DNA of 64,000 nucleotides, from positions 62,001 through 126,000 of the forward strand of contig JAKYXN010000002.1 in NCBI GenBank assembly GCA_022538095.1, in the 5' to 3' direction. Below the pieces are notes generated by a model. The model saw only the letters and a list, made by a program, of their open reading frames with translations. It did no database searches and was not told the DNA's origin. Positions 1 through 64,000 of the stretch are shown here, piece by piece. The translations under genes were made by a program, and so were the position numbers. Positions within the stretch are counted from its first letter, which is position 1, and the number at the start of each line of letters is the position of its first letter. Origin of the DNA: Puniceicoccaceae bacterium K14 (lineage in GTDB: Bacteria > Verrucomicrobiota > Verrucomicrobiia > Opitutales > Opitutaceae).

Positions 1-107
1 ATGGATATTACGATGGCGAGATTCAAAGTAATCGAAATGAGCTGACACTAGCTACAATTGAATGTAAGCGAATGACCGTAAAGTGTAATGTGTATGTGGA
101 GACTTAA
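1..107 (+). CDS. C-terminal end of an unidentified protein, cut by the window edge
   Basis: A reading frame open from the left edge (first whole codon at base 3) runs 34 codons to a TAA at 105-107. The residues are G-Y-Y-D-G-E-I-Q at the start and V-K-C-N-V-Y-V-E-T at the end, which would suit a terminal beta strand of a secreted enzyme. It converges on the rhamnosidase gene, whose stop lies 18 bp away, as expected for the end of a gene. The family cannot be recognised, and an open run of this length can occur by chance, so this is tentative. Confidence 0.35.
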   Translation, partial: GYYDGEIQSNRNELTLATIECKRMTVKCNVYVET

Positions 108-125
108 ATGAAAGTAAGTGCCGCC

Positions 126-2456
126 TTACACGGGCGAGGGGAGCTGCTTTATCTCAATTGAGCCACCATTTGGGTAAGTTTTTTTAGAACCGTCGATGAG
201 GGTTATAGTCGTAGGGATTCCGATTGGAGATTCTACGTTTATCTTAAAACCACTTGTTGGATTTCGAGTCCATGAAACTGAAATTGTGCCATGTGGGGAA
301 GGAATTTGGCCATTGGCTGATTCGGTAGAGGAGTACTTTGGAGCTATCCCTATCTCTTTCCAGCCAGCTGAAACTGGGTAGACACCGAGAACGGTTCTGA
401 GAAATTCTATGACGATCCAACTGCTCCAGGCGTGGCAGTCGCTTCGAGTGTTGATTTCATTTTCTGGCCAAGTGGTGAACCCGTCTTCAAGAAGTTTGTA
501 CCAAGGGGCCAAGACGTCAGAAAAGAATCTCTCATAATTATCTAGCTTTAGAAGTGCTTGGGCTAGGTAGAATCTGTGAAAGAGAGAAACTTTGGCAAGG
601 TCGGGATCGTCGAGGAGTCGATTCCGCAAAAGAGCTTTTTGTTCGTCGTTCGCTGCGCCGGCGAGGAGCGCTACGATTTGAGTGTGCTGTGAGAATTGGT
701 CATCGTCTCTCGTAGGACCTTCCATGAAGTATCCGCGATCGGCTGACCAAGATTTTTGCTGGAGCGTTTCGACAAGGTCCTTTCGCAGGAGGTCCCATTG
801 AAGTGACTCGTTTGGTCGTTTAGCGGCTTCGAATAGTTTTGATGCAGTCTCTAAGGCGATGGCGTAGAGAGCCGTCATGTAAGTGGATCCGGTCCCTGCA
901 TCTACTGCTGGCGGTACTCCCCTTGTCCATTTACGCATCCAATCTATCCAAGGCCAACCTGACATGGTGCCGACAAAGCCACTCGAGGCAATGCGGTCTC
1001 GGAAATATGAAAGGACGAAATTGGTTGCGGTGAGATGTTCGTTGATGAAATCGATTTCCGCTTCTCCGTAGTGATTCCAATAGTCGCCAAGCATTAGTAT
1101 CCAGTGGAGTGAGAAGGCTGGCATTTCTTGTCGCCGTATCGATGGCTCACGGCTTGATATCAGGCCATTTGATGAGAGGGAGCGACTGAATAGGGCAATG
1201 CATCGTTTGCCGAGCTGGCCATTTCCAGAGAGCCAGTAGCTGGCGAGAGCCTGAATGCGGGTGTCGGCTGTGTAGTTGAGTTGCTCGTAGTAAGGGCAAT
1301 CTTCATACGTTTCGTGAGCGCATAGTTCGAGAGTACGAAGGCTGTTGTCCCAGAGCTCTTCTATATTGTCGGCTGCACAGTCAAAATTAGCTGTGAATGT
1401 TTGGGAGAAAGTGGTGTAACGATGGGCAGCGGACTTGAGAGTTACAGGAGTGTCTCCTGCTTCGATAATGATTTTAACGAAACTGAAAGGCCGCCAGTGG
1501 AAGGGTTCAAAGTAGTACTGATCGCCGGGTAGGATAATCGTATCACGATAGCCTTCTGGAGTGAGCTCGGAAAAGTCGCCGCGTGGGCGTCCCTTTTTCC
1601 ATTCTCCAGATTTTGTTTTTCTGAGTGCTTCGGCGTATACGATATGTACCGTTCGACCAGCCCCACCTTCGAATTCGAATTCAAGATAGCTGGTAACTAG
1701 TGATCCTGGATTGAGCCAAATTTCACCAAACTGGCCGGCATCGACAGTCCATGGTAAGTTACGGGGTTGTCTATTTTCTAGAATCTGATGAAAACTGCGT
1801 GGCGATTCTACGAGCGGTAGAATGTCTGCGGGGAAAAGGCAGTGAACGGGTTTAACTCCAAATTCGTCTTGTATCGGTGGCTTACCGAGGGGAACGGCCT
1901 GATGCCAATTTGCGTCATCGAACGATATGCTTTGCCAATTTCTAGGAGTTTTTCGGCCATCTATATAATCGGTGTATCCAAGCCATTCCACGGCTAGGTC
2001 AAACGGATCATGGATGTTGGGTGATACGGAAATGTCGTGATAGATTTTCCAGTTTCCAGGAGTATCCAAAATATCGTGCTCAAATCCTTGAATATAGAGA
2101 CCGGGTTCTTGAGTGTATACTTCGGATTCCGGTCCATGTTTGCCATGCCATCTAACTTCAGCGGCAAGTGTGTTTATTCCTTTCTGAAGTAAGGGGGCGA
2201 GTTCGTAGGTCTCGGCAAAGTAGTGTTCTGCAGTTCCTTTTAGAGGGCCCCTTCCAATGAGTTTTCCATTTAGCCAAAGTCGATAGCGTGTGTCAGCGCT
2301 AACGAAAATTCGAAAAGACTCTGGGATCGAGGATACTTCGAATGTTCTGCGGTAGAGGCAGGTGGACATTTCTCTGGGAGAAGTGTCATCGATCCAACTG
2401 AAATGCGCAGATGGTCTAGGTAAATTGGATTCTATTATGGCAGCTGATTTCTGCAT
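126..2456 (-). CDS. GH78-like alpha-L-rhamnosidase
   Basis: Predicted glycoside hydrolase of 776 residues that would remove terminal alpha-L-rhamnose. Residues about 30-125 form a jelly-roll module (W-L-N-G-K near 61 resembles the lectin-like N-terminal domain of these enzymes). The (alpha/alpha)6 barrel starts near 355, and the segment at 384-400 (E-D-C-P-Y-Y-E-Q then T-A-D-T-R) is the signature of bacterial GH78-type rhamnosidases. A C-terminal beta module follows (about 690-776). There is no signal peptide, so it probably acts in the cytoplasm on imported oligosaccharides. It lies 34 bp downstream of the acetylesterase gene on the same strand, so the two are likely one operon. Rhamnose is a minor component of some fucoidans and the main sugar of ulvan, so the exact substrate is open. 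The family is fairly sure; the specificity is inferred. Confidence 0.8.
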   Translation of the reverse strand: MQKSAAIIESNLPRPSAHFSWIDDTSPREMSTCLYRRTFEVSSIPESFRIFVSADTRYRLWLNGKLIGRGPLKGTAEHYFAETYELAPLLQKGINTLAAEVRWHGKHGPESEVYTQEPGLYIQGFEHDILDTPGNWKIYHDISVSPNIHDPFDLAVEWLGYTDYIDGRKTPRNWQSISFDDANWHQAVPLGKPPIQDEFGVKPVHCLFPADILPLVESPRSFHQILENRQPRNLPWTVDAGQFGEIWLNPGSLVTSYLEFEFEGGAGRTVHIVYAEALRKTKSGEWKKGRPRGDFSELTPEGYRDTIILPGDQYYFEPFHWRPFSFVKIIIEAGDTPVTLKSAAHRYTTFSQTFTANFDCAADNIEELWDNSLRTLELCAHETYEDCPYYEQLNYTADTRIQALASYWLSGNGQLGKRCIALFSRSLSSNGLISSREPSIRRQEMPAFSLHWILMLGDYWNHYGEAEIDFINEHLTATNFVLSYFRDRIASSGFVGTMSGWPWIDWMRKWTRGVPPAVDAGTGSTYMTALYAIALETASKLFEAAKRPNESLQWDLLRKDLVETLQQKSWSADRGYFMEGPTRDDDQFSQHTQIVALLAGAANDEQKALLRNRLLDDPDLAKVSLFHRFYLAQALLKLDNYERFFSDVLAPWYKLLEDGFTTWPENEINTRSDCHAWSSWIVIEFLRTVLGVYPVSAGWKEIGIAPKYSSTESANGQIPSPHGTISVSWTRNPTSGFKINVESPIGIPTTITLIDGSKKTYPNGGSIEIKQLPSPV

Positions 2457-2490
2457 GGAAAATCGATGTATCTGTATTAAAGTACAGGAT

Positions 2491-4503
2491 TTAGTGGTGG
2501 AAATCTACTTCAGTTATGCTGTTCCAAAGGTTGCCGGTGTTTCCATAGAAAGTGACTACAATGTACTGTATTTTATCGTTCGATACTGGAAAGCGTTGTT
2601 CATCCGATGTTTTGCCTGAGTTGAGCCCGAAAAATGATTCTGTCCAATTTTTGCCATCGAGGGAGTGCTCAATTTTTATAACTGATTGTCTCTTGTCGCC
2701 ATTGTAGAAGCTAAGGCCGATTTCTTTGCAAGTGCGCGGATTATTGGTTTTGGCTACCAGAATAACACCGTTTCCTTCAGCAGACCATCTGGTTTCTGGA
2801 TCGTCGTCGACGAGATTGGGTGCGGAACTATCTGGATGGTACCTAGATACTGCTAAAGACATTTTTCCAGATTTTACCCATTCGACTTTGCTAAGTAGCT
2901 CCTCGAAAGAGCTGACATTGTGGTAGCTTACCGTATCGGAGGATCGGCGACCAGCGGTGGAGAGTCTGCGGTCGTCTGTGCGGAATGGCGACGCGGGTAG
3001 ACCAGAAGCATTGTACAGTGGAGCCTGGGGGTTATTTGCCCACGCATAGCGCACGTGAGTTGGGTTCGAAACTGATGGTGAGTAAAGAATCACTTGATCA
3101 TCTTCGAGTTTGGCGTCGGCCCAATGAAAAGGGCCTTTATCGCTAGCTATGGCAAAGGCTTTGTCTGCGGGTTCTCGAAGTTCTAGACCGTCTTTTGTAT
3201 TTTCGAATTCGAGCACAAGATTTCCTTCGATACTTGTAAGCTTCTTGAGTGCAGGTCCTTCTATGTCTGAATATTGGATACCGTAGCATTGGGCGAGTGC
3301 GTGGAGTGCGAGGCGTTTCCCAACGTCGTGTTTGTTGCGAGGATGAATGTCGTCTGCTTCGCCAATGTCGATAGTGACAGCTTGTCCGGTGTTTGGTAAG
3401 GATAGCGCCATAGATTGGGCTTCGCGAAGTTCTGCCCATTGACTGCTTTGCGGTGTATCCAAAAATTTTCTAAAATTTGCTAGTTGGACGAATAGGAAAG
3501 GTAGTTTAGGTTGTTGCCATCTGTCTCGCCACGCTTCGATCATGAGTGGAAAGAGAGCTTGGTATTCGACTGCACGGCTAGCGTTACTCTCGCCCTGGTA
3601 CCAAATGACTCCTTTAATGGGGCGATCTATGATCGGGTGGATCATTGCATTGTAGAGTGCCGCGGTGCGATTTGGATTTTGCCAGTTGCGCGAGTTAAAC
3701 TCGTTGGGAAAATTGGGATTGATGTTATCCGCACTGGCTAGGAGTTGATCGACTTTCTCGATGGTGTCTTTTGCGAAGCCAGTTTCATTTTCGGAGGAAG
3801 AGAAATTGATTTTGTTTATGGGATCGGCTTTGAGCAAGTAGTGATATTGCGGATCATTCTTGTAGATTTCGATCGGCGTCCAAGGTTGTATTTGAGTGCC
3901 TCCCCAGGTTGCGTCGACGAGACCAATGGGAACTCCTGTGTGGCTGGTGAGTTCTTTTCCGAAATAATAGCCGACTGCGGAGAAGTCCACGGTTGATCCG
4001 GGCTCGCAGCGTTTCCATTCGCCTGAGACGAGTGCCTCTAATGGTTCAGCGGAATCGAGATTCTCGATAGTGAAGAGGCGTAGGTTGGGATTGTGGGATC
4101 TATTGATTTCGGCGGGACCATCGTCGGTATTCTTTAGAATCCATTCCATATTCGATTGTCCAGAGCAGAGCCAAACATCGCCGATTAGGATATCCGTGAG
4201 CGTAGTTGTGCCAGATGAGTCTGATACCGCTAAGGTGTATGGCCCGCCAGCTGGAAGGGACTTGAATTCGAGTGTGAATGAGCCGTCCTGGGTTGGTTTT
4301 ACTTCGCTCTTGTGGGTGGCGTGTACCGAGCGAAGTTCGGCTTCTAGAGTTTCGCCTGTTGTACTGAATCCCGTGATTTGGATAGGTTGCTCTCTCTGGA
4401 TGACCATGTGGTCTCCGAAGAATCTTGAGAGTTGGGGCTGGGCTGAAGAAAAACTTGTTACAGCTAGGACAGTGAGAAATATTATGGAGATTCTGTTTCG
4501 CAT
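2491..4503 (-). CDS. Sialate O-acetylesterase-type SGNH esterase with C-terminal discoidin-like domain
   Basis: Exported carbohydrate esterase of 670 residues, predicted to remove O-acetyl groups from glycans. Signal peptide 1-21 (cleavage near S-S-A-Q). SASA-family landmarks are present: G-Q-S-N-M with the nucleophile Ser117, the G-V-I-W-Y-Q-G-E-S-N block, and D-I-H-P-R-N-K near residue 390 carrying the catalytic Asp/His. Residues about 555-670 form an extra beta domain (D-P-E-T-R-W-S near its start, E-H-S-L-D-G-K-N-W in the middle) typical of F5/8-type-C/CBM32-like carbohydrate-binding modules. It is the first gene of a pair with the rhamnosidase and is divergent from TonB receptor 1 across a 566-bp promoter region. 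The name of the family does not mean sialic acid is the substrate; here an acetylated algal glycan is more likely. Confidence 0.88.
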   Translation of the reverse strand: MRNRISIIFLTVLAVTSFSSAQPQLSRFFGDHMVIQREQPIQITGFSTTGETLEAELRSVHATHKSEVKPTQDGSFTLEFKSLPAGGPYTLAVSDSSGTTTLTDILIGDVWLCSGQSNMEWILKNTDDGPAEINRSHNPNLRLFTIENLDSAEPLEALVSGEWKRCEPGSTVDFSAVGYYFGKELTSHTGVPIGLVDATWGGTQIQPWTPIEIYKNDPQYHYLLKADPINKINFSSSENETGFAKDTIEKVDQLLASADNINPNFPNEFNSRNWQNPNRTAALYNAMIHPIIDRPIKGVIWYQGESNASRAVEYQALFPLMIEAWRDRWQQPKLPFLFVQLANFRKFLDTPQSSQWAELREAQSMALSLPNTGQAVTIDIGEADDIHPRNKHDVGKRLALHALAQCYGIQYSDIEGPALKKLTSIEGNLVLEFENTKDGLELREPADKAFAIASDKGPFHWADAKLEDDQVILYSPSVSNPTHVRYAWANNPQAPLYNASGLPASPFRTDDRRLSTAGRRSSDTVSYHNVSSFEELLSKVEWVKSGKMSLAVSRYHPDSSAPNLVDDDPETRWSAEGNGVILVAKTNNPRTCKEIGLSFYNGDKRQSVIKIEHSLDGKNWTESFFGLNSGKTSDEQRFPVSNDKIQYIVVTFYGNTGNLWNSITEVDFHH

Positions 4504-5069
4504 TGTTAAAATGTTTAGGCCATGTCGCTTGGGTGTAATAGACGACGAGATTAGCAGTTTATCCCGTCTAGTATAAAGCGGCTGAAGGAATTGCTAGTAG
4601 TTTTAAGGAGGATGCTCAGGAAAGATGGATTTATCGGCACTAAGTGTATACTTCTACTCTAGTCTCGAGATTCGTGGATTCGTTTCAATTTCCTGAAAAA
4701 CATATGGGTGCTGGTTGAGTTCGGAAGTTTTAGCTTAAGCTTCGTGTTAGTGGCAGGTTTGTTGTCTAAGTTTTGTAGTTCAGTATTAGAAAAATAAATA
4801 CGATGAATTGGGGGATTTTCAGGGTACGAGTTTGGATTTATTGGGAATGATGCACTTTTTCTCTTAATTTGGAAATTGAACGGTTTCCCGCTATTTCTTG
4901 GCGTTTTTTACCAATTATAGGTAGTTTAGTTAACGGGAGAAATTTCGGGTTTAGTTGTTTCGAGAGGAGAGATACGCGAGAGCTTGAGTCTCGCTAATTC
5001 CTCAAGAGTTGTTGGTTTCTATTCTGGCCAATGAGTCTCGGAGGTATTTCAACCCTAAACTCTACCCGA
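4504..5069. other. Divergent intergenic region between acetylesterase and TonB receptor 1
   Basis: 566 bp with no convincing gene. It must hold the promoters of both flanking genes. Two features stand out: an operator-like GTTAACGGGAGAAA at 4929-4942, and a hairpin GCGAGA-(7 nt)-TCTCGC at 4976-4994 in the probable leader of the receptor. The left half (4504-4900) shows nothing recognisable. Confidence 0.5.
4929..4942 (+). promoter_or_regulatory. Degenerate LacI-type operator candidate upstream of TonB receptor 1
   Basis: GTTAACGGGAGAAA matches the module's CTTTACGGGTTAAG consensus at 9 of 14 positions and keeps the ACGGG core. It lies about 130 bp before the receptor start. It is the weakest member of the set and is separated from the other sites, so it may be chance. 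Confidence 0.25.
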
Positions 5070-8000
5070 ATGACTTATAATACTGCAAAATTAAGATACA
5101 CTGCGAGTTTATCTCTCGCACTCGGCATTGGCTCTTTTGCCGTGGCTCAAGATGAACCCTCTGAACAAAATGACATTTTCGAATTGTCGCCATTTGAAGT
5201 AAGCGCTGAAGATGATAGTGGATACGTCGCTACGAACACCTTAGCTGGAAGTCGGCTCAATACCGCATTGCGCGACACTCCTGCGTCAATTTCTGTAATG
5301 ACAAAGGAGTTCCTTAATGATATCGCGGCCAACGATGTAAACGATGCGATCCGCTATGGACTCAATGCTGGAAATGATATCGGCGCTGGAGATGGTGGTG
5401 CGGGTGCTTCTACCGGAAATGATCTTGTCGGGGATGACTTCAACATTCAGATACGTGGCTATCGCGATGTGGCAGTGACGCGTGACTATTTCCCTACGTT
5501 GTTGTCGACTGATATGTTCAATTCCGACAGGCTTGAAGTTGCTCGCGGTCCTAATTCCCTGATTTTTGGAGTAGGAGGTCCAGGTGGTATCGTTAATACG
5601 TCTTATAAATCAGCAATATTGAATGAAACCTCTACGGAGGTTGGCATTGAATTAGGAAGCTGGAATAAGAACCGCTATACTTTGGATGCGAATGTACCAT
5701 TGATTACAGATAAATTGGCATTGAGGTTGAACCTTTTACATCAGGAGGCAGAGGGCTGGAAGGACTTTGCAATGGATGATCAGGATCGGCAGGCTTTGGC
5801 ACTTACTTATCAAGCGACGGAAAACACTAAGATTAAAGTGCATGCGGAATTCGGAGAGCTTGTGCAAAATAGGGTTCGTCCTTGGAACCCGGTAAACGGA
5901 ATAGAGGTTTGGCAACTAAATGGTAGCTATTTTGTTCCTTATGGAACTCCAGAATCGCCTTGGGAGGCTGATGATGGGAATTACTCGCAGGTTAGGCAAG
6001 CTTCTGGTGGGAGCCCGGCTAATGGGTTGGAAGCAGATCTTGGAGCAGGTCTTACGTTCGAGCGTCGTACGGCTCACTTGGGGACGCCAGTCGTATATTT
6101 GACAGATGGTCCATTGGCGAATAAATTCATAAATGTGGGAGCTCGCAGCGAAGGGAAACGCTATTACAGAACATCGTTTTCAAATGGTGTTCCAGGCTTC
6201 AATACACCGACTTTTATGGATGATGAAACGCTTGTGCCTCGGACTGCGAATCCGACAGGATCAGGAGCTAAGACCATGAGAGATTACACGCAGCTTAATG
6301 CTTCTATTGATCAACGTATTGGGCAGAATTTGAACCTCAACCTGACTGTTCAGAGCACCGACATCGACCTTCGCCAAAATAAACCTCTAGGCTTTGGCAA
6401 TATAGAATTTATCTATGATGTTACTACGACGCTTCCGACATTTAATTCGGATGGAACATACAATGCGACCGAAGGGGGTCCGGATGTTGATGGGCAAGGA
6501 ACAGGAGCCCTAAACTTCGATCAGGTGATTACAAATCCGTATGTGGGAGCGAATATTATTTCCTCGTATCGTCCTCAGTATGACTTGGTCAATCAAAAGC
6601 AGGATGATATTAGATTGGCTGCGAGCTATGATTTGGATCTCGATGGAGCAGGTAAGCATACCTTGATGGGCTTTGTGCAAAAGTCTACAACTGGGTATGA
6701 GAGTGTTAATTATCGCGAAAGTAACGTTTCACCAGATCGACCTGTTGTATCTGCTTGGGATCATTGGAATAGTAGCAACTACGCGGGTCGTTCGTCTCAC
6801 GTTGATTTCTTTGCCTCTGACGAATCTCTTCGCGGTGTTCCAGATCCTTGGTCTAATCCGTTGCAAAATAGTATCTTGTATGGTGGCGATACTGACAGTC
6901 CTGCAGCCTTTGAGGCAGGGTGGTTGGCGTTCGGTGGGAACAAGAGCGAAACTGAAATTGATTCAATGGCCCTTGCCATTCAAAGTGAGTTTTTTAATCG
7001 CAGTTTGATTACAACTGCGGGTGTGCGTCGCGACGAGGTGTCCATTGAAAATTCAACAGTGATCAGAGATGACCAGGGTCTTTGGGCGTCTTTTGCTGAC
7101 GCGGAAGAGGCTCAGTTAGATGAGGGTGATACCTATTCGCTCGGATTTGTCTATCACGTTCCTCAGTTGGAGTGGCTGACAGTTTATGGAAATAAATCTA
7201 CAAATTTCCAACCACAAGATGGGGATCAGGAGTTTGAAGACGAAGACATTCGAATCAATCGTGAGATTGGCGCGTTAACTGGCACAGGCATCGATTACGG
7301 ATTTAAGTTCCGCTTCTTCGATGACAAAGTTCATGTTTCATTAGGAAGATACAAAGTAGACCAGGAGAATGCGTCTACTGGCTTTAATGGAAATGTGACT
7401 GGCTATATAAATGATATTTGGACCACTATCCAGAATGGAGGGCCTGATGAACCTACTGATGGCCCGTTGACGGATGCTCTTAACCCTGATGGGCATCATG
7501 TTGGTGGATCGGATACACGCGATCAAGTTTCTGAGGGATGGGAGTTTGAAATGACAGCTAACCTTAGTGAAAACTGGCGCCTTTCCTTAAATGCGAGTAA
7601 GTCTGATAATGAAGTATCTAACTTGGCTTCCAAGATTAGTGCATACAGAAGTAAGCATATAGATGAATGGGAACAGTGGCGTGATGTTGAATACAATACA
7701 GGAGGCGATGCTGGTTTTCTTGGAGATAACACAGTAGGTGATCTGATTGATGGCCTTGATGGTTTGATCGATTTTATCAAAGCTGGAGAAGGTGTATCCG
7801 AAACGAATGTACGTCCAGTTAACGCGAATTTGTTTACCGCGTATACTTTCCATGAAGGAGGTTTCAAAGGTCTAACATTTGGCGGGGGTATTAATTACCG
7901 TGGCGACCAAATTCTTGGAGTAGACCCTGCGACTGTTGATAACCCAGTCAGCACGACAATTAAGGGTGGAGATTATTATTTGGTGAATGCTTTAATTTCA

Positions 8001-8180
8001 TACGAATTCACCGTTAAAGAAACTGATATTAGGCTTCAGCTTAACGTAGATAATTTGTTACAGAATGATGATAAGCAGGTTCTGGCATCGAACTACGATC
8101 AAGCAACGAACACGCTCACACCATTTTATTATTACTTGGAGCCACGTAGATATACTTTTAGTGCGAATCTTTCTTTTTAG
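5070..8180 (+). CDS. TonB-dependent outer-membrane receptor 1
   Basis: Outer-membrane beta-barrel that imports oligosaccharides or other large substrates using the TonB-ExbBD energy system. From the Met at 5070 it is 1036 residues, with a clear signal peptide (A-S-L-S-L-A-L-G-I-G core, cleavage near A-V-A-Q). The mature N-terminus has the E-L-S-P-F-E-V motif at 38-44 followed by D-S-G-Y, a hallmark of Opitutales-type receptors. The plug domain follows (R-D-T-P-A-S-I-S-V, L-E-V-A-R-G-P near 155-165), then a long barrel ending in aromatic Phe (S-A-N-L-S-F). An upstream ATG at 5031 would add 13 residues and spoil the signal peptide, so 5070 is preferred. No SusD-like partner is adjacent. It is long for the family, with large extracellular loops. 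Substrate not determinable from sequence. Confidence 0.92.
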   Translation: MTYNTAKLRYTASLSLALGIGSFAVAQDEPSEQNDIFELSPFEVSAEDDSGYVATNTLAGSRLNTALRDTPASISVMTKEFLNDIAANDVNDAIRYGLNAGNDIGAGDGGAGASTGNDLVGDDFNIQIRGYRDVAVTRDYFPTLLSTDMFNSDRLEVARGPNSLIFGVGGPGGIVNTSYKSAILNETSTEVGIELGSWNKNRYTLDANVPLITDKLALRLNLLHQEAEGWKDFAMDDQDRQALALTYQATENTKIKVHAEFGELVQNRVRPWNPVNGIEVWQLNGSYFVPYGTPESPWEADDGNYSQVRQASGGSPANGLEADLGAGLTFERRTAHLGTPVVYLTDGPLANKFINVGARSEGKRYYRTSFSNGVPGFNTPTFMDDETLVPRTANPTGSGAKTMRDYTQLNASIDQRIGQNLNLNLTVQSTDIDLRQNKPLGFGNIEFIYDVTTTLPTFNSDGTYNATEGGPDVDGQGTGALNFDQVITNPYVGANIISSYRPQYDLVNQKQDDIRLAASYDLDLDGAGKHTLMGFVQKSTTGYESVNYRESNVSPDRPVVSAWDHWNSSNYAGRSSHVDFFASDESLRGVPDPWSNPLQNSILYGGDTDSPAAFEAGWLAFGGNKSETEIDSMALAIQSEFFNRSLITTAGVRRDEVSIENSTVIRDDQGLWASFADAEEAQLDEGDTYSLGFVYHVPQLEWLTVYGNKSTNFQPQDGDQEFEDEDIRINREIGALTGTGIDYGFKFRFFDDKVHVSLGRYKVDQENASTGFNGNVTGYINDIWTTIQNGGPDEPTDGPLTDALNPDGHHVGGSDTRDQVSEGWEFEMTANLSENWRLSLNASKSDNEVSNLASKISAYRSKHIDEWEQWRDVEYNTGGDAGFLGDNTVGDLIDGLDGLIDFIKAGEGVSETNVRPVNANLFTAYTFHEGGFKGLTFGGGINYRGDQILGVDPATVDNPVSTTIKGGDYYLVNALISYEFTVKETDIRLQLNVDNLLQNDDKQVLASNYDQATNTLTPFYYYLEPRRYTFSANLSF

Positions 8181-8238
8181 GTTCTGGAAAAACAACGTAG
8201 TAATGATGTAAGTGAATTGGGTATTCGCTTATTGGGGA

Positions 8239-8268
8239 GCCTCGAAGAGTGATCTTCGAGGCTTTTCT
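8239..8268 (+). terminator. Rho-independent terminator of TonB receptor 1
   Basis: Perfect 10-bp stem GCCTCGAAGA / TCTTCGAGGC with a GTGA loop, followed by TTTTCT. It begins 59 bp after the receptor stop. The following 8269-8481 shows nothing recognisable. Confidence 0.9.
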
Positions 8269-8481
8269 GTATCAATGAATTAGATCTATTTTTGTGGAGA
8301 CGTGTGATAGAAACGTAATTGAAAATTGAATTTATCGGATGAGGATTTCTGCTAAAAAGGAATCCGGGGTACATTAAACATTTCTTGTACCTAATTGTAC
8401 GGGTGCCCATTTGTTCCGATAAATCGATGGGAGATCTATATCAAATGATCAACTACGTTAAATGGGATCGTTCTTAAGAGC

Positions 8482-9603
8482 TTAATTTTCTACAGGAACT
8501 GCTTCTTGAGTATAAGGTACAACTTTTATTCCTTTCGGAGGTGAGAAGCGGTAGGTGCTGCCTTGGTTCCAATCGGGTTGGATATGAGTAGCATGGGGAG
8601 CGGCTGGCTGGCCCCAATTGTTTTCCCGAATTTCGTTGTTCAATAGATCGACCGCAGCGATTGCGATATCATTAGTATGTCTAAACAGGCCGCTCCATCG
8701 AGAGCCGCTATGTGAAATTAAGCTGATAAATTCTACGTCTTCTGGGATTTTGACGCCACAGCGCTCCAATGTCTCTCCGACTGTTTGATTGAATCCGATG
8801 ATTACTTCCGGGCGGTATTTTTCATACCATTCCATTAGCGAGTCTTCTTCGTCTACGTGTCCTGTGTGTATCGGAATTTTCTCTGATTCGGAAAGTCCAA
8901 GTAGTTTCATAGCTGCAGTGGAAGCTCCGACGCGTTCCCAGTCATCGTCAGCGATAGGGCTATGACAGAAAAGGGAAGCTCCAACACGCTTGTGACCGGC
9001 TCGCGCGACTGTTTCCCAAATGAGACGAGTAGTGGCAAAAATATCATTGGTAACTACGTGTAGGGGAGGGAGTACGCGTCCGACGCCGCAACAAACTGCG
9101 GTGAACTTACTCCAATCAATATTTATTGCTCTCTTGGATTCTGGATTGTGAATCGCTGGTACGATGATTCCTCGGATACCGCGCGCGTAGAGGACACGCG
9201 TTACCGATTCAGCTGTGGGGTATTCATCAACATGAAATTTTTCTAGCTTGTATCCATATTCTTCCGCTCGTTTTTGGGCAGCTGGAAGATAGCCTTTTTG
9301 ATACATCTTGCTCCTCGGATCGTTGTGGCAAAGAAAGGCTATGACTCGATGGCGATCCTGGGATTGGCTACTCCAGCGTTGGGCCGCGATCGCTGAGATG
9401 GCTGGATCAGGACGGTAACCTAATTTGTCCGCGAGATTTTTAACCTTATCTCGAGTTGCAGCAGAAATACTTTTATGCCCACGAAGGGCTAGGGAAACCG
9501 TTGTTTTCGTGACGCCGATTTTTTCGGCGATTAAACGCATAGAGACGCGTTGGCTTTTATGGCTGCCGCCGTTGGGCGATGAATTTTCGTTAGGGGTGTT
9601 CAT
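8482..9603 (-). CDS. LacI-family transcriptional regulator 1
   Basis: DNA-binding repressor/activator with a periplasmic-binding-protein-like effector domain. From the ATG at 9603 it is 373 residues. The N-terminal helix-turn-helix reads R-L-I-A-E-K-I-G-V then K-T-T-V-S-L-A-L-R-G, followed by the hinge helix (N-L-A-D-K-L-G-Y-R-P-D-P). The rest is the sugar-binding type 1 fold, including C-G-V and V-I-I-G-F-N landmarks. A TTG at 9657 would add 18 residues, but it sits inside an operator-like site (9645-9658), so the downstream ATG is preferred. Two such sites precede the gene, consistent with autoregulation, and more copies lie in the promoters up to 15.7 kb, making this the likely master regulator of that module. 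The effector is unknown, presumably a sugar released from the glycan. Confidence 0.9.
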   Translation of the reverse strand: MNTPNENSSPNGGSHKSQRVSMRLIAEKIGVTKTTVSLALRGHKSISAATRDKVKNLADKLGYRPDPAISAIAAQRWSSQSQDRHRVIAFLCHNDPRSKMYQKGYLPAAQKRAEEYGYKLEKFHVDEYPTAESVTRVLYARGIRGIIVPAIHNPESKRAINIDWSKFTAVCCGVGRVLPPLHVVTNDIFATTRLIWETVARAGHKRVGASLFCHSPIADDDWERVGASTAAMKLLGLSESEKIPIHTGHVDEEDSLMEWYEKYRPEVIIGFNQTVGETLERCGVKIPEDVEFISLISHSGSRWSGLFRHTNDIAIAAVDLLNNEIRENNWGQPAAPHATHIQPDWNQGSTYRFSPPKGIKVVPYTQEAVPVEN

Positions 9604-9644
9604 TATTACTGGAGGTAGATTTGAGGCCAAAGTGCTTTGGCCGG

Positions 9645-9658
9645 TTTTACGGGACAAG
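9645..9658 (+). promoter_or_regulatory. Operator-like site S1 at the LacI 1 leader
   Basis: TTTTACGGGACAAG, 11 of 14 matches to CTTTACGGGTTAAG. It lies 42 bp before the preferred ATG of lacI 1, a position suited to autorepression. Confidence 0.5.
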
Positions 9659-9709
9659 TAAGTTCACCTAGAATCTAGATAAAGGTAAGCTTTCTAAGTA
9701 ATAAAGTTA

Positions 9710-9723
9710 TTTATCCCGTAAAG
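9710..9723 (-). promoter_or_regulatory. Operator-like site S2 upstream of LacI 1
   Basis: Reads CTTTACGGGATAAA on the minus strand, 12 of 14 matches to the consensus. Its centre is 65 bp from S1, a spacing that would allow cooperative binding or looping. Confidence 0.6.
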
Positions 9724-9844
9724 TGGGTGTGTCGTGTTTCCGACGTCTGGATTGTTTAGATCCTTTGGTTTCGGCTTATGAATCTAGGCTGATTCTAACC
9801 GAAAGGCTGGTGTCACATTTCCGCTGAAGTGAATCGTGATTAAA

Positions 9845-11167
9845 TTAGCCCTCATCAGAGAGTCGGGTGATTTTGCCTTTTCGTTCGGACCAGGCGAAGT
9901 AGTGAATGTAAAAAATTCCTAAGATACCGGTTAGGATAATCCAGTGATAGGCCGCGAAATAATTATATTCGCCCTCAGGTAGGTTGAACAGCTTTTGCGA
10001 AGAGAACTTTATCCACAATCCCATTACATTAGTGTTTATGAAACTAGAGGTGGCGAAGGCAAGGCCCATGGCGCAGCCGAGAGTGCCGAGCCTTTTACGA
10101 GGTACGTAGTCGAATATAAGAGGAACGCAAGCGACCGCCATGAAACTCCCGACGGTAGACTTAAGAAGGCCGATTCCCAATACGGCTGTGATGGGCGGGC
10201 GTCCACTTACGAAAAACTCGAAATAGGTGTAGAAAAATATTTTGGTGATGACCACGCCGTAGAGTCCTATCCTAAGTAATTTCATTCGATCGAAACGATC
10301 CGAAATATATCCCGCGATCGGGACGAGGAGTACGGTAAAAATCATGCTGGCCGTGAGAAGGTAGCCGTATTCGGTTTTCTCATATCCCCATTGCTCGGTT
10401 ATGAGGAAGGGTTCGAATTGATACATTCCCTGCCACAAGGTTTGAATTGAAAGAGCCAACCCCATTAGACGAAGAATAGTTGGCTTAGTAATTTCGACGA
10501 TGAACCGCTGTGTAAGAAGCTTTCCTAAGGGTGGCCGGTCGATGTTCTCCGGTTTTTCCTCTCGGATAAGAAAGAGAATGATGAATCCTGCCGCTCCGAG
10601 AATACATGCATTTATCCAATACATCGCATGTTCGCCTGAAAATGACATTCCGAAGAGAGAATACTCTGCGTCGAAGTGGCCGATGAGGAATGCCATCGCG
10701 AGGGCTCCAGCACCGCTCTTATACCAGTGGGTTATCGAGCCTGAGCGTCCTCTCTGGTCTGGAGGAATAATATCCATCGTGAATGGTTCGTAGGATCCGG
10801 CGAAGTCGGAGACGAATTGGTAGAGAACGATAAGAACGATAGTTAGCCAACCTACGGTACTGAGGGGAAGAAAGATGCTCAGAATGGCGGCGCCGAGAAA
10901 GCTGACGATTAGGAAGGGACGGCGTCGGCCAAGGGGCGTCCAAATATAGTCGCTAATAAAAGCGACGAGAGAGCCAACCGTCAGGCTAAACGCGTAGTTA
11001 GTACTAAGAACTAGTCCGATGAGAGCGGGGTCGTCGAAAAATTTTCTCAGAGTGAATGCCATCCCGGTGTTCGTGATCGCGTCTCTGACGCTAATCGCGA
11101 ACCAGGGCATGAGTGCGATGACCGCCCAGGACCAAGGAATTCGTGATTGTTGAGTTGTGATTCGCAT
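9845..11167 (-). CDS. MFS sugar transporter (GPH/SLC45-like)
   Basis: Inner-membrane secondary transporter of 440 residues with about 12 hydrophobic segments. The cytoplasmic loop between helices 2 and 3 carries the MFS motif A variant S-D-Y-I-W-T-P-L-G-R-R-R-P-F, which resembles GPH/SLC45-type disaccharide:proton symporters; a second D-R-F-D-R-M-K loop occurs midway. It is the second gene of an operon, 11 bp after the esterase gene, under the exact-consensus operator at 12193. The pairing with a cytoplasmic esterase suggests uptake of acetylated mono- or oligosaccharides that are deacetylated inside the cell. Substrate and coupling ion are inferred. Confidence 0.85.
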   Translation of the reverse strand: MRITTQQSRIPWSWAVIALMPWFAISVRDAITNTGMAFTLRKFFDDPALIGLVLSTNYAFSLTVGSLVAFISDYIWTPLGRRRPFLIVSFLGAAILSIFLPLSTVGWLTIVLIVLYQFVSDFAGSYEPFTMDIIPPDQRGRSGSITHWYKSGAGALAMAFLIGHFDAEYSLFGMSFSGEHAMYWINACILGAAGFIILFLIREEKPENIDRPPLGKLLTQRFIVEITKPTILRLMGLALSIQTLWQGMYQFEPFLITEQWGYEKTEYGYLLTASMIFTVLLVPIAGYISDRFDRMKLLRIGLYGVVITKIFFYTYFEFFVSGRPPITAVLGIGLLKSTVGSFMAVACVPLIFDYVPRKRLGTLGCAMGLAFATSSFINTNVMGLWIKFSSQKLFNLPEGEYNYFAAYHWIILTGILGIFYIHYFAWSERKGKITRLSDEG

Positions 11168-11178
11168 TTTCTGAGGTG

Positions 11179-12081
11179 TTAGGCGCTTGGGTTGTTTGGC
11201 AATTCTTGGATCCAGTCAACTAAGAGTTCGGGCCAACGAGAGAGTCTGCCTTTATCTCGGGCGAGTGCAAAGCCGTGTCCGCCCTTCGGGTACAAATGTA
11301 TCTCAACGTCAATGTTCTTTTCCTTAAGGGCCTTGTAATACGAGAGGCTATTGCTTGGGGCGACGGTTTGATCGTCAGTTGCGTGAATGAGAAAGCAGGG
11401 AGGTGTTTCTGACGTGACGTTTTGGTTGGCTGAATACCGGCTACGCATCGCAGCACTTTGGGATTCTCCTAGCAGACAATGCAATGAACTTTGAGTAGCA
11501 GGCGCATTGCATAGATTGATGATTGGGTAGAGGAGAGCTTGAAAGTCTGGCCGAGAACTATATTGATTGATAGGGTCCTGAGGATTGGTTTTTCCCGAAG
11601 TAAACTGGGTGGCGAGGGTAGCGGCGAGGTGTCCGCCGGCAGAGAAACCGAGGACCCCAATCAGGTGCTGGTCGATTTTCCATTCGTTTGCGTGGTGGCG
11701 TATCAGTCTGAGCGCCCGCTCGGCGTCTAACATTGGAGTGAGATGTGGTTGAGCGCAGGAATCAGGATGAGGAAGACGGTGTTTTAGAACGACTGCGGCT
11801 ATGCCTTTTGCGTTCAGATACCCGGCAACATCTGTTCCTTCCCAATGGTATGCGAGGCATTGATAGCCGCCACCGGGAATGATGAGCACGGCCGGAGTCG
11901 GCTTTGCCGGAGAGGCGGGGAGGCGAACTTCAATCGTAGGTGTTTGGACGTTCTTGATTATTTCGCGATCTTCAAATGCATCGACGTATTCAGATCGTTG
12001 CGATGGAATTTGATTGGGTGGGGTTTCATCCCAGAGAGGTATAATAAGGGGAGCTCCTTGAGAGGGTAGTGGGGAGGACAT
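11179..12081 (-). CDS. Alpha/beta-hydrolase, acetyl-xylan-esterase-like, cytoplasmic
   Basis: Serine esterase of 300 residues from the BD-FAE/acetylesterase-like alpha/beta-hydrolase group. The oxyanion-hole motif P-G-G-G-Y (69-73) and the nucleophile elbow G-F-S-A-G-G with Ser147 are clear. The Asp in H-A-T-D-D-Q and the His in K-G-G-H-G-F complete the triad. No signal peptide, so it should act in the cytoplasm, unlike the exported SASA esterases of this locus. It is the first gene of an operon with the MFS transporter. The 413-bp upstream region holds two operator-like sites. Expected role: removing acetyl groups from imported sugars; the true acyl substrate is not known. Confidence 0.85.
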   Translation of the reverse strand: MSSPLPSQGAPLIIPLWDETPPNQIPSQRSEYVDAFEDREIIKNVQTPTIEVRLPASPAKPTPAVLIIPGGGYQCLAYHWEGTDVAGYLNAKGIAAVVLKHRLPHPDSCAQPHLTPMLDAERALRLIRHHANEWKIDQHLIGVLGFSAGGHLAATLATQFTSGKTNPQDPINQYSSRPDFQALLYPIINLCNAPATQSSLHCLLGESQSAAMRSRYSANQNVTSETPPCFLIHATDDQTVAPSNSLSYYKALKEKNIDVEIHLYPKGGHGFALARDKGRLSRWPELLVDWIQELPNNPSA

Positions 12082-12192
12082 TATTGTTATTATGCGAGGT
12101 GATGAATACTAGATGAAGGTGTTTCGAATTCCGCTAGGCTTGTATCGGGTTTCCTTCATGCACATGGCAAGAGAAGGTGGCGAGAACGCATA

Positions 12193-12206
12193 CTTAACCC
12201 GTAAAG
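12193..12206 (-). promoter_or_regulatory. Operator site S3, exact consensus, before the esterase-MFS operon
   Basis: Reads CTTTACGGGTTAAG on the minus strand, an imperfect palindrome (CTTnACnnGTnAAG) typical of LacI-family operators. It lies 112 bp upstream of the esterase start. Confidence 0.7.
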
Positions 12207-12282
12207 AGATGGGTGGGTGCTTTTGAATGAGTTATTGGGTAATGGCCAGCCGAATAGAGTAGTGTGTTTTTTGGAGCGAGTC

Positions 12283-12296
12283 GCTTAGGGGTTAAG
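12283..12296 (+). promoter_or_regulatory. Operator-like site S4, degenerate
   Basis: GCTTAGGGGTTAAG matches the consensus at 11 of 14 positions; the left arm is shifted by one base (CTTA...TAAG). Its centre is 90 bp from S3 and could be an auxiliary operator. Confidence 0.4.
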
Positions 12297-12439
12297 TATC
12301 CAGAAATATTTTGTGCTCTAGGTTCATCTTCATTCACTTGAAACCCAATTTTGGTCACTTCGGAAATTTTTCAGATGTCGAACTGATTCGCTTCATCGAT
12401 GAGGCTTTCAAGCGCTACTAAATAGTAGTAGCAGATACT

Positions 12440-12469
12440 AAAAAGATGCGATGTTTGATCGCATCTTTT
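12440..12469 (-). terminator. Rho-independent terminator of the 2-hydroxyacid dehydrogenase gene
   Basis: Perfect 12-bp stem AAAAGATGCGAT / ATCGCATCTTTT with a 5-nt loop, ending in five T on the minus strand, 26 bp beyond the stop codon. Confidence 0.85.
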
Positions 12470-12494
12470 GGGTGCTCCTTTGATGGAGGTTTAG

Positions 12495-13511
12495 CTATCC
12501 TTGGATAGGTCTAAATTGCTCTGCTATTTTGTCAACGTATCTCAAATTAGAATACTCCGTGCGCCCAGCATTGTGTGGCGTGTGCACGACGTTGTGGCGT
12601 CCCAAGAGTGGGTCGTCGAGTGGGACTGGCTCGATGTCGAAGACGTCTGCTGCGAGAGAGATTTCATCCGCAAGCACTCGTCTGCGGATGGCTTCCATGT
12701 CGCAAATGTTGGCTCGAGTGACGAGGACTACGAGACAGCCTTTGGGCAGAGCGTCGATTATTTCAGCGGTGATGAGGCCTTCTGTGGCGTCGGTTAGCGG
12801 TACCATGGGAACGAAAATGTCTGCGTCTAGAGGGAGCCGCTCGAGAAAGTGTTCTTGTTCGGTACCGGCGAGAGTAAAGCAGGGTTCGCTGGCAAAGGGA
12901 TCGTAGGCGCGAACGCTTGCTCCGAGCGTGCTTACAAAGTTAGCGTAGAGGGCAGCGATATTGCCTGCTCCTACAATGCGGATGCGTTTGCCACGAACTG
13001 TACCGTTGGTAAAACGAATATCGTCCCCGAATTGGATGCCTCTTTGGCGGGGCTGAATATTTTCTGGATCTTGATCGTAGTTCCAGGAGTCCAAGCTGGT
13101 GAGGATATCGTGATGAAGTTGAGGAATGCGGCGGAGTCCGCAAAGAGTAAGGGCGAGTCCAAACTCGGCGACAGACTGGGACCAGAAGCTTTCCGAAGGA
13201 TGACAGTGAATGCTGACTCGTGGTTCAGCAGCTTTGAGTTCGGCAGCAATGTGAGCTTTGTTATGAGCAAGCTCTTCCAGGGCCGGTAACTGTTCTATTT
13301 GTTCGAGAGTGATGTATACGCCGAGAAGAACGATACGCCGAACGTGAGCGGCGTCGCCCTCGAGGATTTCTAAGACGGTGCGTTTTTCGCCTTTTGGAAG
13401 ACGAATGAAGCGCGTAGGACCTTGCGTTTCCCAGAGCTCGTGCATGTGGTCGGCGGCAAAGGGCCAGTTGTTATCGAATTCGTAGGCGACTAAAATATAG
13501 TTGGGGATCAT
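12495..13511 (-). CDS. D-isomer-specific 2-hydroxyacid dehydrogenase family protein
   Basis: NAD(P)-dependent dehydrogenase of 338 residues that would interconvert a 2-keto acid and a D-2-hydroxy acid, or act on a related sugar acid. The Rossmann motif is G-A-G-N-I-A at 181-186, with the usual third Gly replaced by Ala, followed by the acidic residue in A-Y-D-P-F (202-206). The catalytic trio is in place: Arg266 (T-R-A-N), Glu294 (F-D-I-E-P) and His313 (T-P-H-N-A-G). No signal peptide. It is divergent from the ThuA-like gene; the 172-bp region between them holds two operator-like sites, tying it to the LacI 1 regulon. A catabolic role in handling a sugar-derived acid is inferred; the substrate is unknown. 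Confidence 0.85.
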   Translation of the reverse strand: MIPNYILVAYEFDNNWPFAADHMHELWETQGPTRFIRLPKGEKRTVLEILEGDAAHVRRIVLLGVYITLEQIEQLPALEELAHNKAHIAAELKAAEPRVSIHCHPSESFWSQSVAEFGLALTLCGLRRIPQLHHDILTSLDSWNYDQDPENIQPRQRGIQFGDDIRFTNGTVRGKRIRIVGAGNIAALYANFVSTLGASVRAYDPFASEPCFTLAGTEQEHFLERLPLDADIFVPMVPLTDATEGLITAEIIDALPKGCLVVLVTRANICDMEAIRRRVLADEISLAADVFDIEPVPLDDPLLGRHNVVHTPHNAGRTEYSNLRYVDKIAEQFRPIQG

Positions 13512-13564
13512 GATTTTATGGTTTCAGTACCGGTTAGAGGCGGAGGCTAAAATGAACTTTTCAG

Positions 13565-13578
13565 CTTATGCGGTAAAG
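13565..13578 (-). promoter_or_regulatory. Operator-like site S5
   Basis: Reads CTTTACCGCATAAG on the minus strand, 11 of 14 matches with both arms intact. It lies between the divergent dehydrogenase and ThuA-like genes. Confidence 0.5.
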
Positions 13579-13622
13579 TTGGCTGGAATTCGGGGATAGG
13601 GTGAGGAGATGCTTATGATTGA

Positions 13623-13636
13623 TTTGACGGGTTAAG
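13623..13636 (+). promoter_or_regulatory. Operator-like site S6
   Basis: TTTGACGGGTTAAG, 12 of 14 matches, 48 bp before the ThuA-like start and 58 bp centre-to-centre from S5. Confidence 0.55.
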
Positions 13637-13683
13637 CAAAATCGAGCTTTAGATATCCGTGGAGTGTTGAATATTGCTACATA

Positions 13684-14346
13684 ATGGAATCTGCTAAGAA
13701 AATTCTTTTTCTAGGTGACAATCACTACAAATCTTTTGGTTCAAAAGCCCTTGCTCAATGCCTTGAGGATGAGCTTGACTTGACCTACGTTGAGGACAGC
13801 TATGGACAATTCTTAGAGGAAGAAGATCTTTCAAAATTCGATGTTTTCATGATTTCCGCAATCGGGGACACGCCTGGTTCGCCTCATGCATCCGAGAAAG
13901 CGGGGGAGCGTTTGAAGGAACGCCTTAAAGCGGGCGCCTCGTTAATGCTTTTTCACGGTGGCAGTGCAGCCTTTTGGCGTTGGGAATGGTGGCGAAAAAT
14001 CGTGGGCTTGCGTTGGGTGCGTCCGAATGACCCAGTGGGGGTGGCTGCCTCCACGCATCCGGTGGTCCCGTATGCCTTGGAGTGTGTGGCTTCGGAGCAT
14101 CCTCTTTCTGAGGTGCTTCAAAGAATGGATACTCCTCGTGATGAATTGTATATCGAACTGGAGCAGACGACTGATATATATCCCCTAATGGAGTCTTCTT
14201 ACGACGGAAAAACATACGTGATGGCTTACGAGTCGCAGGCTGATTGGGGAGGGAAGATTCTTGGGTATTTGCCAGGACATGACGTGGAGGTTGCCTCGCA
14301 CTCGATCACAGTCGCCAATGTGAAGGCGATGTTGGAGTATTGCTAA
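13684..14346 (+). CDS. ThuA-like (trehalose-utilisation) domain protein
   Basis: Small cytoplasmic protein of 220 residues with a class-I-glutamine-amidotransferase-like fold. The ThuA family marks are L-F-H-G-G-S at 89-94 with W-R-W-E-W-W after it, H-P-V-V at 125, D-E-L-Y at 153-156, and G-H-D near the end (198-200). In rhizobia ThuA works with ThuB, a Gfo/Idh/MocA oxidoreductase, in 3-keto-disaccharide metabolism; a Gfo/Idh/MocA gene lies 3.4 kb away here. Operator-like sites S5 and S6 precede it. It converges with the ADP-ribosylglycohydrolase-like gene, 12 bp apart. A truncated copy of its last third occurs at 19366-19596. Family membership is fairly firm; a role in keto-sugar handling is inferred. 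Confidence 0.8.
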   Translation: MESAKKILFLGDNHYKSFGSKALAQCLEDELDLTYVEDSYGQFLEEEDLSKFDVFMISAIGDTPGSPHASEKAGERLKERLKAGASLMLFHGGSAAFWRWEWWRKIVGLRWVRPNDPVGVAASTHPVVPYALECVASEHPLSEVLQRMDTPRDELYIELEQTTDIYPLMESSYDGKTYVMAYESQADWGGKILGYLPGHDVEVASHSITVANVKAMLEYC

Positions 14347-14358
14347 TCGATCTAGGGA

Positions 14359-15594
14359 TTAAAAATCTGTTTGAATAGTGTAAATCCATTCACCGTTCTG
14401 CTCGGTTTTGCTTCCTTCGTTGTTAAGAATCGCTCGTTCGGAAACGGCTAGAATGCGGTCGACAATGTCGCTGATACGATAGTGATTGGGGAGCCCATCT
14501 CGGGAGTAGTTAATGTAGGTGTTGTTGAAGGGCGTATCCCATTCTCTTCTACTAGGCAGTTCTTTGGTGAGCGAGCCAGGGATGGCTTGGGCTCCGTGTA
14601 TGATTCCCATAAGGCCCCCGCATGTGGCTGCTTGATTGTCGCAGTCGTATCCGGCGGACGTGGCAATGGCGATCGTTTTAACAAAGTCTCCTTCTCCGTA
14701 AGAGATGGCGAGAATTGAGCAAAGGCCATTAATGATTGATCCGCTTGTAGGATAAGGGACTTCGAAGTCGTTTACGTTTTTGAAGTAAGCTCGGTGTAGC
14801 AATCGGCGGACTTTCCGCCAGCTTTTGCCTTCGGATTTCCACTGTTTGATTTTTTCCATTCCTTCTCGAAATGGGCTGGTTTCTGGAAGTTTAGCGGCAG
14901 CGATTTCGAGGAGTTTGGTGGTATCTTTCTCAAAGAAGGCGGCGCTGTAGAGCACACCGTATACAATGTCTGGATGCGTGGCCCAGTCATCGGTGATTAT
15001 CTTAGCGTTCCATTCGCAGCGCTCTGCGGCGGCGTCTGTCATTCCTGGATAGAAGGTTCCCCAGATTTCGGTCATGAGTTGAGATGAGATACGGTACCAA
15101 TATTCGTTGTGCTCTTTGCTACCTGTTTGCGGGGGGAGAAGACCTTCTCCCATAAGCTCTCTCGTTTTGGAAGCAGCAGACCAAACGAAACGATTGACGT
15201 GGGCTTTCCACATTTCTGTTATCTCAGAATAGTCGAGATCCAGCCCGCATTTTTCGACAGCGTGTAGGGTGACGAGTTCGATGTCGGTATCGTCGTCGCT
15301 CCAGGCTCCTCCAAGAGCATCCGCCATTATGTCGGTATACGCTCTGCGGTCGTTGGTGTTCATTCTCAAGTTTTTCGCTTTCGCGTCATGATAATGATAA
15401 TACTTATCGATCAAGATGGGAATGGCTGTTTCTTCGTATTTGTTTTCGAATGGAAATCCCATGTAATTGCCTACGAGCTGTCCGATCCAGTAACCGTGGA
15501 TTTTGTCTTTGAGCTCGTCTTGCGAGATGCGACGCTCAGTTTGGGCAAAGCAAGCGGGTAGGACTAGCAAAAGGGCGAAGCCGCGAATATTCAT
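14359..15594 (-). CDS. Exported ADP-ribosylglycohydrolase (DraG/ARH)-fold protein
   Basis: Protein of 411 residues with an N-terminal signal peptide (cleavage near A-C-F-A-Q, 14-18), so it is probably periplasmic. The ARH fold is indicated by the N-terminal G-Y-W-I-G-Q-L-V-G-N-Y-M-G block (34-46), the metal-binding S-D-D-D-T-D cluster (99-104) and the C-terminal G-Y-D-C-D-N-Q-A-A (315-323), a variant of the family's G-G-D-T-D-x-N-A-A with the two metal-binding Asp (317, 319) kept. Classical members remove ADP-ribose from proteins, which makes little sense for an exported protein in a glycan locus; such homologues may instead hydrolyse an N- or O-glycoside. It is divergent from symporter 1 with operator S7 between them. 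The fold is likely, the reaction unknown. Confidence 0.8.
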   Translation of the reverse strand: MNIRGFALLLVLPACFAQTERRISQDELKDKIHGYWIGQLVGNYMGFPFENKYEETAIPILIDKYYHYHDAKAKNLRMNTNDRRAYTDIMADALGGAWSDDDTDIELVTLHAVEKCGLDLDYSEITEMWKAHVNRFVWSAASKTRELMGEGLLPPQTGSKEHNEYWYRISSQLMTEIWGTFYPGMTDAAAERCEWNAKIITDDWATHPDIVYGVLYSAAFFEKDTTKLLEIAAAKLPETSPFREGMEKIKQWKSEGKSWRKVRRLLHRAYFKNVNDFEVPYPTSGSIINGLCSILAISYGEGDFVKTIAIATSAGYDCDNQAATCGGLMGIIHGAQAIPGSLTKELPSRREWDTPFNNTYINYSRDGLPNHYRISDIVDRILAVSERAILNNEGSKTEQNGEWIYTIQTDF

Positions 15595-15728
15595 ACAAAT
15601 TTTTCTGGGTGAACTTTTTTGTCGATTGTTTGTTAGAGAGAACGTGGCGGAGGGCGATTGATCGATCTCAGCATGGGTTTGTCACGTTAAGTAAGGGGCA
15701 GGCGGCATTTGGATTGACGTGTTATAGC

Positions 15729-15742
15729 CTTTACGGGTTAAC
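15729..15742 (+). promoter_or_regulatory. Operator site S7 between ADP-ribosylglycohydrolase-like gene and symporter 1
   Basis: CTTTACGGGTTAAC, 13 of 14 matches to the consensus, 135 bp from one start and 83 bp from the other. It could control both divergent genes. A weaker half-site CACGTTAAG lies at 15683-15691. Confidence 0.65.
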
Positions 15743-15824
15743 CGGAGGCCCTGTTTGTTGCGGTTAGTGCCGGGAGTTCTAGTGGCGTCGAGCGATGCTA
15801 GCTCATATGTGACCCCTGTTTATA

Positions 15825-17657
15825 ATGCATTGGATTGATTTTGTTATCCTGGGAGCTGTCCTGGTTGTTTTGCTAATCATTGGTTTTGTTCTGTCTCGTC
15901 GAGCGAGTAAGGATACGGCCGAGTACATGGTTGGGGGGCGAAAAATGCCTTGGTGGCTAATCGGATTTTCCGATGCCGCAGTGGGATTGAATACCAGTAG
16001 CATGCTGCAAGATTCGCGGAAGGTACGTCAGGATGGTGTGACTGGGATGATGTGGACTTGGAGTTTCGCCTTGAAGACTTGCATAGCCGGAGTGTTTTTC
16101 GATCGGCTGTGGCGTCGGGCTCGTTTCACGACTCAGATGGAATTCTACAAAGCGCGTTACGATGGCTGGCAGGCCTCGTTTACTCGGATCTACGATACGG
16201 TGGTCTTCGGCGGTTTTGTGACTTCGATTTGGGCGGCGATTGGTTTAGTGGGAATTAAAAAGGTAGCAAGCGTCGTGTTGGGTTTGCCGGCATCTGTCGA
16301 ATTGTTCGGAGCGAATGTTTCGACTGAATCCTTGGTCGTCATTGGTGTTGTTTTAATCGCCTTGGGCTACTCGGCGGCGGCTGGTGCCAGGGGGGTCTAC
16401 TGGACAGATTTGGTGGAGTTTTTCATCGCGATCGTTCCCTTGTATTTCTTGTTGATTATTGTTTACACGAAGATCGGCGGTAGCGTCGGTCTTCGTGAGA
16501 ATTTGGAAACGCTTGGGCCGGAGAAAGAAAAGTTCTTAAGTTTTCTGCAGCCGTTTAGCATCATATACATCTACATGTTTCTTATAAATCCGCTTCTGGA
16601 TCATGGTGGGTTTAATCCTGGGATGCAACGGATCCTGAGTTTGAAGGGCGAGCGGGAAGTTCTCTACTCGCTTGTATTCAAAACGTTAGTCGGGTTTATT
16701 ATCAGAGGGTTGCCCTTTGTCGCAATTGGGCTGATTGGCATGTTCTTAGTAGACGATTCCTTTTTGATGGCGAATTTCGAAACCTTGCGGACTCCAGAAG
16801 GCGATGCTATCCCGGATTGGGAACGCGTGTTTCCGTACTTGGTTGAGCAATACTTACCAATTGGGCTGACAGGCTTGATGGCAGCAGCGTTCCTATGCGC
16901 GTTTATGTCGTCGTTCGATAGCAATATTCACCTTACCGGATCGGTTGTAGTCAACGATTTGTATCGTCCGTTTTTAGTTAAGAACAAAAGCGAAACTCAT
17001 TATGTTTTGGCGACGAAGGTTGTCATGACCTTAGCTTCACTTGGTTCGATTGCGATTGGAATATTCGCAGATGATATTCTGTATTTAGGTTACCTTGCGT
17101 TGACGATCTCTCTGGGAGGAGGGTGGTTTAAGCTCTTGAGAATTATCTGGTGGCGAGCCAATGGAGCGGCCGATGTCGCGTCACAGATATTTTCGCTGGT
17201 GGTCTTTGCGGTTGTGCTGTCTCCTCTGGGAAAAGATATAGTATTGAGTCTAATGTCTTGGATGGATCTAGAAGGTAACGATGCGTTTTATGTGACTCGA
17301 ACTATGGCGGCTGGCATTGTCAGTACGGTGGTGGCGTTTTTGATTATGATGCTTACGAAGCCGGAACCGATGGACAAACTGTGTAGTTTCTATAAAAGAA
17401 TGCGTCCTTTCGGTTTTTGGGGACCGGTGAGGGAAAAATTGGGCGAGGATGTGCAAGATCCAGATTCGATTTGGATTCAGACAGCACTTACCGCTGCGAT
17501 TTTATCGATCGTTTGGGGAGGGTGGTTTGGCTCCATGTGTTTGCTTTTGGCTTACTGGTGGGGCGCTGTTCTTTCGGGAGTTTTTATGGTATTGGGAATT
17601 TGGGGTACACGATCCTATGTGCGCAAATTGTACCCTGATGGGGAAGTGGACGGATAG
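15825..17657 (+). CDS. Sodium:solute symporter 1 (SSS family)
   Basis: Inner-membrane transporter of 610 residues with about 14 hydrophobic segments beginning at residue 6. The family pattern is seen in the N-terminal Y-M-V-G-G-R-K-M-P-W-W region (34-44), G-A-R-G-V-Y-W-T-D in the middle, and L-C-A-F-M-S-S-F-D-S-N-I-H, which corresponds to the sodium-site helix (helix 8) of SSS proteins. It starts downstream of operator S7 and belongs to the LacI 1 module, so it probably imports a sugar or sugar acid released by the exported enzymes. It lacks an obvious Shine-Dalgarno sequence. The substrate cannot be read from the sequence. Confidence 0.9.
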   Translation: MHWIDFVILGAVLVVLLIIGFVLSRRASKDTAEYMVGGRKMPWWLIGFSDAAVGLNTSSMLQDSRKVRQDGVTGMMWTWSFALKTCIAGVFFDRLWRRARFTTQMEFYKARYDGWQASFTRIYDTVVFGGFVTSIWAAIGLVGIKKVASVVLGLPASVELFGANVSTESLVVIGVVLIALGYSAAAGARGVYWTDLVEFFIAIVPLYFLLIIVYTKIGGSVGLRENLETLGPEKEKFLSFLQPFSIIYIYMFLINPLLDHGGFNPGMQRILSLKGEREVLYSLVFKTLVGFIIRGLPFVAIGLIGMFLVDDSFLMANFETLRTPEGDAIPDWERVFPYLVEQYLPIGLTGLMAAAFLCAFMSSFDSNIHLTGSVVVNDLYRPFLVKNKSETHYVLATKVVMTLASLGSIAIGIFADDILYLGYLALTISLGGGWFKLLRIIWWRANGAADVASQIFSLVVFAVVLSPLGKDIVLSLMSWMDLEGNDAFYVTRTMAAGIVSTVVAFLIMMLTKPEPMDKLCSFYKRMRPFGFWGPVREKLGEDVQDPDSIWIQTALTAAILSIVWGGWFGSMCLLLAYWWGAVLSGVFMVLGIWGTRSYVRKLYPDGEVDG

Positions 17658-17674
17658 GTTTTAGGTATAACGAT

Positions 17675-17701
17675 CAAAATGGGCTGCGGTAAAGGCAGCC
17701 C
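17675..17701 (-). terminator. Probable terminator between convergent symporter 1 and oxidoreductase genes
   Basis: 7-bp GC-rich stem GGGCTGC / GCAGCCC with a 7-nt loop. On the minus strand it is followed by ATTTT, suiting the oxidoreductase gene; on the plus strand the T-run is poor, though it may also help end symporter 1. Confidence 0.55.
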
Positions 17702-17790
17702 AGTCGTTTGAATACGTAATAGAAAAATTGAAATTCCCTTTAGTCCATTAGTTTAGGATTTGCTCACCACACGGATTCGGAGGTAACCTA

Positions 17791-18891
17791 TTACCACTGC
17801 GGTAAATAAACGCGTTCGCCTCCGCGTAGGGCTGATTCGTGGGCGCAGATTCCAACAGCAGTCCAATTGGCGGACTGGATGGCGTTGGGGAATGGGTCTC
17901 TTTCCTCAACGATGGATTGGATAAATTCGTGCGCCATATGAGGGTGGGCTCCGCCGTGCCCACCCCCTTGTTTGAAAGAGAGGTGAGTATTTTTCGTCAA
18001 GTCGTAGACACCTTTTGTGGTGAACTCTCGGATGTCTTTAGGTAGGCGTTCGCTGTAGTCAGGCACTTCGACGAGACGCGGCTCTTCTCCAACGTGAAGG
18101 ACGGAAGGCTCGTCCTCTATGAGCGTCCATTCCCAAGAGGCCTTACTTCCGTAAACATCAAAGCCTTCTCTGTACTGGCGGGCCGTGTTAAAGAGGGAGC
18201 GGGTGACTTCGGCGCAGAGGTCTGAGTCTTGCAATTTCATGGTTGCGGTTTCGACGGCGAAAGGAGATCCGTATTTAAGCGCGAGTTTCTCCTCGATGCG
18301 TCCTGAACCGTGGCAAACTACGCTTTCGCAAAGCTTGTCGCTTAGGGCCAAGAGAGGGCTTACGCAGTGTGTCGCGTAGTGCATGGGTGGAAGGCCTTCC
18401 CAGTATCCGGGCCATCCTGACATTTCTTGTTGATGGGTTCCTCTAAGGAATTGGAGTCTCCCCATTTCTCCACTTTGATAGAGGTCTTTAACGAATAGAT
18501 ACTCTCGAGCGTAGACGACGGTTTCCATCATCATATAATTCTTTCCACTCTCTTTTTGAGCGGCGACGATGGAACGAAGCGATTCGAGATTGGTGGCGGC
18601 GGGGACGGTACAGGCACAGTGTTTACCGGCTCGGAGAGCGGCGACTGATTGTTCGCCATGCAGAGGAATCGGCGTGTTTATGTGAATGGCATCTACGTCG
18701 GGATCTTTAAGGAGATCTTCGTAATTTGTGTAGCGACGCTCGATCCCGAATTCGTCGCCGATTTCGTTTAGCATTTTTGTATTTCGCTGGCAAATGGCGA
18801 ATATTTCGGCGTTGGGGTGATTTTGGTAAATGGGAAGAAACTCGGCCCCAAAGCCGAGCCCGACAACGCCCACACGTATTGGTTGAGACAT
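17791..18891 (-). CDS. Gfo/Idh/MocA-family oxidoreductase with altered EKP motif
   Basis: NAD(P)-dependent sugar oxidoreductase of 366 residues. The N-terminal Rossmann fold has G-V-V-G-L-G-F-G-A (8-16). The I-N-T-P-I-P-L-H-G-E-Q segment (71-81) is typical, but the E-K-P motif that should follow is replaced by C-T-V-P (94-97), so the usual catalytic Lys is missing. The C-terminal alpha/beta domain contains H-Y-A-T-H-C-V-S and a Gly/His-rich loop (Q-G-G-G-H-G-G-A-H). No signal peptide. The role is probably oxidation of a ring hydroxyl of a sugar or glycoside; with the ThuA-like protein this recalls ThuAB-type 3-keto-sugar metabolism. No operator-like site was found upstream, so its control may differ from its neighbours. 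Confidence 0.87.
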   Translation of the reverse strand: MSQPIRVGVVGLGFGAEFLPIYQNHPNAEIFAICQRNTKMLNEIGDEFGIERRYTNYEDLLKDPDVDAIHINTPIPLHGEQSVAALRAGKHCACTVPAATNLESLRSIVAAQKESGKNYMMMETVVYAREYLFVKDLYQSGEMGRLQFLRGTHQQEMSGWPGYWEGLPPMHYATHCVSPLLALSDKLCESVVCHGSGRIEEKLALKYGSPFAVETATMKLQDSDLCAEVTRSLFNTARQYREGFDVYGSKASWEWTLIEDEPSVLHVGEEPRLVEVPDYSERLPKDIREFTTKGVYDLTKNTHLSFKQGGGHGGAHPHMAHEFIQSIVEERDPFPNAIQSANWTAVGICAHESALRGGERVYLPQW

Positions 18892-19365
18892 GATTTTTGT
18901 TTGTTGAATTTAGGTTATGTCATTTTAAAGTTGAAGGAGCAATAGGCTTCATCCGAATGAGTATTCTCTCGAACGCGTATCCTGTTTATCTCGTTTAGCA
19001 GTTGTTGTCTTTGGGCTCTAGCCGAATTCTTGAGCCACCAACCAAACTATTGATATTGTAGTGTCACGAAGGGAGGGCGTAGGGATTCGGAACGGATCGC
19101 GAGAAACTGAAAACGTTAGGGTCGCCTGAATAACGGTTGAAGAAATTTTATTGGTTGTTAGGAAATGTATCCAAAAAATGATGCTTTTAATAGTGAATTT
19201 CGATTTTATATAGAAATGTATACACAATTCGAACCTTCGCAGGTAAGTTAGTCTTATAGGTAGGCGACGATTTTGGATGAAAGTGAATCTCGCTTCGAGA
19301 TTGTGTTTAGAGCAAGTGGGGTGTTTTTTGACCCAAGGTAGTTATTAAAAACTCAAGTCATAATC
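18892..19365. other. Intergenic region before the ThuA fragment
   Basis: 474 bp without a convincing gene. It carries the promoter of the oxidoreductase gene (minus strand). No copy of the module's operator was seen, and no remnant of the missing N-terminal two-thirds of the ThuA-like gene could be recognised apart from a few codons just before 19366. Confidence 0.4.
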
Positions 19366-19596
19366 TTGAAAAATTTGGATACTCCGCGTGACGAGTTGTA
19401 TATTGAATTGGAACAGACGAGAGAGATAAAGCCACTTTTAGAGGCCCGTTTCGAAGGCAAAGCTTATGTTATGGCTTATGAAGCAAAGAGCGATTGGGGT
19501 GGCAGAATTTTTGAGTATTTTCCAGGGCATGACGCTGAAGTGGCTTCTCACCCAATAACTGTTTCCAATGTGAAGGCGATGTTGGAGTTTTGTTGA
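19366..19596 (+). pseudogene. Truncated second copy of the ThuA-like gene (last third only)
   Basis: The 72 residues from D-T-P-R-D-E-L-Y to A-M-L-E-F-C align without gaps to residues 149-220 of the intact ThuA-like protein (gene at 13684), with 52 of 72 identical. Similarity continues a few codons upstream (V-I-I-L-K-N-L against S-E-V-L-Q-R-M), then breaks at an in-frame TAG near 19341. No ATG is available; the frame opens with TTG. The H-G-G-S half of the domain is absent, so a functional ThuA fold is not expected. It looks like the remainder of a deleted paralogue. The intact frame and amino-acid-level conservation suggest the truncation is fairly recent, or that the fragment is still translated. 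Confidence 0.85.
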
Positions 19597-19923
19597 GAGC
19601 TCGCTGGATGGGCTTGCTCGAAGATATCATTAGGGTACGGTTTACCATATTGATAAGGGGGAGGCTCACTCCTTGTGCCGTATTGATATTACGGTTTATG
19701 TGTTTGCTCTGGAAGCCCCTTAGGTTGAATAAGAAATAGGTTTTTAGCTTTATGGCTTACCTTGGGCTTATTTTGTATGGTCTGTACAATATCAAATAGA
19801 TCTGCTTTGTTCAATTTAGCTGTGTATCAAAGGCTATACCCTTCTTTCCGTTTGCACTAGCTTTGGCTAATGCTCAATGAGGTGTCGGGTTTCTTTTGAT
19901 ATCGGAATTGATTCTGAAATAAA
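19597..19923. other. Intergenic region before the GH67-like gene
   Basis: 327 bp, AT-rich, presumably containing the promoter of the two-gene operon that follows. No gene, repeat or operator could be recognised. Confidence 0.4.
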
Positions 19924-22044
19924 ATGAAAAAACTTATTCTTACCCCATTGTTTGTACTGGTATCTGTGCTTTGTCCTTTGTTCGCTTTTGGTGAAACCGC
20001 ATCAATTTATCATACACCGGATGTTCCTCGTGTAGAGTTCGCCTTGAATGATCTTTTGCAGACTTTGAAGGGTCATGGATTTGACTGTAATGTCTCAATA
20101 ATGGAGACCATGACGGATGAGGTAAAAGGTGTGCGTTTTGTTATAGGACTTCGTCAAGACGAAGCTTTAGGGGAACGCATGAAATTGGCTGGAGTAGAGC
20201 TTGTTCATCGGGAAGTTCCTGAAGCTTACTCGATTCGGATTTCTCGTGATGGTGATACCACTACTTTTTGGGGAATTGGTGCGGATGCAACTGGGGCAAT
20301 GTATGCCGGCCTTGATTTGGCCGAGACAATTAGTCATGATGGAGTTTCGGCGATCGTGGAAAAAGATTGTGCACCGCATGTTGGGAAGCGGGGACTTAAG
20401 ATGAATATTCCGTTGGATGCTCGTACACCGGCGTATGCAGATGCGGGTGATGCCGCCCAGAATAATATCGCTGTCGTGTGGGATATTGATTTTTGGAAGG
20501 AGCACCTCGATGCTTTGGCGCGGGATCGTTATAATACGATTACGCTATGGGGAGCTCACCCTTTCCCATCGTTGGTTAAGGTTCCTGAATATCCGGATGT
20601 TGCTTTGGAGGATGTTAAAATCGCGGATGTCGATTGGCCTGTGTGGTTTGCTAAATATGCGGGAGGTGAGGGAGCTAAGGGGATGACAAAAGAGTTCTTA
20701 GCGAGTCTCAAGGTCGTTAAGAAAATGACCATCGAAGAGAAAATTGAATTCTGGCGCGAAGTGATGCAGTATGCGGATGACCGTGGAATTGAGTTTCATA
20801 TTATAACTTGGAATATTTTCGTTTGGGGAGCGGATGGTAAGTATGGGATTACTGGATCGATAGACAATGAAACGACCATCGATTATATGCGTTGCACGGT
20901 TCGAAGCCTTTTCGAGACTTATCCACTGCTTGCCGGTATTGGAGTTACGGCTGGGGAGAATATGAAGAAAATTTCCCCTGAACGAAAAGAGAATTGGTTG
21001 TGGGATACGTATGGTAAGGGAGTTATGGATATACGGAATGCTTATCCAGATCGGAAGATACGTTTTATTCACCGATACTGGATGTCTAAAATTCCTGAGA
21101 TCACTAAACATTTCGATGGTTTTGATGATGGGGTGGATTTTAATTTCAGCTATAAATATGCTAAGGCTCGTTTGTACTCGCATACAAATCCGTCTTTTGT
21201 TGATAGCATTTTGCGCGATGCTCCGGAGGGAACGAAATGGTGGTGGAATTTACGTAACGACGATATTTTTTACTTCCGTTGGGGAGACCCAGACTACGTT
21301 CGCGAATTTATAAATAATTTTCCTTCACCCGAGCAAACGGAAGGTTTTCATATGGGATCGGATGGATACGTATGGGGTCGTGAATTTGTAAGTACGGAGC
21401 CTGACCCGATTCGCGAATTGGAAGTGGAAAAACACTGGTACAAGTTTATGTTGTGGGGAAGACTCGGGTATGATCCGAAATTGTCGAACACGTTCTTTGA
21501 GAAAGCGATGCAGCAACGCTTTCCAGGCAAGCCAACAAAGAAACTTCAAGAAGTGTGGTCTCGAGCATCTAAAATAATCCCTGCCGTTAATCGAGAGCAT
21601 TGGCATGATTGGGATTACCAGTGGGCGGTTGAAGCCTGTTCTGGGAGAAAATATTACCATGCCATTACCGAAGAATGCTGGAAGCCTGGTGGGGGAGCTG
21701 CTGCCGATGAAATTCAGGGATATGCTGATTTCGTTCTAAAAGAGTTGGTGGAACTGCGAAAAATCGAAGGTGATAAGACATGGCGGCGAACTTTGGGCGA
21801 TATGGAAGCTATGTCACACTTAGGCAACTACTACGCGGAAAAAATACGGGCAGCGGACTTTAAAGAGAGTGACCTAAAAAAGGCGATTGAATGCTTAAAG
21901 AAGGCCTTGAAGCACTGGGAACGTTACGCAGAGATTGGGCAAAAACAATATAAGTCTCAGTTGCTTAGTAGAGCGGGGCATGCCGATTGGCAGCGAGGTT
22001 ATGAGAATGCGAAGAAAGATATCATGTTGCTAGAAGCCAAATAA
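19924..22044 (+). CDS. Exported glycoside-hydrolase-like protein, alpha-glucuronidase (GH67)-like
   Basis: Exported protein of 706 residues, signal peptide 1-23 (L-F-V-L-V-S-V-L-C-P-L-F-A-F core). Residues about 25-145 resemble the alpha/beta N-terminal domain of GH67/GH20-type enzymes (F-W-G-I-G-A-D-A-T-G-A-M-Y-A-G-L is characteristic). From about 155 a TIM-barrel-like section follows (D-R-Y-N-T-I-T-L-W at 201-209, I-I-T-W-N-I-F near 293-299, G-V-T-A-G-E-N at 340-346 with a candidate catalytic Glu345). The last 150 residues are helical. Closest recognised type is GH67 alpha-glucuronidase, but similarity is partial, so this may be a separate family. It is followed after 32 bp by an acetylesterase gene, implying joint action on an acetylated, perhaps glucuronate-bearing glycan. 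Specificity is uncertain. Confidence 0.65.
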   Translation: MKKLILTPLFVLVSVLCPLFAFGETASIYHTPDVPRVEFALNDLLQTLKGHGFDCNVSIMETMTDEVKGVRFVIGLRQDEALGERMKLAGVELVHREVPEAYSIRISRDGDTTTFWGIGADATGAMYAGLDLAETISHDGVSAIVEKDCAPHVGKRGLKMNIPLDARTPAYADAGDAAQNNIAVVWDIDFWKEHLDALARDRYNTITLWGAHPFPSLVKVPEYPDVALEDVKIADVDWPVWFAKYAGGEGAKGMTKEFLASLKVVKKMTIEEKIEFWREVMQYADDRGIEFHIITWNIFVWGADGKYGITGSIDNETTIDYMRCTVRSLFETYPLLAGIGVTAGENMKKISPERKENWLWDTYGKGVMDIRNAYPDRKIRFIHRYWMSKIPEITKHFDGFDDGVDFNFSYKYAKARLYSHTNPSFVDSILRDAPEGTKWWWNLRNDDIFYFRWGDPDYVREFINNFPSPEQTEGFHMGSDGYVWGREFVSTEPDPIRELEVEKHWYKFMLWGRLGYDPKLSNTFFEKAMQQRFPGKPTKKLQEVWSRASKIIPAVNREHWHDWDYQWAVEACSGRKYYHAITEECWKPGGGAAADEIQGYADFVLKELVELRKIEGDKTWRRTLGDMEAMSHLGNYYAEKIRAADFKESDLKKAIECLKKALKHWERYAEIGQKQYKSQLLSRAGHADWQRGYENAKKDIMLLEAK

Positions 22045-22076
22045 TTCATCGGGTAGTTGTTTTTTGAATTTTCGTT

Positions 22077-23705
22077 ATGAATTGTGTCGATCGCGTAAAA
22101 TTGTATTTTGTAATTTTTTGGGTATTTTCCTCAGGTTCCGCATGGGCGCTGGAGCTGGAGATGCCTGAGGTGTTTGCTGATCAAATGGTGCTACAACGTG
22201 ATCAGGAGGTGCCGATATGGGGAGTTGCGACTGCGGGTGCGGCCATAGAGGTTGCCTTTGCCGGGCAAGTTAAACGTGTGCTTGCAGGGGATACAGGCAA
22301 GTGGATTGTTCGCTTAGGAAAAATGGAAGCCTCTGCTAAATCGCGTACTCTAGCAATTGTTGCTCGTTTGGGTGAAGAATTAATAGATAGGACTATCTCG
22401 GATGTATTGGTTGGCGAGGTATGGTTTGCCGGCGGGCAGTCTAATATGTATCGGCCGTTCCGAATGTTGGTTGGAGAAGCGGTGGACCCGAAGTTTGAAC
22501 CGATTGCTGAGTATTTGCGAACGGAAGCTGCTAGAGCGAATGACCCGTTGCTGCGTCAATTTCGAGTCGGTAGGAGTTTTAATGTTTATGAGAAGGAAAC
22601 GAAGGGTCGTGGGAATTGGTCCAAGGCTATTTCTGGGGAGGTGAATGAAATTTGTGGGACAGCCTATTTTTTTGCACGGGAGCTACGTCGTGAACTAGGA
22701 GTGCCGGTTGGCTTGATAAGCTGCAACTTAGGCGCTACGCGAATTGAACCTTGGATACGTCCGGCTGAATTTTTGAGTCATGACGTTTTGGCTGAAGAGT
22801 ATGCTCGTGAGCTTTTGGAGCACGAGAAGCGTTTGGAGGAATGGGACGAGGAAAGAGCGATGGCCGAGTTTCGCAAGGCCTTAGAGGAGTGGGAAGACGG
22901 AAAGACGGTTGGCCGGAAACCACGTAAACCGGAGCACCCATCGCGTAACAAGCAAATGTACGGGACTCTGTTCAATGGGATGGTCAGTCCTCTGATTCCC
23001 TATGCGATGAAGGGAATTATTTGGTACCAAGGTGAGAGCAATACAGGAAATTACCCGGAACAGTACGATTTGAGGCTTTCTAAACTGATAGAAGGGTGGC
23101 GTTCCGCGTGGGGCCAGGAGAGTTTATTTGTTTATTGGTGTCAGCTAGCGAACTACAGAGATGCGAAAGATCACCCAGTCGGTGATGAAGATACATGGGC
23201 TTTGTTACAAGATAGACAGCGCCAGGCGCTCCGTATTCCCGATACGGGAATGGCTGTCCTAAATGATATAGGAGAGGCACGAGATATCCACCCTAAGAAT
23301 AAAGTGGATGCTGGAAAGCGCCTTTCCCTGTGGGCATTAAGTCAAGCGTATGGAAAAGGGGGTGTTTGCAGCGGGCCTCTGTTTCGCGAAGCGAAGCGTG
23401 TGGGTGAACGCGTACTCATAGCGTTTGATTCAGTCGGAAGTGGATTGATGATTGGGCATAAGCACTTGATGGAACCGACGATCGAAGTCGACGAAACATT
23501 GAATCAATTTCAAATCAGTGGAGTGGATGGGGAGTGGAAATGGGCCGAGGCTAGAATTGTGGCAAATGATCAGGTGGAAGTATGGCATGCGGATATCGAA
23601 GAGCCGATAGAAGTTCGCTACGCGTGGTCGTCTAATCCAGAAGGCGCAAATCTGTATAATCGAGAAGGTTTACCTACCTCAATTTTTGGAACGGGGAAAT
23701 TATAA
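22077..23705 (+). CDS. Sialate O-acetylesterase-type SGNH esterase 2
   Basis: Exported acetylesterase of 542 residues, signal peptide 1-24 (cleavage near S-A-W-A-L). The SASA landmarks match the first esterase of this window: G-Q-S-N-M with nucleophile Ser122, G-I-I-W-Y-Q-G-E-S-N, and D-I-H-P-K-N-K with the catalytic Asp/His. It lacks the C-terminal discoidin-like domain. An insertion at about 240-290 is very rich in Glu, Lys and Arg and probably helical. It lies 32 bp behind the GH67-like gene and is probably co-transcribed with it. It converges with sulfatase A. The likely role is deacetylating the glycan before glycosidase attack. Confidence 0.87.
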   Translation: MNCVDRVKLYFVIFWVFSSGSAWALELEMPEVFADQMVLQRDQEVPIWGVATAGAAIEVAFAGQVKRVLAGDTGKWIVRLGKMEASAKSRTLAIVARLGEELIDRTISDVLVGEVWFAGGQSNMYRPFRMLVGEAVDPKFEPIAEYLRTEAARANDPLLRQFRVGRSFNVYEKETKGRGNWSKAISGEVNEICGTAYFFARELRRELGVPVGLISCNLGATRIEPWIRPAEFLSHDVLAEEYARELLEHEKRLEEWDEERAMAEFRKALEEWEDGKTVGRKPRKPEHPSRNKQMYGTLFNGMVSPLIPYAMKGIIWYQGESNTGNYPEQYDLRLSKLIEGWRSAWGQESLFVYWCQLANYRDAKDHPVGDEDTWALLQDRQRQALRIPDTGMAVLNDIGEARDIHPKNKVDAGKRLSLWALSQAYGKGGVCSGPLFREAKRVGERVLIAFDSVGSGLMIGHKHLMEPTIEVDETLNQFQISGVDGEWKWAEARIVANDQVEVWHADIEEPIEVRYAWSSNPEGANLYNREGLPTSIFGTGKL

Positions 23706-23934
23706 AACGGGATGTTGAGGAAAATCGATTTGGCGTAGAGTTTTTCCTGTGAGACGGTTGCGGTGGAGCTTCATGGAGAGGGGAATTAGTCTTGGGGTAG
23801 TTCGATCGAATAGTGCTGGTGAATAAACTACGATGATATAATTTCTCAAGGAGCTGGATTGAAATAGCGGGTAAATCGATGAATTCTGTCTTAAGTGTTT
23901 AAGAAACCGGAAAAAGAATGTTTTTGAATTTTCT

Positions 23935-25473
23935 CTATTTAGGTGGATACGTATCCCAACGTTGGTCGCCTTTGAGTTTGGGGGCCATTTGGGAATGCCA
24001 GTCTTTGAATATTTGATGGAGTCGCTGTACGAGATCGGGATTCTCTTTGTTGAGATTGGTCGTCTCGCCGATATCGTCGTCGAGATTCACTAGCCGTAGC
24101 GGGCCACCTGGAAAGTGTATGTCTGGCGCTGGATGGGCTATGCCTTGTTTATCCAAACTGTAGTTCGTATGATCCCACTGGATATTGTTTGAGAGTTTCC
24201 AAGGCCCCGAGCGGACGGCCCACGTTTTATCGTCCTTAGCCCAAACCAAGCTGCGCTCGGCGAATGATGTCGTATTGTTCAGTAAGGGGAGAAGGGACTG
24301 TCCGTCGAGATCGTTTGGTGGTGTTCCTCCGGCCAATTCGATTAGAGTGGGAAAAATGTCCATAGCTGATACGAGGTCCTCGCGTTTTAGCCCTTGCGGG
24401 AGGTTTGCGGGATAGGTCAGTATAATTGGGATACGCAGACCGCCTTCCCCAAACATATATTTGGATCCAGCTAATTTGCCATTGTTGGAGTAGGTATTGA
24501 TTGTGCCGCCGTTGTCTGAGAGGAAGACGATCACTGTGTTATCCATTTGATCTTGTTCTTCGAGAGTGGCTAGTAGGCGTGCGATGTTATCGTCGAGAAC
24601 GGTTAGCTGGAGTAGGTAGCGATGACGGCCTTGAGGATCGACTTTCTTGAGGTGGCCCCATGATTGGTGCCATGGTTCCCATTCGCCTTTGCGTGGATCC
24701 CAGAATGGAAATTCCCAGCTGTCTGCGCCTGGGTCCCACTCCGCTTGTGTAAGCCCGAAGCGATCAAGGTAGTCTGGGTGCCCTACATAGGTGGGCATAT
24801 GCACAGCGTTGTAAGAAAGGTGGATAAAGAATGGCTGCTCCTGTGGTCGTTCTCGTTGAATGAATTCGATGGCTTCATCCGTGAAGAGGTCGGTGGTGTA
24901 GGTATCTTCGAAGGACACTTTTTCACCATGATCGCGTTCGAGGGGACCGACTTGTAGAATCCCGAGTGAAGGAGAGAGGTCTTGGTAGGCCTTCAAGTCA
25001 CGTTCGCTGACGCGTAGGTAGTCGTGCGTGTGGTGGTTGAAACCGAGAAACTCTTCGAACCCGTGCTCAAGTGGGTGGTCAGCTGGACCTCCATTGTTGT
25101 GGTTTTTTCCTATCTTTTTGGTCGCGTAACCGAGGTCGCGGAGAGTGGAGGCTATCGTGGGAATGCCTTTTGGAAGACCTCCTTCGCCGTACCAGTAGTT
25201 GCCCCAGCGTTGCTGATAGCGGCCAGTTGACAGTCCAACTCTGGCGGGGCTGCAAATTGGGGCAGTGCTGTATCCGTTTGTAAAGGATACTCCTTGGCTC
25301 GCGATTCGATCGATGGCGGGAGTGTGAACGTCGTTGGGAGCATCGGGGTGATGACTCATGTCTGCGTATCCGAGATCGTCGATTAGAATGAGGACGATAT
25401 TAGGTTGTTCGCTAGCTGCCAAGTAGCGAGTTAAGCAAAGAAACGCTAGGATCGCGATGGCGTAAATTTTCAT
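23935..25473 (-). CDS. Sulfatase A (S1 family, formylglycine type)
   Basis: Exported sulfate-ester hydrolase of 512 residues. The start is taken at ATG 25473 because it gives a signal peptide (I-A-I-L-A-F-L-C-L core, cleavage near L-A-A-S); the open frame upstream to 25818 is basic, low-quality sequence overlapping the symporter gene. The modification motif C-S-P-A-R places the formylglycine Cys at 74, followed by L-S-T-G-R. Metal ligands are seen in I-D-D-L-G-Y (31-36) and F-L-S-D-N-G-G. It lies 170 bp downstream of symporter 2 on the same strand. Its N-terminal region strongly resembles sulfatase B (shared S-E-Q-P-N and Y-Q-Q-R blocks). The sugar and position desulfated cannot be told from the sequence. 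Confidence 0.93.
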   Translation of the reverse strand: MKIYAIAILAFLCLTRYLAASEQPNIVLILIDDLGYADMSHHPDAPNDVHTPAIDRIASQGVSFTNGYSTAPICSPARVGLSTGRYQQRWGNYWYGEGGLPKGIPTIASTLRDLGYATKKIGKNHNNGGPADHPLEHGFEEFLGFNHHTHDYLRVSERDLKAYQDLSPSLGILQVGPLERDHGEKVSFEDTYTTDLFTDEAIEFIQRERPQEQPFFIHLSYNAVHMPTYVGHPDYLDRFGLTQAEWDPGADSWEFPFWDPRKGEWEPWHQSWGHLKKVDPQGRHRYLLQLTVLDDNIARLLATLEEQDQMDNTVIVFLSDNGGTINTYSNNGKLAGSKYMFGEGGLRIPIILTYPANLPQGLKREDLVSAMDIFPTLIELAGGTPPNDLDGQSLLPLLNNTTSFAERSLVWAKDDKTWAVRSGPWKLSNNIQWDHTNYSLDKQGIAHPAPDIHFPGGPLRLVNLDDDIGETTNLNKENPDLVQRLHQIFKDWHSQMAPKLKGDQRWDTYPPK

Positions 25474-25643
25474 TCTTGTAAAGGGTTCCGGCAGGAAGCG
25501 AATTCGCTGAAAATGACAGAGGTGTGAGATATGAATGAGTGAAGAGAGTGGACTTTGCGGTAGTTTGAAAATCGGGCTCGCTCGTTTATTGTTTACGAGC
25601 GAGCAGGATGATTTTGAGATTCCTCTTCCGACTCGATTCTGGA

Positions 25644-27377
25644 TTACCAGAATATGATGTAGAGAGCGACAGTCGCGACGCAAACGCCGATACCACAGAG
25701 ACGAGCGCCGGGGGAAGAGGCGAGATTCATGTCTTTGTTTTCGGGCATGCGGACTGGAGTTTTCAGTGGATTGGTCAAGGTTACGACGATGCCGGTTAAG
25801 ATTACGAGACCGAGACAAATCGCCATTCGGTCAAGGAATGCCATTTCTACATCGGAGTACCACATGCCATTGTTGACCAAGAGTGGTCCGATTACCCATT
25901 TGAGAGAACCATAAGCGATCGCATTGACGGCTATGCCGAGCCATCCGAAGAACTTAGGTGTGCGTGGCGAGAAGAAGCCAAATATGAATACGCCTAGGAT
26001 ACCTGGGGAAATGAACCCTTGGAATTCTTGGATGTACTTGAAGATGCTCCCGAGATCGTCGAGGTACGGAGCGAGGAGCGCGGCGAGAAGTACGAATACA
26101 ACTACGAGGCTCCGTCCCATTGAAACCAATTTCTTTTGATCGGTTTGTCCACTGAATCGTGCGTAAATATCCATGGTGGCAATCGTAGATGCGGAATTGA
26201 GCATCGATGCGAGTGAACTAATTACTGCTCCGCAAAGAGCTGCCAGAACGAAAGCGCTAACAACCGGATAGGGAGATACTAGGTTGCGTACCAAAACGGG
26301 GAAGGCTCGATCGTAGTCATATTCGCCGGTTGTGGCGTTGAGTAAGTCGCCAGAAAAGAGATTGAAGGCAAGTATTCCTGGAATCACTACGATAAATGGT
26401 ATTATCAGTTTCATGAAGGCAGCAAAGACGATTCCTTTTTGTCCTTCCGCGAGCGATTTGGAGCCGAGAGTACGCTGTACGATGTACTGGTTTAGACCCC
26501 AGTAGAAGAAATTTGGAATCCATAGACCAACTAACAGAGCGGTCCATGGGATATCGCTATCTTCTTTTGGGCGTACCATATGGACTTTGCCGCCTGATCC
26601 GTTGGGCCCATTTTTTACGATAGCTTCGCCGTCGACTCCATCGTTTAACAGCATGAAGCGTCCCCAACCGTCAGCATCTTCGAGGTCTGCCACAGTCGCG
26701 GTGGAGTTTTGCACCTTGGTGAGAATTAAATCTTCTGCGGGAGCGTCTGCAAGGTGCGAGAATGCGAGGTACATGACGATCGCCCCTCCGGCGATTAGGG
26801 CAGATCCCCAGATCATATCTGTCCATGCGCAAGCCTTGAGTCCGCCTATGAATACGTAGACAGCTGCGAAGGCTGCGATGAGCCAGCACATGGCCGTAAG
26901 GTTTCCGAATATAGGTATTTCGTTATAATACTCGGAAACGAACTTAGCTCCTGAATAGATAACAGAGGAAGTCGCCACGAATACAAGTGTTACGATCGCA
27001 GGTAGCGCCATTGCCATGCGAGCGATGGTGCCAAAGCGGTACTCGAGGAATTCGGGGATCGTGTAGAGACCAGCTTTGAGAAATCTTGGGAGAAACCAAA
27101 AAGCGACGACCACGAGGGTGACAGCTGCCATCCATTCGTAGGAAGCGATCGCCATGCCGAGCCAGTTTGCGGCTCCGCCGGACATTCCAACGAACTGCTC
27201 AGTAGATATGTTAGCGGCGATAAGTGAGAAGCCGACGAGCCACCAGGTGAGGCCTCGACCAGCGAGAAAATAGCCAGCGGCGCCGTCCGAATCGCCGGTT
27301 GATCGGCTTTTCCAGATTCCGAGCCAAATGACGCCTACGACAGCGATAACAAAGAGGATTACTTCAAGGGAGTTCAT
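25644..27377 (-). CDS. Sodium:solute symporter 2 (SGLT-like SSS family)
   Basis: Inner-membrane transporter of 577 residues with about 14 hydrophobic segments. The N-terminus has Y-F-L-A-G-R-G-L-T-W-W (35-45) and S-L-I-A-A-N-I-S-T-E-Q-F-V-G, the sodium/sugar-binding helix 1 signature of SGLT-type members. The N-Q-Y-I-V-Q-R-T-L segment also matches sugar symporters. A polar stretch of about 60 residues after residue 210 is an extra external loop. It is followed by the sulfatase A gene after 170 bp, so the two may share a transcript. Uptake of a monosaccharide such as fucose or galactose is plausible, but not shown. Confidence 0.92.
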   Translation of the reverse strand: MNSLEVILFVIAVVGVIWLGIWKSRSTGDSDGAAGYFLAGRGLTWWLVGFSLIAANISTEQFVGMSGGAANWLGMAIASYEWMAAVTLVVVAFWFLPRFLKAGLYTIPEFLEYRFGTIARMAMALPAIVTLVFVATSSVIYSGAKFVSEYYNEIPIFGNLTAMCWLIAAFAAVYVFIGGLKACAWTDMIWGSALIAGGAIVMYLAFSHLADAPAEDLILTKVQNSTATVADLEDADGWGRFMLLNDGVDGEAIVKNGPNGSGGKVHMVRPKEDSDIPWTALLVGLWIPNFFYWGLNQYIVQRTLGSKSLAEGQKGIVFAAFMKLIIPFIVVIPGILAFNLFSGDLLNATTGEYDYDRAFPVLVRNLVSPYPVVSAFVLAALCGAVISSLASMLNSASTIATMDIYARFSGQTDQKKLVSMGRSLVVVFVLLAALLAPYLDDLGSIFKYIQEFQGFISPGILGVFIFGFFSPRTPKFFGWLGIAVNAIAYGSLKWVIGPLLVNNGMWYSDVEMAFLDRMAICLGLVILTGIVVTLTNPLKTPVRMPENKDMNLASSPGARLCGIGVCVATVALYIIFW

Positions 27378-28116
27378 AATGTAGGTAATGACATTTTATT
27401 AGAAAACTGCGCGGAGGTAGAGCCGCGTGCTTTTAGAGCATAGCAATTCGAGGAGAAAGGGTGGAGTGATGTACTCGCAATATCGAGATTACTGTAACCC
27501 CTCCAGGGCTCGAAAGGGTAGTCTCGCGGATTCAAATGTTTTGCTGCTGGATTCAATCTCGAGTTTTCTGTGACTGAGCTCGCCTCAGTGCATTCGAAAT
27601 CGTTGACTTTCGTTTTGGTGGAGAGATCAAATCAGCTTAGACTCTTCTATCACTGTATAACTGGTGATTCAGTTTGTTGTATTAATCGTACTGTGAGTCA
27701 GTTTTGAGGCCAAGAGAATTGAATACAATCTTTTGAAACCTAGATTATAACGTTCGTATCAGGTCTTCTGTTAAGTATATGTACCGCTCAAACAGTGCCT
27801 AGGAGTTGTTGGGATTTTGTGGTCCAGATGGAGCAGGTTAACTTCCGGAAAGCTATGGATGGTTGCGAGCTCGTTCACCCTATTATGCCTTTTAAACCTA
27901 CAGTGAAAACTGGTGCGAAAATTGTTAAATAATATCCCGTTTCTTTCCTCCAGCGCTTTGGTCGTTTGGGGGCTGGGTTGCTTGCAAACGCTCTGTGGGA
28001 TGAAAAAACCGTACGATAGTCTATCGAAATGCCATTTCTTGCCTAAGTAAAATACAAGAACCCTTTTAAACTGAACTACGCCTGCTCGTGTCGGGTGCGA
28101 TGCCCCATTTTATATT
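27378..28116. other. Long divergent intergenic region before the GH2 operon
   Basis: 739 bp without a convincing gene, containing the promoters of symporter 2 (minus) and the GH2-sulfatase operon (plus). The only clear structure is a perfect 6-1-6 inverted repeat CGATAG-T-CTATCG at 28014-28026, 91 bp before the GH2 start, which could be an operator. Nothing else recognised. Confidence 0.45.
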
Positions 28117-30570
28117 ATGAGATTATTTAGGAACTACTTTTTGAAAATGACAGTTTGGTTTATTTTGATTGGTTTTCAGGCCATCGAAATCCAATCGAGA
28201 GAGGTCGAATCATTCGAGTTTGATTGGAAGTTTTCGCTGGGTGATTTCTCGAAGGCCAGCGATGAGGACTTTTATGATGAAGATTGGCGCGAGTTAAATC
28301 TTCCGCACGACTGGAGTATTGAAGGCGAGTATAGCGAGTCTAATCCGGGGGCGATTCAAATGGGGTTCTTACCAGGCGGAATCGGCTGGTATCGAAAGAC
28401 TTTTGAATGGAATAGAAGTTGGAAGGACAAAATGGTCTCCGTCGAGTTTGATGGGGTCTACATGAATAGTGAGGTTTGGATAAATGGGAATTACCTCGGT
28501 AAGCGTCCTTATGGTTATATCGGATTTTCATACGATCTCACGAAGTATTTAAAAGATGGGAATAATGTAATTGCGGTAAGAGTAGACAATAGTAAGCAGC
28601 CCAGTGGACGTTGGTATACAGGATCGGGAATCTATCGAAGCGTTCGCCTCGTTGTTAAGGATCCCTTGCATATCAAACAATGGGGCACGTATGCCACCAC
28701 GCCAGTCGCGAACGAGGCTCTTGGAGTCCTACGAGTGGAAACGGCGTTGATGAATCAGACTGAGACATTACGAAAAACAAACTTGAAACTCAGTCTGTTC
28801 GATCAATCCGGACGGAAGGTCAGTTCAAGCGCTGCAATCGCAGAGCTTTCAGGAAATGACGAATCTCTGATTTATAGTACTCTAAAAATTGATACGCCCA
28901 GTTTGTGGAGCCCTGGAGCTCCGAACCTCTATACTCTTGTTAGCGAATTGTTGGAAGGTAACCGCTTGCTTGACCGAGAAGAGATTAAGGTGGGATTTCG
29001 GTCGGCAATCATGGATCCGGATCAAGGGTTCATATTAAATGGCGAACAAGTGAAGTTGAAGGGTGTATGCATGCATCATGATGCGGGAGCCTTGGGGTCT
29101 GCTGTTCCGAAATCGATTTTAAAAGAGCGCCTCCTAATGCTAAAGGAGATGGGGTGTAATGCGATCCGTGTGGGGCATACCCCCTTTGCTCCAGAATTTT
29201 ACGACTATTGCGATGAGATCGGATTCCTTGTTATGGATGAAGCTTTTGATGGTTGGTGGGACCCCAAAGTGCCCCACGACTATGGTTTCTATTTTGACGA
29301 GTGGTGGCAACGCGACCTGGGAGATTTAGTAAAACGTGATCGAAGCCACCCGAGCGTTGTTATCTGGAGCGTCGGAAATGAAGTTCATGGATACACAAAT
29401 TCCGAGCAAAAATTATTGGTGGATACTATAAGAACGTTAGATAACACGCGACCAATTACTCAGGGAAGAGGCTATGCTGGACCTCATATAGATATAGCTG
29501 GATTTAATGGGTTTGGAGAATTTCGCGGCACCTTAGAAAAGTACCGCAAAGAGAATCCGCATCGCCCAATCATAGGTACCGAAATCACTCATACGCTACA
29601 AACGCGTGGTGCCTATCGAAGCAAGACTTGGTATCGCATAAGAGATAATCCAGCTCCGTGGGAGCGTGGTAGATCTTTTGACACTATTGAAGATCGCGTG
29701 TTTAAAATTGATGACTTTACCGAAGAGGAATTCTTTCCTGAAGAAAATAGTTATTATGATTCTGGATACGATAATAGTATCGTTCGCATCGGCGTGCGAG
29801 ATGATTTGACGCGTGTCCGCGATATGGATTTTTATAGTGGGAATTTTCGTTGGACAGGCTTTGATTACTTGGGCGAGTCTTTTGGCTGGCCGGCTCGTAC
29901 AGCGAATTTCGGGGTGATTGATTTGGCGGGGTTGCCTAAGGATCATTATTATCTCTATCAGAGCTTGTGGTCTAAAAAACCAATGGCGCATTTATTGCCT
30001 CACTGGACACATAGTGGAAAAGAAGGTCGTAAGGTCCCGGTCGTGGCTTATACAAATGCGGAGGAAGCAGAGTTGTTTCTTAATGGGAAGTCGATGGGTA
30101 AAAAGATCGTCGATCCGTCGAAGGAAACGTATTGGATCATTGAATATGAACCTGGAGAGATACGCTTGGAGGCGACGACAAGTGGAGAACTGGTTGCGAA
30201 GACAACTCAAGTGACCGCAGGCGAACCCGCGAAGATTTCATTGAGCGCGAATCGCTTAGAGCTCTTAGCGAATGGTAGCGATGTCGTTCGAGTCGTCGTC
30301 CAAGTAGAGGACGCGGCCGGAATAATGTGCCCAATGGCTGATAACCGAATTCATTTTTCGGTGGAAGGTCCGGGGGAATTAGTTGCGGTAGAGAATGGAG
30401 ATATTCTGGATATTGAACGGCATGGTAATAAATCGCGGAAAGCGTTTCGCGGTTTATGCGTAGGATATGTTCGTATAACGGGGGAAGGTACAGTGAACGT
30501 GCGTTGCAATTCTGATGATTTGAATTCGGCTAGTCTTACGTTGTATTCTTCTTTCGATAATGAAAATTGA
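28117..30570 (+). CDS. GH2 beta-galactosidase-like glycoside hydrolase
   Basis: Exported exo-glycosidase of 817 residues, signal peptide about 1-27. Domains follow the GH2 order: sugar-binding jelly roll (about 30-185, L-N-L-P-H-D-W-S near 60), immunoglobulin-like domain (185-295), TIM barrel (300-590), then DUF4982-like and Ig-like C-terminal domains. The catalytic acid/base is Glu422 in W-S-V-G-N-E-V-H and the nucleophile Glu489 in I-I-G-T-E-I-T. The H-D-A-G-A-L-G and N-A-I-R-V-G-H-T-P blocks are typical of beta-galactosidases in this family. The start of sulfatase B overlaps its last 11 bp, suggesting translational coupling. Galactose occurs in galactofucans, which would fit the locus; other beta-glycosides cannot be excluded. 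Confidence 0.92.
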   Translation: MRLFRNYFLKMTVWFILIGFQAIEIQSREVESFEFDWKFSLGDFSKASDEDFYDEDWRELNLPHDWSIEGEYSESNPGAIQMGFLPGGIGWYRKTFEWNRSWKDKMVSVEFDGVYMNSEVWINGNYLGKRPYGYIGFSYDLTKYLKDGNNVIAVRVDNSKQPSGRWYTGSGIYRSVRLVVKDPLHIKQWGTYATTPVANEALGVLRVETALMNQTETLRKTNLKLSLFDQSGRKVSSSAAIAELSGNDESLIYSTLKIDTPSLWSPGAPNLYTLVSELLEGNRLLDREEIKVGFRSAIMDPDQGFILNGEQVKLKGVCMHHDAGALGSAVPKSILKERLLMLKEMGCNAIRVGHTPFAPEFYDYCDEIGFLVMDEAFDGWWDPKVPHDYGFYFDEWWQRDLGDLVKRDRSHPSVVIWSVGNEVHGYTNSEQKLLVDTIRTLDNTRPITQGRGYAGPHIDIAGFNGFGEFRGTLEKYRKENPHRPIIGTEITHTLQTRGAYRSKTWYRIRDNPAPWERGRSFDTIEDRVFKIDDFTEEEFFPEENSYYDSGYDNSIVRIGVRDDLTRVRDMDFYSGNFRWTGFDYLGESFGWPARTANFGVIDLAGLPKDHYYLYQSLWSKKPMAHLLPHWTHSGKEGRKVPVVAYTNAEEAELFLNGKSMGKKIVDPSKETYWIIEYEPGEIRLEATTSGELVAKTTQVTAGEPAKISLSANRLELLANGSDVVRVVVQVEDAAGIMCPMADNRIHFSVEGPGELVAVENGDILDIERHGNKSRKAFRGLCVGYVRITGEGTVNVRCNSDDLNSASLTLYSSFDNEN

Positions 30571-31990
30571 AAAAATAGGGAAGCTCGTTGGAATTGTCTT
30601 CTCGCTGATGTATTCGCAGTTAGCGGCTTCAGAACAGCCGAACGTTTTGCTCATCCTTGTAGACGATGCTGGATACAATGATTTTGGATTTATGGGAAGT
30701 CCTGACTTCGATACACCGCATATCGATCGCTTGGCGGAAATGGGGGTTGCTTTTACGGATGCGCATGTCAGCGCGAGTGTATGTAGCCCGTCGCGGGCAG
30801 GGTTGTTAACAGGACGCTATCAGCAGCGTTTCGGGCACGAGAACAATGTGCCGCCTCATACGGCGGGAATGGATGTCGCTGAATTGACCTTGGCAGATGT
30901 TCTTAAAACTGTTGGCTATCGAACGATTGCGATCGGGAAGTGGCATTTGGGAAATAGAAGCATGTATCATCCGAATACGCGTGGATTTGAGACGTTTTTC
31001 GGTTTTCTAGAAGGAGCGCGGGATTATTTTCCCAATCCGAGACAGGATGATCCCGAAGATTTTCGGGCTCTGTTGGAAAATCGAAAGCAGGTGAATTTCG
31101 AGGGATATCTAACGGACGTATTTACGGATAGAGTGATCGAGGAAATTGAGGTAGAGGATTCGCGCCCTTGGTTTATGTATTTGTCCTACAATGCAGTTCA
31201 TACCCCAATGCATGCCAAGGAAGAGGATTTGAAGCGTTTCGAAGGACATCCGAGACAAAAGTTGGCAGCCATGACTTACTCCCTCGATCAAAATATCGGC
31301 CGAATTTTGAGTACGCTAGATTCTCGTAAAGAATTAGATGATACTTTGATATTTTTTTTGAGCGATAACGGTGGGGCAGGGATGAGCAATAACCAGTCTA
31401 GCAATGCTCCTTTGAAGGGCTGGAAGGGTAATAAATTTGAAGGAGGGCATCGTGTACCGTTCGTCGTTTCGTGGCCTGCGAAGATAGAGGGGGACCGGCA
31501 TTTTTCGGGTTTGAGCAGCGCTTTGGATATTTTCGTGACTTCGATCGCGGCGGCTGGCGTTAACGAAGTCTTAGGCGAGCCTTTAGATGGCGTTGATCTT
31601 ATGCCCTATTTGAAAGGAAAGAAGAGGAGTGATCCGCACGAGGTGCTTTTTTGGCGGAAAGACTTGATGGCTGCCGTACGTATGGGCCCGTACAAATTGG
31701 TGCGTTTGGAAGGCTACGGTTATCGACTCTACAATTTGGATGAAGATTTGGCGGAAAGTCAGGATCTAAGCGAATCGTTGCCTGGTCTTGTGCGCGAGAT
31801 GGCAGATCGTATGACTCGATGGGAGAAGGAGTTGGAGGTTCCTTATTGGTGGGAAAATAAAGATTGGACTTCTGTTACTTACGAAATTCATCGCGCTCTT
31901 ATGGACAATGAAGATCCTCGATTCCGAAGTCCGAGAGAGAAGGCTGTATTCGAAAAGCGTACTTTAGAAAACGAGAGTGCGAGGCATTGA
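30560..31990 (+). CDS. Sulfatase B (S1 family)
   Basis: Exported sulfatase of 476 residues, signal peptide about 1-23 ending L-A-A-S. Formylglycine motif C-S-P-S-R with Cys75, followed by G-L-L-T-G-R. Metal ligands in V-D-D-A-G-Y (34-39) and F-L-S-D-N-G-G; substrate-pocket motif G-K-W-H-L-G near 130. Its ATG lies inside the GH2 gene (11-bp overlap), so the two are translated together and may act in sequence, desulfation exposing a galactoside or the reverse. It is closely related in its first 90 residues to sulfatase A. The regiospecificity is unknown. Confidence 0.94.
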   Translation: MKIEKIGKLVGIVFSLMYSQLAASEQPNVLLILVDDAGYNDFGFMGSPDFDTPHIDRLAEMGVAFTDAHVSASVCSPSRAGLLTGRYQQRFGHENNVPPHTAGMDVAELTLADVLKTVGYRTIAIGKWHLGNRSMYHPNTRGFETFFGFLEGARDYFPNPRQDDPEDFRALLENRKQVNFEGYLTDVFTDRVIEEIEVEDSRPWFMYLSYNAVHTPMHAKEEDLKRFEGHPRQKLAAMTYSLDQNIGRILSTLDSRKELDDTLIFFLSDNGGAGMSNNQSSNAPLKGWKGNKFEGGHRVPFVVSWPAKIEGDRHFSGLSSALDIFVTSIAAAGVNEVLGEPLDGVDLMPYLKGKKRSDPHEVLFWRKDLMAAVRMGPYKLVRLEGYGYRLYNLDEDLAESQDLSESLPGLVREMADRMTRWEKELEVPYWWENKDWTSVTYEIHRALMDNEDPRFRSPREKAVFEKRTLENESARH

Positions 31991-32160
31991 GATTCTGTAT
32001 ACGAATAATGATGAATATTAGACAAGTTTTAGGCTCAGCGTGAGTTTGCGGAAATAGTAATCACTAGTGTCCTGGAAACTGAAAGTAGTTCAATAGTGGA
32101 GGAATGTAAATAGATAGGAGAGGTCTTTCTAGGAGTTTCAACATATTAACACACACCATA

Positions 32161-34035
32161 ATGATAAAGCGAAGTGCGATCGTGCGAATCTTAGTTAATA
32201 TGGGAGTGCTCTTTGGAGCATTCCTCGTATGTGCCGCGGAGCGACCCAATATTGTCTGGATAACGAGCGAGGATAATTCCACGCATTACCTTCGTCTCTA
32301 TGATGAGGGTGGAGCTGCTATGCCAAATGTAGAGCGGTTGGCGGAGAGTGGGCTTGTTTTTAGTCATGCCTATTCGAATTCACCTGTTTGTTCTACGGCT
32401 CGCAGCACAATTATCTCTGGCTGTTATGGTCCTCGATTGTTTTCGCAGCATCACCGTCGTTCGGAGCTCGTGCCCATGCCTGATGGGCTGCGTATGTTTC
32501 CTTGGTATTTGAGACAAGCTGGTTATTACACGACAAATCATTATAAGGAAGACTACAACTTGAAGAGCCAAGGAGGCGTTTGGGATGAGTCTTCGAAAAA
32601 AGCGAGTTACCGGAATCGTTCTGATGGCCAGCCGTTCTTTCATGTGGAAAATTTTAATACTACGCATGAAGGCAAGCTGCATTTTAGTTCACAGAATATG
32701 ACCGATGTTCCAACGGAGACTGATGTTGATTCTGTGGCTATATTTCCAATACATCCGAATACTCCGACCTTTCGCTACAGCAATGCTTATTACAGAGATC
32801 TTCACATTAAGTTGGATCGGGAGATCGGAATTTTTCTCGAAAAGCTGGAGGAAGACGGTTTGATGGAAGAAACGATTATTTTCTACTACGGCGACCATGG
32901 AGGAGCGTTGCCTGGGAGCAAGGGATACGCCTACGAACGCGGCTTGCACGTGCCAATGGTTGTCTATGTACCAGAAAAATGGAGACACCTCTTGCCCACC
33001 GAAGTCGGTACTCGAGTAGAGGGATTTGTGGAGTTTGTTGATTTGGGGCCAACCGTTTTGAATCTTGCTGGGATCAAGGCTCCTGAAAAAATGGACGGCG
33101 AAGCGTTTCTCGGGAAAGAGGTGAGTTTGGAAGAACTGAATCAGCGGGACCGAGCCTTTGGGTATGCAGACCGTTTCGACGAGAAGTATGATATGGTTCG
33201 TACGCTGAGAGTTGGCAAATTCAAATATATGCGAAACTATCAGCCATTCAACTTTGATGGTTTGCAAAACAACTACAGGTACAAGAGCCTGGCCTACCAG
33301 GAATGGCGTGATCTTTATCGTGAGGGAAAATTAAATACGGAACAATGTCAGTTTTTTCAACCTCGTTCTGCGGAAGCTCTTTTCGATATCGAAGCAGACC
33401 CGTTCGAACTTCATAACCTAGCGGAGGATCCTGCCTATGCGGATGACCTGTTCCGTTTGCGTTCTGCTCTCCGGGAACAATTGATTGATCTGCCAGATTT
33501 GGGCTTTTTCCCTGAATCGTATGCGTTGAATACCTTTATATCGAATCCAGAGGGATTCGGACAAGAGAACCGTAAGCGGGTTAGAGATTTGATCGCGGTC
33601 GCGGATCTGAGTTTGCTGCCTTTCAAAAAGGCGAGAAAGGGGATTCGGAAGGCATTGGCTTCTGACGACCCGTGGAAACGTTACTGGGGACTGATCGTTT
33701 GTAGTTCGTTTGGTGAGGCCGCTTTGGAACTCTCGGAGAGGGCGAAGGCGATTGCTGGGGAGGATTCGGAGAATTTGGTTCGGATACGTGCTGCGGAATT
33801 TCTTGGGCTTGCTAAGCAGCAGGATCCAAGAGAAGTTATTATAGATTGTATTAAGAAATCAGACACACTGGTTGAGGCGAGCCTGGTGCTTAACACAGCT
33901 GCAATGTTGCAGGATTCAAATTTTGGTTATGATTTCGGTATAAGCAGAGATATGTTCCCAGAGGAATGGTTGGAAAACGAGCAATCAAACGTACTACAAC
34001 GTCTGCGATATTTAAACGGAGAAATCGTTGAATAG
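32161..34035 (+). CDS. Sulfatase C with atypical C-S-T-A-R motif and helical tail
   Basis: Predicted exported sulfatase of 624 residues, signal peptide about 1-26. The modification motif reads C-S-T-A-R (Cys77), with Thr where the usual C-x-P-x-R has Pro; this may affect maturation by the formylglycine-generating enzyme. The first metal segment is W-I-T-S-E-D-N-S (34-41) rather than D-D-x-G-Y, and the second is Y-Y-G-D-H-G-G, both typical of a distinct S1 branch. Residues about 475-624 form a helical, HEAT-like tail (D-D-P-W-K-R-Y-W-G-L and R-I-R-A-A-E-F-L-G blocks). It lies 170 bp after sulfatase B, in the same direction. Probably an active sulfatase of unknown specificity. Confidence 0.88.
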   Translation: MIKRSAIVRILVNMGVLFGAFLVCAAERPNIVWITSEDNSTHYLRLYDEGGAAMPNVERLAESGLVFSHAYSNSPVCSTARSTIISGCYGPRLFSQHHRRSELVPMPDGLRMFPWYLRQAGYYTTNHYKEDYNLKSQGGVWDESSKKASYRNRSDGQPFFHVENFNTTHEGKLHFSSQNMTDVPTETDVDSVAIFPIHPNTPTFRYSNAYYRDLHIKLDREIGIFLEKLEEDGLMEETIIFYYGDHGGALPGSKGYAYERGLHVPMVVYVPEKWRHLLPTEVGTRVEGFVEFVDLGPTVLNLAGIKAPEKMDGEAFLGKEVSLEELNQRDRAFGYADRFDEKYDMVRTLRVGKFKYMRNYQPFNFDGLQNNYRYKSLAYQEWRDLYREGKLNTEQCQFFQPRSAEALFDIEADPFELHNLAEDPAYADDLFRLRSALREQLIDLPDLGFFPESYALNTFISNPEGFGQENRKRVRDLIAVADLSLLPFKKARKGIRKALASDDPWKRYWGLIVCSSFGEAALELSERAKAIAGEDSENLVRIRAAEFLGLAKQQDPREVIIDCIKKSDTLVEASLVLNTAAMLQDSNFGYDFGISRDMFPEEWLENEQSNVLQRLRYLNGEIVE

Positions 34036-34191
34036 AGTTCAATGAAATAGAGCGACTGAAAATATTACTGCGTTTGTTGTGCTTCGAAACTAAAACCCTA
34101 TGTTAGTCATATAACGAATTGAAGGATTGGCAATACATTGACCTTCTTCGTTTATGGGATATTTGCCTTTGTTTTAATTAAGATCGCATCT

Positions 34192-37100
34192 TTACTTCGC
34201 GTTCTTTTTTGCGTAGTCTTTTGGACTGACTCCATATTCTTTTTTGAATACGCGGCTGAAGTAACTGGCGTCTAGGATACCGATGTGTTCTAGAGTTTCG
34301 GATACAGTGAAGTTTCCTGTTTTTAGTATTTGCGCTGCTCTCTTTAGGCGAATGGAGCGTATGAATAGACTGGGAGATAGATTTGTTAGGCCCTTGAGTT
34401 TTCGGTAGAGAGTAACTCGACTCATCGCCATCATTTCGGTAAAGGCTTTTACATCAAAGTCTTCGTTGCGCATGTTCTCTTCTATTAATGTGACGGCCTT
34501 TCTTAGAGTCCGCTGGTCAGAGCTTGTGACCGCTATCTCTGTAGGTTCAATGAGAGTTTGTTGAGAAAATGTTTCGCGGAGTTGGCGACGCGATTGAATT
34601 AGGTTATCTATTCTTGTTAAGAGTTTGTCGATTTCTATGGGTTTTTCGAAGTAGTCATCTGCTCCTTTTTCAATACCCTCTTTGTAATGGGCTTTGGCAC
34701 CGCGAGCGGTGAGGAGGATAATCGGGATATGTCGTGTTGCGTTTGTATTTTTTAACTGGTGACAAAGTTCTAATCCATCGAGTTTGGGCATCATGATGTC
34801 GCTTACGATGAGACTGGGAAGGTGCGTCTTTGCGAGTTCTAGTCCTTCGCTACCGTCCGCGGCTTCGATTGTGGGGTAGTGGTTACCTAATTGGTTTACT
34901 GTGAATTTTCTAAGGTCCTCGTTGTCTTCAATTACAAGTATGGAGTCTTGTTCGCTGTTTTGAGATTGAGTGTTTGAAACTGGGTTGGAAGGAAGTGAAT
35001 CCGTTGCCTGTTCTGTTACTGAAGTGGCTATGTGATTGATCCCTTTTATTGGTGGGTCTATTGGTATTGAGATTTGAACACATGTACCTTTAGTCTTTCC
35101 AATCGGAGGGCTGAAGATTTTTAGGTCTCCATCGTAGATCCTTACGATATCTTTTACATAGGCGAGGCCTATACCGTGGCCGCTGTGGGATTGCTGATTT
35201 GAGGATGCTCGGTAGTAGGGTTCGAAGACTGAATTTAATTTGTCTTTTTCGATGCCGATTCCGTTGTCAGATACTTTGAGCTCAAGGATGTCAGGTCCGT
35301 CAGTATTAGATTTTATCAACACTGAAATGTCTAGTTGGCCTCCTTCTGGTGTGTACTTGATCGCATTGACGAGGAGATTGTCTAGTAGGCTCTGTAGTTT
35401 AGGGGCATCGAAGGACGCATCGTAGCTATCGTGGCTGAAACTAAGATCTAGATTGAGTTTCTTTTCGTCTATGAGGATTTGGCTGTTGTTTATATCTTGT
35501 CGGAGGAAAGCTATGATGTCTCCGTTTATTGGAGAGTAACGCAGGATACCGAGTTCGACTTTTCTAAAATCTAGGAGCTGGTTTACTGTATCCAGCATTT
35601 TGTGAGCGTTTCTTCGGATCATTTCGAGCCGCTCGTTTTGATCTTTGTTTGGTCCGTCCTTAATGAGGCTTTCTGTGGGGCCTATGATAACTGCGAGTGG
35701 ATTGCGTAGTTCGTGTGATATTTTGCTGAAGAAATCCAGTTTGAAGGATTCCATTGCGAGGATGTGGCGTATGCGCGTTCGGTAGAGTGCGTAGACCAGC
35801 CCAATGACCGTAATGAAAAGAAGAATACTGGATACGATGAACCAAGGGCGTTTCCAAAGTATGGGAATGACTTGAAAATCGACTGTAGCGGGAGTTGGGT
35901 CGATGTTTAGGTCAACGTCTCGGGATCGGACCTGAAAGCGATGTGAGCCATTGGAGAGTCCTGTGAGGACCAGTTCTCGAGTTGAAGTAAACGGCGACCA
36001 TTTTTCCGAGTCCACGCGATATGAGAATTCAAGTAGGTCAGTACTGGTTTCTTCCCAATAATCGAGCCCCTCCCATTTTAGAGAAGTTGATCCGTATTCG
36101 TGCGCTTCGATTGGAGCTCGAGTGATGAGTGTTTCGGGATTCGAGCGATCCGCTTGATATCGAATTGTTTTGTGCTCTTTTGAGTGAGCTGACTCGGCTA
36201 ATTGAATTTCGACCAATCGATTTCGTGTACTATAGTTTAGCCATATCGCTCCATCACTCGTTGATTCGATGGTGGTTCCCTCACGATTGAATCTGAAGTC
36301 TCCAGGGATTGCTTTTTTCGTCCAAGTGGAGCCATCGAATCGGCTTAAGCCTTGGCTTGTGGCGACCAGCAAAGAGTCGTTTTCGCGAACAGTGTGAATG
36401 TATATCGCTTGATTGCTGATAAGGCCGTCGCGTTCGGTGAAAGACTCCCAGGACTTTCCGTCGAATCGGCTTACGCCGGCTCCCCACTTTGCGACCCAAA
36501 GGTTGTTTTGGTTGTCCAGAGCTAGATGATCTATCCAGTGGTTGCGGAAGCGCTCGACTATTTCTGGTCGTTTGTTCGATAGCGTTTCCCCTCTCTGGAG
36601 TGATCGACTTCCGTACCAAAGGCCTTGCTTCGGTTGCTCTACGATGGAGGCTGGTCTTTCCGGTTTGGGGATATGAATCTTTTCGATCAGATTACCATAA
36701 TCATCCAATTTGTAGGCAATGTATCCACCTGGGTGTTTAAACATAGAATCCGAGCCCGGGGGTGTGCCCGATCCGAAGAGGACGTAACCATCGGAAGTTT
36801 CGCAAACGGAGAGGTGACTGAAAAGAGTGGCAACGTTGGGGGAGTCGTCTCGCGTCCATTCTCCGTTTTTGTACCAAGAAACGCTCGCAATACCTTCATG
36901 CATTCCTGAGACCCAGATTGTTTGATCGGAACTTTCAAATATGCGATTGGGTCCCTCGATAACACCGTCTTTGCTTGCGAACTGTTTCCAATGTTCAGTT
37001 CTCGGGTCGTATTTTGTTACGCCTCCATTGTCTGAAAAGAACCAGAGTTTGCCTGAACTGTCTTCACAGGAAAGGTTCAAGTTTTCGTAGGTTTTCCATT

Positions 37101-38121
37101 TTTCTTCCGAAAAATTGACTATGAATGTCTTGGCGGCTTGGCCTGCTATAAGGATTCGCGAACCGGACATTGGAACTATGAATCCGTACGCATTGGGTAT
37201 TGGATAATCCGTGTCTCGATAGAGATGGTGGTCGCCATCTTTAAATTCAGTAAGAGCATTTCGACCTATGAGCAATAGATTGCCGTTTTCTCCTTCGGCT
37301 AGATTGGTTGAAATTTGGTTGATCGAAAATGTATCTGATAACTCCAGATGGTCTTTTTCTAATTCCGTGAATCGAAAAACTTTCATGACGTTTTTGCCTG
37401 AAATTTGATACCAAATGTCGCCGCTTCGGCCGGAATGCAGCTTTGCGAACGCCCCTCCGGCTCTCTGGCGATTCATTGGAAAATGTATAAGCTCTTCGCT
37501 CAGTTTCCCATTTTCATCGACTGAATGAACAGCTAGTTTGGATTTGCGATCATAGCTAAGCCAGAGTCGGTTTTGCGTATCGACTACAAGGGCATCGATG
37601 CTCTCTTGTGGGAGATTGACGGGCTGCGCTTCGCCTCCTTTGAATCGTAGTAGGCCGGATCTAGAGGCGAGCCAGACGGACCCATCTTTTGTTTCGGCTA
37701 AGGCCGAGGATGAATTTCTGTTGAGAGTTAGCTCCAGAAGGCGCGTCCAGGTTCCGTTTCGTAGCAGGGCTAAAAATCGATCTGTTAGTAGGTAAAGGTC
37801 TCCGTTTTGAGCGACGAGAATGGATTTTGCCGATTCTGCGGGCCAATCGGGGAAGTCGAATGAATCGGTTTTCCAGCCATTGTAAGAAACCACTCCCCAT
37901 GAACGTCCAAACCAAAGAGTGCCATTTTGCGCCTCGACTCCACATGTTATGCCGATTCCGCTGAGGGCTTCGATTTCTGACCACCGGTAAGTGTCTGCGA
38001 ACGAGGGACGGGAACGGATTGAGTCGTCACGATCGAGTGGCACTTTCGCCGCTGCAATCGAAGTTGCGCTGAAAATTGCGATGATCGTGTAGAGAATGTC
38101 TCTGAAGTTGTGTAAACGCAT
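34192..38121 (-). CDS. Hybrid two-component system regulator (HTCS): sensor, kinase, receiver and AraC domains in one protein
   Basis: Membrane sensor-regulator of 1309 residues. Signal peptide 1-24; a periplasmic region of two seven-bladed-propeller-type repeats (many W-x-A-x-x-x-G-V/L-S-R-F-D-G blades, about 40-670) and a Y_Y_Y-type Ig domain (about 680-750). One transmembrane helix follows (about 755-777), then the histidine kinase with His803 in I-S-H-E-L-R-N-P, the ATPase N-box (L-V-N-A-I-K-Y-T) and G-x-G boxes, a receiver domain with phospho-acceptor Asp1108 (V-S-D-I-M-M-P), and an AraC-type DNA-binding domain (about 1200-1305). Such proteins sense oligosaccharides in the periplasm and activate glycan-utilisation genes; they are best known from Bacteroidetes. 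It sits between the sulfatase blocks, divergent from sulfatase D, and probably controls them. Confidence 0.95.
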   Translation of the reverse strand: MRLHNFRDILYTIIAIFSATSIAAAKVPLDRDDSIRSRPSFADTYRWSEIEALSGIGITCGVEAQNGTLWFGRSWGVVSYNGWKTDSFDFPDWPAESAKSILVAQNGDLYLLTDRFLALLRNGTWTRLLELTLNRNSSSALAETKDGSVWLASRSGLLRFKGGEAQPVNLPQESIDALVVDTQNRLWLSYDRKSKLAVHSVDENGKLSEELIHFPMNRQRAGGAFAKLHSGRSGDIWYQISGKNVMKVFRFTELEKDHLELSDTFSINQISTNLAEGENGNLLLIGRNALTEFKDGDHHLYRDTDYPIPNAYGFIVPMSGSRILIAGQAAKTFIVNFSEEKWKTYENLNLSCEDSSGKLWFFSDNGGVTKYDPRTEHWKQFASKDGVIEGPNRIFESSDQTIWVSGMHEGIASVSWYKNGEWTRDDSPNVATLFSHLSVCETSDGYVLFGSGTPPGSDSMFKHPGGYIAYKLDDYGNLIEKIHIPKPERPASIVEQPKQGLWYGSRSLQRGETLSNKRPEIVERFRNHWIDHLALDNQNNLWVAKWGAGVSRFDGKSWESFTERDGLISNQAIYIHTVRENDSLLVATSQGLSRFDGSTWTKKAIPGDFRFNREGTTIESTSDGAIWLNYSTRNRLVEIQLAESAHSKEHKTIRYQADRSNPETLITRAPIEAHEYGSTSLKWEGLDYWEETSTDLLEFSYRVDSEKWSPFTSTRELVLTGLSNGSHRFQVRSRDVDLNIDPTPATVDFQVIPILWKRPWFIVSSILLFITVIGLVYALYRTRIRHILAMESFKLDFFSKISHELRNPLAVIIGPTESLIKDGPNKDQNERLEMIRRNAHKMLDTVNQLLDFRKVELGILRYSPINGDIIAFLRQDINNSQILIDEKKLNLDLSFSHDSYDASFDAPKLQSLLDNLLVNAIKYTPEGGQLDISVLIKSNTDGPDILELKVSDNGIGIEKDKLNSVFEPYYRASSNQQSHSGHGIGLAYVKDIVRIYDGDLKIFSPPIGKTKGTCVQISIPIDPPIKGINHIATSVTEQATDSLPSNPVSNTQSQNSEQDSILVIEDNEDLRKFTVNQLGNHYPTIEAADGSEGLELAKTHLPSLIVSDIMMPKLDGLELCHQLKNTNATRHIPIILLTARGAKAHYKEGIEKGADDYFEKPIEIDKLLTRIDNLIQSRRQLRETFSQQTLIEPTEIAVTSSDQRTLRKAVTLIEENMRNEDFDVKAFTEMMAMSRVTLYRKLKGLTNLSPSLFIRSIRLKRAAQILKTGNFTVSETLEHIGILDASYFSRVFKKEYGVSPKDYAKKNAK

Positions 38122-38276
38122 ATGGGGCTCTTTTAAGAAGAGAACGTTTTGCGTCTTTAAGCAAGAGTCTGGCAGTCCGATCTGAGTTTCTGAAACTTGA
38201 ATCGTAGAGAATGAAGCATTAGTCCGGGTAGTGACTTTTGCGTCACAGGGGAGTGATCTGATTGTTGTTCGTGGAG

Positions 38277-38301
38277 ACCGATCAGAACAAAAAACCGATC
38301 A
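38277..38301 (+). promoter_or_regulatory. Direct repeat ACCGATCA in the HTCS-sulfatase D promoter region
   Basis: Two copies of ACCGATCA at 38277-38284 and 38294-38301, 17 bp start to start, lie between the divergent HTCS and sulfatase D genes. AraC-type domains bind tandem half-sites, so this is a candidate target of the HTCS protein. An inverted GTGAC-(6 nt)-GTCAC at 38231-38246 lies nearby. Function is unproven. Confidence 0.35.
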
Positions 38302-38418
38302 CCCTTTCGTTTGTTGGTCGGCGATCTTAATTGGGATCGGGAAGAATTGAACGCTGTGTACATGTTTCGGGGATGTGAGCCCTAATAGGTTTGTGGGAGA
38401 GTAGGGTAAGCTACTTCA

Positions 38419-39912
38419 ATGATATCATATGCTAGGAACTGCACGGGCCTCATCGGCTTGATTTTATGTGCGGTCTTTTTATGGAGCTTGTTGGGCATTC
38501 GGTTGATTCATGCAGATGATTCTTTGGGAATCAGTAATAGAGATAAGTCGCCCAACATCATTTTTATTCTAGCAGATGATTTAGGTTACGGCGACTTGAG
38601 CTCCACAGGGCAGAAGTATTTTAAGACGCCCAATTTGGACCGTATGGCAGAGCAAGGAATGTTTTTCAGTCAACATTACTCGGGTAGCACAGTTTGCGCG
38701 CCGTCTCGTTCTTGTTTGATCACTGGCCAGCATACGGGGCACACGCCGATTCGTGGGAATAAGGAAATTCTTCCCGAGGGGCAGCATCCTCTTCCGGAGG
38801 CGGCTCCTTCGCTCCCTATAACTTTGAGTAAAGCGGGATATGTCACGGGAGCGTTTGGAAAGTGGGGATTGGGCTTTCCCGGTTCGGAAGGAGATCCCAT
38901 GAAGCATTTTGATCGGTTCTATGGGTATAACTGTCAACGAATTGGGCATCATTATTACCCGCATGCTATTTGGGATAATGACCAACAAGTTGAACTAGCT
39001 CCAAATGCCGGTTCGGCAAAGGGAGTGTACGCTCCGACTTTAATCCATGACCAGACGCTTCAGTTTATAGAGGATAATCGGGACCGACGTTTCTTTTGCT
39101 ACGTGCCCACTGTTATTCCTCATGCGGAGCTTGCTGCTCCTGAGGCATATATGAAGCAATTTCGTGGTGCGATTGAAGAAGGACTTCCCTATGAAGGATA
39201 TGATGAGGGAGTTGATTTTCGAAATGGGCCTTATCAGTCCCAGCCCGAGCCGAGGGTGGCCTTCGCGGCGATGGTCAGTCTTTTGGACCAGCAGGTTGGG
39301 GAAATACTAGACCTGTTGGAAAAGCTTGGGATTTCTGACAATACTCTGGTGGTCTTTTCCAGTGACAATGGTCCGCATCAAGAAGGCGGAGCCGATCCGG
39401 AATTTTTCCGTAGTAATGCAGGGTTTCGTGGATACAAAAGAGATCTCTATGAAGGAGGGATTCGGGTTCCTTTGATAGTCTGTTGGCCCGGAGAAATTGA
39501 AAATGGAAGTCGTTCAGATCATATATCCGCTTTTTGGGATTTCTTGCCAACGTTTGCTGAAATTGTAGGTGAAGTTGTTCCTGAGGGTATTGATGGGATT
39601 TCTCTTTTACCCACATTATTGGGGGAGGATGATAAACAAATTAAACACGACTATTTGTATTGGGAATTTCATGAGAGAGGGGGTCGAATCGCTCTGCGTC
39701 AGGGTGATTGGAAAGCGGTTAAGTATGATGTCCTTGAGAATCCAGATCGGCCTGCTGAGCTATACAATCTTGTCGCAGATCCAGGGGAAAAGGTGAACCT
39801 CGCAAACTCATACCCAGAGATATTGTCTCGTTTGGAGAGTCTTATGAAATCAGCTCGAACTGAATCGGATGTTTTCACATTTCAGCACAAGCAATATAAT
39901 GCGGAGAAGTAG
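38419..39912 (+). CDS. Sulfatase D (S1 family, arylsulfatase-like)
   Basis: Exported sulfatase of 497 residues, signal peptide or anchor about 1-32. Formylglycine motif C-A-P-S-R with Cys93, followed by C-L-I-T-G-Q-H. Metal ligands in A-D-D-L-G-Y-G-D (52-59) and S-S-D-N-G-P-H; the T-P-I-R-G-N segment after the motif is typical of the arylsulfatase A-like branch. It opens the plus-strand block behind the HTCS gene. Sulfatase F, two genes on, is a close paralogue with matching motif surroundings (H-Y-x-G-S-T-V-C) and C-terminal ends. Specificity unknown. Confidence 0.94.
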   Translation: MISYARNCTGLIGLILCAVFLWSLLGIRLIHADDSLGISNRDKSPNIIFILADDLGYGDLSSTGQKYFKTPNLDRMAEQGMFFSQHYSGSTVCAPSRSCLITGQHTGHTPIRGNKEILPEGQHPLPEAAPSLPITLSKAGYVTGAFGKWGLGFPGSEGDPMKHFDRFYGYNCQRIGHHYYPHAIWDNDQQVELAPNAGSAKGVYAPTLIHDQTLQFIEDNRDRRFFCYVPTVIPHAELAAPEAYMKQFRGAIEEGLPYEGYDEGVDFRNGPYQSQPEPRVAFAAMVSLLDQQVGEILDLLEKLGISDNTLVVFSSDNGPHQEGGADPEFFRSNAGFRGYKRDLYEGGIRVPLIVCWPGEIENGSRSDHISAFWDFLPTFAEIVGEVVPEGIDGISLLPTLLGEDDKQIKHDYLYWEFHERGGRIALRQGDWKAVKYDVLENPDRPAELYNLVADPGEKVNLANSYPEILSRLESLMKSARTESDVFTFQHKQYNAEK

Positions 39913-40018
39913 AAGGCATAATATTTTAGGGTTAAGCGGAATGGTAGATTTCAAATCTTCCCCATTGGATTTGTTTGGAGGAGAGGTGATCGGAGTCGGT
40001 TTTAATAGGATTCTAATA

Positions 40019-41551
40019 ATGAAAAAAGCAGTTTGTATCTTGTTTGTTCTTTGTTTGAAAATAGGCTCAGCTGTCGCGAGCAAAGATTCTTATCGAGACT
40101 TCGTTGTTGAGGAGCCTTTGGCCTCTGGGGAGAAGTCCAAAGCCATCAATGGAATTAAGCCTAATATTCTCTTCATTTTACTGGATGATTTTGGCTGGCG
40201 CGATGCAGGGTTTATGGGCTCAGATTTCTATGAGACTCCTGTAATTGATCAGCTTGCATCGGAGAGTGTAGTTTTTACGAATGCCTATGCGGCGGCTGCG
40301 AATTGCGCACCTAGTAGGGCTTCATTGTTGTCAGGTCAATATAGTCCAAGGCACGAAATATATAATGTTGGGACGAAACCGAGAGGATCGGCTGCCTGTC
40401 GACGCCTTGAGCATATATCAGGTAAAGAGTTTTTGGATGCTGAGTCTGATACATGGGCGAATGTTGCTCAAAAGGCTGGGTACGTAACTGGGATGATCGG
40501 CAAGTGGCATTTGAGTGAGGACCCACTTGATTACGGGTTTAGTTTTAACCTTGGGGGCGATCACCGTGGTAGCCCACCTGAGGGTTATTATTCTCCGCAT
40601 GTCGATGCTCCGGGGTTGGGTGAAGCTCCGGAAGGTGAATACATCACAGATCGATTGAATGATGAAGCCCTCAAATTTATTGAACGAAACAAGGGTAAAA
40701 GCTGGTTGCTTTATCTCTCGCATTTTGCGGTTCATACGCCGCTTGATGCAAAAAAAGAATTGCTTGATAAGTATCGCGAAAAAACGCCTGGAGAATTGCA
40801 TTCGCATGTCAATATGGCGACTATGGTAGAATGCCTCGATCAAGGAATCGGGCGAATTTTGGATGGGATTTCGCGATTGGGTTTGGACGAGAATACTATT
40901 ATTATTTTTTCGTCGGATAATGGCGGTTTCGGCCCTGCTACTGATATGTATCCTTTAAGAGGTTATAAAGGTACGTATTACGAAGGGGGTATTCGCGTTC
41001 CTCTTGTTGTTAAGTGGCCTGGAGTGGGCCGTTCTGGGATTAGGGTAGATAACCCCGTTACAGGAGTAGATCTGTATCCTACCCTTTGTGACATGATGAG
41101 GCATGATTTGCCCGCGGACCAAGTCATAGATGGTAGAAGTTTGCGTCCCTTGCTGGAAGGTTCCGAGGTCGAGAGGGTGGAGCAGCCTTTGTTTTGGCAT
41201 TTTCCAGCCTATCTACAGTCTTATTCTGGTGTGTTTGATGAGCAAAGAGATCCGCTGTTTCGTTCACGTCCGTGTAGTATCGTAAGGCTTGGCGATTGGA
41301 AATTACACTACTATTATGAAGATCAAGAGATGCTTCTTTTTAACTTAAAAATGGATATCGGTGAAAATGAGAATGTGGCGGGGACTTTTCCTGGTAAGGC
41401 TTCAAAATTGAAGCGTCTATTGGATGACTGGATATCTGTTACCGAGGCAGCTGTACCTGTGGCTAAGAACCCCCTTTTTGATGCGGAGGCTGAAAGGTTG
41501 GCGATCGAAAAGTTTACTAAGGGATCGATAGCAACTGATCAACTTCGTTAG
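40019..41551 (+). CDS. Sulfatase E (S1 family)
   Basis: Exported sulfatase of 510 residues. The ATG at 40019 is preferred because it gives a signal peptide (M-K-K-A-V-C-I-L-F-V-L-C-L); the open frame from 39869 overlaps the end of sulfatase D and adds no recognisable sequence. Formylglycine motif C-A-P-S-R with Cys96, then A-S-L-L-S-G-Q-Y. Metal ligands L-D-D-F-G-W (55-60) and F-S-S-D-N-G-G; G-K-W-H-L-S follows the core. A linker of about 25 residues separates the signal peptide from the catalytic domain. It lies 106 bp after sulfatase D. Specificity unknown. Confidence 0.93.
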   Translation: MKKAVCILFVLCLKIGSAVASKDSYRDFVVEEPLASGEKSKAINGIKPNILFILLDDFGWRDAGFMGSDFYETPVIDQLASESVVFTNAYAAAANCAPSRASLLSGQYSPRHEIYNVGTKPRGSAACRRLEHISGKEFLDAESDTWANVAQKAGYVTGMIGKWHLSEDPLDYGFSFNLGGDHRGSPPEGYYSPHVDAPGLGEAPEGEYITDRLNDEALKFIERNKGKSWLLYLSHFAVHTPLDAKKELLDKYREKTPGELHSHVNMATMVECLDQGIGRILDGISRLGLDENTIIIFSSDNGGFGPATDMYPLRGYKGTYYEGGIRVPLVVKWPGVGRSGIRVDNPVTGVDLYPTLCDMMRHDLPADQVIDGRSLRPLLEGSEVERVEQPLFWHFPAYLQSYSGVFDEQRDPLFRSRPCSIVRLGDWKLHYYYEDQEMLLFNLKMDIGENENVAGTFPGKASKLKRLLDDWISVTEAAVPVAKNPLFDAEAERLAIEKFTKGSIATDQLR

Positions 41552-41729
41552 CCTCAAGTCTTTCAGCGAGCTTTATGAAATCTCTTTTAATTTTATCTGG
41601 TGGATTTGGCTTCGGACATTGATTCTGTTGTCCACTTAAAAGCGTTGTGCGAGAATTTATTTAATGATGTTGAAATTTATAAATAATAAATGGATACGAC
41701 AATCGTTTGTATCGAGGAGACGTTTCCCC

Positions 41730-43172
41730 ATGTTTTTAAATGAATGCTTTGGCCGTTTGTTGATAGCATTGGTCTTGATGGGCCGATTGGTTGGGGTAAC
41801 TTTCGTGTTGGTTTTTGGTTGTAGCTATGTTTTGGGCACAAATAGACCTAATATTGTTTTTATAATGGCTGACGACCTTGGTTACGGAGATGTTGGCTTT
41901 AACGGGCAGACTCATATCAAAACGCCGCATATTGACCGTTTGGCGGTCGAGGGTATGGTTTTCTCTGATCACTATGCTGGTTCGACGGTTTGTATGCCAT
42001 CGCGTTGCAGTCTATTAACGGGCAAGCACATGGGCGTAGCCACTGTGCGGGGCAATCCTCGTTGGACTGCGACGGGCAAGCCGATTGACTTGGCGCCTTC
42101 TGACGTGACGGTAGCTGAAGAGCTGAAGAAAGCCGGATACCGTACTGGAATTGTGGGTAAATGGGGTCTTGCCGAAGGGAGCGATGAAGGTTTGCCAACG
42201 CGGCAAGGGTTTGATTTTTTCTACGGATACAGAACGCATCGCGAAGCTCACCATTACTACTGGTCAGAGCCCTGGCGGGGTGAAACTAAGGAACCGGTCG
42301 ATGGCAATGACGTGCAGACAAAGTCTGGCAAGTATTTGCAGGATTTGTTTACAGCCGAGGCATTGGGCTTTGTTCGAGAATCTGCGAATGATGCGAGACC
42401 TTTTTTCCTCTATGTGGCTTACGCGGCGCCACATTATGAACTGACGGTGCCGGAGGACTCGAAGGCTCCTTACAAAGATCTTGGCTGGCCCAAACGTCCG
42501 ATGAAGCAAGGAGGGCATTATCTGCATGACGAAGAAGGCAATGTAACTTACGCAGGGATGGTTTCTCGGATGGATAGTGATATTGGGCGGTTGCTTGATT
42601 GCCTGGTGGAGATGGGACTCGATGAGAATACAATAGTCATGTTTACCAGCGACAATGGACCGGAGTACGAGAAGCGTGATGCTTTTTTTGATAGCAACGG
42701 AATTTATCGCGGAGGCAAACGAGAACTATATGAAGGGGGAATTCGTGTACCGATGGTGGTTCGTTGGCCAGGTGTGATTGAGGCTGGTTCTACTACATCT
42801 ATCGTCTCGGCATTCGAAGATTTTTTGCCCACTGCTTGTGAACTAGCGGGCGTTAGCCCGAGCGATCCAGAGGTTACGGGTGTTTCGTTGGTACCGACTT
42901 TGAGAGGGAATGAAGCCGATCAGGTAGAATCCGCTTTTCGATATTGGGAATTTAATGAAAGAGAGGGGCCGCTGCAAGCAATACGCATGGGGGATTGGAA
43001 AGCAGTTCGATTCGTCGGAAATCGAACGGAGCTTTATAACTTGGAGGACGATCCGAGCGAGACAATGGATGTCGCTCGCAAGTATCCGGAGGTTTTAGAA
43101 AAGCTTGAAAAGGCGATCAATCTAGCTCGAACTGAGCATGCTGGTTTTCCGTTGGTGAAGCGATCGGAGTGA
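41730..43172 (+). CDS. Sulfatase F (S1 family), paralogue of sulfatase D
   Basis: Exported sulfatase of 480 residues from the ATG at 41730. This start has a GAGGAG Shine-Dalgarno sequence (41714-41719) 10 nt upstream and a hydrophobic signal peptide; an earlier ATG at 41664 has neither a ribosome site nor a good signal sequence in first position. Formylglycine motif C-M-P-S-R with Cys88, followed by C-S-L-L-T-G-K-H. Metal ligands A-D-D-L-G-Y-G-D and T-S-D-N-G-P-E. It resembles sulfatase D along most of its length (both have Y-W-E-F at the start of the C-terminal domain and G-D-W-K-A-V after it), indicating an old duplication around sulfatase E. Confidence 0.92.
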   Translation: MFLNECFGRLLIALVLMGRLVGVTFVLVFGCSYVLGTNRPNIVFIMADDLGYGDVGFNGQTHIKTPHIDRLAVEGMVFSDHYAGSTVCMPSRCSLLTGKHMGVATVRGNPRWTATGKPIDLAPSDVTVAEELKKAGYRTGIVGKWGLAEGSDEGLPTRQGFDFFYGYRTHREAHHYYWSEPWRGETKEPVDGNDVQTKSGKYLQDLFTAEALGFVRESANDARPFFLYVAYAAPHYELTVPEDSKAPYKDLGWPKRPMKQGGHYLHDEEGNVTYAGMVSRMDSDIGRLLDCLVEMGLDENTIVMFTSDNGPEYEKRDAFFDSNGIYRGGKRELYEGGIRVPMVVRWPGVIEAGSTTSIVSAFEDFLPTACELAGVSPSDPEVTGVSLVPTLRGNEADQVESAFRYWEFNEREGPLQAIRMGDWKAVRFVGNRTELYNLEDDPSETMDVARKYPEVLEKLEKAINLARTEHAGFPLVKRSE

Positions 43173-43270
43173 ATAGTCAAATTTATGAAATTACCCCAAC
43201 TTTTTGAAGAACCCAGTTTTCGACCTATTCGTAGCCAAACGGAAAAAGGCCGACTAAGCGTATCTCTAAT

Positions 43271-44326
43271 ATGAATAAAAAAGGTGTCATTGTTTTCTGT
43301 TTTTTCTTTTTGGGCATTTGCCTTGGCCAATCTAGTGAGTTGAAATTTGAATACCTGGGAAAGGCAGTGGAAACGAAAGGTATGCATGTTTGGGGGTCGT
43401 CGCCGGTGATCGGGCCAGAAGGTAAAGTGCATCTATATGTGGCTCGTTGGGCGATGGCGACGCAGAAGAATTTTAGTGGTTGGTTCAAGGACTGCGAAAT
43501 TGCTCACTACGTGAGTGATAAGCCGGAAGGACCTTTTGAATTTGTCCGAGTTGCCGTAGAGGATGTGGGAGGCGACTTCAATTCACCGCACAATCCAACG
43601 ATAAAGAAGATAGATGGAAAGTACGTACTTTGCTTCATTGTGAATGAAAATAGTCTGCTGGAGACGCAGCGTATTATTATGTATGTCGCGGACGATTTGA
43701 GCGATAAGTGGAAGCCGGCTAGTGGAGCAGAGAGTGATGGAACTATTCTACGAAAATCTACTGAGTCCGCTGATTGGAATTTCACAGCCCAAAAGGGAGT
43801 GACCAATCCTTCTTTGGTTAAGCACAACGGTAAATATCTTTTGTACGACAAGTCTGTGGTCAAACTTACTCCTGGGGCAAAACAGAGTAAATTTGTCTAT
43901 GGTGTGGCTGTATCGGATCAGCTAGAAGGCCCCTATACGCACTATCCTGAGCGAGTGACTCGTGGATCAACATGGCTCGAAGATGTCTATGCGTTTAGCA
44001 TGGATGACTCAGTTTACCTACTTAGCCGAGATTTCGCTGGGACAATGGGTTCCCGTGGTGGCGGGTTGTTGTGGAAGTCCAAAGATGGATTCGCATTTGA
44101 CGAAAAGAATACCACGCGTGCGTACGAAGACCTAGCGCACTATGTTGAGGAAGGAACTTTAGATTCTGTGAATACGTACAGAGGTAGTGCGGATGGTCAC
44201 CTTGAACGAGCTCAGGTCCTATTGATCAATGAGGAACCCGCGTATCTTTATTTAGCAACAGGAGTCAATACGAGGCCTGGTTACGGTAGTTGCTCACATG
44301 TGTTTAAAATTATAAAAACTAATTGA
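43271..44326 (+). CDS. Exported beta-propeller glycosidase-like protein (GH43/GH117-like)
   Basis: Exported protein of 351 residues, signal peptide about 1-19 (V-F-C-F-F-F-L-G-I-C-L-G). The sequence repeats strand patterns of a five-bladed propeller: S-S-P-V-I-G-P-E-G-K-V-H-L-Y, P-H-N-P-T-I-K-K-I-D-G-K-Y-V-L, T-N-P-S-L-V-K-H-N-G-K-Y-L-L, E-D-V-Y-A-F-S-M-D-D-S-V-Y-L. This layout, with Asn/Asp-Pro at blade starts, is that of GH43, GH32, GH68 and GH117 enzymes, but the clear catalytic Asp of GH43 is not obvious. Only one base separates its stop from the GH29 fucosidase start, so the pair is surely co-translated. It probably cleaves a linkage next to fucose; the family assignment is uncertain and may be new. 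Confidence 0.65.
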   Translation: MNKKGVIVFCFFFLGICLGQSSELKFEYLGKAVETKGMHVWGSSPVIGPEGKVHLYVARWAMATQKNFSGWFKDCEIAHYVSDKPEGPFEFVRVAVEDVGGDFNSPHNPTIKKIDGKYVLCFIVNENSLLETQRIIMYVADDLSDKWKPASGAESDGTILRKSTESADWNFTAQKGVTNPSLVKHNGKYLLYDKSVVKLTPGAKQSKFVYGVAVSDQLEGPYTHYPERVTRGSTWLEDVYAFSMDDSVYLLSRDFAGTMGSRGGGLLWKSKDGFAFDEKNTTRAYEDLAHYVEEGTLDSVNTYRGSADGHLERAQVLLINEEPAYLYLATGVNTRPGYGSCSHVFKIIKTN

Positions 44327-44327
44327 T

Positions 44328-45740
44328 ATGAGTATGAGAAAAATTAAAATATCTGTTTTGGTAATTATTTTGTCATTACAATGTTTTGTGTTTGGTGATC
44401 CCGTCTCAAGTCTGCCCGAAGATGGTATTTCTGATGAGAGGGAGGCGAGAATGGCTTGGTGGCGTGAAGCGCGTTTTGGAATGTTTGTTCATTGGGGGCT
44501 TTACTCAGGACTTGCTGGAACTTGGAAGGGAGAAATGGTTGGAGATCGAGGAGGTATGGAATGGATCCAAAGCAAAGTGAAGGCGGATACTTGGGAGTAT
44601 GCTCATGAAGCTGTTCCTTATTTTCGCCCGATCGAGGGGTTTGCGGACGAGTGGGCTAAGTTAGCTCGAGAAGCGGGCTGTAAGTATGTCGTTTTCACTA
44701 CAAAACACCACGATGGGTTTGCTCTACACGATTCGAATGTGAGCACCTACGACGCGAAAGACTTGGTTGGGAGGGACTTGTGTAAGGAAATTACTGATTC
44801 GATTAGAGCAGAAGGTTTGAAGGTAGGTTTTTATCATTCTGTGATCGATTGGCATCATCCGCAGTATGACTATGTGGCGGCTGGTCTTTTGCCACATCCT
44901 CTCAAAGAGAAGCCGAGTCCGAATGGGGCGCGTAATCATAAACTCTACGTTGACTATCTACACACGCAGGCTGAGGAGCTGATGTCTAACTACGGCGATG
45001 TCGATATTCTTTGGTGGGACTATTCGAAAAAGGATGCGGCTGGAGAGTTCTGGGAGGCTGAAAAACTGATGGATATGGTGCGAAGCAATCAACCAAATAT
45101 CGTAAGTAACAATCGGCTTTATCCTATAACTTCTCCGAGTGAGTCCTCTAAGCTGGATAGATTGAAGCAGTGGAATCCCGAACACGGCGATTTTACGACT
45201 CCTGAGCAGCATATCCCTGCAACTGGTATTTCGGGAGTAGATTGGGAAGTGTGCATGACAATGAATGGCACTTGGGGGTTCAGTGATCACGACCACAATT
45301 GGAAGACCGATAGGGTCTTGATTCGAAACCTTGTGGATATCGTATCCAAAGGAGGGAACTATCTTCTTAATATTGGTCCAAGAGGAGATGGAACCATCCC
45401 AGAAGAAAGTCTGAAGGCGATGGCAACAATTGGTAAATGGATGAACGTGAATTCAGAAAGTATATACGGTACACAAGCGAGTCCGTTTGAGACTCCTGCT
45501 TGGGGACGATATACGAGGAAGGAAGGGGAGCTGTATGCGCATGTGTTCGATTGGCCAGAAGATGATAAACTTATTGTGGGTTCTAAGGAGATGAAAGTCT
45601 CAAAAGCTTATCTGCTAGCAGACGAGAATGAATCAGAGCTCTCAATCGAGAAAACGGAAAAAGGTTTGGTTTTGCATCTCCCGCAAACTGCTCCAGATGA
45701 GAATGTTTCTGTAGTGAAAATCGAATACGAAAGATTGTAA
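44328..45740 (+). CDS. GH29 alpha-L-fucosidase 1
   Basis: Exported exo-alpha-L-fucosidase of 470 residues, signal peptide 1-23 (V-L-V-I-I-L-S-L core). TIM barrel with family marks: R-F-G-M-F-V-H-W-G (49-57), K-Y-V-V-F-T-T-K-H-H-D-G-F (119-131), F-Y-H-S-V-I-D-W-H-H-P (168-178), and the nucleophile Asp231 in I-L-W-W-D-Y-S. The W-G-F-S-D-H-D segment and L-L-N-I-G-P-R-G-D-G (sugar-binding loop) are intact. A short C-terminal beta domain follows. The acid/base residue is not conserved in sequence across GH29 and was not assigned. Its start lies one base after the propeller-glycosidase stop. It removes terminal fucose, probably after desulfation by neighbouring sulfatases. Confidence 0.94.
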   Translation: MSMRKIKISVLVIILSLQCFVFGDPVSSLPEDGISDEREARMAWWREARFGMFVHWGLYSGLAGTWKGEMVGDRGGMEWIQSKVKADTWEYAHEAVPYFRPIEGFADEWAKLAREAGCKYVVFTTKHHDGFALHDSNVSTYDAKDLVGRDLCKEITDSIRAEGLKVGFYHSVIDWHHPQYDYVAAGLLPHPLKEKPSPNGARNHKLYVDYLHTQAEELMSNYGDVDILWWDYSKKDAAGEFWEAEKLMDMVRSNQPNIVSNNRLYPITSPSESSKLDRLKQWNPEHGDFTTPEQHIPATGISGVDWEVCMTMNGTWGFSDHDHNWKTDRVLIRNLVDIVSKGGNYLLNIGPRGDGTIPEESLKAMATIGKWMNVNSESIYGTQASPFETPAWGRYTRKEGELYAHVFDWPEDDKLIVGSKEMKVSKAYLLADENESELSIEKTEKGLVLHLPQTAPDENVSVVKIEYERL

Positions 45741-46095
45741 AAATTCATTGAGCGCAGGTGCAGTATGAATATCGAATTGATTTATCGCGTAACGACGATC
45801 GGCCTCGTTCTGATTACTATGGCAAGGGGATGGGAATGAAGCGGGCAGATAAATTATTCGGGTTTGGGAAGGTTTCCGATTCAACGTTCGTGGGTATTGG
45901 TCAAGAAGACCAAACCATGCATCGTGGTAAAGTTGGGGTTACTTCGCAGCGTTCTAATGATCCCACTCGAGAGTCATTCGGCGTAAGTTCTGATACGATA
46001 CGAGAACAATTCTAATAGGAAAAGAAGTTTTCTACAAAGCGACTTCATGTGCGAGCAAGAGTAGATTTCAAATTATTAATATACTGTATAAAAAA
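45741..46095. other. Intergenic region before sulfatase G
   Basis: 355 bp. An 85-codon open frame (45758-46015) has no recognisable features and is not called. An imperfect repeat TTGGTC-(5 nt)-GACCAA is present at 45897-45913. Presumably holds the promoter of sulfatase G. Confidence 0.4.
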
Positions 46096-47556
46096 ATGAT
46101 TCTAAAAAACAAATATAGATCTGTCCTTACTTTTGTATCCACGCTTGCGTTTCTGAGTGCTTTTTCAACCTCAGAACCTCAAAAACCAAATGTCCTCGTC
46201 TTTCTAGTTGATGACTTAGGCTACATGGATATTGGGGCAAACAATCCAGAGTGTTTCTATGACACGCCAAACGTAGATAGCCTCGCTCGTACAGGTGTTC
46301 GATTTACTGACGGATACGCAGCAAACCCGGTTTGTTCTCCAACCCGCTACGCTCTGATGACTGGAAAGTACCCATCTCGAGTGGATGCCACAAATTTTTT
46401 CTCTGGTCGCCATAGTAAAACTTTCGACCCAGCTCCCTTGAACGATCATATGCCTCTTGACGAAATTACAATAGCTCAAGTTTTGAAGGGCGAGGGCTAC
46501 GCTACCTACTTTGCCGGGAAATGGCACCTTGGAAATTCAGAAGAGTATTATCCTCAAAATCGTGGATTCGATTTCAATATAGGTGGGCACAAAATTGGCG
46601 GACCGTATACGGGAAATAAATACTTCTCGCCATTTGAGAATCCCCAGTTGATTCCGGATAGCCCCGAGGGCGAGCACTTGCCAGATCGACTCGCTCGAGA
46701 AACGGCGAAATTTATCGATGACCACAAAGATCAACCTTTTTTCGCTTACCTTTCTTTCTACTCCGTACATACGCCATTGATGGGGCGCCCGGATTTGGTA
46801 GAGAAATATGAGGCGAGGGCGAAAGAAATAGTAGGTGAGGAGTTTACTACCGATGAGCAAGTATATGGAGACAAGGAGCGTTTCGTCCGAATTTTGCAGA
46901 ATCATGCCGTGTACGCCGCGATGGTGGAAGCGATGGACGAGGCGGTAGGAAAAGTCCTACAACAGCTCGAAGATTCTGGAGTAGCGAACAACACGATTGT
47001 TGTATTTACTTCTGACAATGGTGGCTTGTCTACTGCGGAGGGAAGCCCGACAAGTAACTCGCCGCTTCGTGGTGGCAAGGGATGGGTACACGAGGGCGGT
47101 ATCCGGGAACCTTGGATCATTCGATACCCTGGTGTTGCGCAGGCAGGAACAATTAGCTCGGAGCAAATTTGCTCAATCGACCTCTTTCCTACACTCGCCG
47201 CCGCATCCGGAGCCACGGTAGCGCATGAAATCGATGGGTTGAGTTTAATACCTGTTTTGAAAGGCGAGTCACTCGCTCGTCGGTCATTGTTTTGGCACTA
47301 CCCCCACTATAGCAACCAGGGTGGTATTCCCGGAGGAGCCATTCGAGAGGGAGATTATAAGCTTTTTGAACGCTATGAAGATGGGCGTGTGCATCTTTAC
47401 AATTTGAAAGAAGACATTGGGGAGCAGAATGACCTCGCCGCGCACTATCCTGAGAAAGTGGCTCAAATGCGGGCACGTCTTCACGCTTGGTATAAGGAAG
47501 TCGATGCGAAATTTCTCCAAAAAAAGGAGGATGGCCCGGAGCCGTGGAAACCTTAG
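46096..47556 (+). CDS. Sulfatase G (S1 family)
   Basis: Exported sulfatase of 486 residues, signal peptide about 1-26. Formylglycine motif C-S-P-T-R with Cys80, followed by [11 protein letters not shown], a form common in one arylsulfatase branch. Metal ligands in V-D-D-L-G-Y-M-D (38-45) and T-S-D-N-G-G. The G-K-W-H-L-G pocket motif is near residue 140. It has its own promoter region of 355 bp and converges with the GH95 gene so tightly that the two stop codons overlap (TAG on this strand, TAA on the other, sharing CTTAG). Specificity unknown. Confidence 0.94.
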
Positions 47557-50081
47557 TGAGTAAGGCTATGTATTAATTTGCTGCCTAGATCATAGGATTC
47601 TCCTTTTTGAGTTTCTATCGTTGTGAGGTTCTCGGCATAACGCAATTTGCACGGATTTCCTAATTTCGACCGGAGTGTTGCTGATACTAGTTTTCCGCTC
47701 TTCCACTCCATATCGACTTCAAAGCCACCCCGTGTGCAAAGGCCTTTGACTGAGCCATCGGACCACGCGGCTGGCAAGCTCGGTAACAGCTCTATGACTC
47801 CTGCGTGTGACTGGAGCAGCATTTCTGCTATGCCTGCCGTGCTGCCAAAGTTGCCATCGATTTGGAAGGGGGCGTGTTTGTCGAACAGGTTATTGTAGGT
47901 CGACTTCTTGAGAAGCATAACCAAATTATGGTGAGCTTTTTCGGCGTTCTGAAAGCGTGCCCAAAAATTGATTATCCATGCGCGGCTCCATCCGGTGTGT
48001 CCGCCGCCTTGGGATAAACGCTCGTCGATGGATTTCCGAGCCGCAGCAACCATTTCAGGATTGTCGTAGAGGTTGTACTGACGCCCGGGATGCAGGCCAA
48101 ATAGATGCGATATATGGCGGTGTCCTTTTTCTACTTCCTCGAACTCCTTCGTCCACTCCATCAAGCGTCCATCTGTACCCACTTTAGGCAGCGTTAGATT
48201 GTTGAGTGCTCTTTCGACCTTTTGGGTGAAGGCTGAATCTATCTCTAGAATTGAGGCTGCTTCGAGTGTATTGGTAAAAAGGTCCCAGATTATTTGCTGA
48301 TCCATGGAAGGCCCCATTGTTAGATTTGAGAATAGCTTTTTGCTGCGCAACAAATCATCTCGCTGTAGGTTAGTCGTGAATTTCCCTTTTATCGCCTGAA
48401 GTTCTTTTGAGTACTCGGATGTGGATACGCCAGGTAGAAGAAACTTGTTTTCTGGCGAGGTGCTTGGACCAGAAACTAACTTGGCTGTTTCCGGGTCTTC
48501 TACGAGCCAATCAAGGAAGAAGAGGGATGCTTCTTTTAGGATGGGGTAGGCGCGTTCCTGGAGGAAAATTTTGTCTCCCGTAAAACGATAGTGCTCCATG
48601 AAGTGCTGTGTAGACCAGGCTCCTCCAACAACCCATTGACCGTACTGAACTAGCCCGAAGGGAACGGTCCCATGCCAGATGTCAGAGGTATGCCCAGCAA
48701 AGAAGCCTCTGTTGCCGTATAGATTTTTTGCGGTCTTTTGGCCCGAAGGGACGAGCCGTTCGATATAATCCATAAATGGAAGATGGCATTCGGAGAGATT
48801 GGTCGTCTCCGCCGGCCAATAGTTCATCTGCGCATTGATGTTTAAGTGGTAGTCGCTGTTCCACGGTGCCTCTAAATCTTTGCACCATATTCCTTGAAGA
48901 TTAGCTGGCAGGGAGCCTTCTCTTGAGGATGTTATGAGGAGGTATCGACCGTATTGAAAGTAGAGGGCTTCAAAGTCTGGATCGACTTCTAAGGGGGCAG
49001 GATTTGTGGGATCGCTATTGGTGTAGCCATAGAGTCGCTCCAATGTTGAATTTTCAGAAGGGGTTCCGAGTTGTAGAGAGACTCGTCGAAAGAGTTTTTG
49101 GTGGGCTGCGACGGAGTCTTCTTTTAAGTGGGTGTAGCCTTTTTTCTGTGCAGCGGAAATTGTGCGTTCGCACTCTTTGACTAGATTTTTCGTAAGCGGG
49201 TTTGTGGTGTCATTGCGATTATAGTCGGTATTCGCAGCTATATATATTGTAACTGTATCAGACGCTTGAACACGAATTGCTCCGTCTTTGATTAGCGAAG
49301 ATCCATTTTGGGTAACGACTTTGTAGACGGTGGCAAACTTTACGCCAAGCTGGGTGTCTCCATGAGATGCTTGGCCTTGGGCAATAAGAGAGTGGTTCCC
49401 TTTGGTCTCGACTTCGAAGATCCCGTCGCGCTCAACGTTTGCAGTGAAGGATATCGATCCTGGCTTGTCGGCTGTGATGCGAATGGTGATTAGGTCATCG
49501 ATTGGGCTCGCTGTAACTTCACGAATATATCTGATGCCATTTATTGTGAATTGGGTCGTAGTTATAGCGGTATCAAGATTGAGATCTCTGCAGTACGAAG
49601 TTGCTTGATCGGTGAATCCAAAGTCGAATCTCAGCGCTCCCATCGTTTGGTAACTTCGCGGAGATACGCGGTCGGCCATGATTGTTTGCTGAAGAGCTTG
49701 CCCCTCCGTGTATTTTCCTGCGAAAAGAAGCGAGCGAACGTTATCAATCGTTTCGCTGACATTTTGCTTCACTTCTGGAATGGGAGGGCCCGCCCAAATG
49801 GACTCTTCATTTAGTTGAATGATTTCCTTCGAAACTCCCCCGTAGACCATGGCTCCAAGACGTCCGTTTCCGATAGGTAAGGCTTCTTCCCAGTGGGTCG
49901 CAGGCTGCTTGTACCAAAGTGAAAGTCGCTCGTCCGGCGATTGGTTCAGGGGTAGAGTTTCGGCTATCTCACTGTAGTTGAATTTACTTACTTTTTCAAT
50001 TTTAGGGGAAGCGAGAGCAGTTGTAGCTTGAAGAGTGAAAGCATATGCAATCGCACTCAGAATGAGTAACGAAATTTTCAT
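47553..50081 (-). CDS. GH95 alpha-L-fucosidase
   Basis: Exported fucosidase of 842 residues that would remove terminal alpha-1,2-linked L-fucose by inversion (some members take L-galactose). Signal peptide 1-25. The N-terminal beta domain begins [21 protein letters not shown] (56-76), the family hallmark. The helical barrel holds the catalytic groups: Asn residues in [11 protein letters not shown] (about 413-424), acid Glu in S-P-E-N-K-F (about 542) and Asp in Q-I-D-G-N-F-G (about 740). The gene stands alone on its strand, convergent with sulfatase G. A strong 11-bp inverted repeat lies just upstream of its start and may regulate it. With the two GH29 enzymes it gives three fucosidases of two folds. 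Confidence 0.95.
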
Positions 50082-50112
50082 TTGATCTTTAGAATTCCTA
50101 ACGTTAATTTGC

Positions 50113-50153
50113 AGTGCTTTTCTGAGCGAGATTCGCCTACCGAGAAAAGCACT
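50113..50153 (-). repeat. 11-bp inverted repeat in the GH95 leader
   Basis: AGTGCTTTTCT at 50113-50123 and its exact complement AGAAAAGCACT at 50143-50153, separated by 19 nt, lie 32-72 bp upstream of the GH95 start. It could be an operator or a leader hairpin; it has no T-run, so it is not a standard terminator. Confidence 0.6.
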
Positions 50154-50574
50154 CGCACTTTTTACCTGAAAGCGGTGTGTTGTGGGTAGGACCCTTGATT
50201 CAATAATATGGATTTTGGCCCATTGTGCACGAAAGAAGTTCCTGCTGTAAGTGTATGAGATTTGAGAGCTTTTGTACGCGGGATTGCATTTCCGATTCTA
50301 TCTCTACGATGTTGTTTTCACCAAATTTCGGTGAGGCTAGAGAGAATGGATAGATACTTCTCTGTATTCAGAGTGAAATCGTAGTTCGCGCGGTGATTGG
50401 CCTGCACGCGTTGTATCAGCTGTTCGTTACCAATTTTCGATGTGGATGACTCCTTGTGTTGGCGCGAAGAGGTCTGTGAAGAAACGTGCACACAAAGAGC
50501 AGGCTTTTCAGAGAAAACGCACTATACGCAGACGATGGAAAATCGTCTCATGAAAATGAGCAAACGGTTAATAG
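50154..50574. other. Intergenic region between the GH95 promoter and tmRNA
   Basis: About 420 bp with no convincing gene, RNA or repeat. The boundary between the catabolic locus and the tmRNA gene. Confidence 0.35.
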
Positions 50575-50603
50575 TGAAAATCCTATGCTCGATCTGGCAT
50601 AGG
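50575..50603 (-). terminator. Terminator of the tmRNA gene
   Basis: Stem CCTATGC / GCATAGG with an 8-nt loop, followed by ATTTTC on the minus strand, starting 19 nt beyond the tmRNA 3' end. Confidence 0.75.
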
Positions 50604-50621
50604 GGGAATAATAGCGGAAAG

Positions 50622-50975
50622 TGGTGGAGGTGGCGGGAATCGAACCCGCGTCCCTCGAGCCTTCTTGCAAAGCGTCTACATGCTTGTCGTCGTTTTTAAT
50701 CTTACCCTCGGATCGCGACAACGCACGCTTTCCTTTGGGCCAGTCCGCTGATGAAGTACGGCTAGAGCGCAACAGGCAGCCGCTCTGGCTATGCTCGCTA
50801 GTCGTCGCTCCCGTTACCTAGCGAGTATCGGTAGGGGAACGTAGCTGAACTATGCAGCTAGAGGCATTTCTTCAGATGTGCCATTTGTGTTTTTAATGGA
50901 GGTTTAACGAGGCCAACCATTATCCTCGGCATGCAGCCAGACATTCCAACTTGAGGTCGAATCCAGGGCACCCCC
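50622..50975 (-). ncRNA. ssrA: Transfer-messenger RNA (tmRNA)
   Basis: One-piece tmRNA of about 354 nt that rescues stalled ribosomes and tags the unfinished protein for proteolysis. The 5' end GGGGGUG pairs with CACCUCC before the 3' ACCA (one G-U pair); the conserved CUGGAUUCGAC follows the 5' arm and GGGUUCGAUUCCCGCC forms the T arm near the 3' end. The reading frame inside ends N-G-T-S-E-E-M-P-L-A-A then UAG (50850-50885), a proteolysis tag with the usual L-A-A end. The resume codon is uncertain (ACA, AAU or GGC). A GCGAGC-TTC-GCTCGC hairpin (50980-50994) sits just before the 5' end in the precursor. Short open frames overlapping this gene are spurious. Confidence 0.96.
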
Positions 50976-51350
50976 ATGTGCGAGCGAAGCTCGCGAAAGT
51001 GTAAATGGTGAAGTGTGTACCGAGCAAAGCGACACTTGAGGAGCGTTGCGACGAAACATGGTGAAGTACCCGTACAGGGAGTTCACTGACTTCAGTAGAG
51101 TTTTCGATCAATTGATAGCGCCGCTTTCGCGGCTGTTTGACTAGCGGTCAAAGAACGTAAGGCTCACCATCAATTCTTGTTTGGACGAAATCAAGATGAT
51201 TATGCGTTTATAAGCAAGGTGGCTGTTTTGGAGTGAGAGGCTTGGGTTTGTTGACAAGGTGGGAGAGAGACGCATTTTCTTAGTATAAGTTTCGGTGCCT
51301 TCTGATGAAGTCCGTATTACCTCTACCCCTTTTTTACCTGACCAAGAGTT
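50976..51350. other. Divergent region between tmRNA and LacI 2
   Basis: 375 bp holding the tmRNA promoter (minus) and the LacI 2 promoter (plus). It has a hairpin at 50980-50994, two similar ATGGTGAAGT-containing segments (near 51006 and 51058) and a CCGC-TTTC-GCGG hairpin near 51126. No gene is recognised; the 60-codon frame at 50904-51086 overlaps tmRNA and is rejected. Confidence 0.4.
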
Positions 51351-52427
51351 TTGACTGATAGACAGCCTGATCATTTTTCTCATCGTGTTACTCTCAAGGA
51401 TATTGCTGTGAAGGCAAAGCTGAGTGTAGCGTCGGTTTCGATGGCTCTACGAGATAACCCGCGTTTGCCAGCGAGTACCGTTGATAGAGTGAAGCTTCTC
51501 GCCGAGGAGCTGGGGTATGTCCCGGATCCAGCACTGTCTGCTCTGGCTGCGCATCGAAGTCGGGTGCGTGTGTTTCGAGACTTTTCAGTGGTGGCACTTG
51601 TTTCGAATTGGTCTACAAAGGATGCGTGGGCGTCTTTGCCAAGCGCTCAACAATTTATAGAGGGAGCTCGCGCTCGCGCTCGAGAGCTTGGATACAGCTT
51701 GCAGCATCACTGGGCTAAGGCTGATGGGGTCTCAGCTGCGCGGTTTAGTGATATTCTTCGGGCGAGAGGCATTCGTGGGGTGTTGCTGGCTCCGTCTGAG
51801 TTTCCTGAGACGAAGTTGGAGCTGGACTGGGAATCGTTTTCTGTTGTGACGATGGAACGTAATGCACAGTTCCACCATCTTGTGCCGAATCATTATGAGG
51901 ATTTGCTTTTGTGTTGGAAGAAAGTGCGTTCTTTTGGCTATGAGCGAGTGGGGCTTGCTGTCCGTAAGGATCTGGCTATTCGATGGAGCAACCAATGGGA
52001 GGCTGCGTACGCGTATGCTTGTGCGAATGCAAAGAAGAACCTTGTTTCGATTCCGACTTTAGAGCTTTCCGAGGATAATCCTGTGAAGCAGCTTCGTGAG
52101 TGGATCAGAGCTTATCGTCCACAAGTTGTGATCGGGCGCTGTGACAATTTTATAGAAGCGGCTAATGCTGAGGGGCTGGAAGTGCCTAGAGATATTGGAT
52201 ACGTCAGTTTGAACCTTATTGATGATGTGCCGGAAGCGTCAGGGATTGATCAACATCGAGGGATAATGGGAGCTGTTGCTATTGATGTGTTGAATTCTTT
52301 GCTGCAGCGTAATCAAAGCGGATTTCAGCCTGCTTCTATTGGGACGCAAATTGACGGTACTTGGCGAGTGGGTTCCACTTTGTCAAAGGCTGTTCCCCAG
52401 CCAGTTGTAAACACTAGTGGCGAGTGA
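51351..52427 (+). CDS. LacI-family transcriptional regulator 2
   Basis: Regulator of 358 residues starting with TTG; the next in-frame Met is inside the recognition helix, so TTG is the only sensible start. HTH: T-L-K-D-I-A-V-K-A-K-L then V-A-S-V-S-M-A-L-R-D, followed by the hinge helix L-L-A-E-E-L-G-Y-V-P-D-P. The effector domain is of the type 1 periplasmic-binding fold. It is a paralogue of LacI 1 (shared P-D-P-A-x-S-A-x-A-A segment and similar effector domain). It converges with the GH29 2 gene 13 bp away and is the nearest regulator to the operon ending there. It may be the protein that binds the paired sites at 57514 and 57684, but this is only proximity. Confidence 0.9.
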   Translation: MTDRQPDHFSHRVTLKDIAVKAKLSVASVSMALRDNPRLPASTVDRVKLLAEELGYVPDPALSALAAHRSRVRVFRDFSVVALVSNWSTKDAWASLPSAQQFIEGARARARELGYSLQHHWAKADGVSAARFSDILRARGIRGVLLAPSEFPETKLELDWESFSVVTMERNAQFHHLVPNHYEDLLLCWKKVRSFGYERVGLAVRKDLAIRWSNQWEAAYAYACANAKKNLVSIPTLELSEDNPVKQLREWIRAYRPQVVIGRCDNFIEAANAEGLEVPRDIGYVSLNLIDDVPEASGIDQHRGIMGAVAIDVLNSLLQRNQSGFQPASIGTQIDGTWRVGSTLSKAVPQPVVNTSGE

Positions 52428-52440
52428 GCTGCGTGCAGTG

Positions 52441-54309
52441 CTATTTTGTGGGCACGAGTTTTATTTCGCGTAGGCTAAAAAGGGTGTCGGCTATTAGGTT
52501 TTTTGGTGAAAGGCTTATGCTGTAGACGCCGGGTTTATCCAATTTTACGGTACCTAGATTGAAAGCTCCAAAGAGAGGGTCATTGTCTTCGAGGTCGTGT
52601 CCGTGATTGGAGCTTTTGCGTGATCGAACTAAGGGCCCGTCCCATTCTCCGGTGATTTCGACAGAAGCGGATAGAGGTTTGAGTGATCCGATTTTGACTG
52701 TGTAGTCGCCTCCGCAGTCTTCGGTGCGTGCGGCGTAGTCTACGATAACGTCGTAGCTTCCGGGTTCATTGATTTTGAAATTCCAATTGATGGTATCTTT
52801 TTCGCTTGAGATGAATTCGATGAATTTTCCGGGCCTGATGTTTTCTCCGAAATTGTAGCTGGCGGTCTCGCTTGTAATTTCCGCTAAGCCAGAAATGAGC
52901 GTTAGAGTGCCATCTTTTCCTGCTCTGATTGCGTTTTGAACGACAGGCGTTTCATCAAATTCTAAGACGAGGACGGAGGCCGATGGGTGCGAGCCAACTG
53001 GACCGACGTGAACAATGTAGTCGTCTCCGGCTGGAGAGGTCTTTAGTTCGTGGCGACTGGTATCTCCTAAGTGGTACGCTGTTCTGATGAGAGTCTGTAG
53101 GCCAGGTACAATTAGTTTTCCATCGCTCGGCCAATCGTAGACGTGCAGGTAGACTGTGTTGCCTTTGGTGGTGGACTGCCCCCAGGGCAGGTTGTTGAAT
53201 AGGCTTTGATCTGTTTCGTATATGCTATCGCTATTGATTTCCATCCAATCGCCGACGGCTGCCATGGCTTCGTATTCGCCTTGCGAAAGTTCACCGTCGG
53301 GGCGGGGGCCTACATTCATGAGAAAGTTTCCTCCTTTGGCAGCTATTTCGATGAGGAGGCGAGTGAGCTCTTTCCCGCTTTTCGAGGAGACATGGTCGCC
53401 TTTGTACCAGTAGCCTCGATCATTGGTAATCGTGATGCTGCTCTCCCAATATCCGGGTAGTGGAAGTTTTGGTACAAGTTGTTCTGGTGTATAGAATCCT
53501 CCGAACTTGTCTAGGCCGCGATCATTGAATATGATATCTGGTTGGAGTTCTTTTATCATGGAAAGCATTTCTATAACGTCTTCCTTGACCCGTGGGTGCT
53601 TGATCGGGAGCTTACCACCGTAGCCAGCGAATGGCCAACCGATATCGAACCAGAGAAGGTCGATTTTCCCATAATTGGTTAATAGTTCGCGAATTTGACC
53701 TTTTTCGTAAGCGGCGAATCTTTCCCAAGAATCGGGGTGAGTGTTGACGCGCTCAGGGTCATACTCGGGGTGGTGAAGAGAAAAGTATTTTCCGTCTGGA
53801 TGGTGCCAGTCGATATGGGAGAAGTAGAAACCGATTGCGAGTCCTTCGGCGCGAAATGCGTCAACTATGGATCGAGTGAGATCAGGTTGAGGTTGGGCAC
53901 TCCAAGGGCATGCGGGCGAGGTGACTTTGAAATCGGATAGATTAGTATCGTAATTATTCATACCGTCATGATGTTTTGTCACGAATACAACGTACTTCAT
54001 GCCAGCATCTTTGGCTGCCTTTGCCCAGCGCTCGGGTGCGAAATTGACGGGATCGAAGGTGCGATAGAGAGAGAACACTTTACGGCGCTCGGCTAGGGTA
54101 TCTTCATCTACCATTTTCCAGATGTAACCGACTTCTGTTTGTGACCACGGACCCCAGTGAATGAAGAGTCCAAAGCGCCAATCATCAAATTCCTCAAGGC
54201 GTTCAGGCATGACGTAGAGGTTTTCGTGTTCCTCGATTTCAGCTGGGGCGTGGGCTGAAATGAAGCCGAGTAGGATTCCGATTTGTAGGGCGTTTGTAAT
54301 GAATTTCAT
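52441..54309 (-). CDS. GH29 alpha-L-fucosidase 2 with C-terminal accessory domains
   Basis: Exported fucosidase of 622 residues, signal peptide 1-23 (I-G-I-L-L-G-F-I-S-A-H core). Barrel marks: R-F-G-L-F-I-H-W-G (45-53), K-Y-V-V-F-V-T-K-H-H-D-G (105-116), F-S-H-I-D-W-H-H-P (163-171), and nucleophile Asp222 in L-L-W-F-D-I-G-W. The L-M-N-V-G-P-R-P-D-G loop is present. After the barrel (about 375) come a beta domain and, at about 490-622, a module with P-G-K-F-I-E-F then G-S-Y-D-V-I-V-D-Y-A-A, resembling CBM6/DUF5077-type beta sandwiches. It is the last gene of the sulfatase H-symporter 3-fucosidase operon, 56 bp after symporter 3. It is clearly different from GH29 1, so the two probably take different linkages. 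Confidence 0.93.
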   Translation of the reverse strand: MKFITNALQIGILLGFISAHAPAEIEEHENLYVMPERLEEFDDWRFGLFIHWGPWSQTEVGYIWKMVDEDTLAERRKVFSLYRTFDPVNFAPERWAKAAKDAGMKYVVFVTKHHDGMNNYDTNLSDFKVTSPACPWSAQPQPDLTRSIVDAFRAEGLAIGFYFSHIDWHHPDGKYFSLHHPEYDPERVNTHPDSWERFAAYEKGQIRELLTNYGKIDLLWFDIGWPFAGYGGKLPIKHPRVKEDVIEMLSMIKELQPDIIFNDRGLDKFGGFYTPEQLVPKLPLPGYWESSITITNDRGYWYKGDHVSSKSGKELTRLLIEIAAKGGNFLMNVGPRPDGELSQGEYEAMAAVGDWMEINSDSIYETDQSLFNNLPWGQSTTKGNTVYLHVYDWPSDGKLIVPGLQTLIRTAYHLGDTSRHELKTSPAGDDYIVHVGPVGSHPSASVLVLEFDETPVVQNAIRAGKDGTLTLISGLAEITSETASYNFGENIRPGKFIEFISSEKDTINWNFKINEPGSYDVIVDYAARTEDCGGDYTVKIGSLKPLSASVEITGEWDGPLVRSRKSSNHGHDLEDNDPLFGAFNLGTVKLDKPGVYSISLSPKNLIADTLFSLREIKLVPTK

Positions 54310-54365
54310 ATCTAGTCGGCTTATTTATAGTTAAGATTGGAGAACGTATAGTGGGGTGTGTGCAT

Positions 54366-56009
54366 TCAATTGAATACAATGGGTGAAAAGAAAAGAATGA
54401 CGGCGACGAGGAAGGCGACGAGACCGAAGAGGAATCGTTTATATTTCGTGGTCTCTTCTGCCGTCATGGTAAACTCGTCTGCTGGGATGGCGACGATGTG
54501 AGATCTCGCATCGTCCGTTTCGTCGCGCGGGCCGTATTTGCTGATTAACATCATGGAGGCTGCACATATTAGGACAATGATGGGTGATAGATTTAGATTG
54601 TTTTGAAAGTGTGTTGGGAGGAGCGTTTTTAAGTCGGCAAAGAAAGGCACGTTGAGCATGCAAAAAGAAATGAAGCCTAGGACGCACCCAATGACTAATG
54701 TCCAGAAGGCGGCTTTTTCGGTGGATCGTTTGTAGAATAAACCGAACAAAACAGTTATAAAGACGGCTGGCGCTAAAAAGGCCCAAACAGCGAGGAGGTA
54801 ATTGAAAAGGCCTTTGAATTCTCGAATGAATGGAGCGATGATCATACAGGCGACCAATAGCACGATCATGATAATGCGGCCGCTTTTTAGGAGCTCTTTT
54901 TCGGATGCGTTCTTCTTGATTTTTGCGAAAAAGTCGAAGGTGAGAAGGGAACCGCAAGCGCAAAGTCCAGAATCGACACTCGACATGATGGCTGCGAGGA
55001 GGCCAGCGAGGCAAACTCCGAGTAGTCCCACTGGCATTACGGTTGTGAGGAGGCTGACGTAAGCGTTATCTCTAGCGACTAAGCCTTGGTCGGCAAATAG
55101 TTGGGCAGCGAGTACTCCGGGAGCTGCGATGAAGAAAAGAGCGCAGACTTTTAGAACACCTGCGAATAACGCTCCCATTTTTGCATGATATAAGTTGCCT
55201 GCGGAGAGTGCCCGTTGCACATAGTCTTGGTCTGTGCAATGTCCGTGAACTCCCAATACGAAACCGCCTGTGAGCATGGGAAGCCATCCGAAGCTGTGAT
55301 CCCAAGGGCGGTAGAGGGACCACATGGAGGAACCGGTGGAGACTTCGCGATGGGCGAAAACGGCGTCGAGCCCTCCGAGTTCTTTGATTCCGAAAAAGAG
55401 AAGCAGGGCGCCTCCGAGCATGAGTACGATCATTTGCACGAAGTCGCAGTAGATCACTGCTTTTAGGCCTCCCATAAGGGTATAGGCTCCTGCGGCGATG
55501 CCGATGAGGAAGATGGCGACCCAATAGAGCATTTCGGAATTTTCCAATTGGTCCCATCCGAGCAGGTGCGTGAGAACGAGCGCTCCCGCATAGAGAGCAG
55601 CGGCGATGTTGCCGAGCACGATCATCATGAGGTTGATGAATGATACGATGGTACGGCACCGTCCGCTATAGCGTTTTTCGAAGAACTCGGGTGAAGTGGA
55701 GAGCTTCAAGCCCATGTAAGTTCTGATGAAAAAAGCAGAGAGGAAGATAAAGCAGACGGCTCCTACTATTTGAAAGCCGCCTGCTATTATGCCCACTGAG
55801 AAGGCAAGCCCAGCCTGCCCGACAAATTGTTGACTAGAGATGTTTGTCGCGAAAAGAGAAGCGCCTATGAAGGGCCAACGCATGTTGTTTCCAGCAAGGA
55901 AGAATTCGCGCCCTCCTTTGGCTTGGCGACGTGATATCCATAATCCTAGACCAATGATGGCGATAAAGTAGAGAAGGATGACGCTGGAGTCGATGGGGCT
56001 TATTTTCAC
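54366..56009 (-). CDS. Sodium:solute symporter 3 (SSS family)
   Basis: Inner-membrane transporter of 547 residues starting with GTG, with about 14 hydrophobic segments. N-terminal F-F-L-A-G-N-N-M-R-W-P (36-46) and S-L-F-A-T-N-I-S-S-Q-Q-F-V-G-Q-A-G carry the helix-1 signature of sugar-type SSS proteins; the central C-T-D-Q-D-Y-V-Q-R-A-L matches the N-Q-Y-x-x-Q-R region of SGLT-like members, and I-M-S-S-V-D-S-G-L the sodium-site helix. It lies between sulfatase H (40 bp upstream) and GH29 2 (56 bp downstream) in one operon. Since sulfatase H lacks a signal peptide, this carrier may import sulfated mono- or disaccharides for desulfation inside the cell. Confidence 0.92.
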   Translation of the reverse strand: MKISPIDSSVILLYFIAIIGLGLWISRRQAKGGREFFLAGNNMRWPFIGASLFATNISSQQFVGQAGLAFSVGIIAGGFQIVGAVCFIFLSAFFIRTYMGLKLSTSPEFFEKRYSGRCRTIVSFINLMMIVLGNIAAALYAGALVLTHLLGWDQLENSEMLYWVAIFLIGIAAGAYTLMGGLKAVIYCDFVQMIVLMLGGALLLFFGIKELGGLDAVFAHREVSTGSSMWSLYRPWDHSFGWLPMLTGGFVLGVHGHCTDQDYVQRALSAGNLYHAKMGALFAGVLKVCALFFIAAPGVLAAQLFADQGLVARDNAYVSLLTTVMPVGLLGVCLAGLLAAIMSSVDSGLCACGSLLTFDFFAKIKKNASEKELLKSGRIIMIVLLVACMIIAPFIREFKGLFNYLLAVWAFLAPAVFITVLFGLFYKRSTEKAAFWTLVIGCVLGFISFCMLNVPFFADLKTLLPTHFQNNLNLSPIIVLICAASMMLISKYGPRDETDDARSHIVAIPADEFTMTAEETTKYKRFLFGLVAFLVAVILFFSPIVFN

Positions 56010-56049
56010 GTATTCAGGTAGTCTTGATTTTGAGTATTCTCGGGGTCGC

Positions 56050-57426
56050 CTAAAGGGAACGATACTCGTTACTGGAAGGTGGGATTGTGTCAGTATCGAT
56101 TGGCATGAATTCGTCTCCTAGACGATCTTGCCAAGAGGCGAGTCGGCGACGAAGTGACAAAATGATCTGTTTGTTTTGAGGATCGGCACTGAGATTGTTC
56201 AGTTCATGGGGGTCTTTTTGTAGGTCAAATAACTCAATGCTGCTTTCTCCATTGACTTGGTACTCGATGAGTTTCCATTGCTCGTTTCGAATTGTTCTCT
56301 GGCAGTCCTTATATAAGCCGAATAGTTCTTTGCGAGCAATTCGCTTTGGAGCTTTTAATTGAGGGAGGAGACTAATGCTTGTGATATCTGGCGGAATGCT
56401 GATCCCGGCTAGTTCAAGTAGGGTGGCAAAGATATCCATTGAATACACGAGGCTTTGGGAGACTTCGTTTTTTGCAATTCCTGGGCCGGCTATGATTAGA
56501 GGTACCCTGAGACTATGTTCGTAGAGGTTTTGCTTTCCGAGTAGGCCGTGGCGACCTAATGCGAGACCATGATCGCCCACGTAGACGATGATGGTGTTTT
56601 CTTCGACTCCGGTATCTTCTAGCGCTTGCCACACGCGTCCAAGTTGGTCGTCGTGATGGGATATCATGCCATAGTAATCTGCGAGGTGCTTCTGGGTGAC
56701 CTTCGCGGTGAGAGGTTTGGGGGCGAGGGTTTCGTCCCTAACTTCTAGCTCGCCGTTGTCAAATGCTGGCTCTGGAGCAAAGGCGTCTGGAAGGGATAGA
56801 TTTTCGTCATCGTACATTTGACGGAATTTGTCTGGAGGCGTTCGAGGATCATGGGGCGAAGTGAGTGACATCCAGGCAAAGAAAGGGGTCTCTTGGTCTC
56901 TCGTAGAAAGGAAATCTATAAGTGAATCGCAGAATATCTCCGTTGAAAATTTGTTTGAGGTAGTGGGTTGAAGGCCTTGTTCGATTTGATAACGACTCAT
57001 TACGGGCACTGCGTCGTGGTGGCACATTCCGCCTAGAAATATGTTTTCTCCGAGACTGAAGGAGCGGAGGAGTGTTTCGGGATCATTGTGCCATTTTCCG
57101 GTGAAGAATGTCTCGTATCCACATTTTCCAAATAATTGTGGAGAGGTTGGTAGGTTGGGAGGAATTGTTACCGAGTCTCCTGCACTTCCACTGGGACGAG
57201 GATTAGTGTTTGAACGAAAAGGATGTTGGCCAGTAAGTAAGCAAGCTCTTGCCGGTGAACATACGGGGGCGGTGAGGCTGCCGATGTTGTTAGCTTGACT
57301 GAAGCGAGTGCCTTTTCGAGCGAGTGTATCCAAATTTGGAGTTTTTACATCTGGATGCCCAGCGACGCCGAACGCATCGAATTGATGGTCGTCTGGCATT
57401 ATTACTAAAATATTAGGTCGTGGCAT
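56050..57426 (-). CDS. Sulfatase H, without signal peptide (probably cytoplasmic)
   Basis: S1-family sulfatase of 458 residues. The ATG is followed at once by P-R-P-N-I-L-V-I-M-P-D-D-H, the first strand and metal-binding segment of the fold, so there is no room for a signal peptide and no in-frame upstream start. Formylglycine motif C-S-P-A-R with Cys56, then A-C-L-L-T-G-Q-H. Second metal segment Y-V-G-D-H-G-L-A-L-G-R-H-G-L, as in choline- and iduronate-2-sulfatase-like branches. It is the first gene of the operon with symporter 3 and GH29 2, facing TonB receptor 2. All other sulfatases here are exported; this one probably desulfates imported sugars. Confidence 0.92.
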   Translation of the reverse strand: MPRPNILVIMPDDHQFDAFGVAGHPDVKTPNLDTLARKGTRFSQANNIGSLTAPVCSPARACLLTGQHPFRSNTNPRPSGSAGDSVTIPPNLPTSPQLFGKCGYETFFTGKWHNDPETLLRSFSLGENIFLGGMCHHDAVPVMSRYQIEQGLQPTTSNKFSTEIFCDSLIDFLSTRDQETPFFAWMSLTSPHDPRTPPDKFRQMYDDENLSLPDAFAPEPAFDNGELEVRDETLAPKPLTAKVTQKHLADYYGMISHHDDQLGRVWQALEDTGVEENTIIVYVGDHGLALGRHGLLGKQNLYEHSLRVPLIIAGPGIAKNEVSQSLVYSMDIFATLLELAGISIPPDITSISLLPQLKAPKRIARKELFGLYKDCQRTIRNEQWKLIEYQVNGESSIELFDLQKDPHELNNLSADPQNKQIILSLRRRLASWQDRLGDEFMPIDTDTIPPSSNEYRSL

Positions 57427-57513
57427 TCTTCGTGAAATGGCTCATGGCGGAAAGAGGGGTAAAGCGAGTTATCGCGAGCATGTATTCGAGTTGAAGGCAC
57501 ACAACTACTTAGC

Positions 57514-57529
57514 TGGTTAATCAGTTAAA
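57514..57529 (-). promoter_or_regulatory. Operator-like palindrome, copy 1
   Basis: Reads TTTAACTGATTAACCA on the minus strand. With its flank it contains CTGRTTAAYCAG, a palindrome at 10 of 12 positions, suggesting binding by a dimeric regulator (GntR or LacI type). It is 85 bp before the sulfatase H start. Confidence 0.6.
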
Positions 57530-57683
57530 TGGATTCGAATTCGATTAGTCGGGATTGAAATTCTGACGGCAGCGAGTCTAAATATTTTTAGCGTTAAGGG
57601 GCCCCTCTCTAATGAGTAAGAAGGCACTAGGAAAAGGGGGAGGTTGTTTGTTTGCTGGCGAATTGACCTTTGGGTGGCATTCG

Positions 57684-57699
57684 TTTAACTGATTAACCA
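57684..57699 (+). promoter_or_regulatory. Operator-like palindrome, copy 2
   Basis: Exact copy of the 16-bp sequence TTTAACTGATTAACCA, in the opposite orientation to copy 1 and 170 bp from it, 234 bp before the TonB receptor 2 start. Confidence 0.6.
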
Positions 57700-57933
57700 A
57701 CGGTAGCCTCGCTTATGATACAAATTAGTTTTTGTTTTATGGTGTCACTACTTGTTTACCTCTCACTACTCCTTATACCTATGAAGTTGTGTTGTTAGAT
57801 TTAGCCTTACCCTAGCTTTGCTGGCGGCTTTGAATTTTAACAGACTGACTGAGTAGGTAGTCGCGTCTCGAAAAGCGACAGTGCGTACGAGTGTGTACAG
57901 TAAAAACATATCAATAACTAAACTATAAATACT

Positions 57934-60117
57934 ATGCGTAAAAAGATTACCCCGCTTATAACGGCTTCGCTGTTGTTAACTACTTGTAGCTCTTTGCTTG
58001 GTCAGGACGACGATGGAGAAGTCTTTGAACTCAGCCCGTTTGAGGTTAATTCTGAAGGTGATATTGGTTACCGAGCTGCTAATTCAGTATCCATGACGCG
58101 TACGAATACGGCCCTTCATGATTTACCAATCTCTGTGAGCGTTGTTACAAGCTCGCTAATTGAGGATACAGGGGCTTTGGAGCTAGAAGACACTGCAAAT
58201 TACGTGAGCAATGTTAACCTTGGCGGTCAAAGAAGTACGAGTGGTGTCAGCGCAAACCTGTTTACAATTAGAGGGTTCGCGTCTGGTTTGGTTTTGAGAA
58301 ATGGGAATGTGCAAAATTTTAGGTTTGGGGATTTGGCATTTGTAGATCGTGTTGAAATTATCAAGGGTCCGACTTCTTTATATGGCGAAACTAGCCCAGG
58401 AGGCTTTACGAATGTTACGACGAAAAAAGCTCAATTTACCGATTTCACTACAGCTTCATTTCAGGTTGGGTCCTACGATCATTTCCGTACGACATTGGAC
58501 GTTAATAGGAAATTGAACGATAAAACTGCTGTAAGAGTATTGGCTGTTCATCAATCCAATGAGGAGGACGAACAGAATATAGAAAATGAACGTAATGCAT
58601 TCTTGCTGAATTTGATCCATACACCAGACGATAAGACGCGCTTATGGTTTGATATGACCTATCAAGATGATGATGGAAATCAGCAGCGAAATCCTTTTCC
58701 TTTTGAAAGCGTGACCTCGGGAGATCCCATTGATTTGCCAGATGGCTTTACTTTAACGAACTCGGGTGATACTTCGACAAACGAAGATATCTATTTCGAG
58801 TTAGGTCTCGAACGATCGTTCAGTGAGAGCTTATCAGCCCAATTAACTTGGTCGCACAATGAGTTAGAAAGACGTTTTCATACGACATTCAATGGAGCGT
58901 TTGCTTCTGTTGATGAAGAGACTGGATTGTTTCGAGTTCCTCGTTGGCCAGGTGTCGATTATGTAGATCTGGATGCGGATACGATTTCAGGAAATCTATT
59001 ATGGTTGGTTGAGCAGGAGAGTTTTAAGAATGAAATGATACTAAGCGTTCGCGACTCCAGCTCGGAAACCTTGGGTGGCAATTTCATTTATTTTGGCGAT
59101 GTCACGGAGTCGTTTCCAGAGTTCTCACCGTTTAAGCTGATTACGGATGACCAACCGGAAAGTTTTTCTGATTTCAATGTGTCGGTGGATCAAATTTTCG
59201 ACTTCCTCGGTGTGGATATAGATAGCGAGCCGGTAAATAAAAGCAGGACCAGAGTCTATGGAATTACTGATCGTATCTCATTCATGGATGATAAGTTATC
59301 TTTTCTTGCTGGAGTCCGTCGTACAGAAATAGATACGCCTTCAATTACTGAGGACACGTTCCAGCTTGGAGGTAATTACAAGGTATCAAAAGGTGTATCT
59401 TTGTTTGCTGGATATGCTGAGGGGTTTCAGAGTAACGGTTTTGATAATGATAACAACGTTCGCCCACCATTGTTCTCAGAGTCACTAGAGTTTGGTTTCA
59501 AATTTGATTTGGTAGAGTCTGGTTTAGGGGGGCACATCGCTCACTATACCATTACTCAAAAAAATATTGTCAACCAAGGCATTTTTGGAGTTGACGGCGT
59601 TACTGAGACGGTTTCTGGAGAGCAGGAGTCAAATGGTATAGAGGTGGAGTTTTATTATACTCCAGTTGGAAATGAAAATTTATCGTTTATATTTGGATAC
59701 TTTAATCAAGATGCAGATGTTACAAGTGAGCTTGGTGTTGTGGTTGACGATGAAGGCAACTCTATTGAGGAAGATAGATCAGGCCGAACGCTAATGGGAT
59801 CTTCTCCAAATGGACTGAATATATGGAGCAAGTACAAATTTGTTGATGGTCCGCTTGCGGGTCTGAGTGTGTCGGGAGGTTTTTGGTGGCGAGAGGGTCC
59901 TATTCCTCAATTCCCTGATTATAATCGTAGGGAGTTGGTTCAGGAGGATGATATCAATGGGGTAGATCTTACTTTGGGATATGAAACGGTCATGTTCGGA
60001 AAGGATACTTATTGGTCGCTGAACATTCGAAATGTAACGGATGAATATTACCTCAAGCAACGTGGTCTGTACAGTGATCCTATAGCTGTGAAATTGTCGG
60101 CTAGGATAAATTTTTAG
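57934..60117 (+). CDS. TonB-dependent outer-membrane receptor 2
   Basis: Outer-membrane importer of 727 residues, signal peptide 1-23 (I-T-A-S-L-L-L-T-T-C core, cleavage near L-L-G-Q). The mature N-terminus carries E-L-S-P-F-E-V (32-38) and D-I-G-Y, like receptor 1. Plug domain: L-H-D-L-P-I-S-V-S-V, R-V-E-I-I-K-G-P-T-S-L-Y-G (near 140-155) and G-G-F-T-N-V-T-T-K-K. The barrel ends in S-A-R-I-N-F with terminal Phe. It is about 300 residues shorter than receptor 1, close to siderophore/oligosaccharide receptor size. The L-T-T-C is not a good lipobox. It faces the sulfatase H operon and probably imports the oligosaccharides that operon handles. Confidence 0.93.
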   Translation: MRKKITPLITASLLLTTCSSLLGQDDDGEVFELSPFEVNSEGDIGYRAANSVSMTRTNTALHDLPISVSVVTSSLIEDTGALELEDTANYVSNVNLGGQRSTSGVSANLFTIRGFASGLVLRNGNVQNFRFGDLAFVDRVEIIKGPTSLYGETSPGGFTNVTTKKAQFTDFTTASFQVGSYDHFRTTLDVNRKLNDKTAVRVLAVHQSNEEDEQNIENERNAFLLNLIHTPDDKTRLWFDMTYQDDDGNQQRNPFPFESVTSGDPIDLPDGFTLTNSGDTSTNEDIYFELGLERSFSESLSAQLTWSHNELERRFHTTFNGAFASVDEETGLFRVPRWPGVDYVDLDADTISGNLLWLVEQESFKNEMILSVRDSSSETLGGNFIYFGDVTESFPEFSPFKLITDDQPESFSDFNVSVDQIFDFLGVDIDSEPVNKSRTRVYGITDRISFMDDKLSFLAGVRRTEIDTPSITEDTFQLGGNYKVSKGVSLFAGYAEGFQSNGFDNDNNVRPPLFSESLEFGFKFDLVESGLGGHIAHYTITQKNIVNQGIFGVDGVTETVSGEQESNGIEVEFYYTPVGNENLSFIFGYFNQDADVTSELGVVVDDEGNSIEEDRSGRTLMGSSPNGLNIWSKYKFVDGPLAGLSVSGGFWWREGPIPQFPDYNRRELVQEDDINGVDLTLGYETVMFGKDTYWSLNIRNVTDEYYLKQRGLYSDPIAVKLSARINF

Positions 60118-60171
60118 CCATGGTTTCTGAAGGAGTTATCTTCGACTGAAGCTATTTTTATTTCGAGTAAT

Positions 60172-60210
60172 TGGGGCGCCTTTTGTTGGATGGGCGTCCC
60201 ATTTCTTTTT
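60172..60210 (+). terminator. Terminator of TonB receptor 2
   Basis: 9-bp stem TGGGGCGCC / GGCGTCCCA (one G-U pair) with a 12-nt loop, followed by TTTCTTTTT, 54 bp after the stop codon. Confidence 0.85.
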
Positions 60211-60288
60211 AGTGGGCGAACTCGTTAGTGCCACATTTTGTATGAATCGAGATTGATTCCATGAAGCGGCCCGTGTTTATTAGTTCGT

Positions 60289-61692
60289 ATGGAGTCTGAG
60301 ACACCTACTGATTTTCTATCCACTGCCTTGGATTTTCTGGATGGAATATGGATGACAATCGCGGATGCGTTTGATGTGCAAAGTCTTGCGTTGGAGCTGG
60401 CAGTTGTTGTGGGAGTGTTCGGAGCCGCGTTTGTACTAACTCTAGTATTAAAGCCATTTTGTGTTCGAGTGACGGAGGCGATTGAGGAACGCGATGATTG
60501 GGTTGAGGGTGTGGTCGACTGGTTGGCGGATAATTTGTTTCGTTTCTTGTTGGCGGGGCTGTTGTGGGCAGCTGCGGTGTCGTTGGGTTATTTTGATGGC
60601 GGCAGCCAGACTCCTGGTGATGGAAACTTGGATGCGAGTACACATTCTAGTAGTTTTATCTTGGTGCGTACGGTGGCGAGTCTGGCAACTTTGGTTTTAG
60701 TTTCGGGAGCTTTGCCGAGGCACTTGCGTCGAACGTTGCCATACAAGGTAGCGTTTTTTGTTTTGGCGATTTGTTTGGGACTGAATTTGATCGGTCTGTG
60801 GGCGCCGGTTCATGATGGCTTGGGCGAGATGAAACTGTTGCCGTTGAGCGAGTCGACCGAGACCCGCGTAACAGTGCTTTCACTACTGAAAGGGATTTTG
60901 GCGATTATGATCATGATTCCTTTGTGTCGCTGGCTATTGAGGATTTTGGATAGCCGGATTGGAAAGATGGGTGAGGTGTCGCCGGTGTTGCGAGTTTTGA
61001 TTTCGAAGTTCGTAAGCGTGTTGGTGATTATCGTGGCGATTTTGTTTGGTATCAGTTCCTTGGGCGTCAACTTGTCGGCTTTGGCAGTTCTAGGTGGAGC
61101 AGTTGGTTTGGGTCTTGGTTTTGGTTTTCAGAAAGTTGTATCCAATTTGATTAGTGGAGTGATTTTGTTGACGGATCGTTCTATTAAGCCGGGGGATGTG
61201 ATTGAGGTAGATGATACCTATGGTTGGATTAATAAATTGAGCGCTCGTTATGTCTCTGTGATTACGCGTGATGGGACGGAGCACCTGATTCCGAATGAAA
61301 CGTTGATCACTGAGAAAGTGACGAATTGGTCGTTTTCGGACGACAAGGTTCGAGTAAAGATCCCGTTTGGGGTAGGTTATAACTCGGATCCGCACGATGT
61401 GCAGAAGTTGGCTATTCAAGCGGCGAAACCCTTGCCGCGAGTTCTGTCTGATAAGGAGCCGGTTTGTTGGCTCACTGAGTTTGGCGATAACTCAATCAAC
61501 TTTGAGTTGAGAATTTGGATACGAGATCCGGAAAAGGGCGTGGTAAATCTAAAGAGCGCAATTTACATGCGTTTGTGGGATCTTTTTAAGAAGCATGGAA
61601 TTGAGATCCCGTATCCACAGCGAGATTTGCACATTCGAGGTTCGGTGCCGCTTGAAGTTAAGGTCAAGCGAGATGGGCAAAGGGATTACTGA
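60289..61692 (+). CDS. MscS-family mechanosensitive channel
   Basis: Inner-membrane channel of 467 residues that releases solutes on osmotic down-shock. About five or six hydrophobic segments cover residues 26-300. The pore helix has the Gly/Ala-rich pattern G-G-A-V-G-L-G-L-G-F-G-F-Q-K-V-V-S-N-L-I-S-G (about 270-291), followed by the beta-domain entry R-S-I-K-P-G-D-V-I-E-V. The cytoplasmic alpha/beta domain ends near residue 460. Extra N-terminal helices make it longer than E. coli MscS (286 residues). It is outside the glycan locus and its stop overlaps that of the convergent SGNH hydrolase gene by 7 bp. Confidence 0.93.
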   Translation: MESETPTDFLSTALDFLDGIWMTIADAFDVQSLALELAVVVGVFGAAFVLTLVLKPFCVRVTEAIEERDDWVEGVVDWLADNLFRFLLAGLLWAAAVSLGYFDGGSQTPGDGNLDASTHSSSFILVRTVASLATLVLVSGALPRHLRRTLPYKVAFFVLAICLGLNLIGLWAPVHDGLGEMKLLPLSESTETRVTVLSLLKGILAIMIMIPLCRWLLRILDSRIGKMGEVSPVLRVLISKFVSVLVIIVAILFGISSLGVNLSALAVLGGAVGLGLGFGFQKVVSNLISGVILLTDRSIKPGDVIEVDDTYGWINKLSARYVSVITRDGTEHLIPNETLITEKVTNWSFSDDKVRVKIPFGVGYNSDPHDVQKLAIQAAKPLPRVLSDKEPVCWLTEFGDNSINFELRIWIRDPEKGVVNLKSAIYMRLWDLFKKHGIEIPYPQRDLHIRGSVPLEVKVKRDGQRDY

Positions 61693-62441
61693 GGAAAAAC
61701 ATATTTCTCGAGCGAGGCGTTCCAATGTTGGTAGCCTGTTTTGTTAAGGTGAAGCGTGTCGAATGAGTATTCGGCTTTGATGTATTTGCCATCTCGGAAA
61801 TAGGTGTCGCAATCGAATAGAGTTACGAGTGGATTCTCTATGGCTCGCAGTTGATCGTTGGCCGCGTCGACGGATTGGTTAACTTTGTCTGACCAAAGTG
61901 GGATTCTTTGGAATTCGATGGGTGCTGGGGTTAGGATCGTTGTCAGGATTACTCGGATACCTTGGTTTGTTAGTTGGTCGCAAATTGTTTTGATGTTGTC
62001 GACGCAGTCTTGGGTTATTTTTTCTTGGAGTTGCGGTAGGACGCCTATGGCTTTGAGGTCGTTGACGCCTGCTTGAAAAATTACGGTATCGGGTTTGAGC
62101 TCTAGCACGTCGTCATTGATTCGTTCGAGGATTTGAGCAGTGGTTTCTCCGCCTATTCCGCGGTCTATGATTTCTGTATTCGCCCATTGGGGTAGGGGGT
62201 CCCACTGGCTGCATTTGGAATCTCCATAGAGAATGATCCTTTGGGTGCCATCTTTCTTGGGTGCGAGCTTTGCGTTTCCGTTAGCGTGTTGTCGATCGAC
62301 TGCAGTGAGGCGGATGTGTTGTTCGCGGGTATAGAATTCTTTGGCTTTCTTGAAGACGGCGAAGTTCGCGGTGACGGATATGCCTAGAAGTAGCGTTAAA
62401 ATTGCTAACAAGGATATTTGAAAGATTGAATACTGGCTCAT
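61686..62441 (-). CDS. SGNH/GDSL-type hydrolase, membrane-anchored
   Basis: Lipase/esterase-like protein of 251 residues with an N-terminal hydrophobic anchor (about 7-29), so the catalytic domain faces the periplasm. The four SGNH blocks are present: G-D-S in I-L-Y-G-D-S-K (Ser nucleophile), Gly in G-I-G-G-E-T, Asn in Q-A-G-V-N-D-L, and D-x-x-H in D-T-L-H-L-N. Its closest type is the acylneuraminate/lysophospholipase-like hydrolases that act on acyl esters, but the substrate is unknown. It is convergent with the MscS gene. There is no clear link to the glycan locus, though an acetylesterase role is possible. Confidence 0.88.
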   Translation of the reverse strand: MSQYSIFQISLLAILTLLLGISVTANFAVFKKAKEFYTREQHIRLTAVDRQHANGNAKLAPKKDGTQRIILYGDSKCSQWDPLPQWANTEIIDRGIGGETTAQILERINDDVLELKPDTVIFQAGVNDLKAIGVLPQLQEKITQDCVDNIKTICDQLTNQGIRVILTTILTPAPIEFQRIPLWSDKVNQSVDAANDQLRAIENPLVTLFDCDTYFRDGKYIKAEYSFDTLHLNKTGYQHWNASLEKYVFPQ

Positions 62442-62537
62442 GCTTGTGATGTTTGAATCTTATTGGCTCAGCGGCTCTCCCGGCGGTCGAGGCCTATTTT
62501 TAGAGAAGTATGATGCAGGGTGGGATGTGTGCAATGG

Positions 62538-62575
62538 GAAATAAAAAAGCGTTTCTGATTATTCAGAAACGCTTT
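62538..62575 (-). terminator. Terminator of the malate dehydrogenase gene
   Basis: Perfect 13-bp stem AAAGCGTTTCTGA / TCAGAAACGCTTT with a 4-nt loop, followed by TTTATTTC on the minus strand, 25 bp beyond the stop codon. Confidence 0.9.
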
Positions 62576-62600
62576 GGAGTTTATAAAATTGTGAGAGAGC

Positions 62601-63581
62601 TTAGAGGAGGTCTGAAACCATGGTCTTCTCTTCGGAGAGTTCAGCTTCGGTCGCTTTGATTTTTTCTTGGCTGAATTCGTTGAGCTCGATGCCTTCGACA
62701 ACGTTCAATTTGCTACCATCGCTTTTGATTGGGTAGGAGTAGATGAGACCTTTTTCAATACCGTATTGACCGTCGGAGCAAATGCCCACGCTGAATACAT
62801 CGTCTGCAGCGGTTGGGGTGATGATGTTTCTAACCGTATCGATGGCTGCGTTGGCAGCGGATGCTGCAGAAGAGGAACCGCGAGCTTTGATGATGGCTGC
62901 TCCGCGTTGTTGAACGGTTGGAATGAAAGTGTCCTTGTACCATGCTTCGTCTGTAATGACTTCTGTGGCGGGCTTGCCCGAGATTGTCGTGTCGAAGTAG
63001 TTCGGATACATCGTGGAAGAGTGGTTGCCCCAGATTGCCAAGTTCTTGACGTCAGTCGTGTCCACCCCTGCCTTGAGGGCGAGTTGGGTTTTGGCACGAT
63101 TTTCATCGAGCTGAGTCATGGCAAACCATCGATCGGCTGGGATGTCAGGAGCATTGTTCATTGCGATAAGGCAATTTGTATTGCACGGGTTTCCAACTAC
63201 AAGAGTGCGTATATCTGACGCTGCGTTGTTTTGGATGGCCTTTCCTTGGCTCGTGAAAATTTTTCCGTTGATCCCGAGGAGGTCTTTACGCTCCATCCCG
63301 GCTTTGCGTGGAACGCTTCCGACGAGGAGGGCCCAGCTGGCACTGTCAAAACCTTCATTCAAATCGGATGTGGGTACGATGCCTTTTAGGAGGGGAAAAG
63401 CGCAATCTTGGAGCTCCATGACTACTCCTTCGAGCGTCTTCATAGCTGGTTCGATCTCGATCAATCGAAGGATAACTGGTTGGTCGGGACCGAGAAGTTG
63501 CCCTGCAGCGATGCGGAACAACAAAGAATAACCGATTTGGCCGGCGGCGCCGGTAACTGCAACGTGAACGGGTGTTTTCAT
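62601..63581 (-). CDS. mdh: Malate dehydrogenase
   Basis: NAD-dependent malate dehydrogenase of the TCA cycle, 326 residues, cytoplasmic. Nucleotide-binding G-A-A-G-Q-I-G at 11-17; substrate Arg in P-R-K-A-G-M-E-R (Arg92 and Arg98) and Arg162; catalytic Asp159 in T-Q-L-D-E-N-R and His187 in I-W-G-N-H-S-S. The G-N-P-C-N-T-N block (130-136) is also typical. Length and motifs match the cytosolic/Thermus-type enzyme rather than the E. coli type. It is a housekeeping gene with its own terminator, 130 bp from the DAHP synthase gene. Confidence 0.97.
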
Positions 63582-63646
63582 AACTCTAGGGAATTTATTA
63601 TCTGTTTTATTGTAAGGCGATGAAATTTGGGGTTTGGGCTGTGATC

Positions 63647-63678
63647 ATTAAAAAAGCCTAATCGCTAGATTAGGCTTT
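63647..63678 (-). terminator. Terminator of the DAHP synthase gene
   Basis: Perfect 11-bp stem AAAGCCTAATC / GATTAGGCTTT with a 4-nt loop, followed by TTTAATG on the minus strand, 34 bp beyond the stop codon. Confidence 0.88.
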
Positions 63679-63711
63679 GTAATTGATTTGGAGGGAAGGG
63701 AAAGAATTTTA

Positions 63712-64000
63712 TTACGTATTCGCGAAGCGACTTGAGAGAGCTTCGTAGGCGTTAAGTATTGCTTCTTCGGTCGTTTCCCAACTGATGCATCCATCTGTGA
63801 TGGATACGCCGTACTTGAGCTCTTCTTTTGGAGCGGGGAAGCTTTGGTTTCCTTCGTTTATGTTACTCTCAATCATTGTGCCGATGATAGATTCGGAACC
63901 GTTTGTAATTTGCTCTATCACGGTTTTGAGAACCTCCGGTTGGCGAAGTGGTTGTTTGTTGCTGTTGGCGTGGCTACAGTCGACCATGATGGCAGATTTG
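63712..64000 (-). CDS. 3-deoxy-7-phosphoheptulonate (DAHP) synthase, C-terminal part
   Basis: The last 96 codons of an AroG/AroF/AroH-type DAHP synthase, which starts the shikimate pathway by joining phosphoenolpyruvate and erythrose 4-phosphate. The frame is open through the right edge (K-S-A-I before the first Met), so the start lies outside the window. The [10 protein letters not shown] segment matches the conserved I-D-x-S-H-A-N block, and [11 protein letters not shown] and Y-G-x-S-I-T-D-x-C-I-x-W are the expected C-terminal motifs. Which isozyme (Phe-, Tyr- or Trp-regulated) cannot be told. Confidence 0.95.

Follow-up and report, generated by a model that had tools for sequence, protein, structure and literature searches.

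Operators of LacI-family regulators are mostly even palindromes with a CG pair at the centre, found in 1173 of 1303 LacI motifs; in this genomic reconstruction autoregulation applies to 72% of the regulators, and the distance from a site to the downstream start is mostly 30-140 bp (PMC4052901). Verrucomicrobia are not mentioned in the text of that paper, and no study of operators in the LacI group described here was found in the literature. The window, the whole 64-kb stretch of DNA analyzed, features a 14-bp repeat, CTTTACGGGWTAAG, in the promoters of a 6-kb gene block edged by a LacI-family gene. At a probability of about 0.88, CTTTACGGGWTAAG is the predicted operator of the LacI-family protein encoded at 8482-9603, and the block part of a local autoregulated glycan regulon. 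As in the local autoregulated LacI sugar regulons already described (PMC4052901), the regulator adjoins its targets and has a site in its own promoter, the sites are palindrome-like and reside 30-140 bp upstream, and the targets include sugar transport and hydrolase genes. The locus differs from them in the GG, rather than CG, centre, in the 14-bp core, and in ThuA-like and ADP-ribosylglycohydrolase-fold targets. Autoregulation and site position fit LacI norms, the centre does not; the finding is well supported as a local LacI regulon of the ordinary kind, its operator being unusual in one feature.

Genes and sites are listed in Table 1. The esterase and MFS genes form a single leftward unit, served by the site at 12193. 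The dehydrogenase and ThuA genes diverge, with one site facing each (13565, 13623), as do the ADP-ribosylglycohydrolase-like and symporter genes, with the site at 15729 between them. Both sites attributed by the earlier note to the LacI gene itself, 9645 and 9710, lie in its promoter and are among the six best in the window; 9645 is upstream of the LacI frame when translation starts at the ATG at 9603, and would be inside it only with a TTG start at 9657. On the far side of the LacI gene, the rhamnosidase-like hydrolase gene sits downstream of the SASA esterase gene.

Table 1. Genes and sites of the LacI locus (window positions; site scores by the relatives' matrix, see text)
Feature	Position	Strand	Remarks
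Alpha-L-rhamnosidase-like hydrolase, possible regulon member	126..2456	-	Pfam Bac_rhamnosid domains; 50% homolog in G208 locus
SASA-type carbohydrate esterase, possible regulon member	2491..4503	-	Pfam SASA
Candidate weak operator CTAGACGGGATAAA	4558..4571	-	upstream of SASA esterase; score 11.4
Candidate weak operator GTTAACGGGAGAAA	4929..4942	+	upstream of TonB receptor; score 11.5
TonB-dependent receptor, possible regulon member	5031..8180	+	Pfam Plug
LacI-family regulator, 373 aa	8482..9603	-	ATG start 9603; Pfam LacI, Peripla_BP_1; proposed binder
Predicted operator TTTTACGGGACAAG	9645..9658	+	LacI promoter; score 16.7, 0.22 expected by chance in 64 kb
Predicted operator CTTTACGGGATAAA	9710..9723	-	LacI promoter; score 20.2, 0.02 expected
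MFS carrier	9845..11167	-	Pfam MFS_1; apparent operon with esterase; 59% ortholog adjoins LacI in G208
BD-FAE-type esterase	11179..12081	-	nearest NCBIfam model pectin acetylesterase PaeX, below cut-off; 52% homolog in G208 locus
Predicted operator CTTTACGGGTTAAG	12193..12206	-	esterase-MFS promoter; score 22.2, highest in window
Reported site GCTTAGGGGTTAAG	12283..12296	+	score 8.8, ~23 such positions expected by chance
D-2-hydroxyacid dehydrogenase family protein	12495..13511	-	Pfam 2-Hacid_dh_C
Predicted operator CTTTACCGCATAAG	13565..13578	-	faces dehydrogenase; score 13.9, 1.0 expected in 64 kb
Predicted operator TTTGACGGGTTAAG	13623..13636	+	faces ThuA; score 17.3
ThuA-like protein	13684..14346	+	Pfam ThuA
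ADP-ribosylglycohydrolase-fold protein	14359..15594	-	Pfam ADP_ribosyl_GH
Predicted operator CTTTACGGGTTAAC	15729..15742	+	ADP-ribosylglycohydrolase-like gene/symporter intergenic region; score 18.0
Sodium:solute symporter	15825..17657	+	Pfam SSF; 71% P. mobilis ortholog with own promoter site

All seven near-matches reported by the earlier note are present, with 0-3 mismatches each. The full 64 kb hold 10 consensus matches, 7 of them within the block; 10 matches were reached in only 2 of 100 shuffled sequences. Because the consensus had been drawn from the sites themselves, discovery was repeated consensus-free, using each 14-mer of the four intergenic regions of the block as a seed, with no motif assumed. 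The best seeds are registers of the CTTTACGGGWTAAG motif; with up to 3 mismatches allowed they retrieved 7 sites (at most 5 over 60 shuffles), and with up to 2 mismatches 6 sites (shuffle maximum 3). A scoring matrix built from 13 sites of two relatives (Pelagicoccus mobilis and G208) was applied to all 64 kb; it depends in part on the window, as the relatives' sites were chosen via the window's consensus, while motif discovery in the relatives' loci is independent. By this matrix positions 12193, 9710, 15729, 13623, 9645 and 13565 rank first to sixth in the window, and are the only ones scoring 13 or more. As had been claimed, sites reside in promoters and not in genes: all six are located in promoters of the block, the genes of which contain no above-background site (best score 12.3, in the MFS gene). 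Intergenic DNA makes up 12.5% of the window. Each of the four block promoter regions has a regional P of 4e-4 or less, and no other intergenic region, among the 22 examined in the window, has a P below 0.03. Chance similarity, inflated by a consensus picked from the same sites, is scarcely credible: three of the seven reported sites do carry 3 mismatches, and the match count of the whole window exceeds the chance mean only about twofold, but motif-free discovery, in the window as in the relatives, and the relatives' matrix take away most of the circularity. The repeated motif in the block's promoters is real; a chance origin is refuted for six sites, though not for 12283. This position, which has GGGTTAAGTAT in common with 12193, scores at background level and is unsupported as a full operator, being at most a degenerate half-site.

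The divergent SASA esterase/TonB receptor promoter includes the two weak candidates at 4558 and 4929, with a regional P of 0.037, uncorrected for the 22 regions examined. The regulon may reach this promoter. The paired sites in the window are spaced by 58-90 bp with no consistent helical phasing, and looping is therefore not claimed. A promoter scan returned no more sites than were found in shuffles, and gave no support for repression via promoter overlap.

Among 252 genomes of the family, LacI orthologs were identified in P. mobilis (72% identity; loci L053, L066 and L067) and in G208 (58%; L064 and L075), the remaining matches listed all being below 39%. A genus-level search found no further member, and the orthologs in the data searched are three in all. 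Motif-free discovery in the intergenic DNA of the two loci yielded CTTTACGGGATAAG in P. mobilis, clearly above shuffles, and CTTCACGGGTTAAG in G208, modestly above shuffles; in both genomes the CTTTACGGGWTAAG motif is the top-ranking word at the locus of the LacI ortholog. The promoter of the LacI gene carries the motif in all three genomes (9645 and 9710 in the window, L067:200 in P. mobilis, L064:10581 in G208), as in local autoregulated LacI regulons. In P. mobilis a site is found also upstream of the symporter ortholog (71%), and in both relatives sites reside upstream of units including a TonB homolog, esterases and glycoside hydrolases. In both relatives the units of the TonB homologs are preceded by good sites, which makes the window's TonB receptor a plausible regulon member; the SASA esterase and rhamnosidase-like hydrolase genes are possible members. 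A rhamnosidase-like hydrolase is found at all three loci. Apart from LacI, transporters, esterases, rhamnosidase-like hydrolases and the TonB receptor, the targets vary among the three species; this variation counts against the proposed regulon, as does the restriction to three orthologs. A 1408-aa protein (L067:3623-7849, L075:15719-19945) has a predicted operator in its promoter in both relatives and no counterpart seen in the window block; in G208 it features FG-GAP, ASPIC/UnbV, DUF6851 and vanadium-chloroperoxidase-like helical domains.

Genomes were scanned by pattern matching, not by matrix. The whole 5.7-Mb genome contains 22 matches at up to 2 mismatches; 4 reside in the 6-kb block, all intergenic, and 13 of the 18 outside fall within long reading frames. 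When at most 1 mismatch from CTTTACGGGWTAAG is allowed, the locus has 8 matches over the three ortholog-bearing genomes, all intergenic, and away from it 5 matches were found in the nine genomes searched, 4 of them coding. Of the six relatives without the ortholog, four have no match at this threshold, one has a coding and one an intergenic match. With a looser pattern, 12 of 12 in-locus matches are intergenic versus 2 of 18 elsewhere (Fisher p about 1e-6), counting as spurious an 82-codon frame which overlaps one in-locus match. The outcome that the earlier note had named as refuting, an equal frequency of sites in coding and promoter DNA, was thus not observed: matches at the locus are intergenic, the others mostly coding. 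Seven loci with other LacI proteins, one adjoining a TonB homolog of 56% identity, contain no above-background site by the relatives' matrix. The sites are limited to the regulator's neighbourhood. A promoter element, such as a sigma-factor box, is very improbable: sites do precede starts by about 50-140 bp, are asymmetric, and in 14 of 20 cases are oriented like a downstream gene, yet this preference is not significant (p=0.12), the site-to-start spacing varies, and the motif, unlike a general sigma box, is confined genome-wide to the LacI locus.

The motif may alternatively be bound by a regulator encoded elsewhere, of AraC or hybrid two-component type for example, the LacI gene being merely a target. 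The asymmetry of the motif would fit this, as would an AraC-family gene close to the P. mobilis locus and, at 34192-38121 in the window, a hybrid two-component regulator that has an AraC-type domain; the alternative is nonetheless unlikely, as no regulator besides LacI was found common to the three loci, the motif is gone from loci lacking the LacI ortholog, and its layout is that of the operator of a sister LacI group (see below). The neighbouring LacI protein, already named as the owner of the motif by the earlier note, is thus favoured: the motif follows its ortholog in three genomes, and is absent at control loci with other LacIs. A second LacI gene in the window (51351-52427) encodes a different recognition helix (SVASVSMAL), and no CTTTACGGG-type site above background is found near it.

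PF00356 (residues 23-66) and PF00532 (residues 107-293) mark the LacI helix-turn-helix and the periplasmic-binding-protein-like domain of the candidate binder. All three orthologs have the same recognition helix, GVTKTTVSLAL, which none of the other LacIs sampled shares. Judging from sequence only, YRPDPAISAIAAQR is a hinge helix with a hydrophobic lever residue, which is Ile instead of the usual Leu; among 30 LacIs sampled, Ile was found in the three orthologs only. The operator reads CTTTAC-GG-GWTAAG, an inverted repeat that is imperfect, as had been claimed, with T at positions 4 and 11; GG is central in most of 20 sites from the three species. It is not the even palindrome with central CG of canonical LacI operators. 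The uncommon GG centre counts against a LacI binder, as does the asymmetry of the site, LacI dimers being symmetric.

Within the same bacterial family, a sister LacI group (loci L068-L074; DKSTVSLAL-type helix) is associated with a palindrome, TTCATCnnGATGAA, of variable centre, in intergenic DNA; TTCATC-nn-GATGAA has 14 matches in 5.6 kb of intergenic DNA, compared with 19 in coding DNA totalling about 93 kb, and TTCATCnnGATGAA is likely the operator of this group. The two groups have in common the LacI fold, a YRPDP hinge and, in their likely operators, the 6-2-6 layout, a central pair other than CG and a WCnnGW core. They differ in the arms (TTCATC versus CTTWAC here), in the neighbouring genes, and in the proteins, which are 35-38% identical. 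The shared layout and core support LacI as the binder. Ile at the hinge lever was rejected as sole cause of the GG centre, since the Leu-bearing sister group also lacks a CG centre. In a third group (HVTTVSLAL-type helix) a motif search of about 4 kb of intergenic DNA remained at shuffle level. The two groups hint that operators read by a LacI clade in the family commonly lack CG at the centre. It is conceivable, if doubtful, that operators of the YRPDP-hinge clade consist of two 6-bp arms, each ending in C, that flank a central pair free to vary (C-NN-G); if true, the hinge helices would have to be seated differently in the minor groove.

The LacI dimer probably occupies four promoter regions, its own and those of the esterase-MFS, dehydrogenase/ThuA and ADP-ribosylglycohydrolase-like/symporter genes, and would most likely repress, rather than activate, them until released by a sugar ligand. 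Judging from family names, esterases and a rhamnosidase-like hydrolase at the loci suggest an acylated, rhamnose-containing glycan; the regulon probably controls uptake and catabolism of such a glycan, and an oligosaccharide or monosaccharide derived from it is probably the effector. The single response proposed by the earlier note for these genes is supported, except for the site at 12283, and may also take in the TonB receptor and the SASA esterase. Elsewhere in the window, the protein encoded at 19924-22044 has no Pfam match and resembles alpha-D-galacturonidase in part (NCBIfam, well below cut-off). Several sulfatases, GH29 and GH95 fucosidases, a GH2 enzyme, a symporter and a hybrid two-component regulator reside in 23935-50081, which has the look of a cluster for the degradation of sulfated fucan and lies outside the LacI regulon.

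For a marine Verrucomicrobia-type host, these data provide a predicted operator and regulon for a LacI protein in a lineage for which literature searches found none. Poorly understood ThuA-like, ADP-ribosylglycohydrolase-fold and 2-hydroxyacid dehydrogenase genes would be tied to one glycan response, and the case allows a test of the tolerance of LacI proteins for a non-CG operator centre.

Follow-up and report, generated by a model that had tools for sequence, protein, structure and literature searches.

A widespread family of predicted five-bladed propellers, related to GH117 and GH43 but with altered catalytic residues, recurs beside GH29 fucosidase genes

Fucose-containing sulfated polysaccharides (FCSPs) decay slowly and act as a store of carbon in the sea, and little is known about the enzymes of the last steps of their breakdown. 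In the stretch of DNA analysed here, a window of 64,000 nucleotides from Puniceicoccaceae bacterium K14, a gene for a 351-residue protein of propeller type stands directly before a gene for a GH29 alpha-L-fucosidase, with sulfatase genes on both sides. This arrangement raises the question of which kind of protein the propeller is and what it might contribute next to the fucosidase. The features of the locus on which the answer depends are collected in Table 1.

Table 1. Genes of the propeller/GH29 locus (window coordinates)
Feature	Position	Strand	Remarks
GH2	28117-30570	+	part of the 28117-34035 stretch
Two sulfatases	30560-31990, 32161-34035	+	follow the GH2 gene
Hybrid two-component regulator	34192-38121	-	Reg_prop, HisKA, HATPase, receiver, AraC-type HTH
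Three sulfatases	38419-39912, 39869-41551, 41664-43172	+	PF00884; directly upstream of the propeller gene
Propeller protein	43271-44326	+	351 aa, five-bladed
GH29 alpha-L-fucosidase	44328-45740	+	470 aa; PF01120 263.8 bits
Sulfatase	46096-47556	+	PF00884 match; downstream of the propeller/GH29 pair
GH95 (alpha-L-fucosidase / alpha-L-galactosidase family)	47553-50081	-	Glyco_hydro_95_cat 546.9 bits
Second GH29 of the locus	52441-54309	-	PF01120 match, contig C221:115230-116198

With its sulfatases, GH95 gene, second GH29 gene and hybrid regulator, which likely controls it, the locus looks as expected for FCSP use, the mark of which is the occurrence of GH29 and/or GH95 together with sulfatases. 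Across the source genome there are 14 matches to GH29 and 53 rows of sulfatase matches, and the bacterium seems to be a degrader of sulfated fucose sugars of the seaweed type. Comparable loci have been described in the literature, which is represented here by excerpts of the cited papers. The predicted FCSP loci of Flavobacteriia combine GH29 and GH95 with GH117, GH43, GH2, GH97 and others, and GH43 'beta-xylosidases' are among the genes that co-occur there (PMC6298971), while the GH29 genes of Verrucomicrobiota are surrounded by sulfatases, one group of them being adjoined by a 'GH43_12 (xylosidase)' (PMC8857213). The present locus fits both types, and GH43 xylosidases are what the excerpts of these two papers name in them. 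In the literature searched, which covered few subscription papers, no propeller family of the present kind was found described for fucan loci, nor was an assignment to a recently created numbered GH family; a search of PMC12872454, PMC13380512 and PMC12549532 yielded no relevant GH43 or GH117 passage.

The last base of the propeller gene's stop codon is 44326 and the GH29 gene begins with its ATG at 44328, which agrees with the earlier note, made from the sequence alone, that one base separates the two genes. Its naming of the downstream product as a GH29 fucosidase was likewise right, given the PF01120 score in Table 1; Pfam additionally matched a C-terminal domain in this protein, and its best solved relative is the alpha-L-fucosidase 6gn6 (1.4e-97). 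No terminator-like site was found between the two genes, and a promoter-like match at 44323-44350 straddles the junction, in a region where the number of such matches is about at chance level (six against a chance mean of 4.9). With only one base and no terminator-like site between the genes, co-translation of propeller and fucosidase, as proposed in the earlier note, is plausible as a candidate arrangement; the one-base spacing is not conserved in close orthologs. That the propeller ORF is a real gene is supported by 14 loci of the genome collection, which encode a protein 60-73% identical to it. Its N-terminus is, by eye, hydrophobic and signal-like, and the protein would accordingly be a candidate for export.

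The association with GH29 was surveyed in ten genomes chosen for holding the family, which together contain 47 clear family members and 212 GH29 matches (family matches below 76 bits, GH29 matches below 100 bits and GH43 matches below 80 bits were omitted, and rows that had been split were joined; what is counted for GH43 and GH29 is matches, a few of which share one ORF). A GH29 match on the same strand within 1.5 kb accompanies 10/47 family members, compared with 3/58 GH43 matches from these ten genomes and 2/51 sulfatases of the window's own genome (Fisher p 0.017 and 0.012, respectively, ignoring relatedness). This excess is modest, shrinks at 5 kb (16/47 family members, 10/58 GH43 matches and 11/51 sulfatases), and leaves 37 of the 47 members with no same-strand GH29 within 1.5 kb. 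The propeller precedes GH29 by 18 bases on contig C11 of the window's genome, where it is a paralog about 30% identical to the window propeller, and by 0 bases in L081, and the reverse order occurs with spacings of 14 (L085), 18 (L084) and 70 bases (L083); these distances were measured from the first possible start codons, and in L082 the place of the propeller is taken by a spurious ORF. Because six of the seven spacing regions had been preselected for a nearby GH29, the spacings are illustrative and do not amount to a count. The window's genome has three family members, two of them directly before a GH29 gene and one before sulfatases.

A similar picture emerged from the 14 close-ortholog loci, which contain a sulfatase in 12 cases, GH117 in 7, GH95 in 6 (weak in L004), GH29 in 5 and GH2 in 4, and which thus much resemble the glycosidase content of the FCSP loci excerpted from PMC6298971. 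In 4 of the 14 the neighbouring gene is a GH29, which lies upstream at a distance of 90-468 bases, and other close orthologs adjoin sulfatases, GH95, GH117, GH2 or esterases; among neighbours scanned singly were GH97, GH116 and beta-helix proteins with GH141-type insertion domains. A fixed propeller-GH29 operon was rejected, as gene order and presence vary. The link to GH29 is recurrent and functional-looking, and it is not obligatory.

As to the protein itself, an AlphaFold2 model computed with 20 sequences from the window and the loci as input reached a pLDDT of 88.1 and a pTM of 0.88, and this predicted model has the five-bladed fold of GH117. Five blade-start motifs are visible in the protein, the blades beginning near residues 41, 107, 178, 237 and 312. 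When the model was compared with the PDB by Foldseek, the best 18 chains were all GH117, below which came 5hx0 (function unknown), GH93 and then GH43, GH130 and GH137 entries. By VIA, nine GH117 entries reached Z 27.3-28.0, at an rmsd of 3.0-4.4 across 283-301 residues, and the next rows were a 1,2-beta-oligomannan phosphorylase (25.0), BT_0996 (24.9) and a GH159 (24.8). The blade pattern read from the letters in the earlier note is therefore borne out, and the comparison with GH43 and GH117 structures that it had called for places GH117 nearest. GH117, GH43 and GH62 together constitute clan GH-F (PMC9278983).

The sequence comparisons point in the same direction. A profile of 20 relatives matched the GH117 entry 3p2n at 1.5e-11, but GH43 no better than at 5.5e-5, and a profile of 53 members aligned with nine GH117 proteins from neighbouring loci, recognised by the match of their own profile to 4ak5 (1.5e-69), with an E of 3.9e-30 across 291 columns in register. 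For 28 local GH43 segments, some of which are duplicates from overlapping loci, the same profile gave 1.9e-13 over 226 columns. The 53-member alignment omits the duplicate L001, L019, and fragments shorter than 300 aa (two from L011, one from L012 and one from L025), and no family ORF was obtained for it from loci L030 and L045. A tree of 68 rows has all 53 members together on one side of a branch supported at 98/97, whereas its nine GH117 rows (100/98) and its six GH43 rows (100/99) form branches of their own, so that the propeller, despite its nearest solved fold and profile, does not cluster with the GH117 sequences. The window propeller's own group within this tree comprises 17 rows (100/100) with records from Planctomycetota, Kiritimatiellota, Pseudomonadota and Bacteroidota, a mixture of phyla which suggests that the gene has moved between them. 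In the same tree, a protein of genome G227, which belongs to the window's phylum, is identical to that of a Pontiellaceae record, as would be expected if this phylum is Verrucomicrobiota. Of 288 genomes taken from the window's phylum, 50 have family matches; among the genomes listed for the window's taxonomic family, 2 of 22 have a match, the window's genome included, which makes the distribution patchy. The propeller thus represents a real, widespread and uncharacterised family near GH117 and GH43, in which catalytic residues are replaced as follows.

The residue map was derived from alignment; GH117 numbering was anchored on 4ak5 together with the printed mutants 4ak6 (H302E) and 4ak7 (E303Q). 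Offset local matches prompted consideration of a blade-shifted register, which would put D238 and E312 at the modulator and acid places of GH43. The shifted alternatives of hhalign score far worse than the in-register alignments, both for GH117 (4.2e-14 and 9.1e-13 versus 3.9e-30) and for GH43 (2.7e-9 versus 1.9e-13), and the in-register map was therefore used as the more probable one. Across the family alignment, W41, H107, N108, N179, P180, E237, D238 and R313 are invariant in 53/53 members, and near-invariance was found for E312 (52/53), H54 and W60 (51/53 each), K194 (50/53), and E76 and R134 (48/53 each). The candidate active-site residues are H54, E76, H107, N108, N179, K194, E237, D238, E312 and R313.

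Measured against GH43, none of the 53 members has an acid in columns 41-44, where the general base Asp of blade 1 would be expected, and the pKa-modulating Asp of blade 3 is replaced by N179 in every one of them, P180 aligning with the Pro of the IDP motif; the acid Glu of blade 4 is kept throughout as E237, aligned with the Glu of EGP. The earlier remark that a GH43 triad is not evident thus holds: as far as the alignment tells, neither base nor modulator is retained, and a Glu occupies the acid place, as it does in GH43. Measured against GH117, Lys260 corresponds to K194, the blade-5 Arg to R313 and Glu303 to the carboxylate of D238, but Asp90, Asp245 and His302 are replaced by Gly/Cys42, Asn179 and Glu237, which leaves the family with E237-D238 in place of the GH117 acid pair His302-Glu303 and with Gly or Cys in place of its base. 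In GH117, Asp90 serves as base and His302 as acid, with Glu303, Asp245 and Lys260 also having roles, and Glu303 could rival Asp90 for the catalytic water in one conformation of the substrate (PMC11574756). With Asp90 gone and D238 at the place of Glu303, D238 is the natural candidate for the base and E312 the second. The analogy is weakened by the conclusion of the same paper, as excerpted, that the GH117 base is Asp90, not Glu303 (PMC11574756).

The reading preferred here, to which we would give a probability of about 0.6, is that the propeller is an exo-glycosidase of an uncharacterised GH-F-like family, which alternates with the GH29 enzyme on FCSP oligosaccharides. According to this proposal, the family would be an exported sister of GH117 and GH43 that removes a terminal, possibly sulfated, sugar from FCSP oligosaccharides, with the GH29 fucosidase of the pair and the sulfatases of the locus acting in turn. 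E237, which aligns with the acid Glu of GH43 and with His302 of GH117, would protonate the leaving group; the role of the missing blade-1 base would pass to D238 or to E312 of blade 5, and K194 and R313 would have been retained for binding. That the propeller attacks the bond beside fucose, as the earlier note suggested, is guesswork. A bolder version of the proposal can be put forward only tentatively: that the propellers form a new exo-glycosidase family of sulfated-fucan breakdown, with the base moved to D238 or E312 and GH29 as a recurrent partner, and that they are what lies behind some of the 'GH43 beta-xylosidase' labels given to genes of fucan loci, which would then belong to the propeller family. 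As a widespread family recurrently found beside GH29, the propellers are a clear candidate for one missing step of FCSP breakdown, and they would test how a propeller glycosidase works after losing its blade-1 base.

The most serious competitor, possible though clearly less probable than the preferred reading, is membership in the large 'GH43-like' group (cd08994) outside CAZy, of which the endo-xylanase CbE1Xyn43-l of Clostridium boliviensis is the first characterised member (PMC11022575); the propeller would then cut xylose-containing stretches of a sulfated xylofucan. CbE1Xyn43-l has been modelled as a five-bladed propeller in which the acid Glu240 is followed by Asp241, conserved in most aligned proteins, and in which Asn190 replaces the pKa-modulating Asp, as Asn does in all 38 GH43-like proteins compared (PMC11022575). 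By this description, N179 and E237-D238 match Asn190 and Glu240-Asp241, so that the residue pattern of the propeller is not wholly unseen, and the GH43 'beta-xylosidases' of FCSP loci (PMC6298971) would suit such a role. However, CbE1Xyn43-l also has an assigned GH43-type base, Asp74, and a CBM6 (PMC11022575), whereas no acid stands at the start of blade 1 in 53/53 members, the position of Asp74 being unplaced in the present alignment, and Pfam finds no CBM6 in the 351 residues of the propeller. The earlier proposal of a new family is consequently supported in part: the propellers have their own branch against the GH43 and GH117 sequences compared, but CbE1Xyn43-l, as described in print, carries a similar signature, so that the family is a candidate new one.

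It is improbable that the propeller is simply a diverged GH43 beta-xylosidase or arabinofuranosidase, even though GH43 resembles it in fold and in the place of the acid Glu and has a weak Pfam match to it. The window propeller scores 26.7 bits against PF04616, under the gathering score of 32.2; by hand count 23 of the 47 family members in the ten genomes pass the Pfam GH43 cut-off, as do 5 of 9 further members scanned, and in alignment A1 every one of the 20 members has a GH43 match with E <=0.01. Membership in GH43 was nevertheless rejected, because two of the triad places, base and modulator, are lost in 53/53 aligned members, and it is opposed also by the separate branch of the GH43 sequences and by the closer approach of GH117 in both sequence and fold. 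Since nearly half of the surveyed members exceed the cut-off although the aligned members lack base and modulator, GH43 annotations assigned automatically to genes of fucan loci may be misleading. NCBIfam gave no match at cut-off for the window propeller or nine further members.

The same loss of two out of three GH43 catalytic places would also be compatible with a non-catalytic propeller whose task would be to bind sulfated sugars and hand them over to GH29, and the conserved basic residues H54, R134, K194 and R313 could bind sulfate. Against this idea, for which we see as little probability as for a diverged GH43 enzyme, stand the carboxylates E237 and D238 (53/53) and E312 (52/53), which lie at the starts of inner strands, the site of the pocket in this fold.

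Identity as a GH117-type exo-alpha-1,3-3,6-anhydro-L-galactosidase is highly improbable. GH117, as represented by the 3,6-anhydro-L-galactosidases 4ak5 and 3p2n and by 4u6b, does provide the best match in fold and profile, but membership was rejected on the replacement of Asp90, Asp245 and His302, and the GH117 genes in 7 of the 14 close-ortholog loci argue that the two families coexist. A GH130-like phosphorylase, which the lost base and the conserved basic residues had brought into consideration, appears unlikely, as oligomannan phosphorylases reach Z 25.0 versus 28.0 for GH117 and the signal-like N-terminus speaks against it.

Several minor observations concern the family and its locus. Family propellers of about 600 aa are encoded at L006:14728-16548 and L009:10862-12676, the former with an alpha/beta-hydrolase or esterase-like domain fused in front, and the adjacent ORFs L011:15118-15513 and 15470-16237 (146 and 293 bits) together resemble a single family propeller that a frameshift has interrupted. 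Four close-ortholog loci contain, near the close ortholog, another member of the family with 36-44% identity to the window propeller (L004:3333-4427, L010:12619-13782, L015:3811-4869 and L017:14940-16049), which indicates repeated paralogs per locus. Within the window locus, a tmRNA gene (50622-50975, minus strand; Rfam RF00023 145.6 bits, tag GTSEEMPLAA) sits between GH95 and a regulator that by eye looks LacI-type (51351-52427). tmRNA genes are frequent integration sites, and given this position the locus may be a mobile island. At the edge of the window lies an alpha-L-rhamnosidase-type gene (126-2456, minus strand; Bac_rhamnosid6H), adjoined by a gene at 2491-4503 on the same strand whose product is 29% similar to the SASA-type esterase of locus L006.
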